Source of the DNA: Lachnospiraceae bacterium MD308
GTDB taxonomy: Bacteria > Bacillota > Clostridia > Lachnospirales > Lachnospiraceae
Direction: 5' to 3'
Length of the DNA stretch: 64,000 bases
Assembly: GCA_000403475.2 (NCBI GenBank)
Contig: KE159797.1
Span: 124,001-188,000 of the forward strand
The translations under genes were made by a program, and so were the position numbers. The notes under the pieces are model-generated. The model was not told the origin of the DNA. It was given only the letters and a program-made list of their open reading frames with translations, and did not search any database. Of this stretch, positions 1 through 64,000 are shown piece after piece. The stretch's first letter is position 1, and the number at the start of each line of letters is the position of its first letter.

Positions 1-1510
1 AAGACTTATTCAAAATGATATCCAGCACTTTTAACATATGTGTTTCGTTGTCATATACGCTGCTGTCCGTTTCATTTTCCACATCTTTCGGCCCATTATG
101 CTCTACCTGAAATCCCAGCACCGCCTTATCATGAATTGCATTTTGAATCGTATATTTGTGCAGACGTTCCCCATATAAATCTTCTGTCGTTCTTGGAAGG
201 TCTCCTTTTTGCGGATATGGATTTTCTGCAAATCTTGGCGTACCCGTAAATCCATACCATAAAGACCGGTTTAAAAACCGCTCCAACTCTCTTTTTGTTC
301 CCGGGCTAACCGCACGATGGCACTCATCCACAACAAATGCAATTCTGAGATTCTTAATTTTTCGATATTCCGGTGTTTCTTCTTTTAATTTCTTTGTAAT
401 TAGAATATGTAGTTTCTGAATGGTAGTAACGATCACCTGTCTGTCATCAGATTTTAATTTTTTCTTTAAATCATTTACATTATCCGTTTCATCTACATCT
501 ACCAAATCATTATTTGCATAAGCCTGAAATGCCATGGTCGTCTGCGTGTCCAAATCTTTGCGGTCTATCAGGAAAATCGCTTTGTCAATGGACGGAATAT
601 CCATCAGCAGATTTCTGGTTGCTTTATAAGATGTCAATGTTTTCCCAGAGCCTGTCGTGTGCCATACGTATCCTGATTTCCCCTGTTTAGATGCCTCTCT
701 AATTGCCTCGATTGCATGAATCTGATATGGGCGCAGCAATATTAAACGCTTTGCATCTTCGTCTAATACTGTATATCTCGAAATCATCTCATGCGCCTCC
801 GGAATACGGAGTACACTCTTTGCAAAATCAAGATAATCCGAAACTGGTTTATTCTCACGATCCAGCCATCCACTGATGAACTTGGAATTTAATTCTGTAT
901 CACCAGCGGCTGAAAAATACTTTGTGTCCACACCATTGCTGATTACAAACATCTGCACCGCTGAAAAAATTCCGGTAAATTTACCTTCTCCAATATATTT
1001 TTTAATCTGCCAGAACCCGTCCATATATGAGTGCTGCTTATTTTTCAATTCTATATGAATCATCGGAAGGCCATTGATCATCAATGTCACATCGAATCGT
1101 CTGTCCCTTCCTGGAATTGCTTTGTCGTCATCTGACTTCAATGTGCTATATTGATTGATTACTTCATAAACACTACTGCCACCCGCAATATGTTCATGAT
1201 TCATTACTACAAGATGCAACCGCTCAGTATCACGCTGTACATGAACCTGAACCTTTCCATTTTCTCCAACCAGCCATTCCCCCGCTTTATAAAATGATGA
1301 AAACTGCAACTGGTTTTTTACCTGTTCAAATTCTGCATCAGATAAATTTTCTCCATTTAAACGTTCTTTATTATTTTGCTCTAAAATATACTTGAAATTT
1401 CCCCATAAATCATCTTCTGTTTTCAAATCTTCTCTATATATCCATTGAGAATCTCCATAAACCAACTCCTCAATCAATTTTTGTTCTATCATCGCCTCTA
1501 ATTCTGGCAT
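1..1510 (-). CDS. hsdR: Type I restriction enzyme R subunit (partial, 3' end off the window)
   Basis: This is the motor and nuclease subunit of a type I restriction enzyme, which translocates and cuts unmodified DNA. About 503 N-terminal residues are visible. They include a PD-(D/E)XK-type motif (D140 with IELK at 153-156), a Walker A motif TTGSGKT at 285-291, a DEAH-like DECH at 395-398 and FTGTPR near 424, all in HsdR order. The start at ATG 1508-1510 has an AAGGAGG site 8 nt upstream. Family members are around 1000 residues, so roughly half is missing beyond position 1. It lies last in the minus-strand operon, after hsdM, hsdS and a small DUF cassette. The visible part has no frameshift. 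Confidence 0.95.
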   Translation of the reverse strand, partial: MPELEAMIEQKLIEELVYGDSQWIYREDLKTEDDLWGNFKYILEQNNKERLNGENLSDAEFEQVKNQLQFSSFYKAGEWLVGENGKVQVHVQRDTERLHLVVMNHEHIAGGSSVYEVINQYSTLKSDDDKAIPGRDRRFDVTLMINGLPMIHIELKNKQHSYMDGFWQIKKYIGEGKFTGIFSAVQMFVISNGVDTKYFSAAGDTELNSKFISGWLDRENKPVSDYLDFAKSVLRIPEAHEMISRYTVLDEDAKRLILLRPYQIHAIEAIREASKQGKSGYVWHTTGSGKTLTSYKATRNLLMDIPSIDKAIFLIDRKDLDTQTTMAFQAYANNDLVDVDETDNVNDLKKKLKSDDRQVIVTTIQKLHILITKKLKEETPEYRKIKNLRIAFVVDECHRAVSPGTKRELERFLNRSLWYGFTGTPRFAENPYPQKGDLPRTTEDLYGERLHKYTIQNAIHDKAVLGFQVEHNGPKDVENETDSSVYDNETHMLKVLDIILNKS

Positions 1511-1543
1511 AATATTTCCTCCTTTGTTTCAATTGGTGAAATT

Positions 1544-1582
1544 TCATATGATATACTGTACTTCCCCCAACTTACGCTGTTC
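1544..1582 (-). pseudogene. hsdS remnant (start of a target-recognition domain)
   Basis: Between the DUF cassette and hsdR, the minus strand reads EQRKLGEV followed by a few residues and a stop. EQRKL is the motif that opens each target-recognition domain of the hsdS gene at 2.7-3.8 kb. Eighteen bases (1566-1583) are identical to hsdS DNA near 3222-3239. It looks like a scrap of a second or earlier hsdS copy left by recombination. Confidence 0.55.
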
Positions 1583-1651
1583 CGAAACGTTTCTCTCTCT
1601 TTTGGATAATCCCCAACACTTACGATGATAAGGAGTTATAACCCCTTATAC

Positions 1652-1882
1652 TTATATTTCTGCCTGAATAATATGCCCAAAATTCATCTCGTCTTTGAAA
1701 AGATCGTATATATATCCTGAACTTTCCAAATACAAACCTGTTTCCTTATCTTGCAGCTTTTCAAATACTTCCGAATTATAAAATTTATTCATTGCTTCAT
1801 CGTATTCAATATTCTGATCTGTGGCAAGCATATCAACAATATCCTGAACTATATATTCTATTAATTGGTCTTGTTTACTCAT
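1652..1882 (-). CDS. Small acidic hypothetical protein, third gene of the DUF3791/DUF3990 cassette
   Basis: This is a 76-residue acidic protein (many D/E, no signal peptide or membrane segment) of unknown function. Its ATG overlaps the stop of the upstream DUF3990 pseudogene (ATGA overlap), so translation is probably coupled. The coupling point sits next to a run of ten C (ten G on the coding strand), so slippage there could affect its expression. The position after DUF3791 and DUF3990 resembles small accessory genes seen with that pair. No function is proposed. Confidence 0.6.
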   Translation of the reverse strand: MSKQDQLIEYIVQDIVDMLATDQNIEYDEAMNKFYNSEVFEKLQDKETGLYLESSGYIYDLFKDEMNFGHIIQAEI

Positions 1883-2294
1883 ACTAACCCCCCCCCCACC
1901 TTTCGCAAAAGCCTAATCCCTTTTTCCGTGTGAAAAGAATATTGTGAAGATGTTTTCTTATATATCATTCCTTTCAGTAATGTCTCAAAATCAATAATTT
2001 CATTTTCATACTGACGAAATAGTAATGCCATATTATCATCTGCGACAGGACCGATAGTCGTTTGTATTCCAAAATCCTTAATTTTAAGACCTGACATTTT
2101 TCTGAAGTCATCCTGTATTTCAAAAGTATTTACGACTGGAGAACTCCATAAATTCTAGACACTCTTTTCGCCATCTGTTTTGCTTGTTCTTTTATATCTG
2201 TTAAATAAAAGCCCTTTCCAAAATCTTTATAAGGTCTACACATTGCTAAATTGATACTTTCTATCACAACATTACTTCCATGGTATAATCTCAT
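1879..2294 (-). pseudogene. DUF3990 protein, frameshifted and internally deleted
   Basis: The first frame starts at ATG 2292-2294 (MRLYHGSNVVIES) and keeps the DFGKGFYLT motif of DUF3990, then stops at 2130 after 54 residues. The homology resumes in another frame (PVVNTFEI) and continues through IGPVADDN and QYSFHTEKGIRLLRK, which are C-terminal DUF3990 motifs. Restoring one base near the GGAGTT at about 2145 would rejoin the frames. Compared with my memory of the family, about 35-40 residues are also missing between LKIKDFG and IGPVADDN. DUF3990 is considered ADP-ribosyltransferase-like; that is family knowledge, not visible here. The gene is very likely inactive. It overlaps DUF3791 upstream by ATGA and the small gene downstream. 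Confidence 0.75.
1888..1897. repeat. Homopolymer run of 10 C (G10 on the coding strand)
   Basis: Ten consecutive C lie at the 3' end of the DUF3990 pseudogene, encoding GGG just before its stop and just before the start codon of the next gene. Runs of this length are prone to slippage. A change of one base would alter the reading frame that couples the two genes. Confidence 0.9.
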
Positions 2295-2509
2295 AGCACA
2301 CCTCCGTTTTTACGGCATAATATTCCTAAATCTTCCACTATTGTTCCAAAATCTAATGTGTGTTCCACTTCATAATTTTCTTTTATAAAAGCAATGCCTT
2401 TAAATTGAAAAAGATAACGGAATGATTCTTGTATACTGAGATTATGCTGTTGAGCAAATTCATTTACACACGCAACGGTAAAACCAATCTTTTTTTTCTG
2501 TTCACTCAT
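2291..2509 (-). CDS. DUF3791 domain protein
   Basis: This 72-residue soluble protein matches the DUF3791 pattern: an N-terminal helix with CVNEFA, a central YLFQFKGIAFI and C-terminal HTLDFGTIVEDL. DUF3791 genes typically sit directly upstream of DUF3990, as here with an ATGA overlap. The pair behaves like a small linked module, possibly toxin-antitoxin-like, but the role is not established. The ATG is preceded by GGAGG at the usual distance. It is inserted between hsdS and hsdR in the restriction operon. Confidence 0.75.
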   Translation of the reverse strand: MSEQKKKIGFTVACVNEFAQQHNLSIQESFRYLFQFKGIAFIKENYEVEHTLDFGTIVEDLGILCRKNGGVL

Positions 2510-2539
2510 TCAAAACCTCCCTCTTTTCTATTCTTTTTA

Positions 2540-2659
2540 CTATTCACATCCATTTAACGAATACCGAAGCACATCGTAAGCCATACTGTTTTTTAAAGCA
2601 TCACTCTGCGTATAATATATTCTTTTACCAGTCTGATTTTTCTTCAAAATCTTATCAAT
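2540..2659 (-). other. Short open stretch after hsdS, possible gene fragment
   Basis: After the hsdS stop, the same frame stays open for about 39 codons (KRIYYTQSDALKNSMAYDVL...) to a TAG. It has no convincing start codon or ribosome binding site. It may be a remnant of a small gene, or chance. Nothing else was seen in the hsdS-DUF3791 gap. Confidence 0.2.
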
Positions 2660-2662
2660 TAT

Positions 2663-3823
2663 TTAAACAAACATATTTTGCAACATATATTTCTTGATTT
2701 TCACTAATTCATCACACTTACGCTGGTGAAGGGTGATGAGCGAATCCAGACAAGAAAAATACTTTCCTATTTTCATTTGTTCTTCCATATCTTGTGGTAT
2801 TATCAATCTTGTATTGAAAAAATCGATTGGTGCAATGTTTAGCAAACCATGATTTCTCGCACCTTCAGCCGCAATTTCATGAATACCCTTATGCCACAAA
2901 TTTGTTGTATAATATGATACCAAAAAATCTGAATTGATCTCAGTTTTTTCTTTGATAGCAAATACTATGTAAAGTGTTGATAAAACCCCATTTTCGTATT
3001 TATCCAATCGCTTTATTGCACCCCACGGAGCATCTGTAGATGTACTTTTATTATAAGCAAATTCTCCATTCTGAATAAGATAATAACCGCTAACATCTTT
3101 GCTTGCCACGCGCTTATCAAAAAATTCATTTTGATCTATCAAACCATGCTGTGCAGATATTGTTAATGGTAACTCAGATATTAAATCATAATTTTTTCTA
3201 GTAACTCTTTCAACTAAATCTCCCAACTTACGCTGTTCCCAATCTTCTGTAAATCCTTCAAATCGAATTTCTGGAACTTTCATCCCATTTTGTGGAAACA
3301 TTTTTTGAAGCATATATTTTTTTAATTTTTTAGTCTCATCACACTTACGCTGGAGAAGGGTGATGAGATGATCGAGATGGTAAAAATAAGTGCCAATTTG
3401 CTTTCTTTCATTTTCAGAAACAGGCATAGCAATTTTTTGTTCCTTTAATTCACTTGCTTTCACCAGAGGTTGCCCTGTTCCGAATGAAAGTTTTTTTATA
3501 TTAAAATTCTGCAAAGTGTAGTAAACGAAATCAAGCGGCTTTCCCTGAATAAACACCGTATTATCACTAATTTTCACCTTTCCTGAATGTCTGTAAAGTT
3601 CTCCAGCATTTGCTCCAACACGAGCAGTTAATATAAAATCCCCCTCATAATCATAAGAATCATCATACCCAATTACAGAAGTCGAACCGAGGATTTCATA
3701 ATTACCCGATTCTGAAACTGTAAATTTGCTCTTCCCAGTATCAATAGAAGATACTTCTTCGATTAGCTTACGCTGTTCCCAATCTTCTGTAAATCCTTTA
3801 AAGCGAATTTTAGGTTTTCCCAT
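2663..3823 (-). CDS. hsdS: Type I restriction enzyme specificity subunit
   Basis: This subunit recognises the two halves of the target site and directs both HsdM and HsdR. At 386 residues it has the classic two-repeat build: FKGFTEDWEQRKL opens target-recognition domain 1, a central conserved helix (YFYHLDHLITLLQRKCDE) separates the halves, FEGFTEDWEQRKL opens domain 2, and YFSCLDSLITLHQRKCDE closes the protein. The ATG at 3821-3823 is preferred over the upstream in-frame GTG at 3830-3832 because GAGGGG sits 8 nt before it. hsdM ends 5 bp upstream, so the two are co-transcribed. The paired conserved blocks are nearly identical at DNA level, which allows domain exchange by recombination. Confidence 0.93.
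   Translation of the reverse strand: MGKPKIRFKGFTEDWEQRKLIEEVSSIDTGKSKFTVSESGNYEILGSTSVIGYDDSYDYEGDFILTARVGANAGELYRHSGKVKISDNTVFIQGKPLDFVYYTLQNFNIKKLSFGTGQPLVKASELKEQKIAMPVSENERKQIGTYFYHLDHLITLLQRKCDETKKLKKYMLQKMFPQNGMKVPEIRFEGFTEDWEQRKLGDLVERVTRKNYDLISELPLTISAQHGLIDQNEFFDKRVASKDVSGYYLIQNGEFAYNKSTSTDAPWGAIKRLDKYENGVLSTLYIVFAIKEKTEINSDFLVSYYTTNLWHKGIHEIAAEGARNHGLLNIAPIDFFNTRLIIPQDMEEQMKIGKYFSCLDSLITLHQRKCDELVKIKKYMLQNMFV
3227..3258. repeat. hsdS internal direct repeat, copy 1 (32 bp)
   Basis: These 32 bp, coding for the EDWEQRK block, are identical to 3767-3798, 540 bp away in the same orientation. A second pair, 2709-2740 and 3336-3367 (the helix with QRKCDE), matches at all but one position. 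A partial copy also lies at 1566-1583. Confidence 0.9.
3767..3798. repeat. hsdS internal direct repeat, copy 2 (32 bp)
   Basis: Identical to 3227-3258. It lies at the start of target-recognition domain 1. Confidence 0.9.
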
Positions 3824-3828
3824 ATTTA

Positions 3829-5427
3829 TCACCCCTCAATCATTTCAACAAGACAGTTTATAGATGACATAATATCTTGATCAGAAGATGTTAACCCCTT
3901 TAAGTAAGATAACACTTCATTCTGTGTCTTTTTTATCTCGTCATCAGTCTGTTTCATTTCTGTCAAAAGTTCATTTAAATTAATCTCTTCTTCTTTTTCA
4001 AAATTATCCACATACCTTGGAATATTAAGGTTGAAATCGTTCTTCTCAATATCTTCAAAGCTGGCAAGATAAGATTCCTTGTCTATTGTTTCTCGTTTGT
4101 GATACAAATCTACAATGGCATCTATATGCTCGTCTGTCATTGTATTTTGTTTTTTACCCTTATCAAATTTTTTCGAAGCGTCTATAAACAAGACGTCTCT
4201 TCCATCTCTGTGTTTCTTTAAAACAACGATACAAGTTGGAATTGATGTATTAAAAAATAAATTTGCCGGTAATCCAATGATTGCATAAATATTTCCAGAA
4301 CGTAATAATTTTTCTCGAATTTTTCCTTCTGCCGCTCCTCTGAACAACACGCCATGCGGTAATACAATTGACATTGTTCCATTATTTTTCAGATGATACA
4401 GACCATGTAACAGGAAAGCATAATCAGCTTTTGACTTCGGCGCCAGAACTCCATAATCGCTAAAACGTTCATCTTGCAGAAAACCAGCGGCTGCACTCCA
4501 TTTTGCTGAATATGGCGGATTCATCAATACCATATTAAAATCAGTTTCTTCTTCCGTTGGCCAATCACTGTCTAAAGTATCGCCATTTCTCAGTCTTTGA
4601 TTTTCCGGTGCAATACCATGCAAAAACATGTTCATGCGTGCCAGATTATATGTAGATGTCATCAACTCTTGTCCGTAATATTTAATATAATTTGGCTCTA
4701 GCGCATATTTTTTAGCATTCAATAAAAGAGAACCCGAACCCATACACGGATCATAAACGGACAAGCCTTTTTTACTCTCCTGCCCAGAAATAGCAATTCT
4801 GGTCAATATTTTGGAAACAGCCTGCGGCGTGTAGAATTCACCAGCTTTTTTTCCAGTTTCAGACGCAAATTGGCCAATCAAATACTCATAAGCATTTCCT
4901 AAAACATCTGTATCTGTATTCAATAAATCTGCTTTATCAATTTCTTTTAAGAGACTGGCAATTGTGTCACTTTGCTTTTGGTCACCCGTTCCCAAGCGAT
5001 TGGAATACAAATCAATATCTGTAAATAAATCCGCAAATAACGGATCGCTTTGTTCAATATTATTAAATGCCTTTTGTAATTGCTCACGGTTAAAAGAATT
5101 ATTTCGCGCTGCCTCCGCAAAATTTGTATAAGTTAATTCCGGTTCAATCACATAATGACAAGATGATTTTATTTCATCTTTCAATTCTTCTGCACTTTCA
5201 TCTTTCAAAGCATCAATATATGCATTCAAAGCAATTTTTAATGTTTCTGGCTTTTCATCATAAATCAAATCATAAACCTTTATTAAAAAAGAATCTGATA
5301 AATACTTATAAAAAACAATCCCTAAAAGATAGTCTTTATATTCATTTGCATCCATTTTTGAACGTAATATATCTGCTCCGCTCCATAATACGCTAATCAA
5401 ATCTTTACTGTTTTCCTGCTCCGCCAT
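3829..5427 (-). CDS. hsdM: Type I restriction enzyme M subunit, N6-adenine methyltransferase
   Basis: This is the DNA adenine methyltransferase of the type I complex, using S-adenosylmethionine. At 532 residues it has an N-terminal HsdM helical domain, motif I DPCMGSGS starting near residue 226 (AdoMet binding) and motif IV NPPY near 303 (catalysis). The start at ATG 5425-5427 (MAEQENSK) has GGAGG 8 nt upstream; the longer open frame to 5526 overlaps the preceding gene and lacks such a site. It ends 5 bp before the hsdS ATG. The frame is intact. Confidence 0.95.
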   Translation of the reverse strand: MAEQENSKDLISVLWSGADILRSKMDANEYKDYLLGIVFYKYLSDSFLIKVYDLIYDEKPETLKIALNAYIDALKDESAEELKDEIKSSCHYVIEPELTYTNFAEAARNNSFNREQLQKAFNNIEQSDPLFADLFTDIDLYSNRLGTGDQKQSDTIASLLKEIDKADLLNTDTDVLGNAYEYLIGQFASETGKKAGEFYTPQAVSKILTRIAISGQESKKGLSVYDPCMGSGSLLLNAKKYALEPNYIKYYGQELMTSTYNLARMNMFLHGIAPENQRLRNGDTLDSDWPTEEETDFNMVLMNPPYSAKWSAAAGFLQDERFSDYGVLAPKSKADYAFLLHGLYHLKNNGTMSIVLPHGVLFRGAAEGKIREKLLRSGNIYAIIGLPANLFFNTSIPTCIVVLKKHRDGRDVLFIDASKKFDKGKKQNTMTDEHIDAIVDLYHKRETIDKESYLASFEDIEKNDFNLNIPRYVDNFEKEEEINLNELLTEMKQTDDEIKKTQNEVLSYLKGLTSSDQDIMSSINCLVEMIEG

Positions 5428-5462
5428 TCTATTATCCTCCATATTATGTCTGCTATTTTGTT

Positions 5463-7217
5463 CTAATCTTGCCCTTTCCCAAACCGTACCTCGCAATCCT
5501 TTCGGAAAAATGATATCCCATAACAATCAATCTTACGATATCCCTCCGCACGCAGTTCTTCCATATATCTTTTATCATATATTTGCTGCAACGCCTTTTC
5601 TGCATCATTTTCCAAATCAGTGATCGAACCAGATACTTTTAATTCTAAAACAAATGATCTTCCTCTAAGAGACGGGCTTTTCACTAGAATATCAGAACGA
5701 CCATTTCCCATTTCACGATTCGATTTCACCAGATAATTCTCACTCTGGCTTAATATTCCTGTCAGAAATGCATGATAAAAGCAGACACTTGAGTTCTGTC
5801 TTTTAGAACTCTTAGTGGTCGCTTTCCCTGTGGGCAAGTTTTCCGCACTATCATAAAAACTAATGGTACGAAAGAGCTGACCATTTAATATATCTGTCAT
5901 CTTCTGGGTATCCCCCTCTTCCATTGCCAGATACAGATCATGAAAATCTTCTTTCTTTATAACAGCTTTCAGCCAATTCAGAATCGTATTTTGATAAATT
6001 GTTTTTACTTCTATATTAGGTATACGCGCTCGTAAAAAGATAGAAGATTCCTTAAAATATTCACTCTCTTTTGTAAGATACCCTGTAAAATAGAGGAAAT
6101 TCCACAAGTTCTCTCCGTTACTATACATATCCTCATAGGTAACTTCTTCATGAACTTGGATGTCTAAAGTTCCTCCCTCTAAGAGCCTTTCAATCTGCCC
6201 CTTTGTTTCACGGTCAGCTCTGACTATCAACTCTTTTATAATGTCGTTAGAACTGGTATTAATCCAATAGGGATGTGGAAATGCTCCTACATCTGAATAT
6301 AGATCATATAAAAACTTAATCACGCTCCATGGGTTATAAACTTCCATATCACCAAATAAATATCCATCATACCATTCTTTCATTGTCGAAAAACGGCTTT
6401 CCACTTCATAATAGGACATCATCCGGTGAACTTCTTCCTCCGTAAACCCAAAATGCTCACTATATTTTTTATCAAGTATAGAAATAATATTAAGATGATT
6501 CAATCCGGTAAATATACTCTCCTTTGAAATCCGCAGGCACCCTGTTATAACGGCAAACTGGAGATACTGGTTTGTCTTTAACACAGACTCAAATAATGAG
6601 CGGATAAAATCTACCATTTCTTCATAGAATCCTCGAAAATAAGCGCCCTCAAGCGGAACATCATATTCATCTATCAAGACAACTGTTTTTTTATCCGTCG
6701 CCAGATAAAGGCAATTACATAAAAATACTAACGCTCCGGAATAATCATCATATTCTGCCTTCCGGTCGGCAATCCTCTCAAACAGTTTCTTATCCTCTCC
6801 ACTAATTTTCTCGCTCGTCAATATATACTGATGTCTCTGGAATTCGTCTGCGATTGCATTCCTCATCTTACCATATGCTGATTCAAAAGTTGGTTGCTTT
6901 GCTGATTTAAGCGTCAGATTAATGACCGGATACTCTCCCATATGTTCCGTATATTCTTTGCCTTGCTCCATAATTTTCAAGCTACAAAAAAGAGATTTAT
7001 TCTCCTCATTTTTCTTCGCATCCCCTGTATCCTCAAAAAAGTAACGGAGCATACTTAGATTCAGTGTCTTTCCAAATCTTCTTGGACGAGTAAACAAATT
7101 TACTTTTCCCTTTAAGTCCAGCAATTCTTTTATGAACATTGTCTTATCTACATAGTAATATCCAGATTTTACGATATCTTCAAAATTTTCAACACCAACG
7201 GGCAACGCTTTTTTCAC
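5463..7217 (-). CDS. AAA-ATPase-like protein with C-terminal PD-(D/E)XK nuclease-like domain
   Basis: This 584-residue protein has the AAA_ATPase-like domain (PF09820 type): opening motif [11 protein letters not shown], a Walker-A-like RPRRFGKT at about 44-51, and VVLIDEYD near 180. It ends in a PDDEXK_9-like domain with GRSDILV...VLELKVS. The family is very common in Clostridia and Bacteroidetes; its function is unknown, and defence or mobile-element roles are only guesses. Several GTG codons are possible starts; GTG 7215-7217 (KKALPVG) has GGAGG at good spacing. It is the first gene downstream of the operon promoter and ends 36 bp before hsdM, so it is probably co-expressed with the restriction system. 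Confidence 0.85.
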
Positions 7218-7249
7218 CACTGCCACCTCCACTCAATACCATTTTCCAT

Positions 7250-7278
7250 ATTATACCCTATCTGCCCTGGTTTCACAA
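7250..7278 (-). promoter_or_regulatory. Promoter of the restriction-modification operon
   Basis: On the minus strand, TTGTGA (7273-7278), a 17-bp spacer and TATAAT (7250-7255) form a good sigma-A promoter. It lies about 33 bp before the first start codon, so the 5' leader is short. Confidence 0.75.
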
Positions 7279-7301
7279 TCGGATTCCACTGAACAGCAGC
7301 A

Positions 7302-7342
7302 AAGCCACCTCCTGAATACTACCGTATTCCAGAAGATGGCTT
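7302..7342. terminator. Hairpin between the frl cluster and the restriction operon
   Basis: A long imperfect stem (AAGCCAxCTxCTGxAATAC paired with its complement around a short loop) follows the last gene of the fructosamine cluster. There is no real U tract, so its role as terminator is uncertain. It may mark the border between the core region and the AT-rich restriction island. Confidence 0.4.
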
Positions 7343-7382
7343 CCGACATCTATTTAATTCTCCTTATTAACCGTTCTATCAG

Positions 7383-8585
7383 TCAACTCTTCGCAACATA
7401 GCACTGCAGCTTCTTCTCCATCACCTCATAATCCAGCGCTATATCACCCAACATAATCTTCTCCCGCTTTATCACCTGATATCCCAGCTTCTTGTACAGG
7501 CCAAAAGCCGGAATCGACGAATCAAGAACTGCCGTCTTATGCCCTTTCGCAATCCCTCTCTCCAACTGCTCCATGATATATGTTCCATGGCCCTTTCCCT
7601 GAAACTCAGGCAGCACATACACTCTCGTAATGTGATTATCTTCTTCTATCGTTCCGGTCCCGATAATCTGCCCGTCTGAAAGTAAGACCCATACGTTGCC
7701 CTCTTTGATATCACTGCAAATTCTGTCCTTACTGTGAAGCAGGCAGAAAAACTCCGTCACCTCTGCTGGGTAATACTTCGGGTAAATCTTTCTCACTGTC
7801 TTATGTACTGCGGCGGTAATCTCCGCCGCTTCAGATTTCTTCGCCTTTCGGTATATAATCTGCGGATCTGTTTTCTCGGAACACCCGGCAGGGTTCTCCT
7901 CCTTTCCTTCTGCAGACTCCCGGAAAAATCCCTGGTTCAACTCTTCTGCATATGTCTCTTTCTCAATCTCCCGGCCCTCCTCAAATGGCCGAAACATCTC
8001 ACGAAGCAGAAAGGAGTTGGCAAATGCCAGAAGCGAACCTCCAATCACACTCCATAACACGGCCCCAGCCATAATCGTCGCCTGATTCAAAAAAGTGAGA
8101 AACACGCTGGCTGCCGTAAGGAACATAACCGGCAGCATAAACCCAAGCCTTGCAAACGGAATCAACACCGCATTTTTTATCGTACGAAAAGTCGTATTCT
8201 CGAATCTGGCAATCAGCGGAAACACAAAGATAAGCTCTGTCAGATAGATAAATGCCACGGCGCCAAGCAACACCAGCCCAGCCTTCGCCGGCATCCCTGT
8301 AAAACTACCTAAAATCATAACATCTGCTGCAAGCACCGCTCCGGCAGCCAGAAGCATAAGCCAGACAACTGTACTTTGCTTAAGATTTCTCCTAAACGCA
8401 TCGAGAAACCCCCGGATGATATATCCCTCTTCATTTGCAACGATTTTCATCATCACGGAATACAGCGCCGCCGTGGATGCTCCAACAGTTACTAACGGCA
8501 GCGAGAACAAAACCCACAGAATATTAAGCAAAATCAGGTCAAACAGGCGGCTTAACGCCCGGACAACGATATTATCCATCAGCAT
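7383..8585 (-). CDS. DUF624 (YesL-like) membrane protein fused to a GNAT acetyltransferase
   Basis: The protein has 400 residues. Residues 1 to about 215 form a DUF624/YesL-type membrane domain with several hydrophobic helices (LILLNILWVLFSLPLVTVGAS is the typical N-terminal signature). A charged linker of about 30 residues follows, then a GNAT N-acetyltransferase domain from about 247 to 395 with the acetyl-CoA loop EFQGKGHG and FGLYKKLGY. DUF624 proteins are usually about 200 residues, stand alone, and sit next to carbohydrate ABC importers, which fits this position at the end of the frl cluster. The acetyltransferase substrate is unknown. A sequencing error that joined two genes is possible, but the linker is smooth and contains no obvious internal start. 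Confidence 0.8.
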   Translation of the reverse strand: MLMDNIVVRALSRLFDLILLNILWVLFSLPLVTVGASTAALYSVMMKIVANEEGYIIRGFLDAFRRNLKQSTVVWLMLLAAGAVLAADVMILGSFTGMPAKAGLVLLGAVAFIYLTELIFVFPLIARFENTTFRTIKNAVLIPFARLGFMLPVMFLTAASVFLTFLNQATIMAGAVLWSVIGGSLLAFANSFLLREMFRPFEEGREIEKETYAEELNQGFFRESAEGKEENPAGCSEKTDPQIIYRKAKKSEAAEITAAVHKTVRKIYPKYYPAEVTEFFCLLHSKDRICSDIKEGNVWVLLSDGQIIGTGTIEEDNHITRVYVLPEFQGKGHGTYIMEQLERGIAKGHKTAVLDSSIPAFGLYKKLGYQVIKREKIMLGDIALDYEVMEKKLQCYVAKS

Positions 8586-8606
8586 ACGATCACCTATCAG
8601 CTATCT

Positions 8607-9587
8607 TTAATATTCCACCTTCCACATATAACGCCGTGTCGTATAGTCAATCCCTGTCGCTTTGGACAATTCTTTCATGTATACATTGTTGAGAACCGGT
8701 GTAAACAGAAGATGGTTAAAATATTCTGACACGGAATCCTTCAGATTGTCAAGTCCCAGCTCCTTCGCATCCAAAATATATACCTTGTCCCCGGCATATT
8801 TCTTCACAAAAGTAATCGCCCGCTCATCTGCCTTCCTTGTTCTCCCGTCAGCAATCAACAAGAAAAATGACTGATTCTTATCCGTGATTTCAAAAGGCCC
8901 ATGGAAGAAATCACAGCTATTGAATGTAGGCGAATGAATCTGGAGCATCTCCAGGATGTTGCAGGTGGAAAAAATATGGCCGGAGCCGTATGCCGGGCCG
9001 CTGGCCAGAACGGTGATGCATTTTTCATCCTTGGCCTGGGCTGCCCATTTTACTGCCAGCGGCGCGCAGTATTCTCTTGCCTTTATGTATGCCGGCTGCA
9101 CCTTAGCAAATGCATCCATTGCGTCTGCGTAATCAGCATATCCTTCAACGATATCCACGATTGCCATTGCCATACGCAGCGCATTTCCCGCATTCGTCCT
9201 GCTTTGGTCTCTGTCATCCTCCCAGATACTAATATACTGCACATTGTAATCACACACCTCGGTAAGCCCGGACTCATCTACATACTGACTGACGGTCACT
9301 GCCCCCAGCTCTTTTGCAACCTTGGCTGCCTCTATCGTCTCTTTTGTCCCTCTCATGGAAGTAAGGACGACGATGGTATCTTTACCTACATTTTTCGGCG
9401 GAGCGTAGACAAACTCACTGCTTGTTATCATTTGGGAACGAACGGCTGTAGATTCCCGGTCCATAAAATACTGTGCCGCATAATGTCCGTCATGGGAGCC
9501 GCCGGCTGCAACCCACACTACGTTTTTGATCCCTCCGGCCGCTTCCATATCTTTAATGATTTTTTCCATAAGATCTCTGATTTCCAT
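8607..9587 (-). CDS. frlB: Fructosamine-6-phosphate deglycase (SIS domain, FrlB-like)
   Basis: This 326-residue protein has two SIS domains and is predicted to cleave fructosamine 6-phosphate to glucose 6-phosphate and the free amine. Support: overall similarity to FrlB as I remember it, the VEY C-terminus, IWEDD after the first SIS domain, and a Glu (E213 in ILEMLQIH) placed 16 residues before the His of HGPFEI (H229). FraB, the fructose-asparagine deglycase, uses E214 and H230 with the same spacing. A GlmS-type isomerase is the alternative, but the neighbouring FrlD-type kinase and importer favour FrlB. It lies 65 bp downstream of the second permease on the same strand. Confidence 0.8.
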   Translation of the reverse strand: MEIRDLMEKIIKDMEAAGGIKNVVWVAAGGSHDGHYAAQYFMDRESTAVRSQMITSSEFVYAPPKNVGKDTIVVLTSMRGTKETIEAAKVAKELGAVTVSQYVDESGLTEVCDYNVQYISIWEDDRDQSRTNAGNALRMAMAIVDIVEGYADYADAMDAFAKVQPAYIKAREYCAPLAVKWAAQAKDEKCITVLASGPAYGSGHIFSTCNILEMLQIHSPTFNSCDFFHGPFEITDKNQSFFLLIADGRTRKADERAITFVKKYAGDKVYILDAKELGLDNLKDSVSEYFNHLLFTPVLNNVYMKELSKATGIDYTTRRYMWKVEY

Positions 9588-9652
9588 AATTAAGCTCTCC
9601 TTTTACTTCTCAAATATTCTTTTCGTTTCTATTAAGATGTCTCTGTTCCCCT

Positions 9653-10474
9653 CTATCCTTTCACTCCCCCCGCGGTAAGACCGCGGATAAACTGCTTTTG
9701 CAGAATCAGAAATATGATAATAAGCGGTACAGATGCAATTACCATGCCCGACATCAGCATCGTCCAGTTAGTCGTCGTCGTGCCCTGCAGGTTCACAAGA
9801 CCCACTGGAATCGTCTTCTTTGCTGTCGACTCCAAAAGCACATTGGCAAACATCAATTCATTCCACACTGCCCGGAAGCTGACGATGGCACATGAAGCGA
9901 TGATCGGCTTGCTCAACGGCATGATAATCTTCCAGAACACCTGCCTCGTCTTCGCCCCGTCGATAAACGCGGACTCATCAAGGCTCACGCTGATATCCTT
10001 ATAAAATGTCATGATCAGGAACGTAGCAAAAGGTATCCGAAATGCCCCCGTAATCACCATCATCCCAATATAGGAATCGTAAAGTCCGATCACTTTCGCC
10101 ATCTTAAACAGCGAGATGACTGCCGACTGCGGCGCAAGCATCAGACCGCCGAGAATAATGATGACCCACAGCTTTTTCGTGGAAAACTTAATCCTTGAGA
10201 TGGGATACGCCGCAAAGCATGCCAGCAGCGTGGAAAATACCGTGGAGCCTATCGTGATAATCACACTGTTTTTAAAAAATGTCCCGATGCCTGCGTTCCA
10301 CGCGTCCAGGTAATTCTTAAACTGCCACACTTCCGGCAGTTTCCATGGCTCCAGGAAAAGTTCTTTATTCGTCTTAAATCCGGTAAGCACCATCCAAATC
10401 AGCGGAAGAAAGATGATAACCGCAAACAGAACCAAAACTGCTATGATCAAACCATGACCTATTTTTTTTCGCAT
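9653..10474 (-). CDS. frlM: ABC sugar-type permease, MalG-like (FrlM-like)
   Basis: This inner-membrane permease of about 273 residues and six helices belongs to the carbohydrate uptake-1 family. The coupling-loop EAA motif (DESAFIDGAKTRQVFWKI) is present. The start at ATG 10472-10474 (MRKKIGHG) has GAGGAGG upstream; the longer open frame overlaps the preceding gene. It pairs with the MalF-like permease upstream. In this cluster the likely cargo is fructosamines. No ATPase gene is in the cluster, so a shared MsmX-type ATPase elsewhere would be needed, as for Bacillus FrlONM. Confidence 0.85.
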   Translation of the reverse strand: MRKKIGHGLIIAVLVLFAVIIFLPLIWMVLTGFKTNKELFLEPWKLPEVWQFKNYLDAWNAGIGTFFKNSVIITIGSTVFSTLLACFAAYPISRIKFSTKKLWVIIILGGLMLAPQSAVISLFKMAKVIGLYDSYIGMMVITGAFRIPFATFLIMTFYKDISVSLDESAFIDGAKTRQVFWKIIMPLSKPIIASCAIVSFRAVWNELMFANVLLESTAKKTIPVGLVNLQGTTTTNWTMLMSGMVIASVPLIIIFLILQKQFIRGLTAGGVKG

Positions 10475-10487
10475 ATCTTTTCCTCCT

Positions 10488-11369
10488 CTAATCGTCGCCC
10501 AAGTCATAACCCTTCATCTGGAACAGACCCAGGACAAATGTTAAGATGAATACAAAAAATGCAATTGCAGATGCATACCCCATCTGGTCATTTTTAAAGC
10601 CCACCTGATACAAGTAAGTTGCCAATGTCTGGGTGGCCCGCCCCGGCCCTCCATTCGTCATGACATATACCTCATCATACACACGGACTGCGCCGGTAAC
10701 GACAATAATCATATTGATCATAATGGTATCCTTCATCATCGGCACCGTGATTCGGAAAAACTTTTGGATGGCACCTGCCCCGTCAATCTCAGCCGCCTCA
10801 TAGATATCCTCCGAGATACTCTGCATCGCCACGATGAAAAGCACTACCGTATACCCGATATACTGCCACTGGGACGCCGCGGCCACGCCAAAGATAGCAC
10901 TTTTTGCATTTCCCAGGATGTCAATGCCCGACGTATCGGCGCCCAGTTTTTCTAATATAGGATTAATCAGACCGATCGACGGACTGTACAGCATCTTAAA
11001 TGTAATCCCGGTGACTGTGACCATCAAAAGTGACGGAATAAAGTAGACTGTACGAAACACCGACTGCCATCTCCTTAAAAACCTGCTCTCTAACACCGCC
11101 GCGATGACCAGTGAAAGTCCGATCTGGCATACCACTGACATCACTGCAAACACCAGATTATTCTTAAGCGCAATCCGAATCGTCTCATCCTCTAATAACT
11201 GCTGGTAATACTTCCCTCCCACGTATGTCACTTCTGTTGACACAGCGCCCCATTTATACAGGCTGTTCATAAAATTCAGGATAATCGGCAAGTAGAGAAA
11301 TACCAGGATGACTGCCATCGCCGGCGCAAGGTAGATAAATGCTGTCTTTTTACTGCCCTTTCTGTTCAT
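10488..11369 (-). CDS. frlN: ABC sugar-type permease, MalF-like (FrlN-like)
   Basis: This 293-residue permease has six predicted helices, starting FIYLAPAMAVILVFLYLPI. Its EAA loop reads YEAAEIDGAGAIQKFFRI. It forms the membrane channel with the following MalG-like protein. ATG 11367-11369 has AAGGAG upstream. It lies between the binding protein (30 bp upstream) and the second permease (13 bp downstream), so the three are one transcript. Confidence 0.85.
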   Translation of the reverse strand: MNRKGSKKTAFIYLAPAMAVILVFLYLPIILNFMNSLYKWGAVSTEVTYVGGKYYQQLLEDETIRIALKNNLVFAVMSVVCQIGLSLVIAAVLESRFLRRWQSVFRTVYFIPSLLMVTVTGITFKMLYSPSIGLINPILEKLGADTSGIDILGNAKSAIFGVAAASQWQYIGYTVVLFIVAMQSISEDIYEAAEIDGAGAIQKFFRITVPMMKDTIMINMIIVVTGAVRVYDEVYVMTNGGPGRATQTLATYLYQVGFKNDQMGYASAIAFFVFILTFVLGLFQMKGYDLGDD

Positions 11370-11399
11370 AATCTCACTCCTTCTATGAGTGCTGTCCTT

Positions 11400-12722
11400 T
11401 TATTGGTTATCAGCTTTAACCTCTGCTGCTGTCTTCTGTACGTCTGCCATTACATCCGCTGCAGATTTTCCGTCCAGCCCTTCCTGGAGGCTCGTCATAT
11501 ACTGGTCAGCAATTTTTGCTTCAACTGCACAGTCCAGCCAGTCAGCAATATTGGTATATCCTTCAGCCTGCTTATAAGCATCTGCCAAGGCTTTCGTTGA
11601 ATTCTCTTCTGTGATTCCGCCTGCCAGCGCATTGGGAAGTCCGGCCTCACTCGTCTGCTTGTCACTCATTTCTTTGCCTGTCATAAATTTCAAGAAGGCA
11701 ACAGCCTCTTCGGGATGTGCGCAGTTTGCAGAAACCATCCATGCTTCTCCTCCGCCTCCGACTGTCCCTGCATCGCCTGCCGCGCCTTCCATCGTCGGAA
11801 TCTTGAAGAATCCCCAGTTCTCGGCACCCATGCCATCATCATACTGGGTAAACTGCGGGGTTGCATCCAGCATCATCGCTGCCTGTCCCGCGCAGAACTC
11901 CTCACGTACCTGATAGTAGTCTTTAGAATTTACATGATCCCCGAAATATCTTTTCTCATTCAGATCAAGTAATACCTGAACTGCCTTTACGTAATTGTCG
12001 TCCGTGAACTCACCGTTAGACGGATCATAGTCTTTGCCAACTACATCTGCAGGCACCATCATGGCATTCAGCATACCAATCCACCAGGATGCATACCATG
12101 GGGCAGAATTGCCGAACGCGATTGGTGTTACATCTGTATTCTTTTTGATAGTCTCACAAAGTTCCAAAAACTCGTCCCAGGTTTCTGGAATCTCATATTT
12201 ATTCTTGTCAAATACCTCCTTGTTGTACATCATATACATAATCCCGCTCCGATACGGAATGGCATATGTACTTCCGTCAACAGTGGAGTTGTTAAGAAAC
12301 GCCGGCAGGAAGCTGTCTGCCCACTCTGCATCTTCTTTGAGATAGGGCGTCAGGTCAAGAGCCTTGCCGCCCCTGGCAAATCTTTTCACTCTCTCTCCGG
12401 TCCATGACATATAGATGTCCGGCATATCCCCGCCCGAAGCAATAACTGTCAGCTTGTCTTTGATTGCCTCGTCAGATACATTCTCCATCTCGATATGGAT
12501 ATCCGGATTCTGTTTCTCGAACTCGGCAACCGCATCCTCAAAATATTTTGCATACGGCTCCTCTGGGTATTTGTTCAAAAAAGATAAGGTCACTTTCCCG
12601 TCTTCACTCTCTTTACTTTCCTTATCAGATGAACCGCCTGTTCCTGATGTCGCACATCCGGCCAAAAGACCGATTACCATTGTCGAAGACAACAGTGCTG
12701 CCAAAAATCTCTTTTTCATCAT
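11400..12722 (-). CDS. frlO: Extracellular solute-binding lipoprotein, family 1 (FrlO-like)
   Basis: This 440-residue lipoprotein has signal peptide and lipobox LLAGC with the acylated Cys at 23, followed by a Gly/Ser/Glu-rich linker and a family-1 sugar-binding fold (TLSFLNKYPEEPY, SGGDMPDIYMSW, VFDKNKYEIPETWDEF). It captures the substrate outside the membrane and hands it to the two permeases. The substrate is inferred from context (FrlD and FrlB homologues) to be a fructosamine such as fructoselysine. A related sugar-amine conjugate is possible. Confidence 0.85.
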   Translation of the reverse strand: MMKKRFLAALLSSTMVIGLLAGCATSGTGGSSDKESKESEDGKVTLSFLNKYPEEPYAKYFEDAVAEFEKQNPDIHIEMENVSDEAIKDKLTVIASGGDMPDIYMSWTGERVKRFARGGKALDLTPYLKEDAEWADSFLPAFLNNSTVDGSTYAIPYRSGIMYMMYNKEVFDKNKYEIPETWDEFLELCETIKKNTDVTPIAFGNSAPWYASWWIGMLNAMMVPADVVGKDYDPSNGEFTDDNYVKAVQVLLDLNEKRYFGDHVNSKDYYQVREEFCAGQAAMMLDATPQFTQYDDGMGAENWGFFKIPTMEGAAGDAGTVGGGGEAWMVSANCAHPEEAVAFLKFMTGKEMSDKQTSEAGLPNALAGGITEENSTKALADAYKQAEGYTNIADWLDCAVEAKIADQYMTSLQEGLDGKSAADVMADVQKTAAEVKADNQ

Positions 12723-12755
12723 CGTTTCCTTCCTTTCTTCTCTCTGTTTACCTAA

Positions 12756-13637
12756 TCAAAGGTTAATAATCTCGGACAGCCGGTCTGGGTTGACGTCATA
12801 TCCCACACCTAATGACCCATCCTTTACTATCACTGCCGCAGCATATTTCGCCGCCTCTTTCAGTGAAGCAGTTATCTTATCACCAGCCGAAGACCCGTCA
12901 GCCCCGGCCGATAAATAATTCATTAAAAATGCGCTGATAAAAGAATCCCCCGCGCCCATAGTATCCTTCGGTCTTACCCGGCAGATTTCCTGATAATAAT
13001 AATTCTCCCCGTCATAAGCAACCGTTGCCTCGTGCCCTCTCGTTGCCACCGCAATTTTGCAGCCTGATTCTATGCATTTTTTAAGAACGGCTTTTGCCTC
13101 CTCCTCGGAAATATGGCTGCAGGAAAAAAATCCGTATTGGATATAAGGGGATATCCCCATGATGTCTTCATCGGTAAAATTATCATAAAAGTCATAGCAG
13201 ACAGTGACTCCCGCCGCCGCAAGTTTCTTAAGTCTGTCCCGGTTCACCCTCGCGCCCCAGCTTATGCAGGAGACATCAAATGTTTTGATATACGCAATCT
13301 CCTCCTCCGTGAATACAAACGGATAAAGGTCTGTGACTCCTTGCTTATTCCAGTCCAAAAATACGCGGTCCCCATCTTTTAAATCCACTAAAGCATAACC
13401 GCTAGAGCCGGATTCATGGTGGGAATGACTGGTATCAACTCCTGCATCTACAAGCGTCTGTTCTAATATCCTTCCTGCCATATCGTTTGCAAAGACTCCC
13501 ATAAAAGCGGCATCTGCTCCCAAAAGCTTTGCGTTATACGCGATATTATACTCATTCCCGCCAGGATACATCCGCTTCTGGTGGCAGTAGATATCCATTG
13601 TGGCTATCCCAATCCCAATAATCTTGGATGCTCTCAT
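12756..13637 (-). CDS. frlD: PfkB-family kinase, fructosamine/fructoselysine 6-kinase-like
   Basis: This 293-residue ribokinase-fold protein has the N-terminal GIGIATMDIY and PGGNEYNIAYNAKLLGA substrate motifs and the C-terminal DTMGAGDSFISAFL anion hole with catalytic Asp. Details such as SGYALVDLKDGDRVFLDWNKQGV and the ISWGARVNRDRL region resemble FrlD more than ribokinase or fructokinase. Predicted reaction: ATP-dependent phosphorylation of an imported fructosamine at C6, feeding FrlB. It is first in its operon, with AAGGAGG before the ATG and a promoter about 60 bp upstream. Confidence 0.8.
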   Translation of the reverse strand: MRASKIIGIGIATMDIYCHQKRMYPGGNEYNIAYNAKLLGADAAFMGVFANDMAGRILEQTLVDAGVDTSHSHHESGSSGYALVDLKDGDRVFLDWNKQGVTDLYPFVFTEEEIAYIKTFDVSCISWGARVNRDRLKKLAAAGVTVCYDFYDNFTDEDIMGISPYIQYGFFSCSHISEEEAKAVLKKCIESGCKIAVATRGHEATVAYDGENYYYQEICRVRPKDTMGAGDSFISAFLMNYLSAGADGSSAGDKITASLKEAAKYAAAVIVKDGSLGVGYDVNPDRLSEIINL

Positions 13638-13688
13638 CTTTAAGCCTCCTTACATTTTCTATCTGTTTTTATCTTGTATTAACTCGTC

Positions 13689-13724
13689 TTATGACAATAG
13701 TATCATAAATAAACATTTTGTCAA
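13689..13724 (-). promoter_or_regulatory. frl operon promoter with an inverted repeat over the -10 box
   Basis: On the minus strand, TTGACA (13719-13724), 16 bp and TACTAT (13697-13702) form the promoter upstream of frlD. The inverted repeat TTATGA-N8-TCATAA (13689-13708) is centred on the -10 box. It is a good candidate for the operator of the adjacent GntR/UTRA regulator. Confidence 0.6.
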
Positions 13725-13788
13725 CATATTATTATGAAAAAGAGTTTATTTGGTTGTTTTTCACAAATTTCATCTGCATATTTTGTAC

Positions 13789-13818
13789 AAAAAAGAGACG
13801 TCCTTTCGTAAACGTCTC
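13789..13818 (-). terminator. Rho-independent terminator of the GntR regulator gene
   Basis: On the minus strand, GAGACGT and ACGTCTC form the stem, followed by TTTTTT. It separates the regulator transcript from the frlD promoter. Confidence 0.85.
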
Positions 13819-13847
13819 ATTTCTACTGTTGCCTTAACTTGTATTAT

Positions 13848-14576
13848 CTATACATACCATTTCATGAACCGGTCATTATCCCCCCGCACGATATCCCGCA
13901 CCGTGTGAACCGGGTCGCCGTTCATGTCATATACGCAAAGTTCTGATTCAATCACCGGTGTACCAGGCGACAATTGCAGCCATTCGGCAATCTCTTCTGT
14001 AGCAAAGATAATCTTCACACTTCTCCTGCCTTTATTTGAAGGAATCATGTGATATTTATTAATCAATATATCATACAGAGAGCCGGTCAGGTCTTCTTGC
14101 TCTAGCCGCTTTAATCTGGCAGGCAAGTGGTTCTCCTCTATCACCACCGGAACCCCGTTGGCACTGCGCAGCCTTTTGATGCACATCACCTTCTCTTCCT
14201 CCCGCAAACCGAAGAACTCTTTGTCCATCTCAAAAAACCGGTCTGTAAGTCCTGCATCAAGCACCTTGGATTTAAACTCTACTCCCTGCATTCTGGCATC
14301 CTCGGTAAAGCTGGTAACACCGATCGGGAGCCTTAACATGTCTGACTGGGCGACAAAACTTCCTTTTCCCTGCACTTTGATGATATAGCCCTCCACCTCC
14401 AGCTCTGCCATAGCATTACGGACAGTGACTCGGCTCATGTTATATTCTTTCTGCATCTGCATCTCGGAAGGCAGCTTATCTCCTGGCTTAAGCAGCCCGG
14501 TACGTATGTCCTTTTTAACCTTATTCTTAAGCTGCAGATAAAGCGGCGTTGAGTTTATTTTTTGAATCTCACTCAT
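13848..14576 (-). CDS. frlR: GntR/HutC-family regulator (FrlR-like)
   Basis: This 242-residue repressor-type protein has an N-terminal GntR winged helix (about 8-75: LYLQLKNKVKKDIRTG, LPSEMQMQKEYNMSRVTVRNAM) and a C-terminal UTRA effector domain (about 95-240, ending DIVRGDNDRFMKWYV). UTRA regulators sense sugar phosphates or related ligands. B. subtilis FrlR controls fructosamine genes and is of this class. It lies directly upstream of the frl operon on the same strand, separated by its own terminator. The effector is probably the fructosamine or its phosphate (inferred). Confidence 0.8.
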   Translation of the reverse strand: MSEIQKINSTPLYLQLKNKVKKDIRTGLLKPGDKLPSEMQMQKEYNMSRVTVRNAMAELEVEGYIIKVQGKGSFVAQSDMLRLPIGVTSFTEDARMQGVEFKSKVLDAGLTDRFFEMDKEFFGLREEEKVMCIKRLRSANGVPVVIEENHLPARLKRLEQEDLTGSLYDILINKYHMIPSNKGRRSVKIIFATEEIAEWLQLSPGTPVIESELCVYDMNGDPVHTVRDIVRGDNDRFMKWYV

Positions 14577-14639
14577 CTTTCTCCCTCATAGCATGTATTA
14601 TAATATTATCTTAAAACATTTTCCGGAGAATTACAACTT

Positions 14640-15698
14640 TTATTTCCCTGATGCTTTCTGAATACACTTCTTCGAAAGCTCTTCCACTACAAGATTATTG
14701 AGTGCTGTCGCCTTAAGCTCCTCTTCCTCCACCTGCTCCTTCAGCGCATCCACGCTGTCATAATTGTACTGTTCAGCAATCTTTTCAATCTCTTTTTCGT
14801 AAGCCTCGTCACTGAGACTGATCTTCTCCTTCTCGGCAATGGCAGCTGTAATCAGCTTGGACTTTACACTCTGCTCGGCCGCCTCTGCCGCCTGCTTATC
14901 AAAATCCTCCTCGGTAATCCCCATCTGAGTCTCAACAAAGTCCTTAAATTCCATATCGTAGCTCTCCGCCAGTTCTACATAACGATTCTTAAGAGCCTCC
15001 TGAGCCTTTTCCTTCTCGCCTTCCGGATATTTCTTTATCTCTGTATTATTAAGAACCTCATTCCAGACCTCCGAATAAAGCATATTCTTATACTCCTGCT
15101 CAGCCTCCTCCTCAAGCCGCTTTTTTACTTCTTTTTTATATTCCTCAACATTTTTCGCATTCTCCGAAAGCTTCGGCACTACCTCATCTGAAAGCTCTGG
15201 AACGGTGCGCTCCGTAATGCTGTTCAACACGATGCTAAACACTACTTTCTTCCCTGCATACTCCGTGTTGCCGTAATCATCCGGAAATTCTCCGTTCCAG
15301 TCGAACTTATCACCAGCCTTGTGTCCGATAATACTGTCTTCAAATCCGTCAATAAAACTGTCTGAGCCAATCTCCAACTCATATCCCTCGGCCGAGCCTC
15401 CATCGAAAGCCTTCCCATCTATCTTCCCGACAAAATCTATGTTGACAATGTCGCCATCCTTAACCTTACGGTCCTTAATCTCCTTCGTCTCCGCCTGCGC
15501 GTCGAGTTCAAGCTGAACCTGCTGCTCTACTTCTTCATCCGTAACTTCACCGGGCTTTTCCACCTGTGCCACCTCAACCCCTTTATACTTGGTAATCTTG
15601 AGCGTGTCTGTCTCCAACCCTTTGCTCGCTTCGCACGCCGTCAAAGACATGGCAGCGCATATCATACCTGTCATTAATGCCACAATTCTCTTTTTCAT
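14640..15698 (-). CDS. Secreted trigger-factor-type peptidyl-prolyl isomerase lipoprotein
   Basis: This 352-residue protein has a signal peptide and lipobox LTAC (Cys22), an FKBP domain (about 80-165, with VNIDFVGKIDGKAFDGGSA and the YELEIG strand) and a long helical region like the trigger factor C-terminal domain (about 170-345). It is probably a surface foldase that helps secreted proteins fold, analogous to PrsA but of the FKBP/Tig type common in Clostridia. It sits alone between the regulator gene and cardiolipin synthase. Confidence 0.85.
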   Translation of the reverse strand: MKKRIVALMTGMICAAMSLTACEASKGLETDTLKITKYKGVEVAQVEKPGEVTDEEVEQQVQLELDAQAETKEIKDRKVKDGDIVNIDFVGKIDGKAFDGGSAEGYELEIGSDSFIDGFEDSIIGHKAGDKFDWNGEFPDDYGNTEYAGKKVVFSIVLNSITERTVPELSDEVVPKLSENAKNVEEYKKEVKKRLEEEAEQEYKNMLYSEVWNEVLNNTEIKKYPEGEKEKAQEALKNRYVELAESYDMEFKDFVETQMGITEEDFDKQAAEAAEQSVKSKLITAAIAEKEKISLSDEAYEKEIEKIAEQYNYDSVDALKEQVEEEELKATALNNLVVEELSKKCIQKASGK

Positions 15699-15805
15699 CT
15701 TACACCTCTTATCTTTATTGCTTAAAATATCTTATTCACATCGAATGAGTATATCATATTACCACTTACATTAAAACCTTTTTCACACATATTTCACGTT
15801 CTGTC

Positions 15806-17299
15806 TCAAAGTACCGGCGAAAGCAATCTGCAAAACTGCTCTTTCGCTCTTACAAGCCACCCTCTTTGACCGTATTTTTTTCTTGTTATAATCGTACTTT
15901 TTAATATATCGCTTTCAAACGCTTCCTCTAACTTCCGCGTAGTCTTCGCGCTGTATATTACTCCATTCACCTCAAAATTCAGCGCAAAGCTCCGAATATC
16001 CATATTGGCTGTACCCACACAGCTCACCAGGCCGTCCACACAGAGACATTTACTGTGCAGGAAACCATTTTCATAAGTATAGCACCTTGCTCCCGCCTCA
16101 ATCATCTCGCCCACATAAGAATATGTCGCCCAGTATACAAATGGATGATCTGGCTTGCATGGTATCATAATCCGCACATCTACTCCGGATTTCGCTGCGA
16201 TCACCAGTGCGTCCCTGATATCATTGTCCGGTATAAAATACGGCGTCTGGACATAGATGTTTTTCCTGGCCATGTGAATCAGTCTCAAATAATTATCACG
16301 GATCTTCGGGTATTTTGAATCCGGACCGCTGGTAATAATCTGGACGGGGTCTCTTCCTTCACGTACATATACAGGGATTTCAAACAGACTGTCATCCAAA
16401 AACAAATTCTCCTTCGCCGCATAATTCCAATCCAACACAAATCTTACGGCCAGTGACGTCACCGCAGAACCTTCTATACACAGGTGTGTATCCCGCCAAT
16501 ACCCGAACCTGCGGCTTCTGCCAAGGTACTCTCGTCCAATATTGAAACCGCCGATAAAACCAAGCCTTCCGTCAATTACTACAATCTTCCTATGATTCCG
16601 GTAATTAATACGCAATTGGAATTTCCCCAAAAGAGCCGGAAAGAATTCTGCCACCTCCACGCCTGCATCGCGAAGCTTCGCCCAATCAATACTTTTCATC
16701 CCCCGGCATCCCATACTGTCAAACAATACTCTTACCTTGACACCTTGCTTTGTCTTTCGAATTAATACCTCTTGAATCTCCCCCCACAATTCATCATTAC
16801 GGATAATGTAATACTGAAGATGGATGTATTTTTTCGCATGCTCCATCTCATAAAGCAAATCTCTGAACTTATCTTCCCCGTCTGTAAAAATGCGAACATC
16901 ATTGTTGTCTGTTAATACCGCTTCTCCCTCATTCAAATTATACAAAATCAGCCGTTTAAATCTATCAAGCTCTGGGTCTCTCAGCCGCAATTTCTTTCGA
17001 AAGATGGATTCTTCCTGCCGCCGGACTGCATACTTTAATTCCCCTTCAATTTCTTTCATCTTAAACATTCGGTCCTTGTGAAAATTCTGCGCCAGAACAA
17101 GATACAGGATGAAACCGATTACCGGAATAAAATACAACAGCAGAAGCCATGCCCACACGGTCGTTGGGTTGCGTCTCTGAAAAAAGATAATCAATAATGA
17201 AAATATGATATTTATAATAAACAAGTGCTCCAATATCCATCTGTAGCTTTCTATGATACATTCTGTAATTGAATCCGGCATCCTCATCCCCCCATTCAT
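15806..17299 (-). CDS. cls: Cardiolipin synthase (phospholipase D family)
   Basis: This membrane enzyme condenses two phosphatidylglycerols into cardiolipin. At about 497 residues it has two N-terminal helices (LFIINIIFSLLIIFF and WAWLLLLYFIPVIGFILYLV) and two HKD motifs: HRKIVVIDG with GFIGGFN, and HSKCLCVDG with GTANMD. Length and architecture fit bacterial Cls. The exact start is uncertain among three nearby Met codons (17299, 17287, 17281) in a G-rich leader. It appears monocistronic. Confidence 0.93.
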   Translation of the reverse strand: MNGGMRMPDSITECIIESYRWILEHLFIINIIFSLLIIFFQRRNPTTVWAWLLLLYFIPVIGFILYLVLAQNFHKDRMFKMKEIEGELKYAVRRQEESIFRKKLRLRDPELDRFKRLILYNLNEGEAVLTDNNDVRIFTDGEDKFRDLLYEMEHAKKYIHLQYYIIRNDELWGEIQEVLIRKTKQGVKVRVLFDSMGCRGMKSIDWAKLRDAGVEVAEFFPALLGKFQLRINYRNHRKIVVIDGRLGFIGGFNIGREYLGRSRRFGYWRDTHLCIEGSAVTSLAVRFVLDWNYAAKENLFLDDSLFEIPVYVREGRDPVQIITSGPDSKYPKIRDNYLRLIHMARKNIYVQTPYFIPDNDIRDALVIAAKSGVDVRIMIPCKPDHPFVYWATYSYVGEMIEAGARCYTYENGFLHSKCLCVDGLVSCVGTANMDIRSFALNFEVNGVIYSAKTTRKLEEAFESDILKSTIITRKKYGQRGWLVRAKEQFCRLLSPVL

Positions 17300-17368
17300 T
17301 CCTTATTTACTGCTAATACCATTATATAATCTTTCTTCGCAAAAGTAACCCCTAAAATCCCAAATCAC

Positions 17369-17397
17369 TTGCACTCGTCCTAAAAGAATGATACAAT
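17369..17397 (+). promoter_or_regulatory. Promoter of the 17.4 kb membrane protein gene
   Basis: TTGCAC (17369-17374), a 17-bp spacer and TACAAT (17392-17397) lie 36 bp before the GTG start. Confidence 0.7.
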
Positions 17398-17433
17398 GTA
17401 TTTCGTGAAAAAGAGTTAGACAGGAGGTTCCCA

Positions 17434-17874
17434 GTGAGTAAGGTAACAATCGTTTTATTAGTGATTTTAATTGTATTAGTCATCGCATGTGTAGTGTTAT
17501 ATTTTCTCGGGAAAAAAGCAGAAAAACGACAGGCGGAGCAGCAAGAACAGTTAGCGGCAGCCGCTCAGACCGTCTCTATGCTGATTATCGACAAAGGCAA
17601 ATTAAGGCTCAAAGACGCAGGCTTCCCCTCTGTGGTAGTAGAAAACACACCCAAGTATCTACGCCGTTCCAGAGTTCCTGTTGTAAAGGCTAAAGTAGGT
17701 CCTAAGGTTATGGTTCTGATGTGCGATGCTGAGATTTTCCCGATGGTTCCGGTAAAAAAAGAAGTAAAAGCAACCATCAGCGGCATCTATATCACAGCAG
17801 TCAGGGGTATTCGCGGCCCGCTCGAAACGCCCGCAAAAAAGAAAGGGTTTCTTGCAAGGCTTCGCGGCAAATAA
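17434..17874 (+). CDS. Single-pass membrane protein of unknown function
   Basis: This 146-residue protein starts at GTG, with CAGGAGG 8 nt upstream. It has one N-terminal transmembrane helix (VTIVLLVILIVLVIACVVLYFLG would span about residues 4-26), a short charged and Gln/Ala-rich linker, a beta-rich globular part (about 45-130, KVGPKVMVLMCDAEIFPMVP) and a basic tail. Similar proteins occur in Lachnospiraceae without assigned function. It is monocistronic between its own promoter and a terminator. Confidence 0.75.
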   Translation: MSKVTIVLLVILIVLVIACVVLYFLGKKAEKRQAEQQEQLAAAAQTVSMLIIDKGKLRLKDAGFPSVVVENTPKYLRRSRVPVVKAKVGPKVMVLMCDAEIFPMVPVKKEVKATISGIYITAVRGIRGPLETPAKKKGFLARLRGK

Positions 17875-17892
17875 ATATAGTTAAGAATATCG

Positions 17893-17927
17893 AAAGGACA
17901 GGCTCTTTTGCCTGTCCTCTTCTTATG
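17893..17927. terminator. Terminator between convergent genes
   Basis: GGACAGGC-TCTTTT-GCCTGTCC is followed by TCTTCTT. It lies between the plus-strand membrane protein gene and the minus-strand DUF1934 gene. Confidence 0.8.
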
Positions 17928-17929
17928 CT

Positions 17930-18373
17930 TTATCCCGGAGCGTTCGCCCGGATATTCATCTTTATATCGCAATTGGCTACTTTTTCACTATTAATATCCA
18001 ACTCATAATTCACGCAGACATCAATATTTTTTTCCGTAACGTCTACTTGCATATTTTTTGTAAAAATGCCAATCAACAGCTCGCCATACGGTGTTTCATA
18101 TTGAGTCATATTAATCTTGTCTCTTTCAAAAACCATCTTCGTATTTGCAAGCCCGCTTTTTTTTATCTCTAACAGATTATTCCCTGCAATTCTGATTTTA
18201 TTCTGAATGGTTCCCGGCATTCCCTCCACCATCTCATCATAGATTACATAATGCTTTCCATTTTTCAAATAATATGTTGCCGGCGTAATTACCTCTATTG
18301 GTTCATTCTCATCTTCATCCGGGAGAGAATCATAATGCAGTCCTGAAATGGTCAGTAATACCTCTTTTGTCAT
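17930..18373 (-). CDS. DUF1934 beta-barrel protein
   Basis: This 147-residue protein of the DUF1934 (calycin-like barrel, YwiB) family has the signatures VLLTISGLHYD, YDEMVEGMPGTIQNKIRI, TPYGELLIGI and VNYELDINSEKVANCDIKMNI. The function is unknown. The start at ATG 18371-18373 (MTKEVLL) has AAAGGAG upstream; the longer frame reaching 18424 overlaps pfkA. It follows pfkA by 22 bp and is probably in the same transcript. Confidence 0.85.
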   Translation of the reverse strand: MTKEVLLTISGLHYDSLPDEDENEPIEVITPATYYLKNGKHYVIYDEMVEGMPGTIQNKIRIAGNNLLEIKKSGLANTKMVFERDKINMTQYETPYGELLIGIFTKNMQVDVTEKNIDVCVNYELDINSEKVANCDIKMNIRANAPG

Positions 18374-18395
18374 ATAATCTCCTTTTATAAAATCA

Positions 18396-19373
18396 TTACA
18401 GAGCAAGCCTCTGTGCAATATCATACTGATATTCCGGAATCTCTTTCTTCATGCTCAGAGCTTCGTCAATATCAAAGTCTTTGTACTGTCCATGCTGATA
18501 ACCAACTACGCGGTTCGTCTTTCCTTCACAGAGAAGGTCAACTGCCATTGCACCCATAATAGAAGCATATACTCTGTCCTTACATGTCGGGCTTCCGCCG
18601 CGCTGCATGTGGCCGATAATCGTTGCTCTCGTCTCCATACCTGTGGCCTCTTCGATTCTCTTTGCCATATTCATAGAATCTCCGATTCCTTCTGCATTGA
18701 TGATAATATAGTTCTTTTTGCCGCGCTTTCTGCACGCCTGAATATCTTCTACAATCATCTGCTCGTTATAATCATGCTCCTCCGGCATGAGAATACGCTC
18801 TGCACCATTGGCGATTCCGCACCATAATGCAAGATATCCTGCATCCCTTCCCATTACCTCAATAATGGAGCATCTCTCATGGGAGGTAGATGTATCACGT
18901 ACTTTGTCGATGGCTTCCATAGCTGTATTAACCGCTGTATCAAAACCAATCGTGTACTCTGTACATGCAATGTCAAGATCAATCGTTCCCGGAATACCAA
19001 TGGTGTTGATCCCGTAATATGCAAGCTTCTGCGCACCTGCAAATGAACCGTCTCCACCGATAACTACCATTCCGTCAATGCCGTACTTTTTGCAGATTGC
19101 CGCCGCCTTCTGCTGTCCCTCTTCCGTACGCATAGCATGGCAGCGCGCTGTCTGAAGAATCGTTCCGCCCCGCTGAATCGTATCAGACACATCTCTGGCG
19201 GACAAGTCGATGATCTCCTCGTTCAAAAGCCCCTGATAGCCTCTGCGCACACCTCTTACTCTAAGACCTTTTCCCAATGCCGTTCTTACAACTGCACGAA
19301 TTGCAGCATTCATTCCCGGCGCGTCTCCACCACTTGTCAGAACACCGATTGTACGAATTGTTTTTTCTCCCAT
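18396..19373 (-). CDS. pfkA: ATP-dependent 6-phosphofructokinase
   Basis: Glycolytic enzyme converting fructose 6-phosphate to fructose 1,6-bisphosphate. At 325 residues it has GVLTSGGDAPGMNAAIR, GGDGS (Gly at the position that favours ATP over pyrophosphate), PGTIDLD, MGRDAGYLA and an effector-site C-terminus. The usual TIDND motif reads TIDLD here, a small deviation beside the catalytic Asp. The start at ATG 19371-19373 has GGAGG upstream. It is downstream of dnaE (about 70 bp), an arrangement common in Clostridia. Confidence 0.95.
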   Translation of the reverse strand: MGEKTIRTIGVLTSGGDAPGMNAAIRAVVRTALGKGLRVRGVRRGYQGLLNEEIIDLSARDVSDTIQRGGTILQTARCHAMRTEEGQQKAAAICKKYGIDGMVVIGGDGSFAGAQKLAYYGINTIGIPGTIDLDIACTEYTIGFDTAVNTAMEAIDKVRDTSTSHERCSIIEVMGRDAGYLALWCGIANGAERILMPEEHDYNEQMIVEDIQACRKRGKKNYIIINAEGIGDSMNMAKRIEEATGMETRATIIGHMQRGGSPTCKDRVYASIMGAMAVDLLCEGKTNRVVGYQHGQYKDFDIDEALSMKKEIPEYQYDIAQRLAL

Positions 19374-19442
19374 GTTAATCCCTCCATTCATCTATCTCGA
19401 AAAATTATAACTTAACTCGGCAACATTGTACATGAAATATCA

Positions 19443-22400
19443 CTAATTTTCAATGGCCTTTTCTATCAGTTTTACACAAGATTCACCAAGATAATTCGTC
19501 AACCTGCTCAATAGTCCTGCGTCCGCGCAGACGTTTCTGTTGGCGCCAAGCCGCTTCATTGCCCGCTCTGCTTTGCAGTATATGATAACGCTGTCTCTTC
19601 CTTCAGATTCACCAAAGATATCGTAAAGTTCTCTCTCCCGGCTCTTAAATGCAGCCTTACTGTCGAACTGCAGCCACAGCTCCCGCTCTGTCTGTTCAAA
19701 GGGGATAACCTTCTCGCAGATCAGACGGCTTGGCGCTTCATCCTCCTCAGACACACGCCCATTTACAAATATCTTATTCTCTTCCTCCAGATACGGCCGG
19801 TTCTTTTCATAATCTCTCGGAAATACAATGACCTCCACCGTTCCCATAAGATCTTCAATCGTAAGAAACGCCATTACCTGATTCTTTTTCGTATATTTGA
19901 TTGTCTTATTAGCAATCATTCCTCCAATCGTTTCCCGCGCACCGTCGCGGACCTTCGTGCGCCCGCTCTCATCATCCACTTGAAAATCCAGCGTAGTACG
20001 CGTTATATTCTTCTGCCACTTTTCTTTATACTCTTCCATAGGATGTCCGCTTAAGTATACGCCTAATACTTCCTTTTCATAACCAAGCTTTGCCTCTTTT
20101 TCATATTCGCCCACATCCGGGAGCGGTATTTCAAATTCCGCCTTCTGCTCCTCGCTTACCATATCAAAAAGTGACATCTGTCCGGTCATGGAATACTTTC
20201 TTTCACGGTTTACCTGATCCATAATCTGAGAATAGACGACCATAAGCTGTTTCCGCGTCCCGGGAAGGCTGTCAAAAGTTCCGGACTTAATAAAATTCTC
20301 TATAGTTTTTTTATTTAACTCCTTCACAGACATCCGCTCGATAAAGTCTTTGAGATTTTTAAACAGACCGTTCTCTTCCCTCTCCTTTAAAATCACTTCG
20401 ATAATCGGGCGCCCGATACTTTTAATGGCGGAAAGCGCATAGCGTATATTGCCGCCGTCCACCGAGAATGTCCCGACACCTTTATTGATGTCCGGCGGCA
20501 ATATATCGATGCCCATCTGACGGCAAGTATAGATATATTCCGCTACCTTTGACGGATTGTCAATTACTGACGTCATAAGTGCCGCCATAAATTCTACCGG
20601 ATAATAATGTTTCAGCCACGCTGTCTGGTAAGACACTACCGCATACGCCGCCGCGTGGGATTTATTAAAAGCGTATTTTGCAAAATCAATCATCTCATCG
20701 TAAATCTTATTGGCAATCCGCTCATCAATCCCGTTAGCAATACAGCCCGGAACATTCTCCTCCGGGTTGCCGTAGACAAAGTTCTGCCGCTCCTTCTGCA
20801 TGACATCGCCCTTCTTCTTTGACATGGCACGCCTGAGAAGGTCGCTGCGCCCTAATGTATACCCGGCCAGATCCCGCACAATCTGCATAACCTGCTCCTG
20901 GTAAACGATACATCCGTAGGTGGGGGATAAAATCGGTTCAAGCTGGGGGCAGTCATAAGTAATTGTCTCCGGATGATTCTTCCCTCTGATATACTGAGGG
21001 ATAAAGTCCATCGGCCCCGGACGGTACAGGGAAATCCCCGCGATAATATCCTCAAGGCTCTTTGGCTTTAATTCTTTCATAAAGTTTTTCATGCCGCCGC
21101 TTTCAAGCTGGAATACCCCGTCGTTTCTTCCCGTCCCGATGGCGGCAAGTACAGCTTTGTCATTGTAATCAATCTTATTGATATCCAATGCCCTCCCGCT
21201 GCCCTCTTCCGCCAGCTTTACCGCATCCTGTATGACAGTCAGCGTACGGAGCCCCAAAAAGTCCATTTTAAGCAGTCCTAATTCTTCCAGCGTCGTCATC
21301 GTAAACTGCGTAGTGGCCGATCCGTCAGAGCCAAGGGACAGGGGGACATATTCGTCAATCTCTTTCTGGCTGATCACAACCCCCGCGGCATGCATGGACG
21401 TATGCCGCGGCAGCCCCTCAAGACGCATCGAAGCATCCACTAATTCTTTTACCTGCGGATCTTCCCCATATGCCCTTTTTAAATCCGGGCTCTCCCGAAG
21501 CGCTTTCTCCAACGTAATATTCAGCTCTTTCGGAATCATCTTTGAAATTGTGTCTACATACGCATACGGCAGATCCATCACGCGGCCCACATCCCGGATG
21601 ACGCCCCTGGCAGCCATTGTACCAAAAGTAACAATCTGCACTACCCGGTTCTCGCCATATTTTTTCACTACATAGTCGATGACTTCCTGGCGTCTTTCAA
21701 AACAAAAATCCACGTCGATATCCGGCATAGACACACGCTCCGGATTGAGGAACCGCTCAAACAGAAGTTGATATTTTATAGGGTCAATGGTCGTAATACC
21801 AAGACAGTAGGATACGATGCTTCCGGCTGCAGACCCGCGCCCCGGCCCGACCATAATCCCATGATCTCTTGCATATTTAATAAAATCCCACACAATAAGA
21901 AAATAATCCACATATCCCATAGACTTTATGACAGAAAGCTCATACTCAAGCCGCTCTGTCAGCGCCTTGTCCACACCGGAATACCTTTTTCCCAGTCCTT
22001 CATAACACAGCTTCGTCAGATATTCCCAGGAAGTATACCCTTCCGGTACATCGTACTTCGGAAGCTTTGTAACCCCAAATTCAATCTCCACATTGCAGCG
22101 CTCTGCAATTTTCTGTGTATTTTCAAGAGCCGGGAGCGCATACGGAAAAAGCTCTCTCATCTCTTGCTCAGACTTAATATAATACTGTCCCCCTTCATAG
22201 CGCATACGCTTTTCATCGGACAGCTTCTTTCCTGTCTGAATACATAAAAGCATATCGTGGGGCTTTTCATCCTCCGCGTAAGTATAGTGGATATCATTGG
22301 TCGCCACCAGCTCAATCCCGGTCTCCTGAGACATCCGAAGCAACGCCTGATTCGCCTGCCGCTGCTGGGGAATGCCATGATCCTGAAGCTCTAAAAAGAA

Positions 22401-22913
22401 ATTCCCTTTTCCGAAGATATCCTGATAACGGAGCGCAGCCTCTTTTGCCTCTTCATACATTCCTCTTAAGATATCGCGCTGAACCTCTCCGGCAAGACAG
22501 GCGCTCAACGCGATCAGCCCCTCATGATACTGCGTAAGAAGCGCAAGGTCCACACGGGGTTTATAGTAATACCCCTCGATAAAACCTCTGGATACAATCT
22601 TCATCAGATTGTGATAACCCAGATCATTCTCCGCCAAAAGCACCAGATGGTAATACCGGTCGTCGCCGCTCCCTGCGGCCTCTTTATCGAATCTGGAACC
22701 GGGAGCCACGTACACCTCACAGCCAAGTATCGGCCTGATGCCCGCCGCCTTCGCCGCGCGGTAAAAATCAATCACTCCAAACATAACACCGTGGTCTGTA
22801 ATTGCCACGCTGTCCATTCCTAACTCCTTCACCCGCGCTATGCATTCTTTAATCTTGTTAGAACCATCCAGAAGGCTATACTCCGTATGGACATGTAAAT
22901 GTGCAAAACTCAT
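19443..22913 (-). CDS. dnaE: DNA polymerase III alpha subunit
   Basis: This 1156-residue replicative polymerase has an N-terminal PHP domain (HLHVHTEYSLLDGSNKI), palm motifs PGRGSAAGSIVSYCLGI and PDIDVDFCFERR (catalytic Asp pair), the thumb/fingers region, a helix-hairpin-helix segment (KSIGRPIIEVIL) and a C-terminal OB fold (RTKVRDGARETIGGMIANKTIKYTKK spans it). Length is normal for DnaE1. It is the first gene of the dnaE-pfkA-DUF1934 cluster. Confidence 0.97.
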   Translation of the reverse strand: MSFAHLHVHTEYSLLDGSNKIKECIARVKELGMDSVAITDHGVMFGVIDFYRAAKAAGIRPILGCEVYVAPGSRFDKEAAGSGDDRYYHLVLLAENDLGYHNLMKIVSRGFIEGYYYKPRVDLALLTQYHEGLIALSACLAGEVQRDILRGMYEEAKEAALRYQDIFGKGNFFLELQDHGIPQQRQANQALLRMSQETGIELVATNDIHYTYAEDEKPHDMLLCIQTGKKLSDEKRMRYEGGQYYIKSEQEMRELFPYALPALENTQKIAERCNVEIEFGVTKLPKYDVPEGYTSWEYLTKLCYEGLGKRYSGVDKALTERLEYELSVIKSMGYVDYFLIVWDFIKYARDHGIMVGPGRGSAAGSIVSYCLGITTIDPIKYQLLFERFLNPERVSMPDIDVDFCFERRQEVIDYVVKKYGENRVVQIVTFGTMAARGVIRDVGRVMDLPYAYVDTISKMIPKELNITLEKALRESPDLKRAYGEDPQVKELVDASMRLEGLPRHTSMHAAGVVISQKEIDEYVPLSLGSDGSATTQFTMTTLEELGLLKMDFLGLRTLTVIQDAVKLAEEGSGRALDINKIDYNDKAVLAAIGTGRNDGVFQLESGGMKNFMKELKPKSLEDIIAGISLYRPGPMDFIPQYIRGKNHPETITYDCPQLEPILSPTYGCIVYQEQVMQIVRDLAGYTLGRSDLLRRAMSKKKGDVMQKERQNFVYGNPEENVPGCIANGIDERIANKIYDEMIDFAKYAFNKSHAAAYAVVSYQTAWLKHYYPVEFMAALMTSVIDNPSKVAEYIYTCRQMGIDILPPDINKGVGTFSVDGGNIRYALSAIKSIGRPIIEVILKEREENGLFKNLKDFIERMSVKELNKKTIENFIKSGTFDSLPGTRKQLMVVYSQIMDQVNRERKYSMTGQMSLFDMVSEEQKAEFEIPLPDVGEYEKEAKLGYEKEVLGVYLSGHPMEEYKEKWQKNITRTTLDFQVDDESGRTKVRDGARETIGGMIANKTIKYTKKNQVMAFLTIEDLMGTVEVIVFPRDYEKNRPYLEEENKIFVNGRVSEEDEAPSRLICEKVIPFEQTERELWLQFDSKAAFKSRERELYDIFGESEGRDSVIIYCKAERAMKRLGANRNVCADAGLLSRLTNYLGESCVKLIEKAIEN

Positions 22914-23014
22914 GTTATAAACCCCGTTTCATCATCTTTCTATTGTACCTTTACTCAATCTGCTCCATATCTTGTTTTCTCATGATAGCATGTCCGGCTG
23001 ATTTTATCAAATTA

Positions 23015-24064
23015 TTACTTCTCCCCTTTCTGCTCCAGCCTGAGATTCACCACCAGTGCAAACGCAATAATCCCGTAAGCCACAAAGCTTCGGAAATACT
23101 CGCCCAAAGATGCATTGGCAAAGGCGTTGCGCCCTGCAAGCGGCGATAAGACAAACAGCGTGTGAAGGAGCACTACTCCGATAAATGCATTCTTCACGCC
23201 TGCCTTCCGGATGCTGGCACCCCCTGCCAAAAGTGCCGCACAGGCGAACTTCTCTGTGTCCAGATGCTCTGTGTAGACATTGAGCGAGCCGATGTTCTGG
23301 AGATACACAAACTGCCCCAGCGCCGCGAACACCGTAGACAACACGATGACGATGATTCTCACCCGGTCGGTATCGATACCGATATTGGCCGCCTTCTCCT
23401 CACTCATCCCCACCGCCTTTATCCTCTGTCCCAAAGGCGTATGCATCAAGTAAAATACAAAAAAACCGCACACAATAATCATGACCAGCAGCAGCATGGA
23501 AATCTTCGCCTTGCCGATGCGAAACACTCCAAGATTGTCAAACACTTCCTTAAAGGTCTTTAAATCAACCATATTCTTAACGCCAATTCCGGTAGAGAGC
23601 ACCAGCTTTTTATTAAACACATGGATTACTGTGCCGAATCCTGCTACGAAGATGAGCTGGTAAATATAGTTGGCAAGAAAACCTACCACGATCGAAGTCA
23701 CCATTTCCCTGCCCCTGACCTTGTTAAGCAGACGCCCGATCACGTACCCGACGCCTGCTGCCGCCGCAAGAGAGATAAGCAGCACAAGCGCCGCTCCCCT
23801 GCCGCCCATGATATTAAAATTCAGCACGATGATAAAACACGCCTGCGTGATCATCGTTCCGATAACAACCGCAAAATTAAGTCCCATCCCCGCCATGATC
23901 GGAAAGATCAATGCCAGCACCAGTATGATGTTCCGGATAAACCGCAGGGCTACCTGCTCTGCAAGAAAAAGAAAGCTGATTCCTGACAGGAAAAAGCAGA
24001 GAATACTGAATACAATGAACGTAACCGGTACAATCAGCTCATCCTTACGAACTTTTTTCATCAT
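23015..24064 (-). CDS. ABC importer permease, BPD_transp_2 family (second)
   Basis: This 349-residue hydrophobic permease has about ten predicted helices and belongs to the RbsC/BmpD-type family (LLISLAAAAGVGYVIGRLLNKV, GQRIKAVGMSEEKAANIGIDTDRVR coupling loop, ALLAGGASIRKAGVKNAF). It overlaps the first permease by 4 bp, so the two are translationally coupled and likely form a heterodimer. The substrate is unknown. Retrotransport of a nucleoside or sugar is the family expectation only. Confidence 0.85.
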   Translation of the reverse strand: MMKKVRKDELIVPVTFIVFSILCFFLSGISFLFLAEQVALRFIRNIILVLALIFPIMAGMGLNFAVVIGTMITQACFIIVLNFNIMGGRGAALVLLISLAAAAGVGYVIGRLLNKVRGREMVTSIVVGFLANYIYQLIFVAGFGTVIHVFNKKLVLSTGIGVKNMVDLKTFKEVFDNLGVFRIGKAKISMLLLVMIIVCGFFVFYLMHTPLGQRIKAVGMSEEKAANIGIDTDRVRIIVIVLSTVFAALGQFVYLQNIGSLNVYTEHLDTEKFACAALLAGGASIRKAGVKNAFIGVVLLHTLFVLSPLAGRNAFANASLGEYFRSFVAYGIIAFALVVNLRLEQKGEK

Positions 24065-25086
24065 TGCCGTCTCCTCCTTTCCTGCTTCAAAAATGCGTAC
24101 AGGATAATTCCGTTTGTAATAATCATCCGCACGATTTCCGACATCTGCGGTATCAATATCGCATTTGCGATAGGCGCCGACAGAAGATAAATCGTCTGGT
24201 ACAAGTATGTCCCCAGAACCGCATGGGAAATCTTTGCCTGCCTTCCGATGCAGCCTCCGATAAGAATTGCCGAAACTGCCGGAAAACTGTGGGACAACGG
24301 CGCATTGTAAAGCTCCACGAATCCATACGTCTGAGCATATACACAGATTCCCGCTGCACCGATAACCGTAGATAAGACGATTGCCATCGTCCGCACCCGG
24401 TCAATCCGGATGCCGGAGAGCTGACAGAACTTTTCATTTTCCCCAACCGCCAGCATCACTGAACCACCCTTCGTCTTAAAGAAGCCGTATACCAAAAGAC
24501 ACATCACAGCGTAAGTAATCAGAAGTCCAAGGGGGACAGATATCTTTCCAAGCTTGAGAACCATAAGCTCATTCAGCACATTTCCAAAATAATTTTCCAG
24601 GCTGATCTTCGGGCGCAGCCCTTTTGCCCCCACCGGGTAGAGCATCTCCCGGTTGGTAAATGGAATCACCGTCCACACAAAATTCATAATCGGTATAAAA
24701 GAATACCCGATAAAGATAGCCGCGATGTCCTCCTTGCCCTTCACCATATTCAATATCTTTGCGTAGATCAGTCCAAGGAGCACCGCCGGAACCACGGAGA
24801 GCGCCACTGCTCCCAAAAATCCTGCTATTCCCGTCATGCGAAGCTGTATCGCCACGCACATGCCCAAAAGTCCCGCCACGATTCCAACCGGCAGCCCGAA
24901 GTTCATCCCCACTCCCGCGTTGATCATCGGAATCATGGCAAGCACCAGCACACCGTTCATCACGAATTTTGTAAAGGAACCGCTTATAAGCTCCGGAATA
25001 TCCATTCCCAAAAATCCGGCAAGAACGAACAACGCCGCCATGAACACCGTGATAATAATCTGGGGCAGCTTTATCCTACTGTCCAT
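24061..25086 (-). CDS. ABC importer permease, BPD_transp_2 family (first)
   Basis: This permease of about 341 residues, of the same family as its neighbour, has the coupling loop VGENEKFCQLSGIRIDRVR and ILIGGCIGRQAKISHAVLG. The start at ATG 25084-25086 (MDSRIKLPQ) has AGGAGG upstream and overlaps the end of the ATPase gene by 11 bp. The longer open frame is rejected because it lies inside the ATPase gene. Confidence 0.85.
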   Translation of the reverse strand: MDSRIKLPQIIITVFMAALFVLAGFLGMDIPELISGSFTKFVMNGVLVLAMIPMINAGVGMNFGLPVGIVAGLLGMCVAIQLRMTGIAGFLGAVALSVVPAVLLGLIYAKILNMVKGKEDIAAIFIGYSFIPIMNFVWTVIPFTNREMLYPVGAKGLRPKISLENYFGNVLNELMVLKLGKISVPLGLLITYAVMCLLVYGFFKTKGGSVMLAVGENEKFCQLSGIRIDRVRTMAIVLSTVIGAAGICVYAQTYGFVELYNAPLSHSFPAVSAILIGGCIGRQAKISHAVLGTYLYQTIYLLSAPIANAILIPQMSEIVRMIITNGIILYAFLKQERRRRQ

Positions 25087-26656
25087 CTTCTTCCTCCTCT
25101 CCCGTAAATGCAAAGGCAAATTCCTCATCGGACGCGTCCGGCGGCAATATCTGAGAAAGCTTTCCTTCGCAGAATACCGCAATCCTGTCACTGATGCGCT
25201 TTAGCTCCTCCAGCTCGCTTGACGCCACCACAATAGTCGTCCCCTGCTCCCGGTTAATCTGTACCAGCATATCTAATATCTTCTCTTTTGCGCCGATATC
25301 AACGCCCCTGGTAGGCTCCATAACAAACAGCACCTTTGGAGCGACCAGTACCGCCCTGGCGATACACACCTTCTGCTGATTCCCGCCGCTTAATTCCTTC
25401 ACCTTCTGGTCTGCGCTCTCGCATTTAATCTCCAGCTTTTCAATCTGCTCCTCCACATACCGCTCAATCTCTTTTTTATCTTTGACCGGAAATATGCCGC
25501 CCATTTTTTTCTGAAACAGATTTCTCCCGTAGAATCCCGAAAAAATGATGTTGTCCCGAACCGAATGTTCCAGCAAAAGCCCCATATTCTTTCGGTCGTC
25601 GGGAAGAAGGAATATCCCCTGTTCTATCGTCCTTCGGACATTTTTTACCTCCATCGCGGCGCTGCCATGCAAGAGCTCTCCCCTGACAGGAAACTGCCCC
25701 ATGACTCCGTACCCGACGGCCAGCTTACCGTGTCCTGACAGACTTGTAAGCCCCAGAATCTCTCCCTGATACACATCAAGGTTAAGCCCGTCCAGATATT
25801 CCCCCGGCATATACACTGAAAAATCCTGAAACTTTAGAATCTCTTTTTTCTCCCGGTTAAGATGTTCCTTTTTTACCGCCGCCACATCATATCCGATCAT
25901 ATCCCTGGCAAGCGTATGCATATCCAGCTCATCTTTTGTATAATCCGAGATAACCTGCCCGTCCCTTAGCACCGTCACATGGTCGCACACCTGACAGATC
26001 TCGTGCAGCCTGTGCGAACAAAAAAGAACCGAAGTCCCTTTTTTCGCAAGCTCCTTTAATACCTTTATCAGCTTACCCGCGTCCTCGTCACCCAGAACCG
26101 CCGTCGGCTCGTCCAAAAGCAGGAGCTTTAGATCCTCTTTATTCACTTCCCTTGCAATCTCGACAAACTGCTTTGCATTCACCGAGATATTCTTAACCAG
26201 ATAAGAATTGTCTATCTGAAATCCAAGCTGCTCTAAGACCCGCGCCGCATCCTCATTGTCCTTCCTTTTGTCCACAAAAGAAAGCATCGAGCCAGATGCC
26301 TTCCCGAATATACTTTTTGTGTTCTCTCTTGTAAGCTTTATATTTTCTGCCACGGTCATCTCAGGAATCAGCATAAACTCCTGATAAATCATTCCGATTC
26401 CCCGCCCGATGGCCTCTGTGGTGGAGCGAAACCTGGTTCTTTCCCCCTCGAATATCACATCCCCGCTGTATCCGCCTGTTCCGGAGATGACACTGTTACC
26501 AAACAGAATATTCATGAGGGTGCTCTTGCCGGAGCCATTAGCCCCGATAAGGCCGTAAATCTGCCCTTTTTTGATCGACAGATTTACCTTGTCAAGAACC
26601 TTGTTCTGCCCATAATATTTTTCCAGATTTCTAACTTCTAACACGTACTCTCCCAT
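25076..26656 (-). CDS. ABC importer ATPase with two nucleotide-binding domains
   Basis: This 526-residue tandem ATPase of the RbsA/MglA/BmpE type has Walker A GANGSGKST near 37-45, Walker B LLLLDEPT and a degenerate signature in domain 1. Domain 2 has LSGGNQQKVCIARAV and FVMEPTRGVD. It powers the two adjacent permeases. It lies about 100 bp downstream of the binding protein gene, across a hairpin that may lower its expression relative to the binding protein. Confidence 0.92.
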   Translation of the reverse strand: MGEYVLEVRNLEKYYGQNKVLDKVNLSIKKGQIYGLIGANGSGKSTLMNILFGNSVISGTGGYSGDVIFEGERTRFRSTTEAIGRGIGMIYQEFMLIPEMTVAENIKLTRENTKSIFGKASGSMLSFVDKRKDNEDAARVLEQLGFQIDNSYLVKNISVNAKQFVEIAREVNKEDLKLLLLDEPTAVLGDEDAGKLIKVLKELAKKGTSVLFCSHRLHEICQVCDHVTVLRDGQVISDYTKDELDMHTLARDMIGYDVAAVKKEHLNREKKEILKFQDFSVYMPGEYLDGLNLDVYQGEILGLTSLSGHGKLAVGYGVMGQFPVRGELLHGSAAMEVKNVRRTIEQGIFLLPDDRKNMGLLLEHSVRDNIIFSGFYGRNLFQKKMGGIFPVKDKKEIERYVEEQIEKLEIKCESADQKVKELSGGNQQKVCIARAVLVAPKVLFVMEPTRGVDIGAKEKILDMLVQINREQGTTIVVASSELEELKRISDRIAVFCEGKLSQILPPDASDEEFAFAFTGEEEEDGQ

Positions 26657-26701
26657 GCTTCTTCACCTCTGCCGTATCATATGAAAACGATATACATTAT
26701 A

Positions 26702-26738
26702 ACAAAAGAGGCAGAAGAATTCATCTCCTTCCGCCCCT
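26702..26738 (-). terminator. Imperfect hairpin between binding-protein and ATPase genes (attenuator)
   Basis: On the minus strand, GGGGCGGAAG pairs imperfectly, with G-U pairs, with CTTCTGCCTC and is followed by TTTTGTT. It could terminate part of the transcripts so that the binding lipoprotein is made in excess. Confidence 0.5.
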
Positions 26739-26754
26739 TTTTCTTACTCAACGC

Positions 26755-27927
26755 TTAATAATAGATTGATTCCATAATAAACATATAGTAGTTCTCGTAA
26801 TCCATATATTTCTGGAAATCCACATCCAGGCCAAACTTGTCCTTTGCAAGCTTACCGAGATTGTCTGCATCGTTCGGGTTAAAATCCGGATTGGCAATCA
26901 TCTCTCTTGCAACCTCAACACCGAACTTCGGCAGGAAGATTGTTACCGGTATCGGCCATCCGGAAAGTCTTCCCTTCATCTCCTGCGCATCTACCTTTTC
27001 TGCTATCATCTGGTTGATCTTATCAAAGTTGGTTGCATCCTCCTCTGCAATCTCTAATCCCAACACGGTAGGATATGCCTGCGTCGGCGTCGGGCAGCAC
27101 TGCTCTGCAACCGTGAACTTAAGCTCAAGCGCTTTAGCGAGGATTACGTCATACATCGGGCAGTTTGTCCCGAAAATATTCGTATCCTTACCGTATTTCT
27201 CAATCTGTCTCGGGATGTCTTCCTGAAGGAACTGCTGCATAGCCTCCGGCCCGTTTCCTGTCTGCGGGTCCGGCGTAATCACCTCGACAAACTCAAGGCC
27301 AAGCTTTTTACATGTCTCTTTCATCTTGTCCCTTCTGGCTGTAATGGTGGGCTTTGCAAGATGGGTCGGGAAGGAGTAATGGATAAATGTCTTCACTCCC
27401 ATCTCCTTTGCCTTTGTCGGGATAGTCTCGCCTCTTCTGATCGCATCCATGTCAAGATTTACATCGATGTTCTCCGACATCATATCCGGCTCATCATAAA
27501 TCGTTGATGCGATGGTGATGATATCCGGATTTTTCTCCTTAAGCTGCTGGAACGCCGGAATCAATCCGGACTGTCCGGAACTTACGATTACTGCCTTCAT
27601 CAGCGGATCGTCCGCCGCAGATACGATCGTGCTGATACACCCTTCAATCTCAGTGTCAAACTTCTCCGGCAATACAAGGTGCGTCACCACGTCCGGATAT
27701 TCTTCCATAAGCTGCTCTCCCGCGCGGAACTCGTCCTCGCTCACCGAGAGCGTAGGTGTTACGACTGCGATGTGATATTCCTCGCCCTCTTCTTTTGTCT
27801 CACCCTCTGCTGTAGTTGTCTCTTCCTTTTTCTCCTCGGTTCCCTTTGTCTCATTGCTGCCGCATGCTGTGCATATCATCGTCAATAACATAACGGCAAC
27901 GAGAAGTACTGATAGTCTTCTTTTCAT
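26755..27927 (-). CDS. DUF3798 substrate-binding lipoprotein
   Basis: This 390-residue lipoprotein has lipobox CTAC (Cys22), then a Glu/Thr-rich linker (about 23-50) and a periplasmic-binding-protein-like fold of the DUF3798 family: YHIAVVTPTLSVSEDEFRAG, AVIVSSGQSGLIPAF, IHYSFPTHLAKP, FGTNCPMYDVIL. It is first in an operon with a tandem ATPase and two permeases, so it is the receptor of that importer. The ligand is not known for this family. It has its own strong promoter. Confidence 0.85.
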   Translation of the reverse strand: MKRRLSVLLVAVMLLTMICTACGSNETKGTEEKKEETTTAEGETKEEGEEYHIAVVTPTLSVSEDEFRAGEQLMEEYPDVVTHLVLPEKFDTEIEGCISTIVSAADDPLMKAVIVSSGQSGLIPAFQQLKEKNPDIITIASTIYDEPDMMSENIDVNLDMDAIRRGETIPTKAKEMGVKTFIHYSFPTHLAKPTITARRDKMKETCKKLGLEFVEVITPDPQTGNGPEAMQQFLQEDIPRQIEKYGKDTNIFGTNCPMYDVILAKALELKFTVAEQCCPTPTQAYPTVLGLEIAEEDATNFDKINQMIAEKVDAQEMKGRLSGWPIPVTIFLPKFGVEVAREMIANPDFNPNDADNLGKLAKDKFGLDVDFQKYMDYENYYMFIMESIYY

Positions 27928-27958
27928 ACTTATCCTCCTGTATAACTTTTATAGATAA

Positions 27959-27988
27959 AGTATAAGTTTGAAGACTGTTTTTTGTCAA
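27959..27988 (-). promoter_or_regulatory. Promoter of the DUF3798 ABC operon
   Basis: On the minus strand, TTGACA (27983-27988), an 18-bp spacer and TATACT (27959-27964) lie about 30 bp upstream of the ATG. Confidence 0.75.
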
Positions 27989-28011
27989 ATTGCTAGTTTC
28001 TATAAATAGAT

Positions 28012-28342
28012 TCATTTATTTATATTATCTATATTATCTATATTAGATATACTTAAAAACTCCTCAATCACTTTCACAAATTCTTCAGCCCTCTCATACT
28101 GTTCCTTTGCATCCTGTAATGATACGATGAAAAAGTCCATATAATCTGTATTATTTCGTATTTGAAATGCCTGACTGATATATTTTGAATATTTCTTCTC
28201 AAACTTTCCTGTCTTCACATATTCTTTCTGAAAATACGCAATTACCCCGACTTCCAGCCTCCAAAAGAATTTTTGATGAGCACAGCCGTTCTCTTGCCAT
28301 CTCCAACCGATATGCTTTTAATTCTTCTCTATTATCAGGCAA
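28012..28342 (-). pseudogene. HEPN toxin gene with an out-of-frame internal deletion
   Basis: Reading begins at TTG 28340-28342 (PDNREELKAYRLEMARERL...LLEAG), typical of the HEPN partner of MNT modules. It then shifts frame and resumes as GVIAYFQKEYVKTGKFEKKYSKYI and RNNTDYMDFFIV to the stop at 28012. Remembered relatives have about 30 residues between these parts, including the RSYYAIFHA segment that carries the Rx4-6H catalytic motif. That part is absent here and the join is out of frame, so the ribonuclease is dead. The 3' end carries a 9-bp tandem repeat (AATATAGAT) that encodes NIDNID. Confidence 0.7.
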
Positions 28343-28712
28343 CGACTTCTACCCCCTCATTCTCAATGTTTCTATAATAAGGTAAATCATTTTTATAGTT
28401 CTCATACTCTGCAAAAGGGATTACCGTAGGAGATACAATCGTACCATATTCCAACTCCAGATCAGATGAAATATCCCACACGTTTTTCAAACCTTTTTGA
28501 AGACTTTCTCGTTCTCCCTCCACAATAGCCACGATATCTATATCCGAATCCTTTTGATAATTGCCTCTTGCATAGGAGCCATACAGAATAATTTTTACAA
28601 TACTTTCTCCATATACTGATTGATATGCCTGAGTCATTGCTCGCAATATTAAATTCAGTTCATTTCGTGTACACATTTCTTCCACATTCCTTTCAAGCGT
28701 TACACTACTCAA
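28335..28712 (-). CDS. MNT-type nucleotidyltransferase antitoxin
   Basis: This 125-residue minimal nucleotidyltransferase has the motif GSYARGNYQKDSDIDIVAIV (GSxxRG...DxD) and SPTVIPFAEYENY. In HEPN-MNT modules this protein neutralises the HEPN RNase, in known cases by adenylylating it. It overlaps the start of the HEPN pseudogene. The antitoxin frame is intact while the toxin is broken, the expected order of decay. Confidence 0.85.
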   Translation of the reverse strand: MSSVTLERNVEEMCTRNELNLILRAMTQAYQSVYGESIVKIILYGSYARGNYQKDSDIDIVAIVEGERESLQKGLKNVWDISSDLELEYGTIVSPTVIPFAEYENYKNDLPYYRNIENEGVEVVA

Positions 28713-28910
28713 TCATTAACTACTAAATTAATTGCATCGCATAACAAAATATTTTAACTCATTATAACCCTATTCACCTGAAAATAAAAGTAATCTTGTA
28801 ATAAATCCGAAAAGCATCTATCTTGAAAAATGGCAAAGTTCATGTTAAAATTATCCTGCAATAAAAATATCTTATAATCCAAATCTATTCTTTATTGCAG
28901 GAGGAATCTT

Positions 28911-30938
28911 ATGAAATTTCTAGTAAACAGAAAGCTTGCAACACGCATCAGTATTATTACCACGGCAATCACCTTTGCGGGCATGCTGCTGCTCTGGTTC
29001 GTTGTATCCAGTCGCGCCGCTTCTATGGTTAAGAGCAACATCACTAACCAGATGACCGACGCTGTAGAATCCAGAGCCGCAATCATAAATGATTATGTAG
29101 CCTCCGCAGAGGAATATATGACCGCCTTTGCTCTCGGAAGTGAGGTGCGCGATCTGCTGAAAGATCCCGAGAACCCCGACCTGCTGAAAAAAGGCCAAAA
29201 ATATACGGAAGATTTTGCCGCAGTCAAAGGTGTCTTTGAAGGACTTTACATCGGCACCCCTTCCACTTACATATTGACCCACACCTCCCAGGGCGCTATC
29301 GGGATGACTACCCGCAAGGGCGACTCGCTTGACGAGTTCCGCGACACAATACTGGCAAAGCCCGAGCTCACCAATCTTGGTATCATGAAGTCCCCGGGAA
29401 CCGGAAGTATGATCTTATCAATGTACTACCCGCTTTTTGACGGCAAAGAGTGCATCGGCTATGTAGGCTCCGGCGTATATGCCAGCCGGCTGATGGACTC
29501 ACTGCTGAACCTGGATATTGAAGGGCTGCCTAACAGCGAGTATGTATTTTTGAATGTAGATACCGGCATGTATCTGTACCATGAGAATGAGGAGCTTCTG
29601 AATACTCAGACAACCGACAAAGGATATCAGGAGATTCTCCAGCGCATCAAAAAGAATGGCAGCACAAAGGCCGGTACATATTCCTATAAAGATGAAAACG
29701 GCGTAAAACAGTTAGTCGTCTATAAATACTTAAAAGATCGTAACTGGGTATTCATGGTTCGTGACAATGCATCGGAAGTCTATGGGGAAGTGACAACCGT
29801 ACGCATCACGGTAGGAATACTTTGCGCGGCTGTAGCAGCAGTCATTATGCTGGTCACACTACTGATCCTTTACCGGGAAGGCCGGGAGCTTATGGTCATG
29901 GAACGTGCGATCCGCCGTCTTGGAAATCTGGAGCTTTCCGTTGACCGTGAACTCAAGCCCTTTTACGGAAGAGAAGATGAAATCGGCATGATCGCCCAGA
30001 CAATCCACCATGTGTGCGAATGCCTGCGGAAAACCATTGACGATATCGGCCGTATCCTTGGCGAGATGGCCGACGGCAACATAGCTGTAGACGTTCAGAA
30101 AAATGAAGATTATTATATCGGGGATTTCAGGGTTCTCGCCGAGAGCTTAAAGAGCATCCGCACGCATCTCACCGGCGTTATGCGCGACATTACACAGGTT
30201 GCTCATCAGGTTGACAGCGGAGCAAATCAGGTATCGGAGGGCGCTCAGGCCTTGTCCCAGGGAACTTTGCAGCAGGAAGCATCTATGGGCGGACTTGTAT
30301 CGAATGTCGCTGATATGACAGAGCAGATCCAAAACAGCACCGTCCGCTGCAGCAACGCCAGCAATCTTGTTGACAAGGCGGCGGGCTTTGCGGCTGAAGC
30401 TGACTTGAAGATGGAGCAGTTGATGACTGCCACCAAAAATATTGACCAATCCTCAGTTAAAATTGTCAGCATCATAAAGACCATAGAAGATATTGCCTTC
30501 CAGACAAACATCCTTGCACTGAACGCCACCGTAGAGGCTGTCCGGGCCGGGGAAGCCGGAAAAGGATTCTCCGTAGTATCTAACGAAGTTAAAAGCCTTG
30601 CAGCCAAGTCTTCCGAGGCCGCGAGAAACACAAGCAGCCTGATTGGCGACTCCATTGACGCCGCAAAATCCGGCACAGAGTCTTCAAACCTTGCTATTTC
30701 TGCAATGCAGGTTATTAATGAATGTATTCAATCTATCAAAACACTGATGGATGAGATTTCACTTGCCAGCGTCCAGCAAGCAGAAATGATTGCTTCCGTT
30801 GAAGGCCGAATCAAAGAAGTCTCCAGGGTAATACAGGAGAACTCCGCCGCCGCCGAAAAGAGCGCGACGATCTCCAACGAATTATCCAACCAGGCAAAGA
30901 CGCTGAACCGACTGCTCAGCCAGTTCCGTATCAGATAA
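28911..30938 (+). CDS. Methyl-accepting chemotaxis protein
   Basis: This 675-residue membrane chemoreceptor has TM1 at about 12-33, an extracellular Cache-like sensor at about 35-285 ([35 protein letters not shown]), TM2 at about 295-320, HAMP-like helices and a signalling domain. The hairpin tip reads [20 protein letters not shown], close to the consensus for CheA/CheW contact. The ligand is unknown. It is monocistronic with AGGAGG before the ATG and a strong terminator behind. It implies motility or chemotaxis genes elsewhere. The 200-bp upstream gap shows no clear promoter beyond a TATAAT at 28873-28878. Confidence 0.93.
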
Positions 30939-30964
30939 ACGATTGTATATAAGATACATCTATA

Positions 30965-31017
30965 AAAGAATTGCGGCAGAAAAGCATGAAGCCTTTCTGC
31001 CGCAATTCTCTTTTTTT
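30965..31017. terminator. Strong bidirectional terminator
   Basis: GAATTGCGGCAGAAA pairs with TTTCTGCCGCAATTC. A run of T follows on the plus strand, and TTCTTTTAT on the minus strand. It lies between the convergent chemoreceptor and HPr-like genes. Confidence 0.9.
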
Positions 31018-31031
31018 ATATGGTTCCCTGA

Positions 31032-31265
31032 TTAACCGTTGATCATAAAAGCAACCAGCTTATCAATATCCTCTTTTTCATGTGCCACAATCTCAAGCTC
31101 CGGAATCTCTCCGTTAGAGAAAATATTCGCAAGAGATACATACTGGGATAACTTAGACTTCAGATTCAATCTGTCTCCTTCTCCTGTCACAAGCTCTACC
31201 TTTCCTTTACAACTATCTACTACGCTAAAAAACTTCTCTACATCTGTAATATTCTGTACTTTCAT
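31032..31265 (-). CDS. Small HPr-like fold protein lacking the phosphorylatable histidine
   Basis: This is a 77-residue protein. The segment GDRLNLKSKLSQYVSLANIF and the following LEIVAHEKEDIDKLVAFM resemble the second half of HPr (VNLKSIMGVMSL, then TVDGADE). The N-terminal part where HPr has the active His reads ITDVEKFFSVVDSCKG, with no His. It therefore cannot act as a PTS phosphocarrier of the usual kind. The HPr relation is my own pattern match and is uncertain. It lies 50 bp downstream of cvfB. Confidence 0.5.
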   Translation of the reverse strand: MKVQNITDVEKFFSVVDSCKGKVELVTGEGDRLNLKSKLSQYVSLANIFSNGEIPELEIVAHEKEDIDKLVAFMING

Positions 31266-31315
31266 ATTACCTCTCCTTTCAAAACACTCTTTTCTTCTTA
31301 CGCCATCAGTATAAC

Positions 31316-32158
31316 TTATTTTTCCAGAATTTCAATACCTTTTTCATCAATTCGTATTTTTTGTTCTTTTAACAGCCTTCCAACTGCACGTTTGAATGCA
31401 TTTTTACTAAAGCCAAATTCCTTTTTGATCAACTCTGCATCGGATTTGTCAGTAAATGGCAGTTTTCCGCCGGACATTTTCAACCTTTTCAACAACGTCT
31501 GCGCATCGTCTTCCATCTGCAAAAACGCTTTTTTCCGCACGCTTAAGTTTAATTTTCCATCTTCACGTACTTTTGTGACCCTCGCCGTTATCTTATCTCC
31601 TACTTTCAGGTTCCCAAAGTCCTCCCGTTTGGGAATTAACCCGGAATATCTGTCATCCACCGCCACAAAAACACCAAAGTTGTCGCTGATTTCATAAACC
31701 GTTCCCTGCACTTCATCGTCTTTCTGATAGTCTGATTCCGTCTCAAGCCTTGAATATACCTTCATGGTCGCACACAGTCTTCCGGTCTTGTCCTCATAAA
31801 GCGCTACCAGCACCTCATCTCCCTTAGAGAGCTTTGCTGTCTGCTCTTTAAACGGAAGCAGCAAATCCTTAGGAAGCCCCCAATCAAGAAATGCCCCAAT
31901 CCGGCCTGTGTCCACAACGGTAAGCACCTTAAGCTCTCCCAGCATAATCTTCGGCGTGTGAGTCGTAGCAATCAAACGGTCGTCCGAATCTTTATATAGA
32001 AACACTTCTACCGGATCGCCAATCTCGATCCCTGCCGGAACCTGCTTTTTCGGAAGCAGAACCCGCTCCTCACTGGTGCCTAAGTATACTCCAAAATCTA
32101 CCTTTTTCACCACCATCAATGTTCTTTTTTTTCCTATTTCTTCCTGTAACCTCATCAT
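31316..32158 (-). CDS. cvfB: CvfB-type S1 RNA-binding protein
   Basis: This 280-residue protein has several S1-like beta-barrel modules (VDFGVYLGTSEERVLLP, GRIGAFLDWGLPKDLLLP, DNFGVFVAVDDRYSGLIP with KVREDGKLNLSVRKK) and a C-terminal winged-helix segment (FGFSKNAFKRAVGRLLKEQ). This is the architecture of CvfB/YitL, an RNA-binding regulator. It follows the acyl-ACP thioesterase gene by 6 bp, in the same operon. Confidence 0.88.
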   Translation of the reverse strand: MMRLQEEIGKKRTLMVVKKVDFGVYLGTSEERVLLPKKQVPAGIEIGDPVEVFLYKDSDDRLIATTHTPKIMLGELKVLTVVDTGRIGAFLDWGLPKDLLLPFKEQTAKLSKGDEVLVALYEDKTGRLCATMKVYSRLETESDYQKDDEVQGTVYEISDNFGVFVAVDDRYSGLIPKREDFGNLKVGDKITARVTKVREDGKLNLSVRKKAFLQMEDDAQTLLKRLKMSGGKLPFTDKSDAELIKKEFGFSKNAFKRAVGRLLKEQKIRIDEKGIEILEK

Positions 32159-32164
32159 CTTCTC

Positions 32165-32881
32165 CTATGTTCTGAATTCTACTGCTGCAAATGTCTGTCC
32201 TTCTATACCGCAAAGCTCCACGACCGTCCGGCCTGTATCTCTGCCTACTCTCGGCACAATAATGTCTTTATATACCGCTGATTTTTTATACTCTGCCCGC
32301 ACCTGCCTTACAGGCTCTCCCTCGTACAGCTCTTTTGCCATCTGTATGTACTGGCAGTTATTTACATGCTCGTTGGTGTCAATATGATATTTGCACACCG
32401 GAAAGGATGCTGCCTCTGCCATATTTTCCGGAAGCTCAATCTTTCTGGGTACAGCTTTCATCTCAAGAGGCTCCGATACGCCGTAAGCCTTTATCTCTTC
32501 TGCGTCCGGCTTCACAGGGCGCCCTTTTTTTATATCCATATAGACCCACAGCGAATTCGCACAGGCAATCATCTTATTCTGCCCATCCTTCATACAAAAA
32601 TTTCTGTCTCCGCAGATGCCCTTAAATCCTGACGCCCATGTACTGACACTGATATCTTCCCCCAGCCTGGGATAACGGTCAATTACAATCTGCCACGCAG
32701 ACAGCATCCATGCCCGATTTATTTTTCCAAGAAATTCCAGCCCATGCCCGATACTCTCCGAATGGAAAATACTGCTGTCCTGAAAATAATTAATAACTGC
32801 CGGGAGCGTCATCTTCCTTGAATGGTCAATCTCACTGAAACGCACCCTGCCCTTTATCGTATACTCATTTGCTCTCGTCAT
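32165..32881 (-). CDS. Acyl-ACP thioesterase (FatA/FatB family)
   Basis: This 238-residue double-hotdog enzyme releases fatty acids from acyl-ACP. Seen: the N-terminal hotdog RVRFSEIDHSRKMTLPAVINYFQD and the C-terminal DTNEHVNNCQYIQMA, the family motif where N and H are catalytic (usual form DxNxHVNN). The start at ATG 32879-32881 overlaps the end of spoIIR by 17 bp. It probably contributes to membrane fatty acid turnover or chain-length control. Confidence 0.88.
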   Translation of the reverse strand: MTRANEYTIKGRVRFSEIDHSRKMTLPAVINYFQDSSIFHSESIGHGLEFLGKINRAWMLSAWQIVIDRYPRLGEDISVSTWASGFKGICGDRNFCMKDGQNKMIACANSLWVYMDIKKGRPVKPDAEEIKAYGVSEPLEMKAVPRKIELPENMAEAASFPVCKYHIDTNEHVNNCQYIQMAKELYEGEPVRQVRAEYKKSAVYKDIIVPRVGRDTGRTVVELCGIEGQTFAAVEFRT

Positions 32882-33605
32882 CTGTTCCCTCTCCAAAGAA
32901 AAAACTCTTAATCTTAAAATCCGATGTTGCTGTCACCATCTCATATTCCTCATCGGTCAGCACTTCCCTAAGCTCCTCTTTTCCTTCCTCGTCCACAACT
33001 GCACAGGTGGCAGAGGTAAAGCATAGATTCGGGTACAGCACGCACCACCAGTTTTGTCCCTTCGCTTTTCCTAATTTTATGCGGAGCGCCTCGTAGTAGC
33101 CCTGCGGAAATGTGATGTCTCCATATCGCTTGTCCGGAAAATAACAGACAGACACCTCCGCCTTCGCCCGGTAGGAATACCCTTCTTCCCGGATCACGCT
33201 CTCGGCAACATCCTCAATCTCCCGCAGATGTTCCTTAGCCCACTTCTTTGTCTGGCTCGCCGATACCATATCCTCATTGCCGGACATGGTCTGCTTCATA
33301 TACTCAAGCACCTTATCCCTGACCTTAAGCTTCACGCTCTGCGCCTCGTCGCTGTCGCTGTCGGCCAATACATGGAACCGGAATACTTCTTTTGAGAGAT
33401 TGCCCTGTATCTTGGAAATCCTCGCATCGACCTCCATCGCCCGCTGGGAGACATAAGCCCCCGTCAGAAAAGCTCCGATACAGATTCCCAGTATAACACA
33501 GATTATCTTTTTTATCCTGTCTTTTTTGTCTCTATTTTCATCTTCCCAGGTTTCTTCAAGGAAATTCTCCTGCATAGTCTCTGTCCAGATTGTCTCTTCT
33601 TTCAC
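32865..33605 (-). CDS. spoIIR: Stage II sporulation protein R
   Basis: This is the secreted forespore signal that activates SpoIIGA and so processing of pro-sigma-E in the mother cell. The protein of about 246 residues has one N-terminal membrane helix (IICVILGICIGAFLTGAYVS), then the SpoIIR core FRFHVLADSDSDEAQSVKLKVRDKVL and WWCVLYPNLCF. The start GTG 33603-33605 has AAGGAGG 9 nt upstream. That site is buried in a hairpin. Direct evidence that the host sporulates. Confidence 0.93.
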   Translation of the reverse strand: MKEETIWTETMQENFLEETWEDENRDKKDRIKKIICVILGICIGAFLTGAYVSQRAMEVDARISKIQGNLSKEVFRFHVLADSDSDEAQSVKLKVRDKVLEYMKQTMSGNEDMVSASQTKKWAKEHLREIEDVAESVIREEGYSYRAKAEVSVCYFPDKRYGDITFPQGYYEALRIKLGKAKGQNWWCVLYPNLCFTSATCAVVDEEGKEELREVLTDEEYEMVTATSDFKIKSFFFGEGTDDESK

Positions 33606-33615
33606 CGTTATGTAC

Positions 33616-33637
33616 CTCCTTATACTCATATAAGGAG
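33616..33637 (-). promoter_or_regulatory. Hairpin covering the spoIIR ribosome binding site
   Basis: On the minus strand, CTCCTTATA-TGAG-TATAAGGAG is a perfect 9-bp stem with a 4-nt loop. Its 3' arm contains the AAGGAG of the spoIIR ribosome binding site. There is no U tract, so translational control is more likely than termination. Confidence 0.55.
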
Positions 33638-33667
33638 TCTTGCCAAGTTCTGGAAATGCTATTCAGT

Positions 33668-34345
33668 CTAATTTTGTTTTGTGCGTATTGTATCCATCAC
33701 CGCATTTACCTGGTTGTCAATATGCTCACATACAATCCTTGCCGCCTCTTCCTTCTCCCCGCCGCTTATCCGGTCGATAATCTCCCTGTGCTCCTTAAGC
33801 AGTTTCGGGTACACCTCCTCATTTTTCAGGTACTCGATCCGGTAACGGTACATTTGCTCATGAAGATTATTGAGCAGCTGGATAAGCTTCTGATTCTTCG
33901 TCGCTGTATAGATCACATCGTGGAAACGTACATCCGCCTCCGCAATCTCTGTGATATCTTTGCTTTTCAGTGTCCGTTTAAAATTCTCGGCAGCCAGAGA
34001 AAGCTCTTTAATCTCTTCTTTTGTAATCCGGTCACAAGTAAGCTTCACAGACAATTCTTCTAATGCCCTCCTCACTTCAAGGACATCCTTAAGGCTCTTC
34101 TCGCTAATATCTGCCACTTCCGCTCCTTTTCTCGGGATCATGAGAACCAGACCTTCTAGTTCCAGCTTTCTTATCGCCTCGCGAATCGGGGTTCGGCTGA
34201 CTCCCAGCTTGTTAGCAAGCTGGATCTCCATCAACCGCTCGCCGGGCTTTAATTCCCCCCGCAAAATCGCCTGACGAAGTGTGTTGAACACCACGTCACG
34301 AAGCGGCAGATATTCGTTCATTGTGACATTAAAGTTTGGTTCCAC
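33668..34345 (-). CDS. GntR-family regulator with FCD domain
   Basis: This 225-residue regulator has a GntR winged helix (about 12-78: LRQAILRGELKPGERLMEIQ, LGVSRTPIREAIRKLELEGLV) and an all-helical FCD ligand domain (about 85-215) with metal-binding-type residues (DVRFHDVIY, EHREIIDRI, HIDNQVNAV). The effector is unknown. GTG start with GGGAGG upstream. It begins 2 bp after the ispE stop, so it is co-transcribed with ispE, an association seen in other Clostridia. Confidence 0.88.
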   Translation of the reverse strand: MEPNFNVTMNEYLPLRDVVFNTLRQAILRGELKPGERLMEIQLANKLGVSRTPIREAIRKLELEGLVLMIPRKGAEVADISEKSLKDVLEVRRALEELSVKLTCDRITKEEIKELSLAAENFKRTLKSKDITEIAEADVRFHDVIYTATKNQKLIQLLNNLHEQMYRYRIEYLKNEEVYPKLLKEHREIIDRISGGEKEEAARIVCEHIDNQVNAVMDTIRTKQN

Positions 34346-34347
34346 GA

Positions 34348-35223
34348 TTATTTCCTCCCTGCATTGTGGACGTTTACCACGTACACCTGCTTCGCTAATT
34401 GTGTCTCTTTTATCTTCTGGGCTGCTATCTTCGCCCGGTTCTTATCATCAAAAATCCCGAATACGGTAGGGCCGCTGCCGCTCATCATAGCGTTCATGGC
34501 ACCTGCTGCCTTCATAGTATTCTTAATCTCATCGATTACAGGATATTCCTCAACGGTAACACGCTCAAGCACATTTCCCATATTAGAAGCGACTTTTGAA
34601 AGGTTCTGCTCCGTTAAGCCCTCGATAATCCCGTCTATGTCCGGATGTTCCCCGGTCTCCCGGGAGTCGAGCTTTTCATAGACAAGCTTCGTCGACACAG
34701 CCACCGGAGGCTTCGCTAACAACACGTAGCACTTCGGCATAGGCGCAAGCGGCGTAAGAATCTCCCCGATGCCTTCTGCAAGGACGGTTCCCCGCATAAT
34801 ACAGTAAGGAACATCCGCCCCCAGCGTCACGCCTCTTTTCATCAACTCCTCCGTCGAAAGTCCCAGCTCAAACATCCGATTCATCCCGAAAAGCACTGCC
34901 GCCGCATTCGAGCTGCCTCCTGCCATGCCCGCCGCCACAGGAATATGCTTTTCCAGATGAATGCTTATTCCCTCCTCAATATGGAATTCATCCTTCAGAA
35001 GCTTCGCCGCCCGGTATGCCAGATTATTCTCATTGACCGGAAGATAATAGAGATTGGTCTCTATCCCGATTCCGGATTTTCTTCTCTTTTTTATGGTAAT
35101 CTGATCATACAGGTAAACGGTCTGCATCACCATGCGCACGTCATGGTATCCGTTCTCCCTTCTCCCGAGTACATCAAGCCCCAGATTAATCTTACCAAGA
35201 GCCTTTAGTTCTATTCTATTCAT
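34348..35223 (-). CDS. ispE: 4-diphosphocytidyl-2-C-methyl-D-erythritol kinase
   Basis: GHMP kinase of the MEP isoprenoid pathway. At 291 residues it has the N-terminal KALGKINLGLDVLGRRENGYHD, ATP loop PVAAGMAGGSSNAAAVL and C-terminal MSGSGPTVFGIF. The start at ATG 35221-35223 has AGGAG upstream. It lies between the SPOCS gene and the GntR gene on the same strand. Confidence 0.95.
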   Translation of the reverse strand: MNRIELKALGKINLGLDVLGRRENGYHDVRMVMQTVYLYDQITIKKRRKSGIGIETNLYYLPVNENNLAYRAAKLLKDEFHIEEGISIHLEKHIPVAAGMAGGSSNAAAVLFGMNRMFELGLSTEELMKRGVTLGADVPYCIMRGTVLAEGIGEILTPLAPMPKCYVLLAKPPVAVSTKLVYEKLDSRETGEHPDIDGIIEGLTEQNLSKVASNMGNVLERVTVEEYPVIDEIKNTMKAAGAMNAMMSGSGPTVFGIFDDKNRAKIAAQKIKETQLAKQVYVVNVHNAGRK

Positions 35224-35269
35224 GTTTTTTCTCCTGCACACTGCACTTTGTATCTTGTATACAATATGC

Positions 35270-36829
35270 TTATAGTATACTCATATTTTCTTTAAAAATC
35301 AACAATTTTTCTCCTGGTTTTATATCAGAATTTGTTTTTTCATTAATTTCCATAATTCCATCGACCGTGGTGCTGTAATGTTTTGCCAGATTCCACAACT
35401 CATCGCCCTCTTTTACGATATACCCGATGATTCCTGGCCGTTTCTCAAGCTCCTCAAGATTAATCGGTTCTTCATCGATTTCCTCAATATCTGCTACCGG
35501 AACCGGCTGTTTGACGAAACAGTTGAATGCAAGCACTGCCTTCACCTCAATCTCGCCATTCCCCAGCAGTCCAATGCTAAGCTGCTCTACTGCACTCACC
35601 AAATCAAACCGCATATCTTCTGTCGTCTCATTGCTCTCCAGCAAGTAGGAAAACGGAACCATCCCCTGCCATACATCAAATGGGATGTCGTCGTCTGCCT
35701 TGACGTAGAGGAAAAATACATGGAGCACCCCTTCAATCTTGATTCCCTCCGGGACTGCTTCCGTATGCTCAAGCTGTATCCTTGCATTGCTGTGGCAAAT
35801 CTGCAGGATATCGTCCTTTATCTCCGGAAGAAGAAGCCGCTCTGCAATCTTGCATTTGGAATGGTTCTGCATCAGAGAACGCTCCAACGCTTTATCCGCA
35901 ATCTTCGGACGGCAGACCTTATCGAGCGAATATACATCCTCCAAAAGCTCAACCGTCTCTTCCTCATACACGATAATGCGCGCTTCTAACGTCGCCTCGA
36001 TACCAAGAAGCCGCATCTCGCCGTCCTCATCCATACGCACGTCGATAGACACATCGGTGACTGACGGATAGACCTGGTGGAACATCCCTTCCTGGGCGCC
36101 GTTTATCTCCATCCTTCCCTCATAGGGAATCGTCTGCTCGAACCAGTCTGTTTTTCCTTCCAGTGATTCATAAAAGCAGAACAAAAGGAGCTCCCCCTGC
36201 AAGATAAGCTCATCCTGCACAATCCGCGTATCCAATTTCCTCGGAGAGACTGCCGTCCAAAGCAGCACGCCTACCGTCTCTTTCGTCCCGCCGATTGTAA
36301 TCTCCTCCTTAATCCGGTAGGTATCCTTTTTTACGGCAAAAAGCTTCAGGATATCTTTCTTTGCGTATTTTTTATACAATCCGCCGTCCCCGGAGGCGTC
36401 CATTGTCAGATGTTGCTCCTGCCGCCCTTCTGAGCAGAGGGAGAATTCTACCAGCGCTTTGATGTTTAGCTTCCGTGAGTGAATCATCGTCACATTCACA
36501 TCGCAGTCCATCGTCTTAATAAACAGATTCTCCTCCGGCTCCTCCTCGGCATAGACCATTTCCTCAAAGGGTATCCGTCCCTCTAAAAATGCAAGCCGCA
36601 TCTCCCCCTCATCCGTAGCATAGAGCACCTTGAAATTCATCTTTCCCGACACCCGCACATAATTTTCCACCCGTTTGATGTCATCAATCAGAAGGCTTCC
36701 CTCGCCTAAGATTACCCTCTTTACATCATGCTTGGCATCCGGAACATTGTAATCGTCGTCAATATAAAACTGGTCTGTAATTGTCCTGCCCTGACGATAG
36801 ACAAGAAATTCCTTTTTCTCATATTCCAT
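35270..36829 (-). CDS. SPOCS (DUF3794) and LysM domain spore protein
   Basis: This 519-residue protein has repeated SPOCS/DUF3794 beta modules (about 20-120, 170-290 and 330-440) and a C-terminal LysM domain (about 465-515: YIVKEGDELWNLAKHYSTTVDGIMEIN spans its core). Such proteins are predicted spore-coat or cortex-associated factors in Clostridia. It lies just upstream of ispE. RBS GAGGAGGG precedes the ATG. Confidence 0.85.
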   Translation of the reverse strand: MEYEKKEFLVYRQGRTITDQFYIDDDYNVPDAKHDVKRVILGEGSLLIDDIKRVENYVRVSGKMNFKVLYATDEGEMRLAFLEGRIPFEEMVYAEEEPEENLFIKTMDCDVNVTMIHSRKLNIKALVEFSLCSEGRQEQHLTMDASGDGGLYKKYAKKDILKLFAVKKDTYRIKEEITIGGTKETVGVLLWTAVSPRKLDTRIVQDELILQGELLLFCFYESLEGKTDWFEQTIPYEGRMEINGAQEGMFHQVYPSVTDVSIDVRMDEDGEMRLLGIEATLEARIIVYEEETVELLEDVYSLDKVCRPKIADKALERSLMQNHSKCKIAERLLLPEIKDDILQICHSNARIQLEHTEAVPEGIKIEGVLHVFFLYVKADDDIPFDVWQGMVPFSYLLESNETTEDMRFDLVSAVEQLSIGLLGNGEIEVKAVLAFNCFVKQPVPVADIEEIDEEPINLEELEKRPGIIGYIVKEGDELWNLAKHYSTTVDGIMEINEKTNSDIKPGEKLLIFKENMSIL

Positions 36830-36844
36830 TCCCTGAACCCTCCT

Positions 36845-37252
36845 CTAATCAAATACTACATTCTTGTCACTGTACTCCATCTTCACGATCACGTACGGAT
36901 ATGTCTTACCCTCTATGATTTCTTCACTCTTCGGCGGGCCCAGCAGATTGGTCTTCAGATAGATGCCGTCCTTCGCCTCATAGCAGGACTTCACCTCCAC
37001 ACTGTAGCCGCTGGTATCCTGGCCGCCGTATCCCCGGGCTATATACAGATAACCGTTATCCGCATAACTGATCTCAAAGGTCTTTTCTTTTTTCTCGTCG
37101 ATTTTTTTCTGAAGCTCCTCGGGGGCGTCATAGGAATCTACCACCGTAAAGTCAATATCCCGGAGCTTTTCCTTATCCTCTTTTTTTACGGAGCATGCGC
37201 ACAAAAGAAACATGCACCCTGTCAGAAGTATGTAAAGAGCCGTCTTTTTCAT
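36845..37252 (-). CDS. PrcB-like lipoprotein
   Basis: This 135-residue lipoprotein has lipobox LCAC (Cys20), a short Lys/Asp/Glu linker and a beta-rich domain resembling the PrcB C-terminal domain (GYLYIARGYGGQDTSGYSVEV, YPYVIVKMEYSD). The function is unknown. PrcB is a protease-complex partner in spirochaetes, and the domain is widespread in Clostridia. It sits 15 bp upstream of the SPOCS gene on the same strand. Confidence 0.7.
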   Translation of the reverse strand: MKKTALYILLTGCMFLLCACSVKKEDKEKLRDIDFTVVDSYDAPEELQKKIDEKKEKTFEISYADNGYLYIARGYGGQDTSGYSVEVKSCYEAKDGIYLKTNLLGPPKSEEIIEGKTYPYVIVKMEYSDKNVVFD

Positions 37253-37411
37253 CTACACTCCACAGACACATTCTCATTAATATCATACACAGCCTTTCTG
37301 TGAAAAATTCCTTTTTATTCTGCAAACTGAAAATTTATTGCTTATTCCCCGATGCCCGCAAATGTGGTATACTGTTATCATTAATATGGCAAAATAAGGA
37401 GACTATATCAT

Positions 37412-38920
37412 ATGAACAATTTAAACAGAATGTCCGGCGTCCTCCTCCACCCCACATCGCTGCCTTCTCCTTACGGAATCGGCGACCTTGGAAAAGAGGC
37501 TTATGAATTTATTGATTTTCTGGAAAACGCAGGGCAGCACCTTTGGCAGATACTTCCGCTGACTCATACAGGCTTCGGCGACTCGCCTTACCAGAGCTTC
37601 TCTGCTTTTGCAGGGCAGCCTTTGTTAATCAGCCCCGCTCATTTAAAAAAGCTTGGGCTTTTGGAAAGCTTTGAACTTGCAAACTGCCCGGTCACTGACG
37701 AGGAACACATTGACTACGGCGTGATCATCCCTTGGAAGCAGCTAATCTTCCGGCTGGCGTACGACCGTTTCCTCACTAGGGATACTGTGGATAAGAAGCT
37801 CAAAGAAGAGTTCTGTAGTTTCTGTGAGGAGAACAGCAATTGGCTTGACGACTATTCCCTTTTTATGGCATGCAAGGATATCCATGAGGGAAAAAGCTGG
37901 CTTGAGTGGGAGGGAGAATACCGGCTTCCTACCGAAGAACTGAAAGCGGAACTTGAGAAGAACCTTGTGGAAGATATCGGCTATTACAAGTTCCTGCAAT
38001 TTTTGTTCTTTACGGAATGGGGCGAGTTAAAGGCATATGCCAATGAACATGGCGTACAAATCATCGGCGATATCCCCATCTTTGTATCTATGGACAGTGC
38101 CGATGTATGGGCGAACCAGAAGCTTTTTAAACTGGACGCGAAAGGATACCCTCTCGCTGTAGCCGGAGTGCCGCCTGATTACTTCTCCGCCACCGGGCAG
38201 CTCTGGGGCAATCCCCTCTATAACTGGCCGGCTCATGAAAAGGAAGGTTTTGCGTGGTGGATTGCCAGAATCAAAAGTCAGCTTCGCAATCTGGATATCC
38301 TGCGGATCGATCATTTCCGCGGATTTGAAAGCTACTGGTCTATTCCTTACGGAGAGGAGACGGCTATAAACGGGGAGTGGATCAAAGCACCCGGCAAGCA
38401 GTTATTTGAGGCCGTCGAGGAATCCCTCGGGGCAAATCTCCCAATCATAGCCGAAGATCTGGGTGTTATTACAGAGGAAGTCACCGCACTTAGAGATGCC
38501 TTCCAATTCCCCGGCATGAAAATCCTGCAGTTTGCTTTTGAGGATACCGGTGAAAGCGATTATCTCCCTCACCAGTTTACGTCTCCCCGGTGCGTATGCT
38601 ACACCGGCACCCACGACAACGATACGACCTGCGGATGGTACCGTACTTTAGAGACAGCGTGCAAAAAGAAGGTTCAGCTCTACACCAACACAGAGCCTGG
38701 AAGGGACATCTCCCGCAATATGATCAGACTTTGCCTGTCAAGCACTGCGGCGTACGCCATATTCCCGCTGCAGGATGCACTTGCACTCGGAACCGAAGCG
38801 CGCATGAACACGCCGGGAGTTGCTGCCGGCAACTGGAACTGGCGCTATAAGGCCGCCGACCTTACAGATTCCCTGGCGGAAGAATTAAAAGAACTATCCG
38901 TTTTATATGGAAGATATTAG
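37412..38920 (+). CDS. malQ: 4-alpha-glucanotransferase (amylomaltase)
   Basis: This 502-residue GH77 enzyme transfers alpha-1,4-glucans between maltodextrins. Seen: SLPSPYGIGDLGKEA, GDIPIFVSMDSADVW, the nucleophile region LRIDHFRGFESYW, AEDLGVI (acid/base Glu) and GTHDNDT. Length is normal. It has AAGGAG before ATG and an extended -10 promoter (TGGTATACT at about 37364-37372). plsC follows 37 bp downstream, possibly co-transcribed. Confidence 0.96.
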   Translation: MNNLNRMSGVLLHPTSLPSPYGIGDLGKEAYEFIDFLENAGQHLWQILPLTHTGFGDSPYQSFSAFAGQPLLISPAHLKKLGLLESFELANCPVTDEEHIDYGVIIPWKQLIFRLAYDRFLTRDTVDKKLKEEFCSFCEENSNWLDDYSLFMACKDIHEGKSWLEWEGEYRLPTEELKAELEKNLVEDIGYYKFLQFLFFTEWGELKAYANEHGVQIIGDIPIFVSMDSADVWANQKLFKLDAKGYPLAVAGVPPDYFSATGQLWGNPLYNWPAHEKEGFAWWIARIKSQLRNLDILRIDHFRGFESYWSIPYGEETAINGEWIKAPGKQLFEAVEESLGANLPIIAEDLGVITEEVTALRDAFQFPGMKILQFAFEDTGESDYLPHQFTSPRCVCYTGTHDNDTTCGWYRTLETACKKKVQLYTNTEPGRDISRNMIRLCLSSTAAYAIFPLQDALALGTEARMNTPGVAAGNWNWRYKAADLTDSLAEELKELSVLYGRY

Positions 38921-38957
38921 ACGATACAATTATTAAGATAATGAGAGGTTACTGCAA

Positions 38958-39692
38958 ATGTTAAGATTTATAGGCGTTGTACTGTTTCTTTTCCTGTTTC
39001 TGCTCTTTGGAATTCCTGTGCTGGGGATTGAGTGGATCATCGGGAAATTTAACAAAGAAAAAGCCGATTACCATTGCCTGCGTATCGTACAGTGGGCTTT
39101 TAAGGTACTTCTGTCCATCACAGGAGTTGAAGTCACCGTAATCGGTGAGGAGAATGTCCCCGATGAGCCGGTATTATTTATCGCGAACCACAGAAGCTAC
39201 TTTGACATCCTGCTCACCTACTCCCGCTGCAAGCGGCTGACCGGTTATGTGGCAAAGCAGGAGATGTTACGGTATCCTGTGCTTCGCACCTGGATGAAGC
39301 GTCTCTACTGCCTGTTTCTGAACCGGGATGATATGAAGGAGGGACTTAAGACAATCCTTCAGGCGATTGATTATATTAAAAACGGCGTGTCCATCTGCAT
39401 ATTCCCAGAGGGAACACGCAATGACGGAGAAGAACTAAGCCTTCTTCGCTTCCACGCAGGTTCCTTTAAGATTGCCGAAAAAGGCGGCTGTGCCATCGTA
39501 CCCATCAGCATGAACAATACCGCTTCCATGTTCGAGAACCAGTTCCCGCGCATTAAAAAGACACACATCATTCTCGAATACGGGAAACCCGTCTATCCAA
39601 AAGAGCTTGACAAGGAGACAAGAAGGCGCCTTGCGCCCTATTTCCAGAATATTATTCAGGAAACAATCAATAAAAACCAGAAGCTTGTATAA
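38958..39692 (+). CDS. plsC: 1-acyl-sn-glycerol-3-phosphate acyltransferase
   Basis: This 244-residue membrane-bound acyltransferase makes phosphatidic acid. It has an N-terminal hydrophobic helix (VVLFLFLFLLFGIPVLGI), the catalytic NHRSYFD (NHX4D motif) and the glycerol-phosphate-binding FPEGTRN. It lies between malQ and pncB, all on the plus strand. Confidence 0.92.
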   Translation: MLRFIGVVLFLFLFLLFGIPVLGIEWIIGKFNKEKADYHCLRIVQWAFKVLLSITGVEVTVIGEENVPDEPVLFIANHRSYFDILLTYSRCKRLTGYVAKQEMLRYPVLRTWMKRLYCLFLNRDDMKEGLKTILQAIDYIKNGVSICIFPEGTRNDGEELSLLRFHAGSFKIAEKGGCAIVPISMNNTASMFENQFPRIKKTHIILEYGKPVYPKELDKETRRRLAPYFQNIIQETINKNQKLV

Positions 39693-39770
39693 ATGAGCAC
39701 ATGTTAGATATTTATTATTTGCCGCACAGATGATATAATAAATTAAAACCAGATAAAGGAGATAATGAAA

Positions 39771-41225
39771 ATGAACCGACAGGAGCTGACCTTGCTGACA
39801 GATTTGTATGAATTGACCATGATGCAAGGTTATTATGAACAGGGGCAGAATGAGGTTGTCGTATTCGACGTATTTTTCCGCCAAAATCCCTGCAACAACG
39901 GTTATTCCGTATGTGCAGGACTTGCTCAGGTAATTGATTACATTAAAAACTTGAATTTTACCTATGAAGATGTAGATTATCTGCGGAGCCTTAAGATTTT
40001 CAGTGAAGATTTTCTGCAATATCTAAGCGGCTTCCATTTCAGCGGGGATATCTATGCTATCCCGGAGGGGACTGTCGTATTCCCCAAGGAGCCTCTTCTT
40101 AAGGTAATTGCCCCGATTATGGAGGCGCAGCTTGTGGAGACGGCTATCTTGAATATCATTAACCATCAGTCTCTCATCGCCACAAAGACCTCCCGAATCG
40201 TCTTTGCCGCCGCGGGGGACGGGATCATGGAATTCGGTCTGAGACGCGCGCAGGGGCCGGACGCAGGGCTTTACGGTGCAAGAGCTGCCATGATCGGCGG
40301 ATGTGTAGGCACTTCCAACGTACTGGCCGGTGAGCTGTTTGACGTCCCGGTTATGGGCACACATGCGCATAGCTGGATCATGAGCTTTGAGGATGAATAT
40401 ACTGCTTTTAAGACCTATGCCAAGCTATATCCGGATAACTGCACGCTCCTTGTCGATACCTATGATACACTAAAATCCGGTGTTCCCAATGCGATTCGTG
40501 TATTTCAGGAATTTAAGGATGCCGGAACACCCCTTAAAAAATACGGTATCCGTCTTGACAGCGGTGACCTGGCATATCTTTCCAAGGAAGCCAGGAAGAT
40601 GCTTGATGAAGCCGGGTTCACCAATGCTTCTATCTGTGCGTCAAACGATCTGGATGAATATCTCCTGCACGACCTTAAAGTGCAGGGCGCTGCGATTAAT
40701 TCCTGGGGTGTAGGCACAAACCTGATCACCTCTAAGGATTGCCCGTCATTTGGCGGCGTCTATAAGCTTGCTGCCATCATGGATGAGAACGGCACATTCA
40801 TCCCGAAGATAAAGATTTCCGAGAATACAGAAAAGATTACGAATCCCGGAAACAAGACAATCTACCGCATCTATGACAAGGAGACCGGAAAGATGAAGGC
40901 GGATCTGATCTGCTTTGCCGGTGAAGAGTACGATGTTTCCGAAGACCTGCTTCTTTTCGATCCTATTGACACATGGAAGAAAACGAAGCTGCCCGGCGGC
41001 TCCTACACCATGAGAGAGATTATGCTGCCCATCTTCCGCAAAGGCGAATGTATCTACCAGTCCCCTTCTGTTTCTGAGATTGCAGCATACTGTAAAAAAG
41101 AAAAAGATACTTTATGGGATGAGACTAAGCGTCTTTTCTATCCTCACAGAGTCCATGTAGATTTGTCACAAAAGCTTTATGACGTCAAAAAATCTTTACT
41201 TGATCAGATAAACAAACCAGACTAA
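39771..41225 (+). CDS. pncB: Nicotinate phosphoribosyltransferase
   Basis: NAD salvage enzyme (Preiss-Handler pathway) joining nicotinate and PRPP. At about 484 residues it has LLTDLYELTMMQGY, FGLRRAQGPDAG, GTHAHSWIM (catalytic His) and IRLDSGDLAYLSKEARKML. The second of two adjacent ATG codons is preferred because GGAG is 9 nt before it. A TGATATAAT extended -10 box lies upstream near 39730-39740. An IS110 element follows downstream. Confidence 0.95.
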   Translation: MNRQELTLLTDLYELTMMQGYYEQGQNEVVVFDVFFRQNPCNNGYSVCAGLAQVIDYIKNLNFTYEDVDYLRSLKIFSEDFLQYLSGFHFSGDIYAIPEGTVVFPKEPLLKVIAPIMEAQLVETAILNIINHQSLIATKTSRIVFAAAGDGIMEFGLRRAQGPDAGLYGARAAMIGGCVGTSNVLAGELFDVPVMGTHAHSWIMSFEDEYTAFKTYAKLYPDNCTLLVDTYDTLKSGVPNAIRVFQEFKDAGTPLKKYGIRLDSGDLAYLSKEARKMLDEAGFTNASICASNDLDEYLLHDLKVQGAAINSWGVGTNLITSKDCPSFGGVYKLAAIMDENGTFIPKIKISENTEKITNPGNKTIYRIYDKETGKMKADLICFAGEEYDVSEDLLLFDPIDTWKKTKLPGGSYTMREIMLPIFRKGECIYQSPSVSEIAAYCKKEKDTLWDETKRLFYPHRVHVDLSQKLYDVKKSLLDQINKPD

Positions 41226-41281
41226 AAGGAGAATAAGATTGAAAATGAGAAGTAGAGGGTATCCATTACCTGAATCACACA

Positions 41282-42718
41282 ACAAATAAGCCATCTTTCG
41301 GTGGCCGCTTTAAAAATTGAATATTAAGAATGTTAAGGTTATGCAGTTGCTGACTTGACTTTATAACCTTGATTCCTTGCTATAATGATTGCCTGCTCAA
41401 CCGTGATTTCACGGTCTGCCGGAGGCAGGTCGGATTTTCGATAAAGTTCTGCGTTATAGTTTTCTCCGTTCTTCAACATGTGGTATAATGCAGTCAGAAG
41501 CATTCTTGCTATGGCAATGATTGCTTTCTTGTGGCCGCGGCGTTTCTTGATACGGAGGTAGCGGTTGCGAATTTCAGGATGCTTTTTGCTTTTGACAACA
41601 GCGTTCGCGCACTGTACCAGAAGCGGCTTAATGTAGCATCCGGCTTTGGAGACCCGGACAGATTTTTTCTTCCCTGCGCTTTCATTGTTGGTCGGCGTAA
41701 GACCGGCCCATGAGCATAAGTGTTTCGCCGAAGGAAAAGCCTCCATATTGGTACCGATTTCGGAAATGATTCCGATGGCGGTGAAATCACTGCTGATACC
41801 AGGAGCGGTTTGGAGAATGGCAAGTTCCTGCTGATAGGGAGCGGCGAGCGCATGAATGAGTTCTTCAAGCTCTGCTTTCCGGGATTCAAGGTCTTCATAG
41901 TGAGCTTTGATTACTTTCAGTTTACCAGCCTGTTCCGGTGTGATATAGCCGTCAATGGCATCACGGAGTTCAGGGAGTTTCTTTTTCAAACTTTTGTAAA
42001 CGAGAGGTTCAAGGTCAAAGGAAGTATCTGCGGGATTTTCCAAAAGTTTATCCAGTATCGCCTGGGCAGATTTGCCGAAGGTGTCCGAAACAACGTTTCC
42101 CAACTGGATATTGGAAACCGTGAGACAGTTCTGCAAGCGGTTCTTTTCACTTGATTTAAAGCAGGTCAGTTTGAAACGGTAGCGCATAAGGTCGCGAAGC
42201 TGGCGGATGTCAGCGGGCGGCATAAAGCTTCCGGCAACAAGATCATGCTTGAACAGGTCAGCAATCCATTTGGCATCTTTCTTGTCAGTCTTTTTTCCAC
42301 GGATAGCCTTAACATATTTCGGATGGGCAAGGACAATCGTACAATCATTTTCCAAGATGTTGTAAACAGGGATCCAGTATTTACCAGTGGATTCCATACA
42401 GACATCCTTGCAGTTTCTTTGGAGAAGCCATTGTAACAAATCCTTCAGACCTTTCGTGTAGGTCGAAAAACGGTGGCTCTCATAAGTGGTGACGCCTTTC
42501 TGATTGGTAGAGGCGATACAGGCCACTACAAAAGTCTTGTGGACATCAATGCCACAGCAGATTTTGTACACGATTTTTAAAGCCATAGGGACTCCTTTCA
42601 GAACCATAGGGGTTCGACAAAGATTATAGGGGGAAACGGCATTGACTGGCTGTCTAAGCCATAAACGAAGTTGTTTAAACAGAGATAAGATTTCGTGCTC
42701 AGAGTCACACTTATTTGT
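41282..42718 (-). mobile_element. IS110-family insertion sequence (ends approximate)
   Basis: A single-transposase element lies between pncB and murF, opposite in orientation to both. A short inverted pair, ACAAATAAG at 41282-41290 and CTTATTTGT at 42710-42718, brackets it about 1.44 kb apart, a plausible element size. IS110 elements lack terminal inverted repeats and target duplications of the usual kind, so the true ends cannot be fixed from this copy alone. Confidence 0.6.
41339..42586 (-). CDS. IS110-family transposase (DEDD recombinase)
   Basis: This 415-residue transposase has an N-terminal RuvC-like DEDD domain (CGIDVHKTFVVACI, MESTGKYWIP, KTDKKDAKWIADL) and a C-terminal Transposase_20 domain (LQTAPGISSDFTAIGIISEI, HLCSWAGLTPTNNESAGKKKS) with the serine-rich active region. 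The start at ATG 42584-42586 (MALKIVYK) has AAGGAG upstream. The frame is intact, so the element may be active. Confidence 0.93.
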   Translation of the reverse strand: MALKIVYKICCGIDVHKTFVVACIASTNQKGVTTYESHRFSTYTKGLKDLLQWLLQRNCKDVCMESTGKYWIPVYNILENDCTIVLAHPKYVKAIRGKKTDKKDAKWIADLFKHDLVAGSFMPPADIRQLRDLMRYRFKLTCFKSSEKNRLQNCLTVSNIQLGNVVSDTFGKSAQAILDKLLENPADTSFDLEPLVYKSLKKKLPELRDAIDGYITPEQAGKLKVIKAHYEDLESRKAELEELIHALAAPYQQELAILQTAPGISSDFTAIGIISEIGTNMEAFPSAKHLCSWAGLTPTNNESAGKKKSVRVSKAGCYIKPLLVQCANAVVKSKKHPEIRNRYLRIKKRRGHKKAIIAIARMLLTALYHMLKNGENYNAELYRKSDLPPADREITVEQAIIIARNQGYKVKSATA

Positions 42719-42720
42719 GC
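42587..42720 (-). ncRNA. Candidate IS110 bridge-RNA region
   Basis: The noncoding stretch directly upstream of the transposase start is where IS110-group elements encode a bridge RNA that pairs with target and donor DNA. The length (about 130-170 nt) fits. No loops were matched to the flanks, so this rests on position and family knowledge. Confidence 0.35.
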
Positions 42721-42829
42721 CTGAAAAGACAGCCTACACATATAAAAATACGGTCATCCGGCAGGCCGGACAGCCCACTCACCTCCCCGTGATTTGTAGT
42801 ATACCGAGTTCCCTATAAGAAGAATTATA

Positions 42830-42883
42830 AAGAAAAAAATACGCTCAGGCAAACCATTTTCATTGCGTTTTGTGCCTTGAGCG
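42830..42883 (-). terminator. Minus-strand terminator-like hairpin upstream of murF
   Basis: On the minus strand, CGCTCAAGGCA pairs with TGCCTGAGCG (one bulge), followed by TATTTTTTTC. A second small perfect hairpin, TCCGGC-AG-GCCGGA, lies at 42757-42770. Nothing else coding was seen in 42587-42906, more than 300 bp of IS end and murF leader. Confidence 0.55.
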
Positions 42884-42906
42884 AAGCGAAAGGAATGGAT
42901 ATAAAG

Positions 42907-44277
42907 ATGAAAAATCTTACTCTGGAAAATATTACAAAAGCCTGCCACGGAACTTATCACGGCGACCCTGCAAAACTCTCTCTAAAGGTAGAAGGCGTCG
43001 TCATTGACAGCCGGAAAGTAGAAAAGGACTATCTTTTTGTAGCCATTGACGGAGAAAAAGTCAATGCCCATAGATTTATCCCTGACACTATCGAAAAAGG
43101 TGCTCTGTGTGTTGTCTCCCATGAAGACTTAGGTGAGACAGACTATCCGTATATCCTTGTGGAATCTACTGGCCAGGCCCTTCTCGATATCGCCAAGCTT
43201 TACCGGGATTCCTTCGATGTAAAGGTAGTGGGGATTACCGGGAGCGCCGGAAAGACCAGCACCAAAGAGATGATTGCTTCTGTTCTCGCACAAAAATACA
43301 GCGTACACAAAACCCTCGGCAACTTTAACAATGAATGGGGGCTTCCAATTACTATTTTTGAGATGAACGAATCCCATGAGGCTGCCATCCTGGAGATGGG
43401 CGTCAACCATTTCGGTGAGATGCGGCGGCTTTCTTCTGTGGCAAGCCCGGATATCTGCGTGATCACCAACATCGGTGTGGCGCATCTTGAATTTTTCAAG
43501 ACACGGGAAGGTATCTTCCAGGAGAAATCTAAGATGATTCAAGATATGAAAAACGGCGGAACGATTATTTTAAACGGAGATGACGATCTGCTCTCAAAGA
43601 TGGGACCGGTAAAGGGTGTTGATCCTGTATTCTTTGGCCTTGACAGCGACTGTGAGTTTTACGCTTCCGATCTCGTATCTGCGGGCCTTAAAGGTACGGC
43701 ATGTACGCTCCATCTTCCCTCCGGCGATGATTTCCGCTGCCTGGTTCCTCTTCCCGGCATCCATATGGTCTCTAACGCCCTAGCCGGAGCGGCAGTCGGA
43801 TATTCCCTCGGCCTCACTCCTGAGGAGATTAAACGCGGAATTGAAAACCTTCCGTCCATCCCGGGCCGGAATCATATCATCTCCACTGACAAGCTTGTTA
43901 TCCTGGACGACTGCTACAATGCCAACCCAATCTCTACAAATGCAGCTATTGATGTCCTGACTATGGCCATCGGCCGCAAGGTTGCAGTTCTTGGCACCAT
44001 GGGCGAGCTTGGAAATGACGAAGAACAGCTTCACTTTGACACTGGCGTCTACGCTGCGAAACAGGGCATCAACCTTGTGTGCGGCGTCGGGAGACTCGGC
44101 AAAGCCATCGCAGAGGGTGCTTCCGGTTTTGACGGGACAGAGGCTCTCTCATTCGAGACAAAGGAAGATTTCCTGTCTGCCATGAAGGGTATCATACACG
44201 AAGGAGACAATGTATTAGTCAAAGCCTCCCATGGTATGAACTTTCCTGAACTTGTTGAAGCATTAAAAAACCTGTAG
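42907..44277 (+). CDS. murF: UDP-N-acetylmuramoyl-tripeptide--D-alanyl-D-alanine ligase
   Basis: Peptidoglycan precursor ligase adding D-Ala-D-Ala to UDP-MurNAc-tripeptide. The 456 residues carry VVIDSRKVEKDYLFVAI, the ATP loop VGITGSAGKTSTKEMI, NFNNEWGLPITIF and DDCYNANPIS with the C-terminal Mur ligase domain. ATG 42907 (MKNLTLE) is chosen; AAGGA lies 12 nt upstream, a little far. The IS110 element sits between murF and pncB and may affect its expression. Confidence 0.95.
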   Translation: MKNLTLENITKACHGTYHGDPAKLSLKVEGVVIDSRKVEKDYLFVAIDGEKVNAHRFIPDTIEKGALCVVSHEDLGETDYPYILVESTGQALLDIAKLYRDSFDVKVVGITGSAGKTSTKEMIASVLAQKYSVHKTLGNFNNEWGLPITIFEMNESHEAAILEMGVNHFGEMRRLSSVASPDICVITNIGVAHLEFFKTREGIFQEKSKMIQDMKNGGTIILNGDDDLLSKMGPVKGVDPVFFGLDSDCEFYASDLVSAGLKGTACTLHLPSGDDFRCLVPLPGIHMVSNALAGAAVGYSLGLTPEEIKRGIENLPSIPGRNHIISTDKLVILDDCYNANPISTNAAIDVLTMAIGRKVAVLGTMGELGNDEEQLHFDTGVYAAKQGINLVCGVGRLGKAIAEGASGFDGTEALSFETKEDFLSAMKGIIHEGDNVLVKASHGMNFPELVEALKNL

Positions 44278-44300
44278 ATTCATAATCTTATATTCACGTA

Positions 44301-44354
44301 AAATGCACCGGACTTATCTTTTACTCTCAGGCAAGTCCGGTGCATTTATTTTAA
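44301..44354. terminator. Bidirectional terminator between murF and the V-ATPase operon
   Basis: TGCACCGGACTT (44304-44315) pairs perfectly with AAGTCCGGTGCA (44333-44344). T-rich sequence follows on both strands. It serves the convergent murF and V-ATPase transcripts. Confidence 0.9.
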
Positions 44355-45014
44355 TTATTCTCTCTCACTGTAGTGATGCGCTTCCTCAAGCATCATATCT
44401 TTTACTTTCATCAGACGAATCTGAGAACTTCTCTCATTCTCATCCAGCTTCATCGTGATATACTTGATGGTTGCCTGAGCATCCGGAATCGTCACATGCT
44501 CCAGCGCATTAACACGGCGCCTTGTCTTTTCTATCTCCGCCGCCATAAGCTGGCATGCTTTTTCCGTCTCCGCAAGTCTTAACATATCCGGCAGGATATC
44601 TGCCAATGATTTCACAGCACCGTCAAGGTCGCTGGACGTAAACGCAAATCCATAAGAGTAGATGTCGTTCACATCCGCAGTCCTTGTGGTCGTATTAAAA
44701 ACCGGGATATTAACACTCATGACGTTCTTTTGTCCTGCCTCAAGGTTAACTTCCTGTTTCGGTGCCATCAATGCCGTATTCAGCGTAGCTTCATCCATTC
44801 CGGCTTTCGCTATGACAAAGTTCTTATTCGCAGAGAGGATTCCGGCTTCTACCTTCTGGCGAAGTGCCATGTTCTCCTTGACCAGCTCTAAGAACTGACG
44901 CATCAGCTCATCGCGCTTATCCTTCAAGAGCTTATGCCCTCTTCTGGCAGTGACAAGCTTTCTTTTCGTCTTGGTCAGCTCCATACGGGTAGGAGTTATC
45001 TGTTTAGATGCCAT
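44355..45014 (-). CDS. atpD: V-type ATPase subunit D
   Basis: Central rotor stalk subunit, 219 residues, largely coiled coil, with the family N-terminus PTRMELTKTKRKLVTARRGHKLLKDKRDEL (quoted over its length as PTRMELTK...KDKRDEL) and C-terminal long helix ending YSERE. It is the last gene of the operon, 36 bp after subunit B, before a terminator. It rotates inside the A3B3 head and links it to F and C. Confidence 0.93.
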   Translation of the reverse strand: MASKQITPTRMELTKTKRKLVTARRGHKLLKDKRDELMRQFLELVKENMALRQKVEAGILSANKNFVIAKAGMDEATLNTALMAPKQEVNLEAGQKNVMSVNIPVFNTTTRTADVNDIYSYGFAFTSSDLDGAVKSLADILPDMLRLAETEKACQLMAAEIEKTRRRVNALEHVTIPDAQATIKYITMKLDENERSSQIRLMKVKDMMLEEAHHYSERE

Positions 45015-45049
45015 CCTTTAACCTCCTTCTTGTTTACACCGTGCATGGC

Positions 45050-46423
45050 TTACTGCTTGCCGTAGTACATGTCTAAGAACTTGTCGTCGATACGTTTAAG
45101 CTCTGCTCTCGGCAGCATGGAAAGAAGCTTCCAGCCGATAGAAAGTGTCTCTTCAATCGAGCGGTCATTGGTGTACCCCTGGGATACGTACTCTTTCTCA
45201 AAAGCTTCCGCGAACTCTGCGTACTTAAGGTCAATCTCTGTCAGAGCTGCCTCGCCAAGGATGGTCATAAGCTCTTTCGCGTCTTTTCCGCGGGAATATG
45301 CCGCAAACAGCTGGTTCATGGTATTCGCATGGTCTGCCCTTGTCTTGCCCTCGCCGATACCTTTATCTTTCAGACGGGAAAGTGACGGCAGTACGTCGAT
45401 TGGCGGCTGCAAGCCCTTACGGTACAGCTCACGGCTTAAGATTACCTGGCCCTCGGTGATGTATCCGGTAAGGTCAGGAATCGGATGAGTCTTGTCATCT
45501 TCCGGCATGGTCAGAATCGGGATCATCGTGATACTTCCGTTCTTGCCTCTCTGACGTCCTGCTCTCTCATACATAGTCGCAAGGTCAGTGTACATATATC
45601 CAGGATATCCGCGGCGGCCCGGAACTTCCTTCTTCGCTGCGGAAATCTCACGGAGCGCGTCTGCGTAGTTAGTGATATCAGTAAGGATTACAAGTACATG
45701 CATATCCTTTTCAAATGCAAGGTACTCTGCTGCGGTAAGCGCCATACGAGGCGTGGAAATACGCTCAACAGCCGGGTCATTTGCCAGGTTGATGAACAGT
45801 ACCGTCCTGTCGATGGCTCCTGTCTCCTTAAAGGACTCGATAAAGTAGTTGGACTCCTCAAAGGTAATACCCATGGCAGCAAATACAACGGCGAAGTTCT
45901 CATCTGTTCCGCGTACCTTAGCCTGTCTTGCAATCTGCGCTGCAAGCTGTGAGTGCGGCAGACCGGAACAGGAGAAGATCGGCAGCTTCTGTCCACGAAC
46001 CAGCGTATTCAGGCCGTCAATGGCAGATACGCCCGTCTGGATAAACTCCTCAGGGTATACTCTGGCTGCCGGGTTCATAGGCAGGCCGTTGATATCCCTT
46101 CTCTCCTCCGGCAGAATCTCCGGACCGTCGTCAATCGGACGTCCCAATCCGTCAAAGACACGGCCGAGCATATCGCCGGATACGCCAAGCTCCATGCTTC
46201 GTCCAAGGAAACGTACTTTACTGTTGCTTAAGTTAATACCTGCAGCATTCTCATAGAGCTGCACAACTACATCGCTGCCGTCTACCTCAAGTACCTTGCA
46301 GCGGCGTCTCTCGCCATTCGCAAGCTCAATCTCTCCAAGTTCATCAAATGCGACGCCTTCTACACCCTTTACCATCATCAGCGGTCCGGCAACTTCCTGT
46401 ATGGTTCTATATTCTTTTGGCAT
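45050..46423 (-). CDS. atpB: V-type ATPase subunit B
   Basis: Non-catalytic nucleotide-site subunit of the head, 457 residues, with [15 protein letters not shown], the degenerate P-loop region [17 protein letters not shown] and [22 protein letters not shown]. Its start overlaps the stop of subunit A by 1 bp. Part of the nine-gene operon. Confidence 0.95.
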
Positions 46424-48192
46424 TAGAAGTCCTCCTTCCCGAATGTATTGGCAATCTCTGCGCCTAATTCATTCATGATCTTTTCATATTCTGTCTCAAT
46501 ATTCTCGGCAGTTGTATATTTGTAACGTCCGATTCTCTCTCTTACGTTCATCACAAGCAGTTCCTTCATGGACGCTCCCTTATTTAAAGCCTCTGTCGCC
46601 TGCTCGTAGAAGGCAAGTACCAGTTTCATCATCAGATACTGCTTCCTGAGCGGTGTGTAGGTATCTACTTCGTGGAAAGAGTTCTGGTGCAGGAAGTCCT
46701 CACGGATAGACCTTGCCGCCTCCATCTTCAGGCGGTCGCCCGGTGAAAGCGCGTCCATACCTACCATCTGCACGATCTCTTCCAATGCCGCCTCCTCAGT
46801 CAGAAGGCTCATCATCTTCTGGCGGTCTTCCATCCAGTCTTCTGCTACTGTGCCGTTGAACCAGTCGTGCATATTGTCAAGATACAGAGAGTAACTGGTC
46901 AGCCAGTTGATAGCCGGGAAATGTCTCTTGTATGCAAGTGCCGCATCAAGTCCCCAGAACACCTTAACGATACGAAGTGTCGCCTGGGATACCGGCTCAG
47001 AAGTATCACCGCCCGGAGGGGAAACTGCTCCGATAACGGAGAGCGCTCCTTCTCTTCCTTCTTTTCCAAGAGAGATTACACGTCCTGCCCTCTCGTAGAA
47101 CTCTGCAAGACGGGAACCTAAGTATGCCGGGTAACCTTCCTCACCAGGCATCTCCTCAAGACGTCCGGACATCTCACGCAGAGCCTCTGCCCAACGAGAT
47201 GTAGAGTCTGCCATCAGCGCCACGGAATATCCCATGTCACGGAAATACTCTGCAATTGTAATACCTGTATAGATAGATGCCTCACGGGCTGCGAAAGGCA
47301 TATCTGATGTGTTCGCGATCAGAACAGTTCTTTCCATAAGGGAACGGCCTGTCTTCGGGTCCTTCAGTTCCGGGAACTCGTTAAGAACGTCCGTCATCTC
47401 ATTTCCACGCTCGCCGCATCCGATATATACAACGATGTCCGCCTCTGCCCACTTCGCAAGCTGATGCTGGATAACGGTCTTTCCGCTTCCGAATGGCCCC
47501 GGAACGGCTGCAACACCGCCCTTTGCAATTGGGAAGAACATGTCAACGACACGCTGTCCTGTTACAAGCGGAGCATCAAGCGGCAGTTTCTTCACATAAG
47601 GACGGCCTTTACGAACCGGCCATTTCTGCATCATGGAAATCTCTTTGTCGCCGTCTTTTGCAGTAATTACTGCAACGGTCTCCTCTACGGTGAACTCACC
47701 TGACTTAATCTCTTTTATTGTACCTTCCACTCCGTAAGGCACCATGATCTTCTGTGTGACAACAGCCGTCTCCTGAACCGTGCCAAGGACATCTCCCGGC
47801 TCTACCTCATCTCCGACTTTTGCCACCGGGACAAATTCCCATTTCTTATCTCTTTTCAGGGAAGCAACCTCAACACCACGCTGTAAGTTGTTTCCGGAAA
47901 CTTTCATAATGTCATCAAGCGGACGCTGGATACCATCATAGATGCTGGTGATAAGCCCAGGCCCAAGTTCAACGGACATAGGCGCTCCTGTAGATTCTAC
48001 CGGCTCGCCGGGGCCAAGGCCCGATGTCTCCTCATATACCTGGATGGATGCCTCGTCTCCGTGCATCTCGATGATCTCTCCGATCAGACGCTGTTTACTA
48101 ACACGTACAACGTCAGACATATTGGCATCACGCATACCTGACGCGATAACCAAAGGTCCTGCTACTTTTTTAATCGTACCTGTACTATTCAT
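46423..48192 (-). CDS. atpA: V-type ATPase catalytic subunit A
   Basis: Catalytic head subunit, 589 residues, with the P-loop [11 protein letters not shown], the A-type non-homologous insertion (about 110-190), [23 protein letters not shown] and SVSPPGGD-type switch region ([13 protein letters not shown]). Drives or uses ATP with subunit B. It lies between subunits F and B in the operon. Confidence 0.96.
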
Positions 48193-48210
48193 TTGGACGA
48201 ATAAACCTCC

Positions 48211-48531
48211 TTACTGGTTACTGAATAAGATATCGGAACCAACCGCAACCTCAACCGACTTCTTAACTCCTGCAATCCCGGCTCCCGTGTTGCCTGAAAT
48301 GCCCGGAATCTGGATGATCGCCGGCATAAGCTGCTCCTGATACCTTGAAATCTCATGTTTAAGCTCCGCTGCCCAGGCTTCTGTGATATAGATAATGCCG
48401 TATCCGCCGCCTGCAAGCTTTGTGAGCGTCTCTGTAGCTTCTTCGTGGGTATTTACCGGAAACGTGTCAAGACCCAGCGTAGCAAAGCCGTAGATACTGT
48501 CGTAATCGCCCAATACTGCAATCTTATACAT
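48211..48531 (-). CDS. atpF: V-type ATPase subunit F
   Basis: Small Rossmann-like rotor subunit, 106 residues, with KIAVLGDYDSIYGFATLGLD and IIQIPGISGNTG. Its start overlaps the 3' end of the subunit C gene by 8 bp. It binds the D subunit in the central stalk. Confidence 0.92.
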   Translation of the reverse strand: MYKIAVLGDYDSIYGFATLGLDTFPVNTHEEATETLTKLAGGGYGIIYITEAWAAELKHEISRYQEQLMPAIIQIPGISGNTGAGIAGVKKSVEVAVGSDILFSNQ

Positions 48532-49492
48532 ACATCTCCCTTACCCTTTCCCGGATGGAATCATCCGGCAGTTCATTCAGCTTGCCGGAAAGTATGATCC
48601 GTACCGTTTTTATTTCGTTCTGTCTTGCAATTACATAGGCAATCACAGGCCCGATTGTAAATGCATTATATTTCTGCGGACTGATGGTCTGGATGATACG
48701 GTTGTCGCACCACCGCTCAAATGCGGACGGTGAGGTGCGAAGTGCCTCCGCCCCTTCTGCATATGCAGTCCCAAGCAAATATTCACTGATAGAATCTGCC
48801 CCGGCAAGCGCCGCTTTCGAAAGCTGATCTACGCTGACGCTTGCGCACTCAGCCATTGCCCGCTTCATAAATTCAATTGATTTTGCGGTTTTCTGTGACC
48901 TGACGGCAATCTTGATATCGGCCACTGCCACCGTGGATTCGGCATAATCCCGGATAATAGCCACATCCGATGCCTTACCCGCCTGATAAATGGCGTCAAG
49001 CGCTGCCTTGTCAATAATCACATCGCACAACTGACCGTCTCTTGTATGAAGAAGTGTCTCATATGCCTCCTGCGCCGCATTCTGCATATGTGCGGGGAGC
49101 TTTCCGAAATCACGCTCTTTCACAATTTCAAGCATGACACTACCCGGAATAGACACATCTTCATAAAAAATGTGCCTGTTTTTCTCCTCCGTACACACTT
49201 CCTTGATTGCAGCTTTAAGGTTATGATAAAGTTTTGGATAGGAAAGAACATCAAAATTCTTCATATCTATCGAAAGCTCTTTCACAACCTCCCAGATCTT
49301 TTCTTCTTCTCTGGTCAGTATTGCTTCTGCATTACCTGATGTCTCGTTGTCTCCCCAGCCCTTCTCTTCCAAAAACTGCAAGCACTGCTCATAGCTCTGG
49401 CATGCAATAAGCTGGTCGATCGTACTGCCCGAAAACAAGGAAACTTCCAAAGCCCGTATGCGTGCAACCGCGTAAGTATACTGTTCACTCAT
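48524..49492 (-). CDS. atpC: V-type ATPase subunit C (d-like)
   Basis: Helical subunit of about 322 residues that seats the central stalk on the membrane ring. Seen: YTYAVARIRALEVSLFS near the N-terminus, SYEQCLQFLEEKGWG, and VIAYVIARQNEIKTVRIILSGK near the C-terminus. ATG 49490-49492 has AGGAGG upstream, preferred over the longer frame that overlaps subunit E. Confidence 0.92.
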   Translation of the reverse strand: MSEQYTYAVARIRALEVSLFSGSTIDQLIACQSYEQCLQFLEEKGWGDNETSGNAEAILTREEEKIWEVVKELSIDMKNFDVLSYPKLYHNLKAAIKEVCTEEKNRHIFYEDVSIPGSVMLEIVKERDFGKLPAHMQNAAQEAYETLLHTRDGQLCDVIIDKAALDAIYQAGKASDVAIIRDYAESTVAVADIKIAVRSQKTAKSIEFMKRAMAECASVSVDQLSKAALAGADSISEYLLGTAYAEGAEALRTSPSAFERWCDNRIIQTISPQKYNAFTIGPVIAYVIARQNEIKTVRIILSGKLNELPDDSIRERVREMYV

Positions 49493-49512
49493 GTAACTCC
49501 TCCTACTTTGCA

Positions 49513-50106
49513 CTACAAAAATAATATACGATAAACTTTGTCAGATAACTCATCTTTTTTTGCATCAAACATTGCCCTTAATGTGCAGTTTTCTTCAATA
49601 CCGCCATAGGCAAGGATGAATCCATTTTCAATATTTCTGCCCTCTTTGGATATCTTAAGGCTTCCGCCCTTTTTCTTTGCAGCTTCTTCTACTTTACCTG
49701 CAAAGCCGTCAGGCAGCTTCGCAAGGTCAGCCGGTGAAAAGAAAATCTCACCTTCCTGCGGCTGGGCATACTTATCAAGCATTTTAAGGAGCATACCAAA
49801 ATACTCATCTTTCTCCATACTTTCAACAGAACGGTATGCCTTATCCAAAACCGCAGCAATCATCTCCTGCTTTGCAGCAAGGATCTTCGTCCTTCTCTGC
49901 AGATCATTGGAGGATGCCACGCGTTCTTTATAACTTGCAACTGCCCTCTCTGATTTCTGGGAAAAACTGCTCATACACTTTTCTGCCTCTGCCTTAGCCT
50001 CTGCAAGAATCCCGTCAGCCTCCGAGCGCGCCGCAGAAAGCTTCTTCTCGGCTGCGGCTCTGGCCTCATCCAATATCTGGCTTTTCATCTTTTCTAATCC
50101 AGTCAT
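49513..50106 (-). CDS. atpE: V-type ATPase subunit E
   Basis: Peripheral stalk subunit, 197 residues. The long N-terminal coiled coil (EKMKSQILDEARAAAEKKLSAA spans its start) is followed by a C-terminal globular part with ENGFILAYGGIEENCTLRAMF. Partners with the G/H coiled-coil subunit. Lies between subunits K and C. Confidence 0.92.
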   Translation of the reverse strand: MTGLEKMKSQILDEARAAAEKKLSAARSEADGILAEAKAEAEKCMSSFSQKSERAVASYKERVASSNDLQRRTKILAAKQEMIAAVLDKAYRSVESMEKDEYFGMLLKMLDKYAQPQEGEIFFSPADLAKLPDGFAGKVEEAAKKKGGSLKISKEGRNIENGFILAYGGIEENCTLRAMFDAKKDELSDKVYRILFL

Positions 50107-50175
50107 GGTCTTGCTCTCCTTATATTAAATCTTGGTGAGGTTCTTTTTGAACCTTAGTTTAATATGCTTCTATTC

Positions 50176-52679
<2,504 letters not shown>

Positions 52680-52704
52680 AGCCGTATCCCTCCTTTACCT
52701 TATT

Positions 52705-53013
52705 CTAAATTAATTCTGCAATCACAGAAGCTATCGCCTCATCTTCTTTTGCTTTTGCAGTCTCTTTCAGGGATGCAATCTCTGCATCTACTTTAACCAT
52801 AGCGTCAGAAATAGTCTTCTCCCCGATTTCTTTGGCTGCTTTCATATCGGCATCTGCTTTTGCTTTTGCATCCGTTTCTGCCTGCTGTCTTAATTCTCCT
52901 GCGCTTGCAGCAGCTTTTTCAAGGATTTCGGCACTTTCCTGGGCTGCCTCTTTGATTATCTTCTCAGCCTCCATCTCCGTCTCCTTGATGGTTTTAATGG
53001 TTTCTTCTACCAT
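52705..53013 (-). CDS. V-type ATPase G/H-like peripheral stalk subunit
   Basis: Protein of 102 residues, almost entirely Ala/Glu/Lys-rich coiled coil (AEKIIKEAAQESAEILEKAA). First gene of the operon and the expected partner of subunit E. ATG 53011-53013 has GAGGGG upstream. Sequence similarity is weak by nature; the call rests on composition and position. Confidence 0.8.
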   Translation of the reverse strand: MVEETIKTIKETEMEAEKIIKEAAQESAEILEKAAASAGELRQQAETDAKAKADADMKAAKEIGEKTISDAMVKVDAEIASLKETAKAKEDEAIASVIAELI

Positions 53014-53060
53014 TGACTCACCACCCCTCTCTTTCACCTAAAACCTTTCCTGCATTTCTG

Positions 53061-53089
53061 ATTATAATATTATTTTATCCGAAAGTCTA
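53061..53089 (-). promoter_or_regulatory. Promoter of the V-ATPase operon
   Basis: On the minus strand, TAGACT (53084-53089), 17 bp and TATAAT (53061-53066) lie about 50 bp before the first gene. Confidence 0.7.
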
Positions 53090-53163
53090 CCAGTTTATTG
53101 TAATTTTCCACTTTTATCCCGTGTAATACGTGTAATAATATACAAATGTTCTAAAATCATTGT

Positions 53164-53658
53164 TTATTCCCATGTAAGCCTGTGAAGTTTCCCTTCCCGC
53201 TCCATATCGGCAAAGCCGTTCTGCCGCAATGCCTCATAAAGAACAATCGCCGCCGAATTCCCAAGATTCAGCGAGCGTATCTGCCCTGCCATGGGTATAC
53301 GTATACACGCTTCCTTATGGCTTACTAATATCTCCTCCGGTATTCCTGCGCTTTCTTTTCCGAACATAATATAGCAGTCCGACTCATATGCCACCTCCGT
53401 ATAAAGCTTCTGCGCCTTCGTTGTAGCCATGTAAACCTTTGCCCCGGGATTCTTCTCAAGGAAATCTTTATAATCAATATATGTGGTGACATCTAACTGA
53501 TTCCAGTAATCCATCCCGGCACGCCTTAAACTTTTCTCATCCAGCCGAAACCCAAGCGGCTCAATCAAGTGCAGCCTTGCCCCCGCCGCTACACAAGTAC
53601 GCCCGATATTTCCTGTGTTTGCCGGTATCTCCGGCTCCAAAAGTACTATATTTATCAT
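53164..53658 (-). CDS. trmL: tRNA (cytidine/uridine-34 2'-O)-methyltransferase
   Basis: SPOUT methyltransferase of 164 residues that 2'-O-methylates the wobble base of tRNA-Leu. Motifs: LLEPEIPANTGNIGRTCVAAGA, FGKESAGIPEEIL and IRSLNLGNSAAIVLYEALRQ (knot). Length is standard. It follows the AIR-synthase-like gene by 3 bp. Confidence 0.94.
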   Translation of the reverse strand: MINIVLLEPEIPANTGNIGRTCVAAGARLHLIEPLGFRLDEKSLRRAGMDYWNQLDVTTYIDYKDFLEKNPGAKVYMATTKAQKLYTEVAYESDCYIMFGKESAGIPEEILVSHKEACIRIPMAGQIRSLNLGNSAAIVLYEALRQNGFADMEREGKLHRLTWE

Positions 53659-53661
53659 ATT

Positions 53662-54579
53662 CTATCCCTCCAAAACATGAAGCTTCCATATCTCATCCGG
53701 AGCCGGACGGTCAACACAACGCACATCCTCCCCATTTCTTATAATCTTTCCCTTTCCCTCCACTGTCTTTCCAATAATTGAAGCCATAACGCCTTCTTTG
53801 AGAAGTCCTTCTCTAAGCTTCTCCCCATCTTCTGTCACAAATAAAAAACAACCTGCCGAAGTAAGCTGGTAGGGATTCAGGCGAAAAAGCTCACACACTT
53901 CAACAGTCTCCTGCAAGATTGAAAACTGCTTCATATCCATCTCAAGACCTGTTTTTAATTCCTTAGACATCTCCCACAGGGAAGCAAAAATACCTCCTTG
54001 TGTAATCTGATACAAGGCAATTGCACCCAAATCTTTTGCAATACCAATCTCTTTGTCCGCATATAATTCCGTCTCATATGAGAGAACTTGTCTGATAAAT
54101 CCAGGAGTAAAACGTTCTGCCAGCGCTTCCATCTTCTCTCTCGCAATCTGAAGCATCCCATCCATGCCTATCCACTTACTGAGGACAATATCTGCTCCCG
54201 CAAGACTTTTCTTATCAGAAATTCCCTGAATTCCCAATCCGTCTTCCAAACACTCCTCCCTTTTCTCAGAAACCACGGCAATACCGCTAACTGTAACAGA
54301 AGGAACGGCAATCAGCGGATTTTCAAAAATCCGGGTCTCCAAAATGCCAATCCCTCTTCTGCCGCCTTCTTTCCTGACTATCTTTTCCATCTTATAAATG
54401 CGGGATTTATCCGAATGAGGTGGGTAAGAAATATTTATCCCCACCCCAATACCAAGACCACTTGAGCCTGTCAAAGAATTGATGACAGATGCAAGTGCAT
54501 GAATTCCTATATATTCCGACCACCCATATACCGTGGCCGTCTCACTGATAACTTGACTGTTGTCCGACATTAATTTCAT
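53662..54579 (-). CDS. AIR-synthase-related (HypE/PurM-like) protein
   Basis: This 305-residue protein has the PurM/HypE two-domain fold: N-terminal AIR synthase-like part (LAGADIVLSKWIGMDGMLQIA) and C-terminal part with the Gly-rich ITQGGIFASLWEM and LTSAGCFLFVTEDG. No hydrogenase maturation genes are nearby, and HypE's C-terminal Cys is absent (it ends KLHVLEG). Its role is therefore unknown; it may act on another phosphate-activated substrate. It is in an operon with vanW upstream and trmL downstream. Confidence 0.75.
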   Translation of the reverse strand: MKLMSDNSQVISETATVYGWSEYIGIHALASVINSLTGSSGLGIGVGINISYPPHSDKSRIYKMEKIVRKEGGRRGIGILETRIFENPLIAVPSVTVSGIAVVSEKREECLEDGLGIQGISDKKSLAGADIVLSKWIGMDGMLQIAREKMEALAERFTPGFIRQVLSYETELYADKEIGIAKDLGAIALYQITQGGIFASLWEMSKELKTGLEMDMKQFSILQETVEVCELFRLNPYQLTSAGCFLFVTEDGEKLREGLLKEGVMASIIGKTVEGKGKIIRNGEDVRCVDRPAPDEIWKLHVLEG

Positions 54580-54588
54580 GATACATCC

Positions 54589-56109
54589 TTACTCCATCGC
54601 CCTCGCTTTACTGATTGCCTCATTAATCTTAGTACCATCCTGCGTAGCTATTGCACCGCTTACTACTCCGGATGCCCTGCCATTGTCCGATGCTGTCCCC
54701 ACCATGATAATCTCATTCGATTTTTGGTATGTACTGTTGTTAATCACGTCACGGCTGACTTCTTTTCCATCCTGTTTGACAATCTTCCACAATCTGGCAG
54801 TCTTTCCTGTATGGGGACTTCCCTCATACTTCATGGAACCTAATGATGCTTCCGGGTCTTCTTTATAAGTCCTGCCGTACTCTTCTGTCTCCGTCACTTC
54901 ACTCTCGTACTCTACGGTCCTTCCCTTTTTGCGCGTATCTTTACCATAAATCGTAAATTTAAGCTGACCGTCGTCATCAATTCCGCCTTCTATATAGACC
55001 GGCGTATCATAAGTGTTCTTAAACTTAAAGTCCTTGACGTCACCGGCAATTGCCGCATCTCTCGATGGATCAATATAAGACACCAGCATAGAATGCGGAA
55101 ACCGCTCAGTAACCTCAAGCTCTGCAAACAGCACTGCATTATATAATGTCGTAGACACCTGGCAGATTCCTCCGCCATACGTCTCTACCACCTGTCCATT
55201 CTCATATGAGCCCGCCGCCACATATCCATGCTCTTTGTCATAAGGAGCCGTCACATCATGTACAGAGATCTCTTCTCCCGGCGCAAGCACTGTACCGTCA
55301 ATCTTCTCCACGCCTGTCTTCAAATTCTGAAGCCGTTCGCCTCCTCCTGCATCTGTAGAGTAGGAGCCCAGTTCATCCTTCACAGATTCTAAATCATCGG
55401 CTTTTACCGTAGGCTTTTCATCTCTCAGCACCATCTCAATCTCAAAATCTTTGCGATTCCACCCACTGTTCAGATGGTTAGAAATAGCTGCTGCGGATTT
55501 GTCAATGTCTATTGTCTTCCCCTGCTTTTCTGCAATTATTTTAAATTCTTTTCCCTTTCGCTCCATGGTTGCGTTCTGCGCGTGGTCTGTCAACGGAACA
55601 ATCCGCTCATCCATGACCTTCTTTACCTGTTTTTTGCTCAAAGTATAGTTCTCTTTGAAAACCTTCTTTTCTCCAGAAAGCTTCTTTAGCTTCCAGAATC
55701 TCTGCCACAGGCTCCCTGTCTTTCCATAATCGAAAGCCGTCTTGATCTGCCTCTTCAAATCTTTATAGCCCAGTCCCAGTTCCTCTAAAGTCGCGGATTC
55801 CTCCTTCTCTCCCACCTGCATCACTACGGATGCCTGTCTGCCGGAAGACAGATGCTCTTCCATCATCTTTTCCACTTCCTTTTTTGTCATCCCCGACACA
55901 TCAAATGAACCGATAAAGACATTCCCGCAAAACTTATCCGTAGGATATCTCGAGACAAACTTTTGAAAAAACATGTAGGAAACGGCCAGCACTAAAATAG
56001 AGCAAAACAACAAGAGACTAAAAAGAACCTGCATTCTTCTGCGTCTCTGAATTCTCCGCCTTCTGCTCCGTCTTCTGCTGGAACTGCTGTTATGCCGCCT
56101 CTGTTCCAT
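54589..56109 (-). CDS. VanW-family membrane-anchored protein with peptidoglycan-binding and G5-like domains
   Basis: This 506-residue protein has a very basic N-terminus (Arg-rich, residues 11-25), one membrane helix (about 27-48), a YoaR-type putative peptidoglycan-binding domain (about 55-250), a VanW domain (about 260-390: VLAPGEEISVHDVTAPYD, GGGICQVSTTLYNAVLFAEL) and a C-terminal G5-like segment (about 400-450). A cell-wall role is likely, since VanW occurs in some vancomycin resistance clusters, but it does not itself show resistance. Confidence 0.85.
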   Translation of the reverse strand: MEQRRHNSSSSRRRSRRRRIQRRRRMQVLFSLLLFCSILVLAVSYMFFQKFVSRYPTDKFCGNVFIGSFDVSGMTKKEVEKMMEEHLSSGRQASVVMQVGEKEESATLEELGLGYKDLKRQIKTAFDYGKTGSLWQRFWKLKKLSGEKKVFKENYTLSKKQVKKVMDERIVPLTDHAQNATMERKGKEFKIIAEKQGKTIDIDKSAAAISNHLNSGWNRKDFEIEMVLRDEKPTVKADDLESVKDELGSYSTDAGGGERLQNLKTGVEKIDGTVLAPGEEISVHDVTAPYDKEHGYVAAGSYENGQVVETYGGGICQVSTTLYNAVLFAELEVTERFPHSMLVSYIDPSRDAAIAGDVKDFKFKNTYDTPVYIEGGIDDDGQLKFTIYGKDTRKKGRTVEYESEVTETEEYGRTYKEDPEASLGSMKYEGSPHTGKTARLWKIVKQDGKEVSRDVINNSTYQKSNEIIMVGTASDNGRASGVVSGAIATQDGTKINEAISKARAME

Positions 56110-56151
56110 ATCCCTTTCTCATTCCTTCTGTCAGTTATTACGCCGCTGTTC

Positions 56152-56253
56152 TTATCCTAAAATCGGCAGGATGCTTGTCGCAACCATCGCCACTATAACT
56201 ACCATAACTACAATTGCTATAATCCGTCTTGTCTTTTTATCATTAAAATTCAT
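56152..56253 (-). CDS. DUF4044-like 33-residue membrane protein
   Basis: The frame is MNFNDKKTRRIIAIV...LPILG followed by TAA: a short basic N-terminus and one transmembrane helix. The pattern NDKKTRRIIA and length match the DUF4044 family of tiny Firmicute proteins. GAAGG lies 9 nt before the ATG. It sits between the radical SAM gene and the VanW gene and is easy to miss by length cut-offs. Function unknown. Confidence 0.7.
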   Translation of the reverse strand: MNFNDKKTRRIIAIVVMVVIVAMVATSILPILG

Positions 56254-56362
56254 CTTTTCTTACCTTCTTCTAAAAATATATTTATCATTTTATACTCTTT
56301 AAACGCTTATTACAAGAAAGCAATTGTTAATAATATTTAAAATATATTACAATATCTTTTCT

Positions 56363-58057
56363 CTAAATTATAATCTCACAAGTGTACGCCTCATAGTTTA
56401 TCGGGTTTCTATGCATATAATCAAATAACACCGTTTTATTCAGCACCGGAAAATACTCCAAATGTGTCATCTTGCGCATCTGATTTTTATCATATGCCTC
56501 ATAACCTTTCAAATATCTGTGCCGTATCACTTCTTCTTCATAAAATTGCCGCATTTTCTCTTTTCCGAGAGCATTTTTCCCCGCAAAAATCGGCCTCGTC
56601 TTAGCGTTCTCCCTCAGATAATAATCATAAACCAAAAGCTCTTTAAAGGTCTCTGCCTGCCCGCAGATATCATCGATAAAACCAAGTAAAATCTCATATC
56701 TCGCACTTCTTTTATGCTGAATATGGCAAAGATTATTTTTCTTGTAATATTGCCATAAGCCTTCAAACATATAAAAGGGAGAAGACACCTTCTTTTCTAA
56801 TGCAGATAATGTATGTTCAAACTGTCTGCTGTTATAATAGACCTCCACCATCTCTTCAATGCCTTTTAGCTTTTGCACATCTCTGTAAGACAGCCATTTG
56901 GTGTACAGCACTTCATAAGGAGGCTCACTTTTACAGGCCAATTCATACTCGCCCTTTTTTTCTTCCATATAAGAGCCCTTTAAAACTTTCAGAAACCCTA
57001 ACTGAAGCTGGTGAGGCTTCAAAGCATAGACATCATCAAAGGACTTAGAAAAGCTTTCCATATCTTCAAAAGGAAGCCCTGCGATCAAATCCAAATGCTG
57101 ATGGATATTTCCCATATTCTGTATGGTTCTGACAATCTGTGAAACTTTTTGGAAATCCATTGTTCTTTTGATTTCCCTTATCGTTTTTTCATTCGTGGAC
57201 TGCACGCCAATCTCTAACTGTATCAGCCCCGGCCGCATCGTCTTTATCAATGCAAGCGCTTCTTCATTCAGCAAATCCGCTGCTATCTCAAAATGAAAAT
57301 TCGTAATGCCGTTATCATGTTCTGCGATATACTTCCAAATCTCCATCGCATGATTGCGGCTGCAATTAAAAGTCCGGTCAACGAACTTTACTTGCGGCAC
57401 CTCTTTCTTTAAGAAAACGCCAAGCTCCTGCTTTACAATCGGAAGGCTCCTGAATCTCAACCTCTTATCAACAGAAGAAAGACAATAACTACAGGAAAAC
57501 GGACATCCCCTGCTTGTCTCATAATAAATAATCTTATGCTCGAACGCTTCTATATCCTCATAGATAAACGGAACCTCATCTAAATTTATCGGCTCACGCC
57601 ATGTATTTTCACAAATCGTCCCATCCTCACCTCGAAACGTAATACCCTCAATATCTTCAAGCGCACTGCCCCCGCACAACTCAGCAAAGGTAAGCTCCCC
57701 TTCCCCCCGCATCACTCCCTTCACTTCCGGAAGCTGCATAAGAATATCTTCGGCATCATAAGATACTTCCGGGCCTCCAAGCCAGAACACTGTATCGGGA
57801 CAGACTTTTCCAAGCTCGCGCACAACAGACTTCACATAATCAATATTCCAGATGTAACAAGAAAAACACACCATATCCGCCGCCTTTTCATAGATATCTC
57901 TCAGGATATCATCCTTCTGCTGATTAATGGTATATTCTGCAATTTCAATCTCAAGCTCCCTTCTATGCACATGCTTTTGGGCATATGCACGCAGAGTATG
58001 TACCGCAAGGTTGGAATGTATATATTTGGCGTTGATAGCGACAAGTAATATCTTCAT
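56363..58057 (-). CDS. B12-binding-domain radical SAM protein (DUF4080)
   Basis: This 564-residue protein has an N-terminal cobalamin-binding-type domain (about 1-140: LLVAINAKYIHSNLAVHTLR, WLGGPEVSY), a radical SAM core with the 4Fe-4S motif CPFSCSYC (CX3CX2C) and a C-terminal DUF4080 region (about 370-560). The B12-binding DxHxxG motif is not evident, so cobalamin may not bind. The substrate is unknown. Such proteins often modify small molecules or RNA. Confidence 0.88.
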   Translation of the reverse strand: MKILLVAINAKYIHSNLAVHTLRAYAQKHVHRRELEIEIAEYTINQQKDDILRDIYEKAADMVCFSCYIWNIDYVKSVVRELGKVCPDTVFWLGGPEVSYDAEDILMQLPEVKGVMRGEGELTFAELCGGSALEDIEGITFRGEDGTICENTWREPINLDEVPFIYEDIEAFEHKIIYYETSRGCPFSCSYCLSSVDKRLRFRSLPIVKQELGVFLKKEVPQVKFVDRTFNCSRNHAMEIWKYIAEHDNGITNFHFEIAADLLNEEALALIKTMRPGLIQLEIGVQSTNEKTIREIKRTMDFQKVSQIVRTIQNMGNIHQHLDLIAGLPFEDMESFSKSFDDVYALKPHQLQLGFLKVLKGSYMEEKKGEYELACKSEPPYEVLYTKWLSYRDVQKLKGIEEMVEVYYNSRQFEHTLSALEKKVSSPFYMFEGLWQYYKKNNLCHIQHKRSARYEILLGFIDDICGQAETFKELLVYDYYLRENAKTRPIFAGKNALGKEKMRQFYEEEVIRHRYLKGYEAYDKNQMRKMTHLEYFPVLNKTVLFDYMHRNPINYEAYTCEIII

Positions 58058-58154
58058 ATATTAAAGCCCCCTCTCTATTCAAATTACCTCATTCTGTTCA
58101 CAATTGCAACAAACAACTTCACTTGAATTACCGGCAATTTCTCTTTCCCTCATA

Positions 58155-58212
58155 TTGAAGTCAGCCCCTTTTTCATGTATAATCTACCCATAGAAAGAAA
58201 CACTTTTTCTAT
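58155..58212 (+). promoter_or_regulatory. Promoter and candidate operator of the ParDE-like pair
   Basis: TTGAAG (58155-58160), 17 bp and TATAAT (58178-58183) form the promoter. The inverted repeat ATAGAAA-N9-TTTCTAT (58190-58212) lies just downstream at the transcript start. It is a likely autoregulatory site for the antitoxin. Confidence 0.6.
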
Positions 58213-58241
58213 AAACCCTAATCATGAAAGGAGGCTTTCCC

Positions 58242-58484
58242 ATGAGCACTTTAGACGAAACTATATCCATGCTCGAAGCAATGCCGGAAGATGCGAGAAT
58301 CAAAGTCATGGAATTCACCCAGAAACTGTTCACATCCAGGAAACCCGCAAACCCATTCGTCCCGGCCAGTCAGGAGCAGATCCTTTCCGACCTTGCCGAA
58401 TCGCGCCAGCAGATTTCCGATGGCAAAGGCCTTGACATGGAAGACGCTCTGAAAAGGATGGGTAAACAGCATGGATTCATTTGA
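58242..58484 (+). CDS. Antitoxin-like protein paired with a ParE remnant
   Basis: Protein of 80 residues: an N-terminal helical segment (STLDETISMLEAMPEDARIKVMEF) and a C-terminal tail (LAESRQQISDGKGLDMEDALKRMG) of the kind that wraps a RelE/ParE toxin. ATG 58242 has AGGAGG 8 nt upstream. It overlaps the toxin start by 14 bp, the normal layout. The toxin partner is truncated, so the antitoxin is probably an orphan. Confidence 0.7.
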   Translation: MSTLDETISMLEAMPEDARIKVMEFTQKLFTSRKPANPFVPASQEQILSDLAESRQQISDGKGLDMEDALKRMGKQHGFI

Positions 58485-58581
58485 CGTGATCATCTCACCA
58501 AGAGCATTGTCCCAGCTAAACGAATACATTGATTACTTACAGTACACCCTGCTGAATGACCAGGCGGCCTACAATGTATGA
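58471..58581 (+). pseudogene. ParE/RelE-family toxin, truncated to 36 residues
   Basis: The frame MDSFDVIISPRALSQLNEYIDYL...AAYNV is the N-terminal third of a ParE-type toxin, then TGA. Full-length relatives have about 100 residues. The homology ends at about 58579, where sequence of the oppositely oriented Abi gene begins, so a deletion removed the rest. Confidence 0.75.
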
Positions 58582-58999
58582 CTTGTCCATATATATAGTC
58601 AATAACTTTTTTAACAAATGTATATGCTGTTTTTATACTCTCATTTTTATCAAAATACTCTTTATTTTTTACTGCACGACCATCTATAAATTCTTGTATT
58701 TGCTTAAATCTTTTCTCTTTTACAACATCTACATTGATAAATAAGTTGTAAACATAAAGTAACGAAACAAAATCATACAAAAACTTATTACTCAATTTGC
58801 TCTTTCTCATAGACGCACCTATTCCGTCTATATTTGAAACAAATTTTATAGACGGCTTGTTTGTTCCTTTTTGCAGTTTATTTATCAGACAATTACTATG
58901 AGCAGTCGCATTTCTTAAATCTCTAATAGAATACAACAACTCACTATCCTTTAAACACCCCGAGTATCTCTCCGTATAATATTCACACAACTTAACCAT
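58578..58999 (-). pseudogene. Abi-family (Abi_2-like, HEPN) gene, truncated at both ends
   Basis: The readable part (LCEYYTERY, LLYSIRDLRNATAHSNCLIN, SKLSNKFLYDFVSLLYVYNLF, TAYTFVKKVIDYIYGQ) matches the C-terminal half of Abi-family phage-abortive proteins. It includes RNATAH, an R-x4-H HEPN motif. In-frame TAA TGA stops lie directly before its ATG, so the N-terminal half is missing. At 58578-58582 the frame runs into antisense of the ParE remnant (residues RPPGHSAGC onward, to 58490), so the natural end is lost too. Confidence 0.65.
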
Positions 59000-59116
59000 A
59001 TCTCATTAATTATATTTGTACATAAGCAATTATTTTAATTATAGCAACAGTTTGTCAGTTACTTGTTAGTTATGTGTCAGTTATCCATAATGATTTATAA
59101 AATCACACGTTGATTT

Positions 59117-59683
59117 TTACTCCATATCTGCCACAAATTTTTCATACCACTTCGGCACATTATGCGAAACCCTAACCGGGTTTCCATTCTTATATATTGC
59201 AAACCTGCGAAATTCTATTGTGTTATCATAGAATACTGTCAGATTGCTTTCCGGCAAAACCTTTTTCAAATTATCAAATGTCTCCGCAAATCTTCTTTCT
59301 ATATCCTGCTCTGCAATACCATGACCGCCCTGTTTTATACGCCTGGCTACTCTTTCTTTTGCAATATCTGCATTCTCAACCCCGATATAATGCAGTTCTA
59401 TAAAATATCCTCTTTTCTTTGCTTTTGCTATATTGCTTAAAATGGATTTCCCACATAATGTAGTCTCCTGATTAAATGTAATGCCCTCATCAAAATATCT
59501 GGCAATTTTCCTTACCGCCATTTTTCCCGCAGTCATAACGTCGATCATATTTCTCCAATCGCCAAATTCTCTCAATATTTCATCTGTATTCACTCTTGGT
59601 ATGTCATGCAGACTTTGCAATGACTGATACAAAGTTGATTTACCTGCCCCATTGACTCCTGCTACTAAAATATATTTTTTCAC
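59117..59683 (-). CDS. Zeta-toxin-like P-loop kinase
   Basis: This 188-residue P-loop protein has Walker A GVNGAGKST (about 8-16), PRVNTDEILREFGDW, TFNQETTLCGKSIL and an arginine-rich lid (ERVARRIKQGGHGI). The fold and motifs resemble zeta toxins, which phosphorylate UDP-GlcNAc to block cell-wall synthesis, and related AAA_33 kinases. GTG start 59681-59683 overlaps the stop of a 59-residue partner gene by 1 bp, giving toxin-antitoxin-like coupling. Whether it is toxic is inferred. Confidence 0.75.
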   Translation of the reverse strand: MKKYILVAGVNGAGKSTLYQSLQSLHDIPRVNTDEILREFGDWRNMIDVMTAGKMAVRKIARYFDEGITFNQETTLCGKSILSNIAKAKKRGYFIELHYIGVENADIAKERVARRIKQGGHGIAEQDIERRFAETFDNLKKVLPESNLTVFYDNTIEFRRFAIYKNGNPVRVSHNVPKWYEKFVADME

Positions 59684-59862
59684 TAAAAGAGATTCCTTTC
59701 GATTACCTGCCTCTGCTTCTTTTGCAGTAGAAAATCGCCAACCATTTCATAAAAATTTCTTTGTTCTTCCGTTTCGGCCTCCAGTACAAGCTGTAAAGTG
59801 TCTTCCGGCTGCAGTTTTTGTATATCTTCATAGATTTTTTCATACTTTTTAACATCACACAT
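59683..59862 (-). CDS. 59-residue partner of the zeta-like kinase, candidate antitoxin
   Basis: ATG 59860-59862 opens a 59-codon frame (MCDVKKYEKIYEDIQKLQPE...) rich in Glu/Gln/Lys and probably all helical. GGAGG lies 7 nt upstream. A promoter lies at 59898-59926. Its TAG shares a base with the kinase GTG. By position and helical character it is a candidate epsilon-like antitoxin; there is no clear sequence match. Confidence 0.65.
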   Translation of the reverse strand: MCDVKKYEKIYEDIQKLQPEDTLQLVLEAETEEQRNFYEMVGDFLLQKKQRQVIERNLF

Positions 59863-59897
59863 AACAACACCTCCATAGTTCGTATTACATTAAATTT

Positions 59898-59926
59898 ATT
59901 ATACCCCTATTTTCTTGAAAAGTTAA
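59898..59926 (-). promoter_or_regulatory. Promoter of the zeta-like kinase module
   Basis: On the minus strand, TTAACT (59921-59926), 17 bp and TATAAT (59898-59903) lie about 36 bp before the start codon. Confidence 0.6.
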
Positions 59927-59929
59927 GAT

Positions 59930-59953
59930 AAAAACTCCGCAGGAAAACCTGCG
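59930..59953 (-). terminator. Terminator downstream of toxN
   Basis: On the minus strand, CGCAGG-TTTT-CCTGCG is followed by GAGTTTTTAT. It closes the toxN transcript, just before the kinase-module promoter. Confidence 0.75.
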
Positions 59954-59988
59954 AAGGCCATATTCTTGAATCTGTATAATTTTTCTGC

Positions 59989-60435
59989 CTATCTCAAGAG
60001 AAAATTCCAGAGAATTATTTTTTCTTGATTTTTACGAATAAAAATGATTTCATTCTGCACCAAATCTTTATATGTACAATCTTGCTTGTTTTCGATGTCA
60101 TAAAGCAGAAGCTCTGATTGCGGGACAGGTATCATATGACTGATTCGTAAAGTTCCCTTTAACTCTTTCTGTCCCTTTGAATTTTTCACTACAATCCTCA
60201 TAATCGGAACAATGCTCTTTCTAATCACTTTTTTCTCACTGGCAATCTGATAATCCGATTCTTTGGGCGAAGACATCGGTATATAATAATGATAGTTTTC
60301 CAAACATATCACTGTGACAACATACTTTCGAGTATGAATTCTCGTCGTTTCCTTATTGGAATATACATTTGGGAACACTTTCCGCAAATATTCTATATAT
60401 TCATCTGACATACTATACAGTTTAAATTCTTCCAT
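59989..60435 (-). CDS. toxN: Type III toxin-antitoxin endoribonuclease (ToxN/AbiQ/CptN-like)
   Basis: This 148-residue protein resembles the ToxN family: FKLYSMSDEYIEYLRKVFPNV at the start, the strand motif NYHYYIPMSSPKESDY with S55-S56-P57-K58 (equivalent to the TSPK active region of ToxN), KGTLRISHMIPVPQSELLLYD and NEIIFIRKNQEKII at the end. ToxN proteins are RNases held inactive by small RNAs cut from a repeat array just upstream. Exactly that layout is present here: 38-nt repeats, a terminator, then this gene. ATG 60435 has AAAGGGATAGG upstream. No promoter of its own was found. Confidence 0.82.
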   Translation of the reverse strand: MEEFKLYSMSDEYIEYLRKVFPNVYSNKETTRIHTRKYVVTVICLENYHYYIPMSSPKESDYQIASEKKVIRKSIVPIMRIVVKNSKGQKELKGTLRISHMIPVPQSELLLYDIENKQDCTYKDLVQNEIIFIRKNQEKIILWNFLLR

Positions 60436-60448
60436 CCTATCCCTTTCT

Positions 60449-60475
60449 AAAAAAACAAGGGAGCATTACTGCTCC
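60449..60475 (-). terminator. Terminator between antitoxin repeats and toxN
   Basis: On the minus strand, GGAGCA-GTAA-TGCTCC is followed by CTTGTTTTTTT. In type III systems a weak terminator at this place lets most transcripts end after the antitoxin RNA, with little read-through into the toxin. Confidence 0.85.
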
Positions 60476-60479
60476 TTAT

Positions 60480-60536
60480 GAGTTTAAAATCTCCCACTAT
60501 CTGGCAGGGACTCTCCCGAGTTTATAATCTTCCATA
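60480..60536 (-). ncRNA. toxI: Type III antitoxin repeat array, copy A (truncated)
   Basis: Reading 5' to 3' on the minus strand: the last 19 nt of a repeat (60518-60536), then one complete 38-nt repeat (60480-60517) that is identical to repeat 2 of array B. The array breaks at about 60536, where a 102-bp copy of the higA 3' end starts. No promoter is visible directly upstream. Confidence 0.7.
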
Positions 60537-60636
60537 CCCATATGATTTTATTGTGTTGCATACCATCTACCACAACCATTGCCCTGCATTCTAATTTATT
60601 GTCACAGATATTTTTTTCCCAAGCGATTCCGCTATT
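60535..60636. repeat. 102-bp duplication of the higA 3' end, copy A
   Basis: It matches 61816-61917 without gaps and with few substitutions. It contains the last codons of the higA antitoxin (IAESLGKKISVT) and 45 bp beyond the stop. Here it is a fragment joined to the broken repeat array upstream of toxN. Confidence 0.85.
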
Positions 60637-60758
60637 CAAAAAATGTGGGAAGTTATACAACTTCCCACTCGTTAATGTTCATCTCTTTATGGATTAATTA
60701 CCGAAGGTTAATGGAGACCTTCACTTTAAATTCAACTGAATTTCTTACTTATATTATA
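60637..60758 (-). ncRNA. Candidate small RNA with promoter and terminator
   Basis: On the minus strand, a TATAAT (60753-60758) is followed by about 110 nt that end in a perfect 10-bp hairpin (GTGGGAAGTT/AACTTCCCAC, 60645-60668) and ATTTTTTG. Inside is a second stem, GAAGGT/ACCTTC. There is no open reading frame and no clear -35 box. It could be a small RNA or another decayed antitoxin unit. Confidence 0.35.
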
Positions 60759-60807
60759 CTCATTTTGTGCTAAATATCTACTGGCATTTTCTACAAAAAT
60801 CAGATAA

Positions 60808-60837
60808 AATCCCCAAAACGCATAAGTTCTGGGGATT
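60808..60837 (-). terminator. Terminator-like hairpin downstream of the DUF2442 gene
   Basis: AATCCCC pairs with GGGGATT around a 16-nt loop, then TTATCTGATTTTTG on the minus strand. Between it and the DUF2442 stop, the minus strand has a short open stretch ending SEFSKR-stop with no start. This is probably a gene scrap. Confidence 0.4.
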
Positions 60838-60979
60838 GAAATACATATTTGATATTCCGTTTGCCTATCTCTTGGAGAATTCCGAACGCCATAAATACGC
60901 TATTTTTAAGCTGATTGTCAGTTATGTGTTCGTTACCCATATACGCTCATATGTGCGCATACTGTCAGCAAACCATATA

Positions 60980-61267
60980 TTATGCTATCTTTTCCACCGC
61001 CATCGGTAACTCATACAGTGTGTCCGGGTCAAAATCCAAACATTTCGTATTATCTCGGCTCCCCCCCCCCCCCCCCCCGATATCCCATGCCAATGTATCA
61101 TTCATCACTGTACAGGCTTCTTTAAAAACAGTGATATCTTTCACTGGACGAAATGCCTCTTTCTCAATCATTTGAGTCATATCATAACATACGATTTTAC
61201 CATCTTCAAAGTACACATATACCGAATAATTTTCCATTGGTATTACCTGCACAACCTTTGGAAACAT
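60980..61267 (-). CDS. DUF2442 protein containing six consecutive Gly from a G18 tract
   Basis: Small protein of 95 residues: FPKVVQVIPMENYSVYVYFEDGKIVCYDMT and FRPVKDITVFKEACTVMNDTLAWDIG are the DUF2442 core, and NTKCLDFDPDTLYE the usual end. Between them is GGGGGG encoded by 18 uninterrupted G, where relatives have one or two residues. ATG 61265-61267 with GAGGTG upstream is preferred over GTG 61276. DUF2442 genes are often paired with DUF4160, whose remnant lies directly upstream. Function unknown. Confidence 0.75.
   Translation of the reverse strand: MFPKVVQVIPMENYSVYVYFEDGKIVCYDMTQMIEKEAFRPVKDITVFKEACTVMNDTLAWDIGGGGGGSRDNTKCLDFDPDTLYELPMAVEKIA
61061..61078. repeat. Homopolymer run of 18 C (G18 on the coding strand)
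   Basis: Eighteen consecutive C in an AT-rich region, inside the DUF2442 gene. The length is a multiple of three, so the frame is open in this copy. Such a run is a classic slippage site, and also a place where sequencing or assembly may miscount. Confidence 0.95.
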
Positions 61268-61283
61268 AACATTCACCTCACTT

Positions 61284-61454
61284 TTAAACTAACGGATTGA
61301 TTCGGTTCATCGGTTTTCCATCCTTTGATAATTCCCAATTCTGCATCAGCTCATCCTGATGTAAAACACACCATGCCAAAATCAATTTGAGTTGCCGTGA
61401 TGGCAATGCACCTTTTATACACCTTGCTGCATCAATTTCAATAATCGCCTTATT
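61284..61454 (-). pseudogene. DUF4160 gene, 5'-truncated
   Basis: The minus strand reads KAIIEIDAARCIKGALPSRQLK...ILAWCVLHQDELMQNWELSKDGKP to a TAA at 61284. This is the C-terminal two thirds of a DUF4160 protein. A TGA lies in frame a few codons upstream and the N-terminal part is absent. It stands directly before DUF2442, its usual partner. Confidence 0.65.
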
Positions 61455-61463
61455 TCATTCTAT

Positions 61464-61489
61464 AGCATATATAGTTGACTATATATGCT
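61464..61489. repeat. Perfect 12-bp-arm palindrome
   Basis: AGCATATATAGT-TG-ACTATATATGCT. It lies at the junction where the DUF4160 homology stops and the antitoxin terminator begins. It may be an operator or a recombination site. Confidence 0.7.
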
Positions 61490-61520
61490 TGACAATATAA
61501 GTTTACCACAGTTATCGCCT

Positions 61521-61548
61521 AAAAAAATAAGGGAGCATTACCGCTCCC
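61521..61548 (-). terminator. Terminator of antitoxin array B
   Basis: On the minus strand, GGGAGC-N6-GCTCCC is followed by TTATTTTTTT. It closely resembles the terminator in front of toxN, but here no toxin gene follows. Confidence 0.85.
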
Positions 61549-61645
61549 AATGAGTTTAAAATCTCCCACTATCTGGCAGGGACTCTCCCGAGTTTAAAAT
61601 CTTCCACTTATCTGGCAGGAACTCTCCAAAGATAGTTTCCTATCT
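61549..61645 (-). ncRNA. toxI: Type III antitoxin-like repeat array, copy B (orphan)
   Basis: Promoter-driven array. From the expected start near 61645 the RNA begins with a GATAG-GAAA-CTATC hairpin. A 39-nt repeat follows (61590-61628), then a 38-nt repeat (61552-61589), each containing CTGCCAGATA and ending TTTTAAACTC. The terminator follows directly. Repeat 2 is identical to the complete repeat of array A. This is a complete antitoxin transcription unit about 1.1 kb upstream of toxN, separated from it by the DUF4160/DUF2442 remnants. Confidence 0.75.
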
Positions 61646-61651
61646 GTTTTT

Positions 61652-61680
61652 ATTATATGTAATTTTTTTATAAAAATCAA
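61652..61680 (-). promoter_or_regulatory. Promoter of antitoxin array B
   Basis: On the minus strand, TTGATT (61675-61680), 17 bp and TATAAT (61652-61657). The predicted start is a few bases before the first hairpin of the array. Confidence 0.8.
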
Positions 61681-61681
61681 C

Positions 61682-61725
61682 AAAAATATTACGAAACCCC
61701 TGAAAAATAAATCGTCAGGAGTTTC
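61682..61725 (-). terminator. Probable terminator of the higBA transcript
   Basis: GAAAC-x-CCTGA pairs with TCAGG-x-GTTTC (61693-61703 and 61715-61725), with TATTTTTG following on the minus strand after a short gap. The stretch 61726-61871 between it and higA holds no gene. Confidence 0.5.
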
Positions 61726-61815
61726 ATGATGCATATAAACAATTTCTTATCTCTTAGATAATTCCAAACCCTTATTTTCCGGCATTTTCAAGGAATTTGT
61801 CAGTTACCTGTCACT

Positions 61816-61917
61816 TACCTAAATGATTTTACAGTGTTGCATAACATCTATCACAACAATTGCCCTGCATTCTAATTTAATGTCACAGATATTTTTTTCC
61901 CAAGCGATTCCGCTATT
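61816..61917. repeat. 102-bp higA 3' end, copy B (the parent copy)
   Basis: This is the intact context of the segment duplicated at 60535-60636. It covers the last codons and downstream region of higA. Confidence 0.85.
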
Positions 61918-62156
61918 TTAGCAAGAAAATCCAAGCTGGGATTATAATTTCCACTTTCCAGCCTGGAAATATTGCTTTTCTGTGTACCTACTCTTTTTGC
62001 AAGTTCCGCCTGTGTTATATTTTGTTCTTTCCTTGCTCTTATAATCTGCTCAATCGCTTCATATCTGGGTTTTAATTTTTCATATTCTATTTTAAACTCT
62101 TCATTCTTAAGCATATCGGATTTCATTTCTTCAAAAGATATTCCTGCTTTACTCAT
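61872..62156 (-). CDS. higA: XRE-family antitoxin (HigA-like)
   Basis: Protein of 94 residues: an N-terminal helical segment that probably binds the toxin, then a Cro/C1 helix-turn-helix (about 38-90: RARKEQNITQAELAKRVGTQKSNISRLESG). It follows the toxin gene with an ATGA overlap, the HigBA order (toxin first). It probably represses its own promoter, where a matching inverted repeat is visible at 62541-62558. Confidence 0.88.
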   Translation of the reverse strand: MSKAGISFEEMKSDMLKNEEFKIEYEKLKPRYEAIEQIIRARKEQNITQAELAKRVGTQKSNISRLESGNYNPSLDFLAKIAESLGKKISVTLN

Positions 62157-62521
62157 GATTCAGACCTCCTTTTATAGTCTTCCATATATTTTCTTGCTCT
62201 CTTTATTTCATTTTCCGGTGTCTTCATGGTCTTTTTAACAAACCCATGCAACAGCACAAACTTATTGTTATGATATGTAAAGTAAAATATTCTTGCAATA
62301 TCGCTTGAAAACTTTATCCGTAATTCATACAACCCTTTATTATCTTTTCCTTTTATTGGTTTTACATATGGCTCTTTCAATTCAGGGCCTAACTGCTTTA
62401 ATAGCTCAATATCGCTAAAAGCTTTAGCCCTTAGTTTTGGACTCAGTGAATATAGAAAATCTTGCACTGGAATTTTTCCACTCTCTTTCATGTAGAAATC
62501 TAATTCAATTATTTTAATCAC
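62153..62521 (-). CDS. higB: HigB-type toxin (phage Gp49-like, RelE superfamily)
   Basis: Protein of 122 residues with the Gp49-like signature: ESGKIPVQDFLYSLSPKLRAKAF, KPIKGKDNKGLYELRIKFSSDIARIFYFTY and FVLLHGFVKKTMKTPENEIKRA. Predicted ribosome-dependent mRNA endonuclease. GTG start at 62521; the ribosome binding site is close to it and the exact start is uncertain. First gene of the pair. Confidence 0.88.
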   Translation of the reverse strand: MIKIIELDFYMKESGKIPVQDFLYSLSPKLRAKAFSDIELLKQLGPELKEPYVKPIKGKDNKGLYELRIKFSSDIARIFYFTYHNNKFVLLHGFVKKTMKTPENEIKRARKYMEDYKRRSES

Positions 62522-62538
62522 TTCCTTTTCTTGTTACA

Positions 62539-62567
62539 ATGTTATCATATACGATAACTTTTGTCAA
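62539..62567 (-). promoter_or_regulatory. higBA promoter with embedded operator
   Basis: On the minus strand, TTGACA (62562-62567), 17 bp and TAACAT (62539-62544). The inverted repeat GTTATC-N6-GATAAC (62541-62558) overlaps the -10 box and the spacer, as expected for autorepression by the antitoxin. Confidence 0.75.
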
Positions 62568-62591
62568 ACACATTATACTTTTCATCATAAC

Positions 62592-62629
62592 AAAAAAACC
62601 CACAAACAAATTCTGTCTGTGGGTTTTCC
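62592..62629 (-). terminator. Terminator of the rplM-rpsI operon
   Basis: On the minus strand, AAAACCCACAGACAG pairs with the downstream TTTGTGGGTTTT arm, then TTTTG. It lies 26 bp after the rpsI stop. Confidence 0.85.
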
Positions 62630-62654
62630 ATATTTCCTGCTTGCAAATAACTGC

Positions 62655-63047
62655 TTATCTCTTAGAGAACTGCGGTGCTCTACGAGCTGCTTTGAGACCG
62701 TACTTCTTACGCTCTTTCATACGTGGGTCACGTGTCAGATAGCCGGCTTTCTTAAGGGTCGGTCTATAATCTGCGTCTGCTTCAAGAAGGGCTCTGGAGA
62801 TACCATGACGGATTGCTCCTGCCTGTCCTGTATATCCGCCGCCTTTTACGTTAACCATCACATCAAACTTTCCTTCTGTCTCTGTCAGAACTAACGGCTG
62901 ACGAACGATAACTTTCAACGTCTCAAGTCCGAGATACTCATCAATGTTTCTTCCATTTATCGTAATGTTGCCTGTACCTGCTGTCAAATATACTCTTGCA
63001 ACTGATTTTTTTCTTCTTCCTGTTCCATAGAATTTTGCTTTAGCCAC
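62655..63047 (-). CDS. rpsI: 30S ribosomal protein S9
   Basis: 130 residues, full length. [20 protein letters not shown] at the N-terminus, [20 protein letters not shown] in the middle, and the invariant C-terminal tail ending QFSKR that reaches the P-site tRNA. Follows rplM by 26 bp. Confidence 0.98.
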
Positions 63048-63073
63048 TGTAATATCCTCCTTTCAACCTTTCC

Positions 63074-63502
63074 TTAAAATTTCAGCTCTACCGGCTTCTG
63101 AGCCTGCTGCTCATGATCTGGTCCGGCATATACGTGAAGCTTCTTAATCATAGCTCTTCCCAAAGGTCCTTTCGGAAGCATTCCCTTTACGGCAAGCTCA
63201 ACCACTTTCTCCGGTTTCTTAGCCATCATCTCTGCAAGTGTAGTCTCTTTCATTCCTCCTACATAGTCAGAGTGATTATAATAAATCTTCTGGCTCATCT
63301 TTTTGCCTGTCACTTTAACTTTTTCAGCATTCACTACGATTACATAATCACCCGTATCAACGTGCGGTGTAAATTCCGGCTTATTTTTGCCTCTCAAAAC
63401 CTTAGCCACTTCAGATGACAAACGTCCTAATGTACATCCGGCAGCATCAACTACATACCATTTCTTTTCAACCTTATCTGGATTTGCCATATAAGTTTTC
63501 AT
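63074..63502 (-). CDS. rplM: 50S ribosomal protein L13
   Basis: 142 residues, full length. [27 protein letters not shown] at the N-terminus, [18 protein letters not shown], and [22 protein letters not shown]. First gene of the rplM-rpsI operon, with AGGAGG before ATG. Confidence 0.98.
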
Positions 63503-63555
63503 TGGTTTACCTCCTGTGAATCATTCATACATCTTTAATCAACTATATTCAGAAT

Positions 63556-63587
63556 CAGTAAATCTCCGGGGCTATGGCGGTTTACTG
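63556..63587 (-). promoter_or_regulatory. Structured leader of the rplM-rpsI mRNA
   Basis: On the minus strand, CAGTAAA and TTTACTG enclose a GC-rich inner part (CCGCCATAGCCCCGG) in the 5' leader. It could be the binding site for autogenous control by L13; that is inferred from the position only. Confidence 0.4.
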
Positions 63588-63611
63588 TTTCTCCTTTTGT
63601 CATACTGACTC

Positions 63612-63640
63612 ATTATATTATACGGGTCCTGGTGTGTCAA
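63612..63640 (-). promoter_or_regulatory. Promoter of rplM-rpsI
   Basis: On the minus strand, TTGACA (63635-63640), 17 bp and TATAAT (63612-63617). It is a perfect consensus sigma-A promoter, as expected for ribosomal protein genes. The leader to rplM is about 105 nt. Confidence 0.9.
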
Positions 63641-63744
63641 CCGTTTTCCGGCAATTTTTTATGCTGTTTTTCCTTCTTTTTCCGGTATCCTGTGTTATAA
63701 TATTGTCACTTTGACTTTACAAATATTTTTTCGGAGGATGTGCG

Positions 63745-64000
63745 ATGCAAAAGAATATTGATATGCTAAATGGCCCGGTTCTTAAGTCACTTACGAAACT
63801 TGCCATCCCGATCATGGCAACCTCACTGATTCAAATGGCATACAACCTGACCGATATGATATGGATCGGCCGCATTGGAAGCAATGCTGTGGCTTCTGTC
63901 GGCGCTGCCGGCATGTTCATGTGGCTTTCCAATGGCCTTGCAGCCCTGCCTAAGATGGGAGGCCAGGTACATGTAGGGCATTGTCTCGGGGCAAAACGTC
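63745..64000 (+). CDS. MATE-family efflux transporter (partial, 3' end off the window)
   Basis: Eighty-five codons are visible: MQKNIDMLNGPVLKSLTKLA, then two hydrophobic helices with IPIMATSLIQMAYNLTDMIWIGRIG and SVGAAGMFMWLSNGL. These are typical of the first part of MATE multidrug/cation antiporters. GGAGG precedes the ATG by 7 nt. A TATAAT lies about 50 bp upstream without a clear -35 box. Divergent from rplM. Confidence 0.9.
   Translation, partial: MQKNIDMLNGPVLKSLTKLAIPIMATSLIQMAYNLTDMIWIGRIGSNAVASVGAAGMFMWLSNGLAALPKMGGQVHVGHCLGAKR

Follow-up and report, generated by a model that had tools for sequence, protein, structure and literature searches.

The toxN gene and its antitoxin array

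The window analysed here is a 64,000-nt stretch of DNA in which a toxN open reading frame (ORF) of 148 aa lies on the minus strand at 59989–60435, behind a short antitoxin array and a terminator; all window features described below lie on the same strand. The encoded protein matches Pfam family PF13958 at 5.7e-24, over positions 2–124 of the 159 in the profile, and the PADLOC AbiQ profile at 4.4e-31. Four chains of solved structures match it at E ≤ 1, all of them ToxN or AbiQ (best 2xd0, 4.2e-11), and NCBIfam gave no match at 0.1. It is the only PF13958 match in its own 4.46-Mb genome. An SSPK motif occupies residues 55–58 and a ribosome-binding-like site, AGAAAGGG, precedes the ATG. A first-pass annotation of this DNA had named the 148-residue ORF with its motif, the ToxN/AbiQ pattern, the ribosome binding site, a 38-nt repeat with part of another and a GC-hairpin terminator with seven T residues, and all of these were borne out. 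Its tentative placement of the system near CptIN was not: sequence searches point to ToxIN/AbiQ, with no CptN chain matched.

The protein is damaged in two respects. At 148 aa it is 33–37 residues shorter than the 181–185-aa proteins of four full-length relatives (L002, L006, L007, L009), and by its length and by the end of the profile match at position 124 of 159 it falls short of the full toxin fold with its C-terminal helices. This shortness had not been noted in the first pass. In addition, Val40 stands where all four full-length relatives have Gly, and it aligns, against solved structures, with Gly37 of ToxN, which forms a conserved cis-peptide in E. coli ToxN that is called crucial for the fold (PMC8860590). 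Where the toxN frame ends, a stretch at 59985–60004 resembles by eye the core sequence at the rpsI end (TTCTCTTGAGATAGGCAG compared with TTCTCTAAGAGATAAGCAG), and the sequences of relatives diverge from the window just ahead of it. An AlphaFold model of the 148-aa protein, made with five sequences, had a mean pLDDT of 38 and was unusable. By sequence, toxN can still be recognised as the gene of an RNA-cutting toxin of the ToxN/AbiQ family, but it is damaged.

The array ahead of toxN (array 1) consists of one full 38-nt unit (60480–60517) and the final 17 nt of a preceding unit (60518–60534) and is thus barely tandem. A hairpin at 60460–60475 followed by TTTTTTT separates it from toxN, which reproduces the array–terminator–toxin order of type III systems (PMC5086642). 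Terminator-like sites are enriched in 59900–61900 (six against a shuffle mean of 0.9); promoter-like sites overall, at 13 against 9.0 in shuffles (sd 2.9), are not above chance, which counts against the explanation preferred below. Over a 36-nt core, the unit of array 1 shows no difference from the second unit of a further array in the window (array 2) or from one unit in each of L006, L010 and L011. Self-comparison extends this likeness to the flanks: 60447–60534 is 94% identical to 61519–61606, and 60535–60636 is 92% identical over 102 nt to 61816–61917, so that a copy of the 3′ end of an HTH gene and its downstream DNA stands in place of the array 1 promoter and leader. Both copied segments abut in the toxN copy, but 209 nt separate them in the array 2 copy, where these 209 nt hold a copy of the rpsI-end core, most arm-like units, a promoter-like site, a leader hairpin and the start of the first unit. 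Relative to that second copy, a 209-nt deletion has removed the promoter, the leader and most of the first unit of array 1. No minus-strand promoter-like site was found in 60436–60752.

Could toxN and array 1 still form a working ToxIN pair, with the 148-aa protein cutting RNA and being restrained by the remaining 1.4 units or by array 2 in trans? The active-site positions are aligned (catalytic Lys33, Thr52, Ser53 and Lys55 with Arg36, Ser55, Ser56 and Lys58), Arg in place of Lys33 is found in E. coli clusters 4 and 5, the RNA-contacting residues given for E. coli ToxN stop at Arg122, ahead of the truncation (both PMC8860590), and array 2 could provide antitoxin in trans. These points are set against the loss of the C-terminal 33–37 residues, the Val at the Gly37 cis-peptide position, the shortened array and the missing promoter-like site close upstream. 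As for array length, 1.8 units are given as needed for AbiQ and 2.5 for ToxI of P. atrosepticum, and single-unit or short type III arrays are described as often insufficient (PMC5086642). A working pair is therefore doubtful, because the C terminus is truncated, a shared Gly is replaced by Val, promoter and leader are lost and only about 1.4 units remain; toxN and array 1 are probably not one, and an active pair of this kind is very improbable. The first-pass identification of a type III toxin–antitoxin locus consequently stands for the family and for the order of its parts, and falls for a functioning pair on account of the truncation, Val40, the 209-nt deletion and the residual array.

Orphan arrays in the window and in relatives

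Two further arrays, both overlooked in the first pass, lie nearby with no toxin gene behind them. Array 2 (61552–61627) repeats the array 1-type unit twice, at 39 and 38 nt (TRF score 131; self-BLAST E 3e-34). It has a terminator at 61531–61548 with no toxN behind it, a leader hairpin (AGATAGGAAACTATCT) at 61631–61646, identified by folding and by alignment with relatives, and a promoter-like site (TTGATT-17-TATAAT) at 61652–61680 that agrees with the consensus at 10 of 12 positions and matches in position that of relatives. Array 3 (60672–60719) is a single unit of a second specificity, with a terminator at 60645–60668, again with no toxin behind, and a promoter-like site at 60753–60780 (10 of 12 consensus positions, in a scan with a total not above chance). 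It shares 46 of 48 nt with units in locus L047 of genome G098, which precede a different ToxN (PF13958, 2.4e-41), and with units in L020, which precede a ToxN-like ORF truncated by the contig end; L020 lies on MT837915.1, a human-faecal contig labelled ‘Bacteriophage sp.’ and marked as unverified. Positions 1–5990 of MT837915.1 hold a two-unit array, the start of the ToxN-like ORF and, at the opposite end, an integrase-like fragment. Megablast of the region against phages gave a single match, of 92 nt, at array 3.

Elsewhere in the genome no other unit of the window type occurs at zero mismatches; repeat matches with at least one mismatch were rejected as chance after inspection of five loci (L015–L019). 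Five exact repeat matches in viral contigs, none with the 3′ half of the unit, were likewise rejected as chance; the window-type unit is thus carried by no viral contig in this search, which counts against the explanation preferred below. Rfam gave no match at E ≤ 1 in 58000–64000. Candidate structured RNAs upstream of ToxN have been listed for Clostridiales and Leptotrichia (PMC8040213) and may include the window-type unit. Among the literature titles and abstracts searched, no orphan type III arrays were found described, and such a description could still be in print.

Covariation gives evidence of structure in the unit. The alignment holds 19 distinct units chosen by hand, seven 34-nt rows that MAFFT had placed badly having been dropped and seven others added. 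A two-helix pseudoknot has standard pairs in 88.0% of cells and 14 two-sided changes, compared with 4.4 in shuffles (none of 500 reached 14) and at most four in slid controls. The support comes from helix 2 (columns 7–10 with 24–27), which is paired in 97.4% of cells. Helix 1 is weak: two of its pairs are invariant, the third is a non-standard A–G in 14 of 19 rows (the window-type units), and minimum-energy folding of arrays 1 and 2 is no better than that of shuffles (z −1.04 and −0.10); both results count against the preferred explanation. Folding energy gives some support, at z −2.95, where array 3 is taken together with its terminator. The pseudoknot is upheld by covariation and not by the folding energies of arrays 1 and 2 or by helix 1, and the comparison of 19 units supports one of its helices.

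Ten toxN relatives were fetched, all titled Lachnospiraceae. In addition to the four with full-length toxN and no stop, six (L003, L004, L005, L008, L010, L011) have an interrupted or truncated gene. One or two whole units lie upstream in nine of the ten relatives, the tenth (L002) offering only 68 nt of upstream DNA, and in each of the six whose toxN is interrupted, one or more complete units persist with no more than two mismatches. Single-unit arrays occur with interrupted toxN (L003, L005, L008) or in L007, and two-unit arrays in L006 and L009, the loci that combine a seemingly intact toxN with a readable array; it is suggestive, over nine loci only, that single-unit arrays track damaged toxN. 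The toxN of L007 is full length, encodes Leu in the second Ser position of the SSPK motif and stands behind a single-unit array, a combination of full-length gene and single unit that runs against the preferred explanation; its toxin is perhaps inactive.

Searches of 397 family genomes with the 18-nt core of the unit gave matches in 11, of which nine were judged real by inspection and two chance; the repeat-pattern matches L051 and L053 were rejected as chance, the 3′ half of the unit being absent. One of the nine is the window genome itself (G000). The array is followed by a broken toxN in G115, G353 and G266 and by an uninterrupted one in G268. G371 (L055) has a locus of two specificities, in which two window-type units are immediately followed by a second promoter-like site, three units of a different array and an uninterrupted ToxN. 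In G357, G009 and G166 the available DNA contains units that no toxN follows. The first two genomes have toxN on other contigs; G166 keeps a promoter-like region, leader, one unit and terminator in a genome with no PF13958 match. In G009 (L151), one diverged window-type unit (seven mismatches) precedes an ATPase-like gene pair, with no toxN there. Apart from these nine, G003, of the same genus as the window genome, retains two units and a terminator ahead of some 22 codons of toxN, and PF13958 has no match in it.

Retention of arrays can also be quantified by likeness between loci. In 20 of the 21 pairs formed by seven loci, DNA of the leader, array and terminator showed the greater likeness when set beside the first 225 nt of toxN, with means of 0.959 and 0.886. 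This comparison leaves out L144 (with it, 27 of 28 pairs), does not include L002 and L009, and excludes L006 since its leader pattern was not found. In the exceptional pair, L005–L010, toxN is the more alike of the two, which counts against the explanation preferred below. The greater likeness of arrays fits selection, but RNA and coding DNA provide no neutral control for each other, and RNA genes may be the more alike with no antidote role.

These data bear on the main rival to an antidote role, namely that the same damaged island is decaying neutrally, with orphan arrays as remnants still to erode and with toxins going first because their loss is harmless or advantageous. Damaged genes elsewhere in the island (a DhiT-like remnant and an HTH fragment), the single unit of array 3, the one and two mismatches in the units of L144 and the short target that an antitoxin RNA presents, by which retention is partly expected, all agree with such decay. 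It accounts less well for arrays retained in six of six relatives with interrupted toxN, for the greater likeness of array DNA in 20 of 21 pairs and for G166, where promoter-like site, leader, units and terminator persist with no toxN match. Neutral decay is a serious possibility that falls somewhat short of probable, and it is nearly as likely as the antidote reading.

A row of cassettes at the rpsI 3′ end

All three arrays lie in an island at the 3′ end of rpsI. The rpsI end itself (62656–62670) contains the original core site, and copies of this core at 61748–61762 and 60866–60880 form cassette borders. Tandem 11-bp arm-like units (GTAACTGACAN type) occur at 61797–61818, at 60915–60936 (one mismatch to the motif) and, as three units, at 59052–59084. 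The cores starting at 62656, 61748 and 60866, together with the arm-like units, amount to att-like borders at the rpsI 3′ end. Between these borders and around them lie a Gp49/RelE-like toxin (62153–62521; PF05973, 5.8e-26) and an HTH antitoxin-like protein (61872–62156; PF01381, 1.5e-15); the C-terminal remnant of a DhiT-like toxin ORF (61284–61406; NCBIfam DhiT 0.0012, below cut-off), which we take to be DUF4160 and which by eye has whole-length relatives in G020 and G001; and an antitoxin-like DUF2442 protein (60980–61276; PF10387 1.5e-6, above cut-off). The DUF2442 gene contains a tract of 18 G at 61061–61078 (GATATC-G18-AGCCGAG; TRF), where L008 has five G; the tract may be prone to slippage or phase variation, or may be an error of sequencing. 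Beyond toxN, a 59-aa entry of the ORF list (59683–59862) precedes a zeta-toxin-like P-loop protein (59117–59683; PF06414 1e-6, above cut-off). The two genes (59117–59862), which in G001 and G004 make up an rpsI cassette of their own, resemble a toxin–antitoxin pair of an uncharacterised kind. No integrase or relaxase was found among the ORFs between rpsI and 58000.

The borders recur with rpsI in other genomes. At up to two mismatches the 11-bp motif has four matches in its own genome, all in the island (reversed control, none), and a stricter form has six matches in five of the 397 genomes, all about 3 kb or less from an rpsI end or copy. An rpsI end lies within 3 kb upstream in six of the ten toxN relatives; L008 has arms and cores with rpsI out of reach, L005 has neither arms nor cores, and L002 and L009 begin at contig ends. 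A core copy follows the arms in L003, L006, L007, L100, L146 and the window. The content at the rpsI 3′ end differs among six congeneric genomes: in G001 the 59-aa/zeta-like pair, arms and core are succeeded by DhiT-like and DUF2442 genes and further arms; G004 carries the zeta-like pair, and its arms have diverged; G003 has a type III array with no arms found; G005 has the array 3 promoter region and other content, also with no arms found; and G002 lacks a cassette. In G000, G001, G003 and G005 there follows a conserved ORF of about 565 aa, a radical-SAM protein by eye, which is not found there in G002 or G004. One clean cassette is seen in G020 (rpsI, DhiT-like, DUF2442, arms, core), and DNA past its distal core resembles the post-rpsI DNA of cassette-free relatives. 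Among 30 family rpsI loci surveyed to a reach of 1.5 kb, of which 28 had at least 600 nt downstream, arms or core copies were found at two of the 28 (G000 and G020); cassettes are therefore uncommon or lie beyond the 1.5 kb surveyed, a count that does not favour the preferred explanation. No such cassettes at rpsI were found described in the literature titles and abstracts searched, although they could still be in print.

Integrases accompany the motif outside the island. The stricter motif occurs in 12 viral contigs, and in eight of these an integrase ORF lies 5–510 nt from it; all six of the eight that were Pfam-scanned are PF00589, and the integrases of L076 and L083 share their N-terminus with that of L077. 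In the other four contigs no integrase was found in the available DNA near the motif. G254 (L105) has two tandem ORFs (408 and 403 aa) that by eye encode tyrosine integrases; 140 nt past their end comes a copy of the rpsI end and, after it, three 11-bp units, which makes this a candidate autonomous element at the rpsI site. Tyrosine integrases of streptococcal integrative and conjugative elements (ICEs) and of IMESag-rpsI are documented to use the rpsI 3′ end as their site (PMC4701971, PMC5090054). When two integrases were searched against the window genome itself, their relatives there proved distant (best 1.1e-7 and 2.6e-16, 21% identity), the nearest at C3:198030, outside the window, which counts against the preferred explanation.

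On balance these observations make it somewhat probable that the cassettes were inserted by an integrase acting in trans. It is unlikely that they are ordinary, non-mobile accretions whose 11-bp units belong to some other element, such as regulator sites. Such accretion would agree with the absence of a visible integrase in the island, with the failure to find arms in G003 and G005 and with the divergence of those in G004. It fits poorly with the confinement of the motif to the island in its own genome, with its six of six matches near rpsI ends across 397 genomes, with the core after the arms at six loci including the window, with the likeness of the DNA past the distal core of G020 to the post-rpsI DNA of cassette-free relatives, and with the integrase ORFs beside the 11-bp units in eight of 12 viral contigs.

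Interpretation and comparison with known systems

The anatomy of the locus, read from its sequence, is very probably that of a damaged ToxN/AbiQ gene with a shortened array and two orphan antitoxin loci of two specificities in a cassette island at the rpsI end. Adding a role for the orphan loci as antidotes in trans gives the best overall explanation, which in its entirety has about as much in its favour as against it. Under this explanation, small toxin–antitoxin cassettes with no integrase of their own would enter the rpsI end through a trans-acting tyrosine integrase that uses the rpsI-end core as core site and the tandem 11-bp units as arm sites, and later deletions and mutations would remove toxins. 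Arrays 2 and 3 keep a promoter-like site, unit(s) and a terminator, and for that reason are proposed to give rise, still, to short RNAs with a pseudoknot. If a ToxN of matching specificity arrived, it would cut these RNAs and be bound by them, so that they would serve as trans antidotes to type III systems that mobile elements bring in. The pseudo-ToxI arrays of phage PhiTE, which suppress ToxN-mediated abortive infection, offer a precedent for trans action (PMC3475682); given this precedent and the insufficiency of short arrays, arrays 2 and 3 could neutralise a matching incoming ToxN. That the orphan arrays serve as antidotes at present, a function argued by analogy, is plausible while being less than probable.

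The locus alone would be a decayed member of a known family, and a truncated ToxN alone would be ordinary; what is new is its surroundings, namely orphan type III antitoxin loci within an integrase-less row of toxin–antitoxin cassettes at rpsI. A broader proposal is that the rpsI end in these gut Lachnospiraceae is a cassette bank, filled in trans by integrases of phage or ICE type, in which toxins are pruned and RNA immunity to several ToxN specificities is kept against incoming elements that carry type III systems for addiction or abortive infection; as a joint claim this is rather unlikely. The rpsI borders provide a simple rule for finding such cassettes and may explain the spread of small toxin–antitoxin loci with no mobility gene among gut Clostridia.

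Several known systems resemble parts of this arrangement. ToxIN and AbiQ share the PF13958 toxin, tandem units, a terminator before the toxin and a pseudoknot unit; unlike them, the window has a truncated toxin, a lost promoter and leader and two adjoining orphan arrays, with units of 38–39 nt compared with 34–36 nt in three ToxIN examples (PMC5086642). CptIN of Eubacterium rectale has the type III layout and comes from related Clostridia, but CptN is absent from the solved-structure matches, and membership was rejected since only ToxN/AbiQ chains match at E ≤ 1. IMESag-rpsI and streptococcal ICEs resemble the island in site-specific insertion at the rpsI 3′ end, and IMESag-rpsI combines a toxin–antitoxin pair with a PF00589 integrase (PMC5090054, PMC4701971). 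It is 9.5 kb long with integrase and relaxase, whereas the cassettes here are about 0.7–2 kb with no integrase seen; the island has the att-like borders of an integrative mobilizable element but, among the ORFs between rpsI and 58000, neither the integrase nor the relaxase. Integron gene cassettes also form rows of small, toxin–antitoxin-rich cassettes, but the borders in the window are copies of a host gene end and tandem 11-bp units. Like PhiTE pseudo-ToxI, with its toxin-less antitoxin units able to act on ToxN elsewhere (PMC3475682), the orphan arrays stand apart from a toxin; they differ in being chromosomal, in their place in an rpsI 3′ island, in their two specificities and in their terminators. 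Anti-addiction and orphan type II antitoxins likewise retain an antitoxin when the toxin is gone (PMC7354431), whereas the antitoxin in the window is an RNA; if arrays are kept where toxins are broken in several species, they would be an RNA counterpart of anti-addiction antitoxins.
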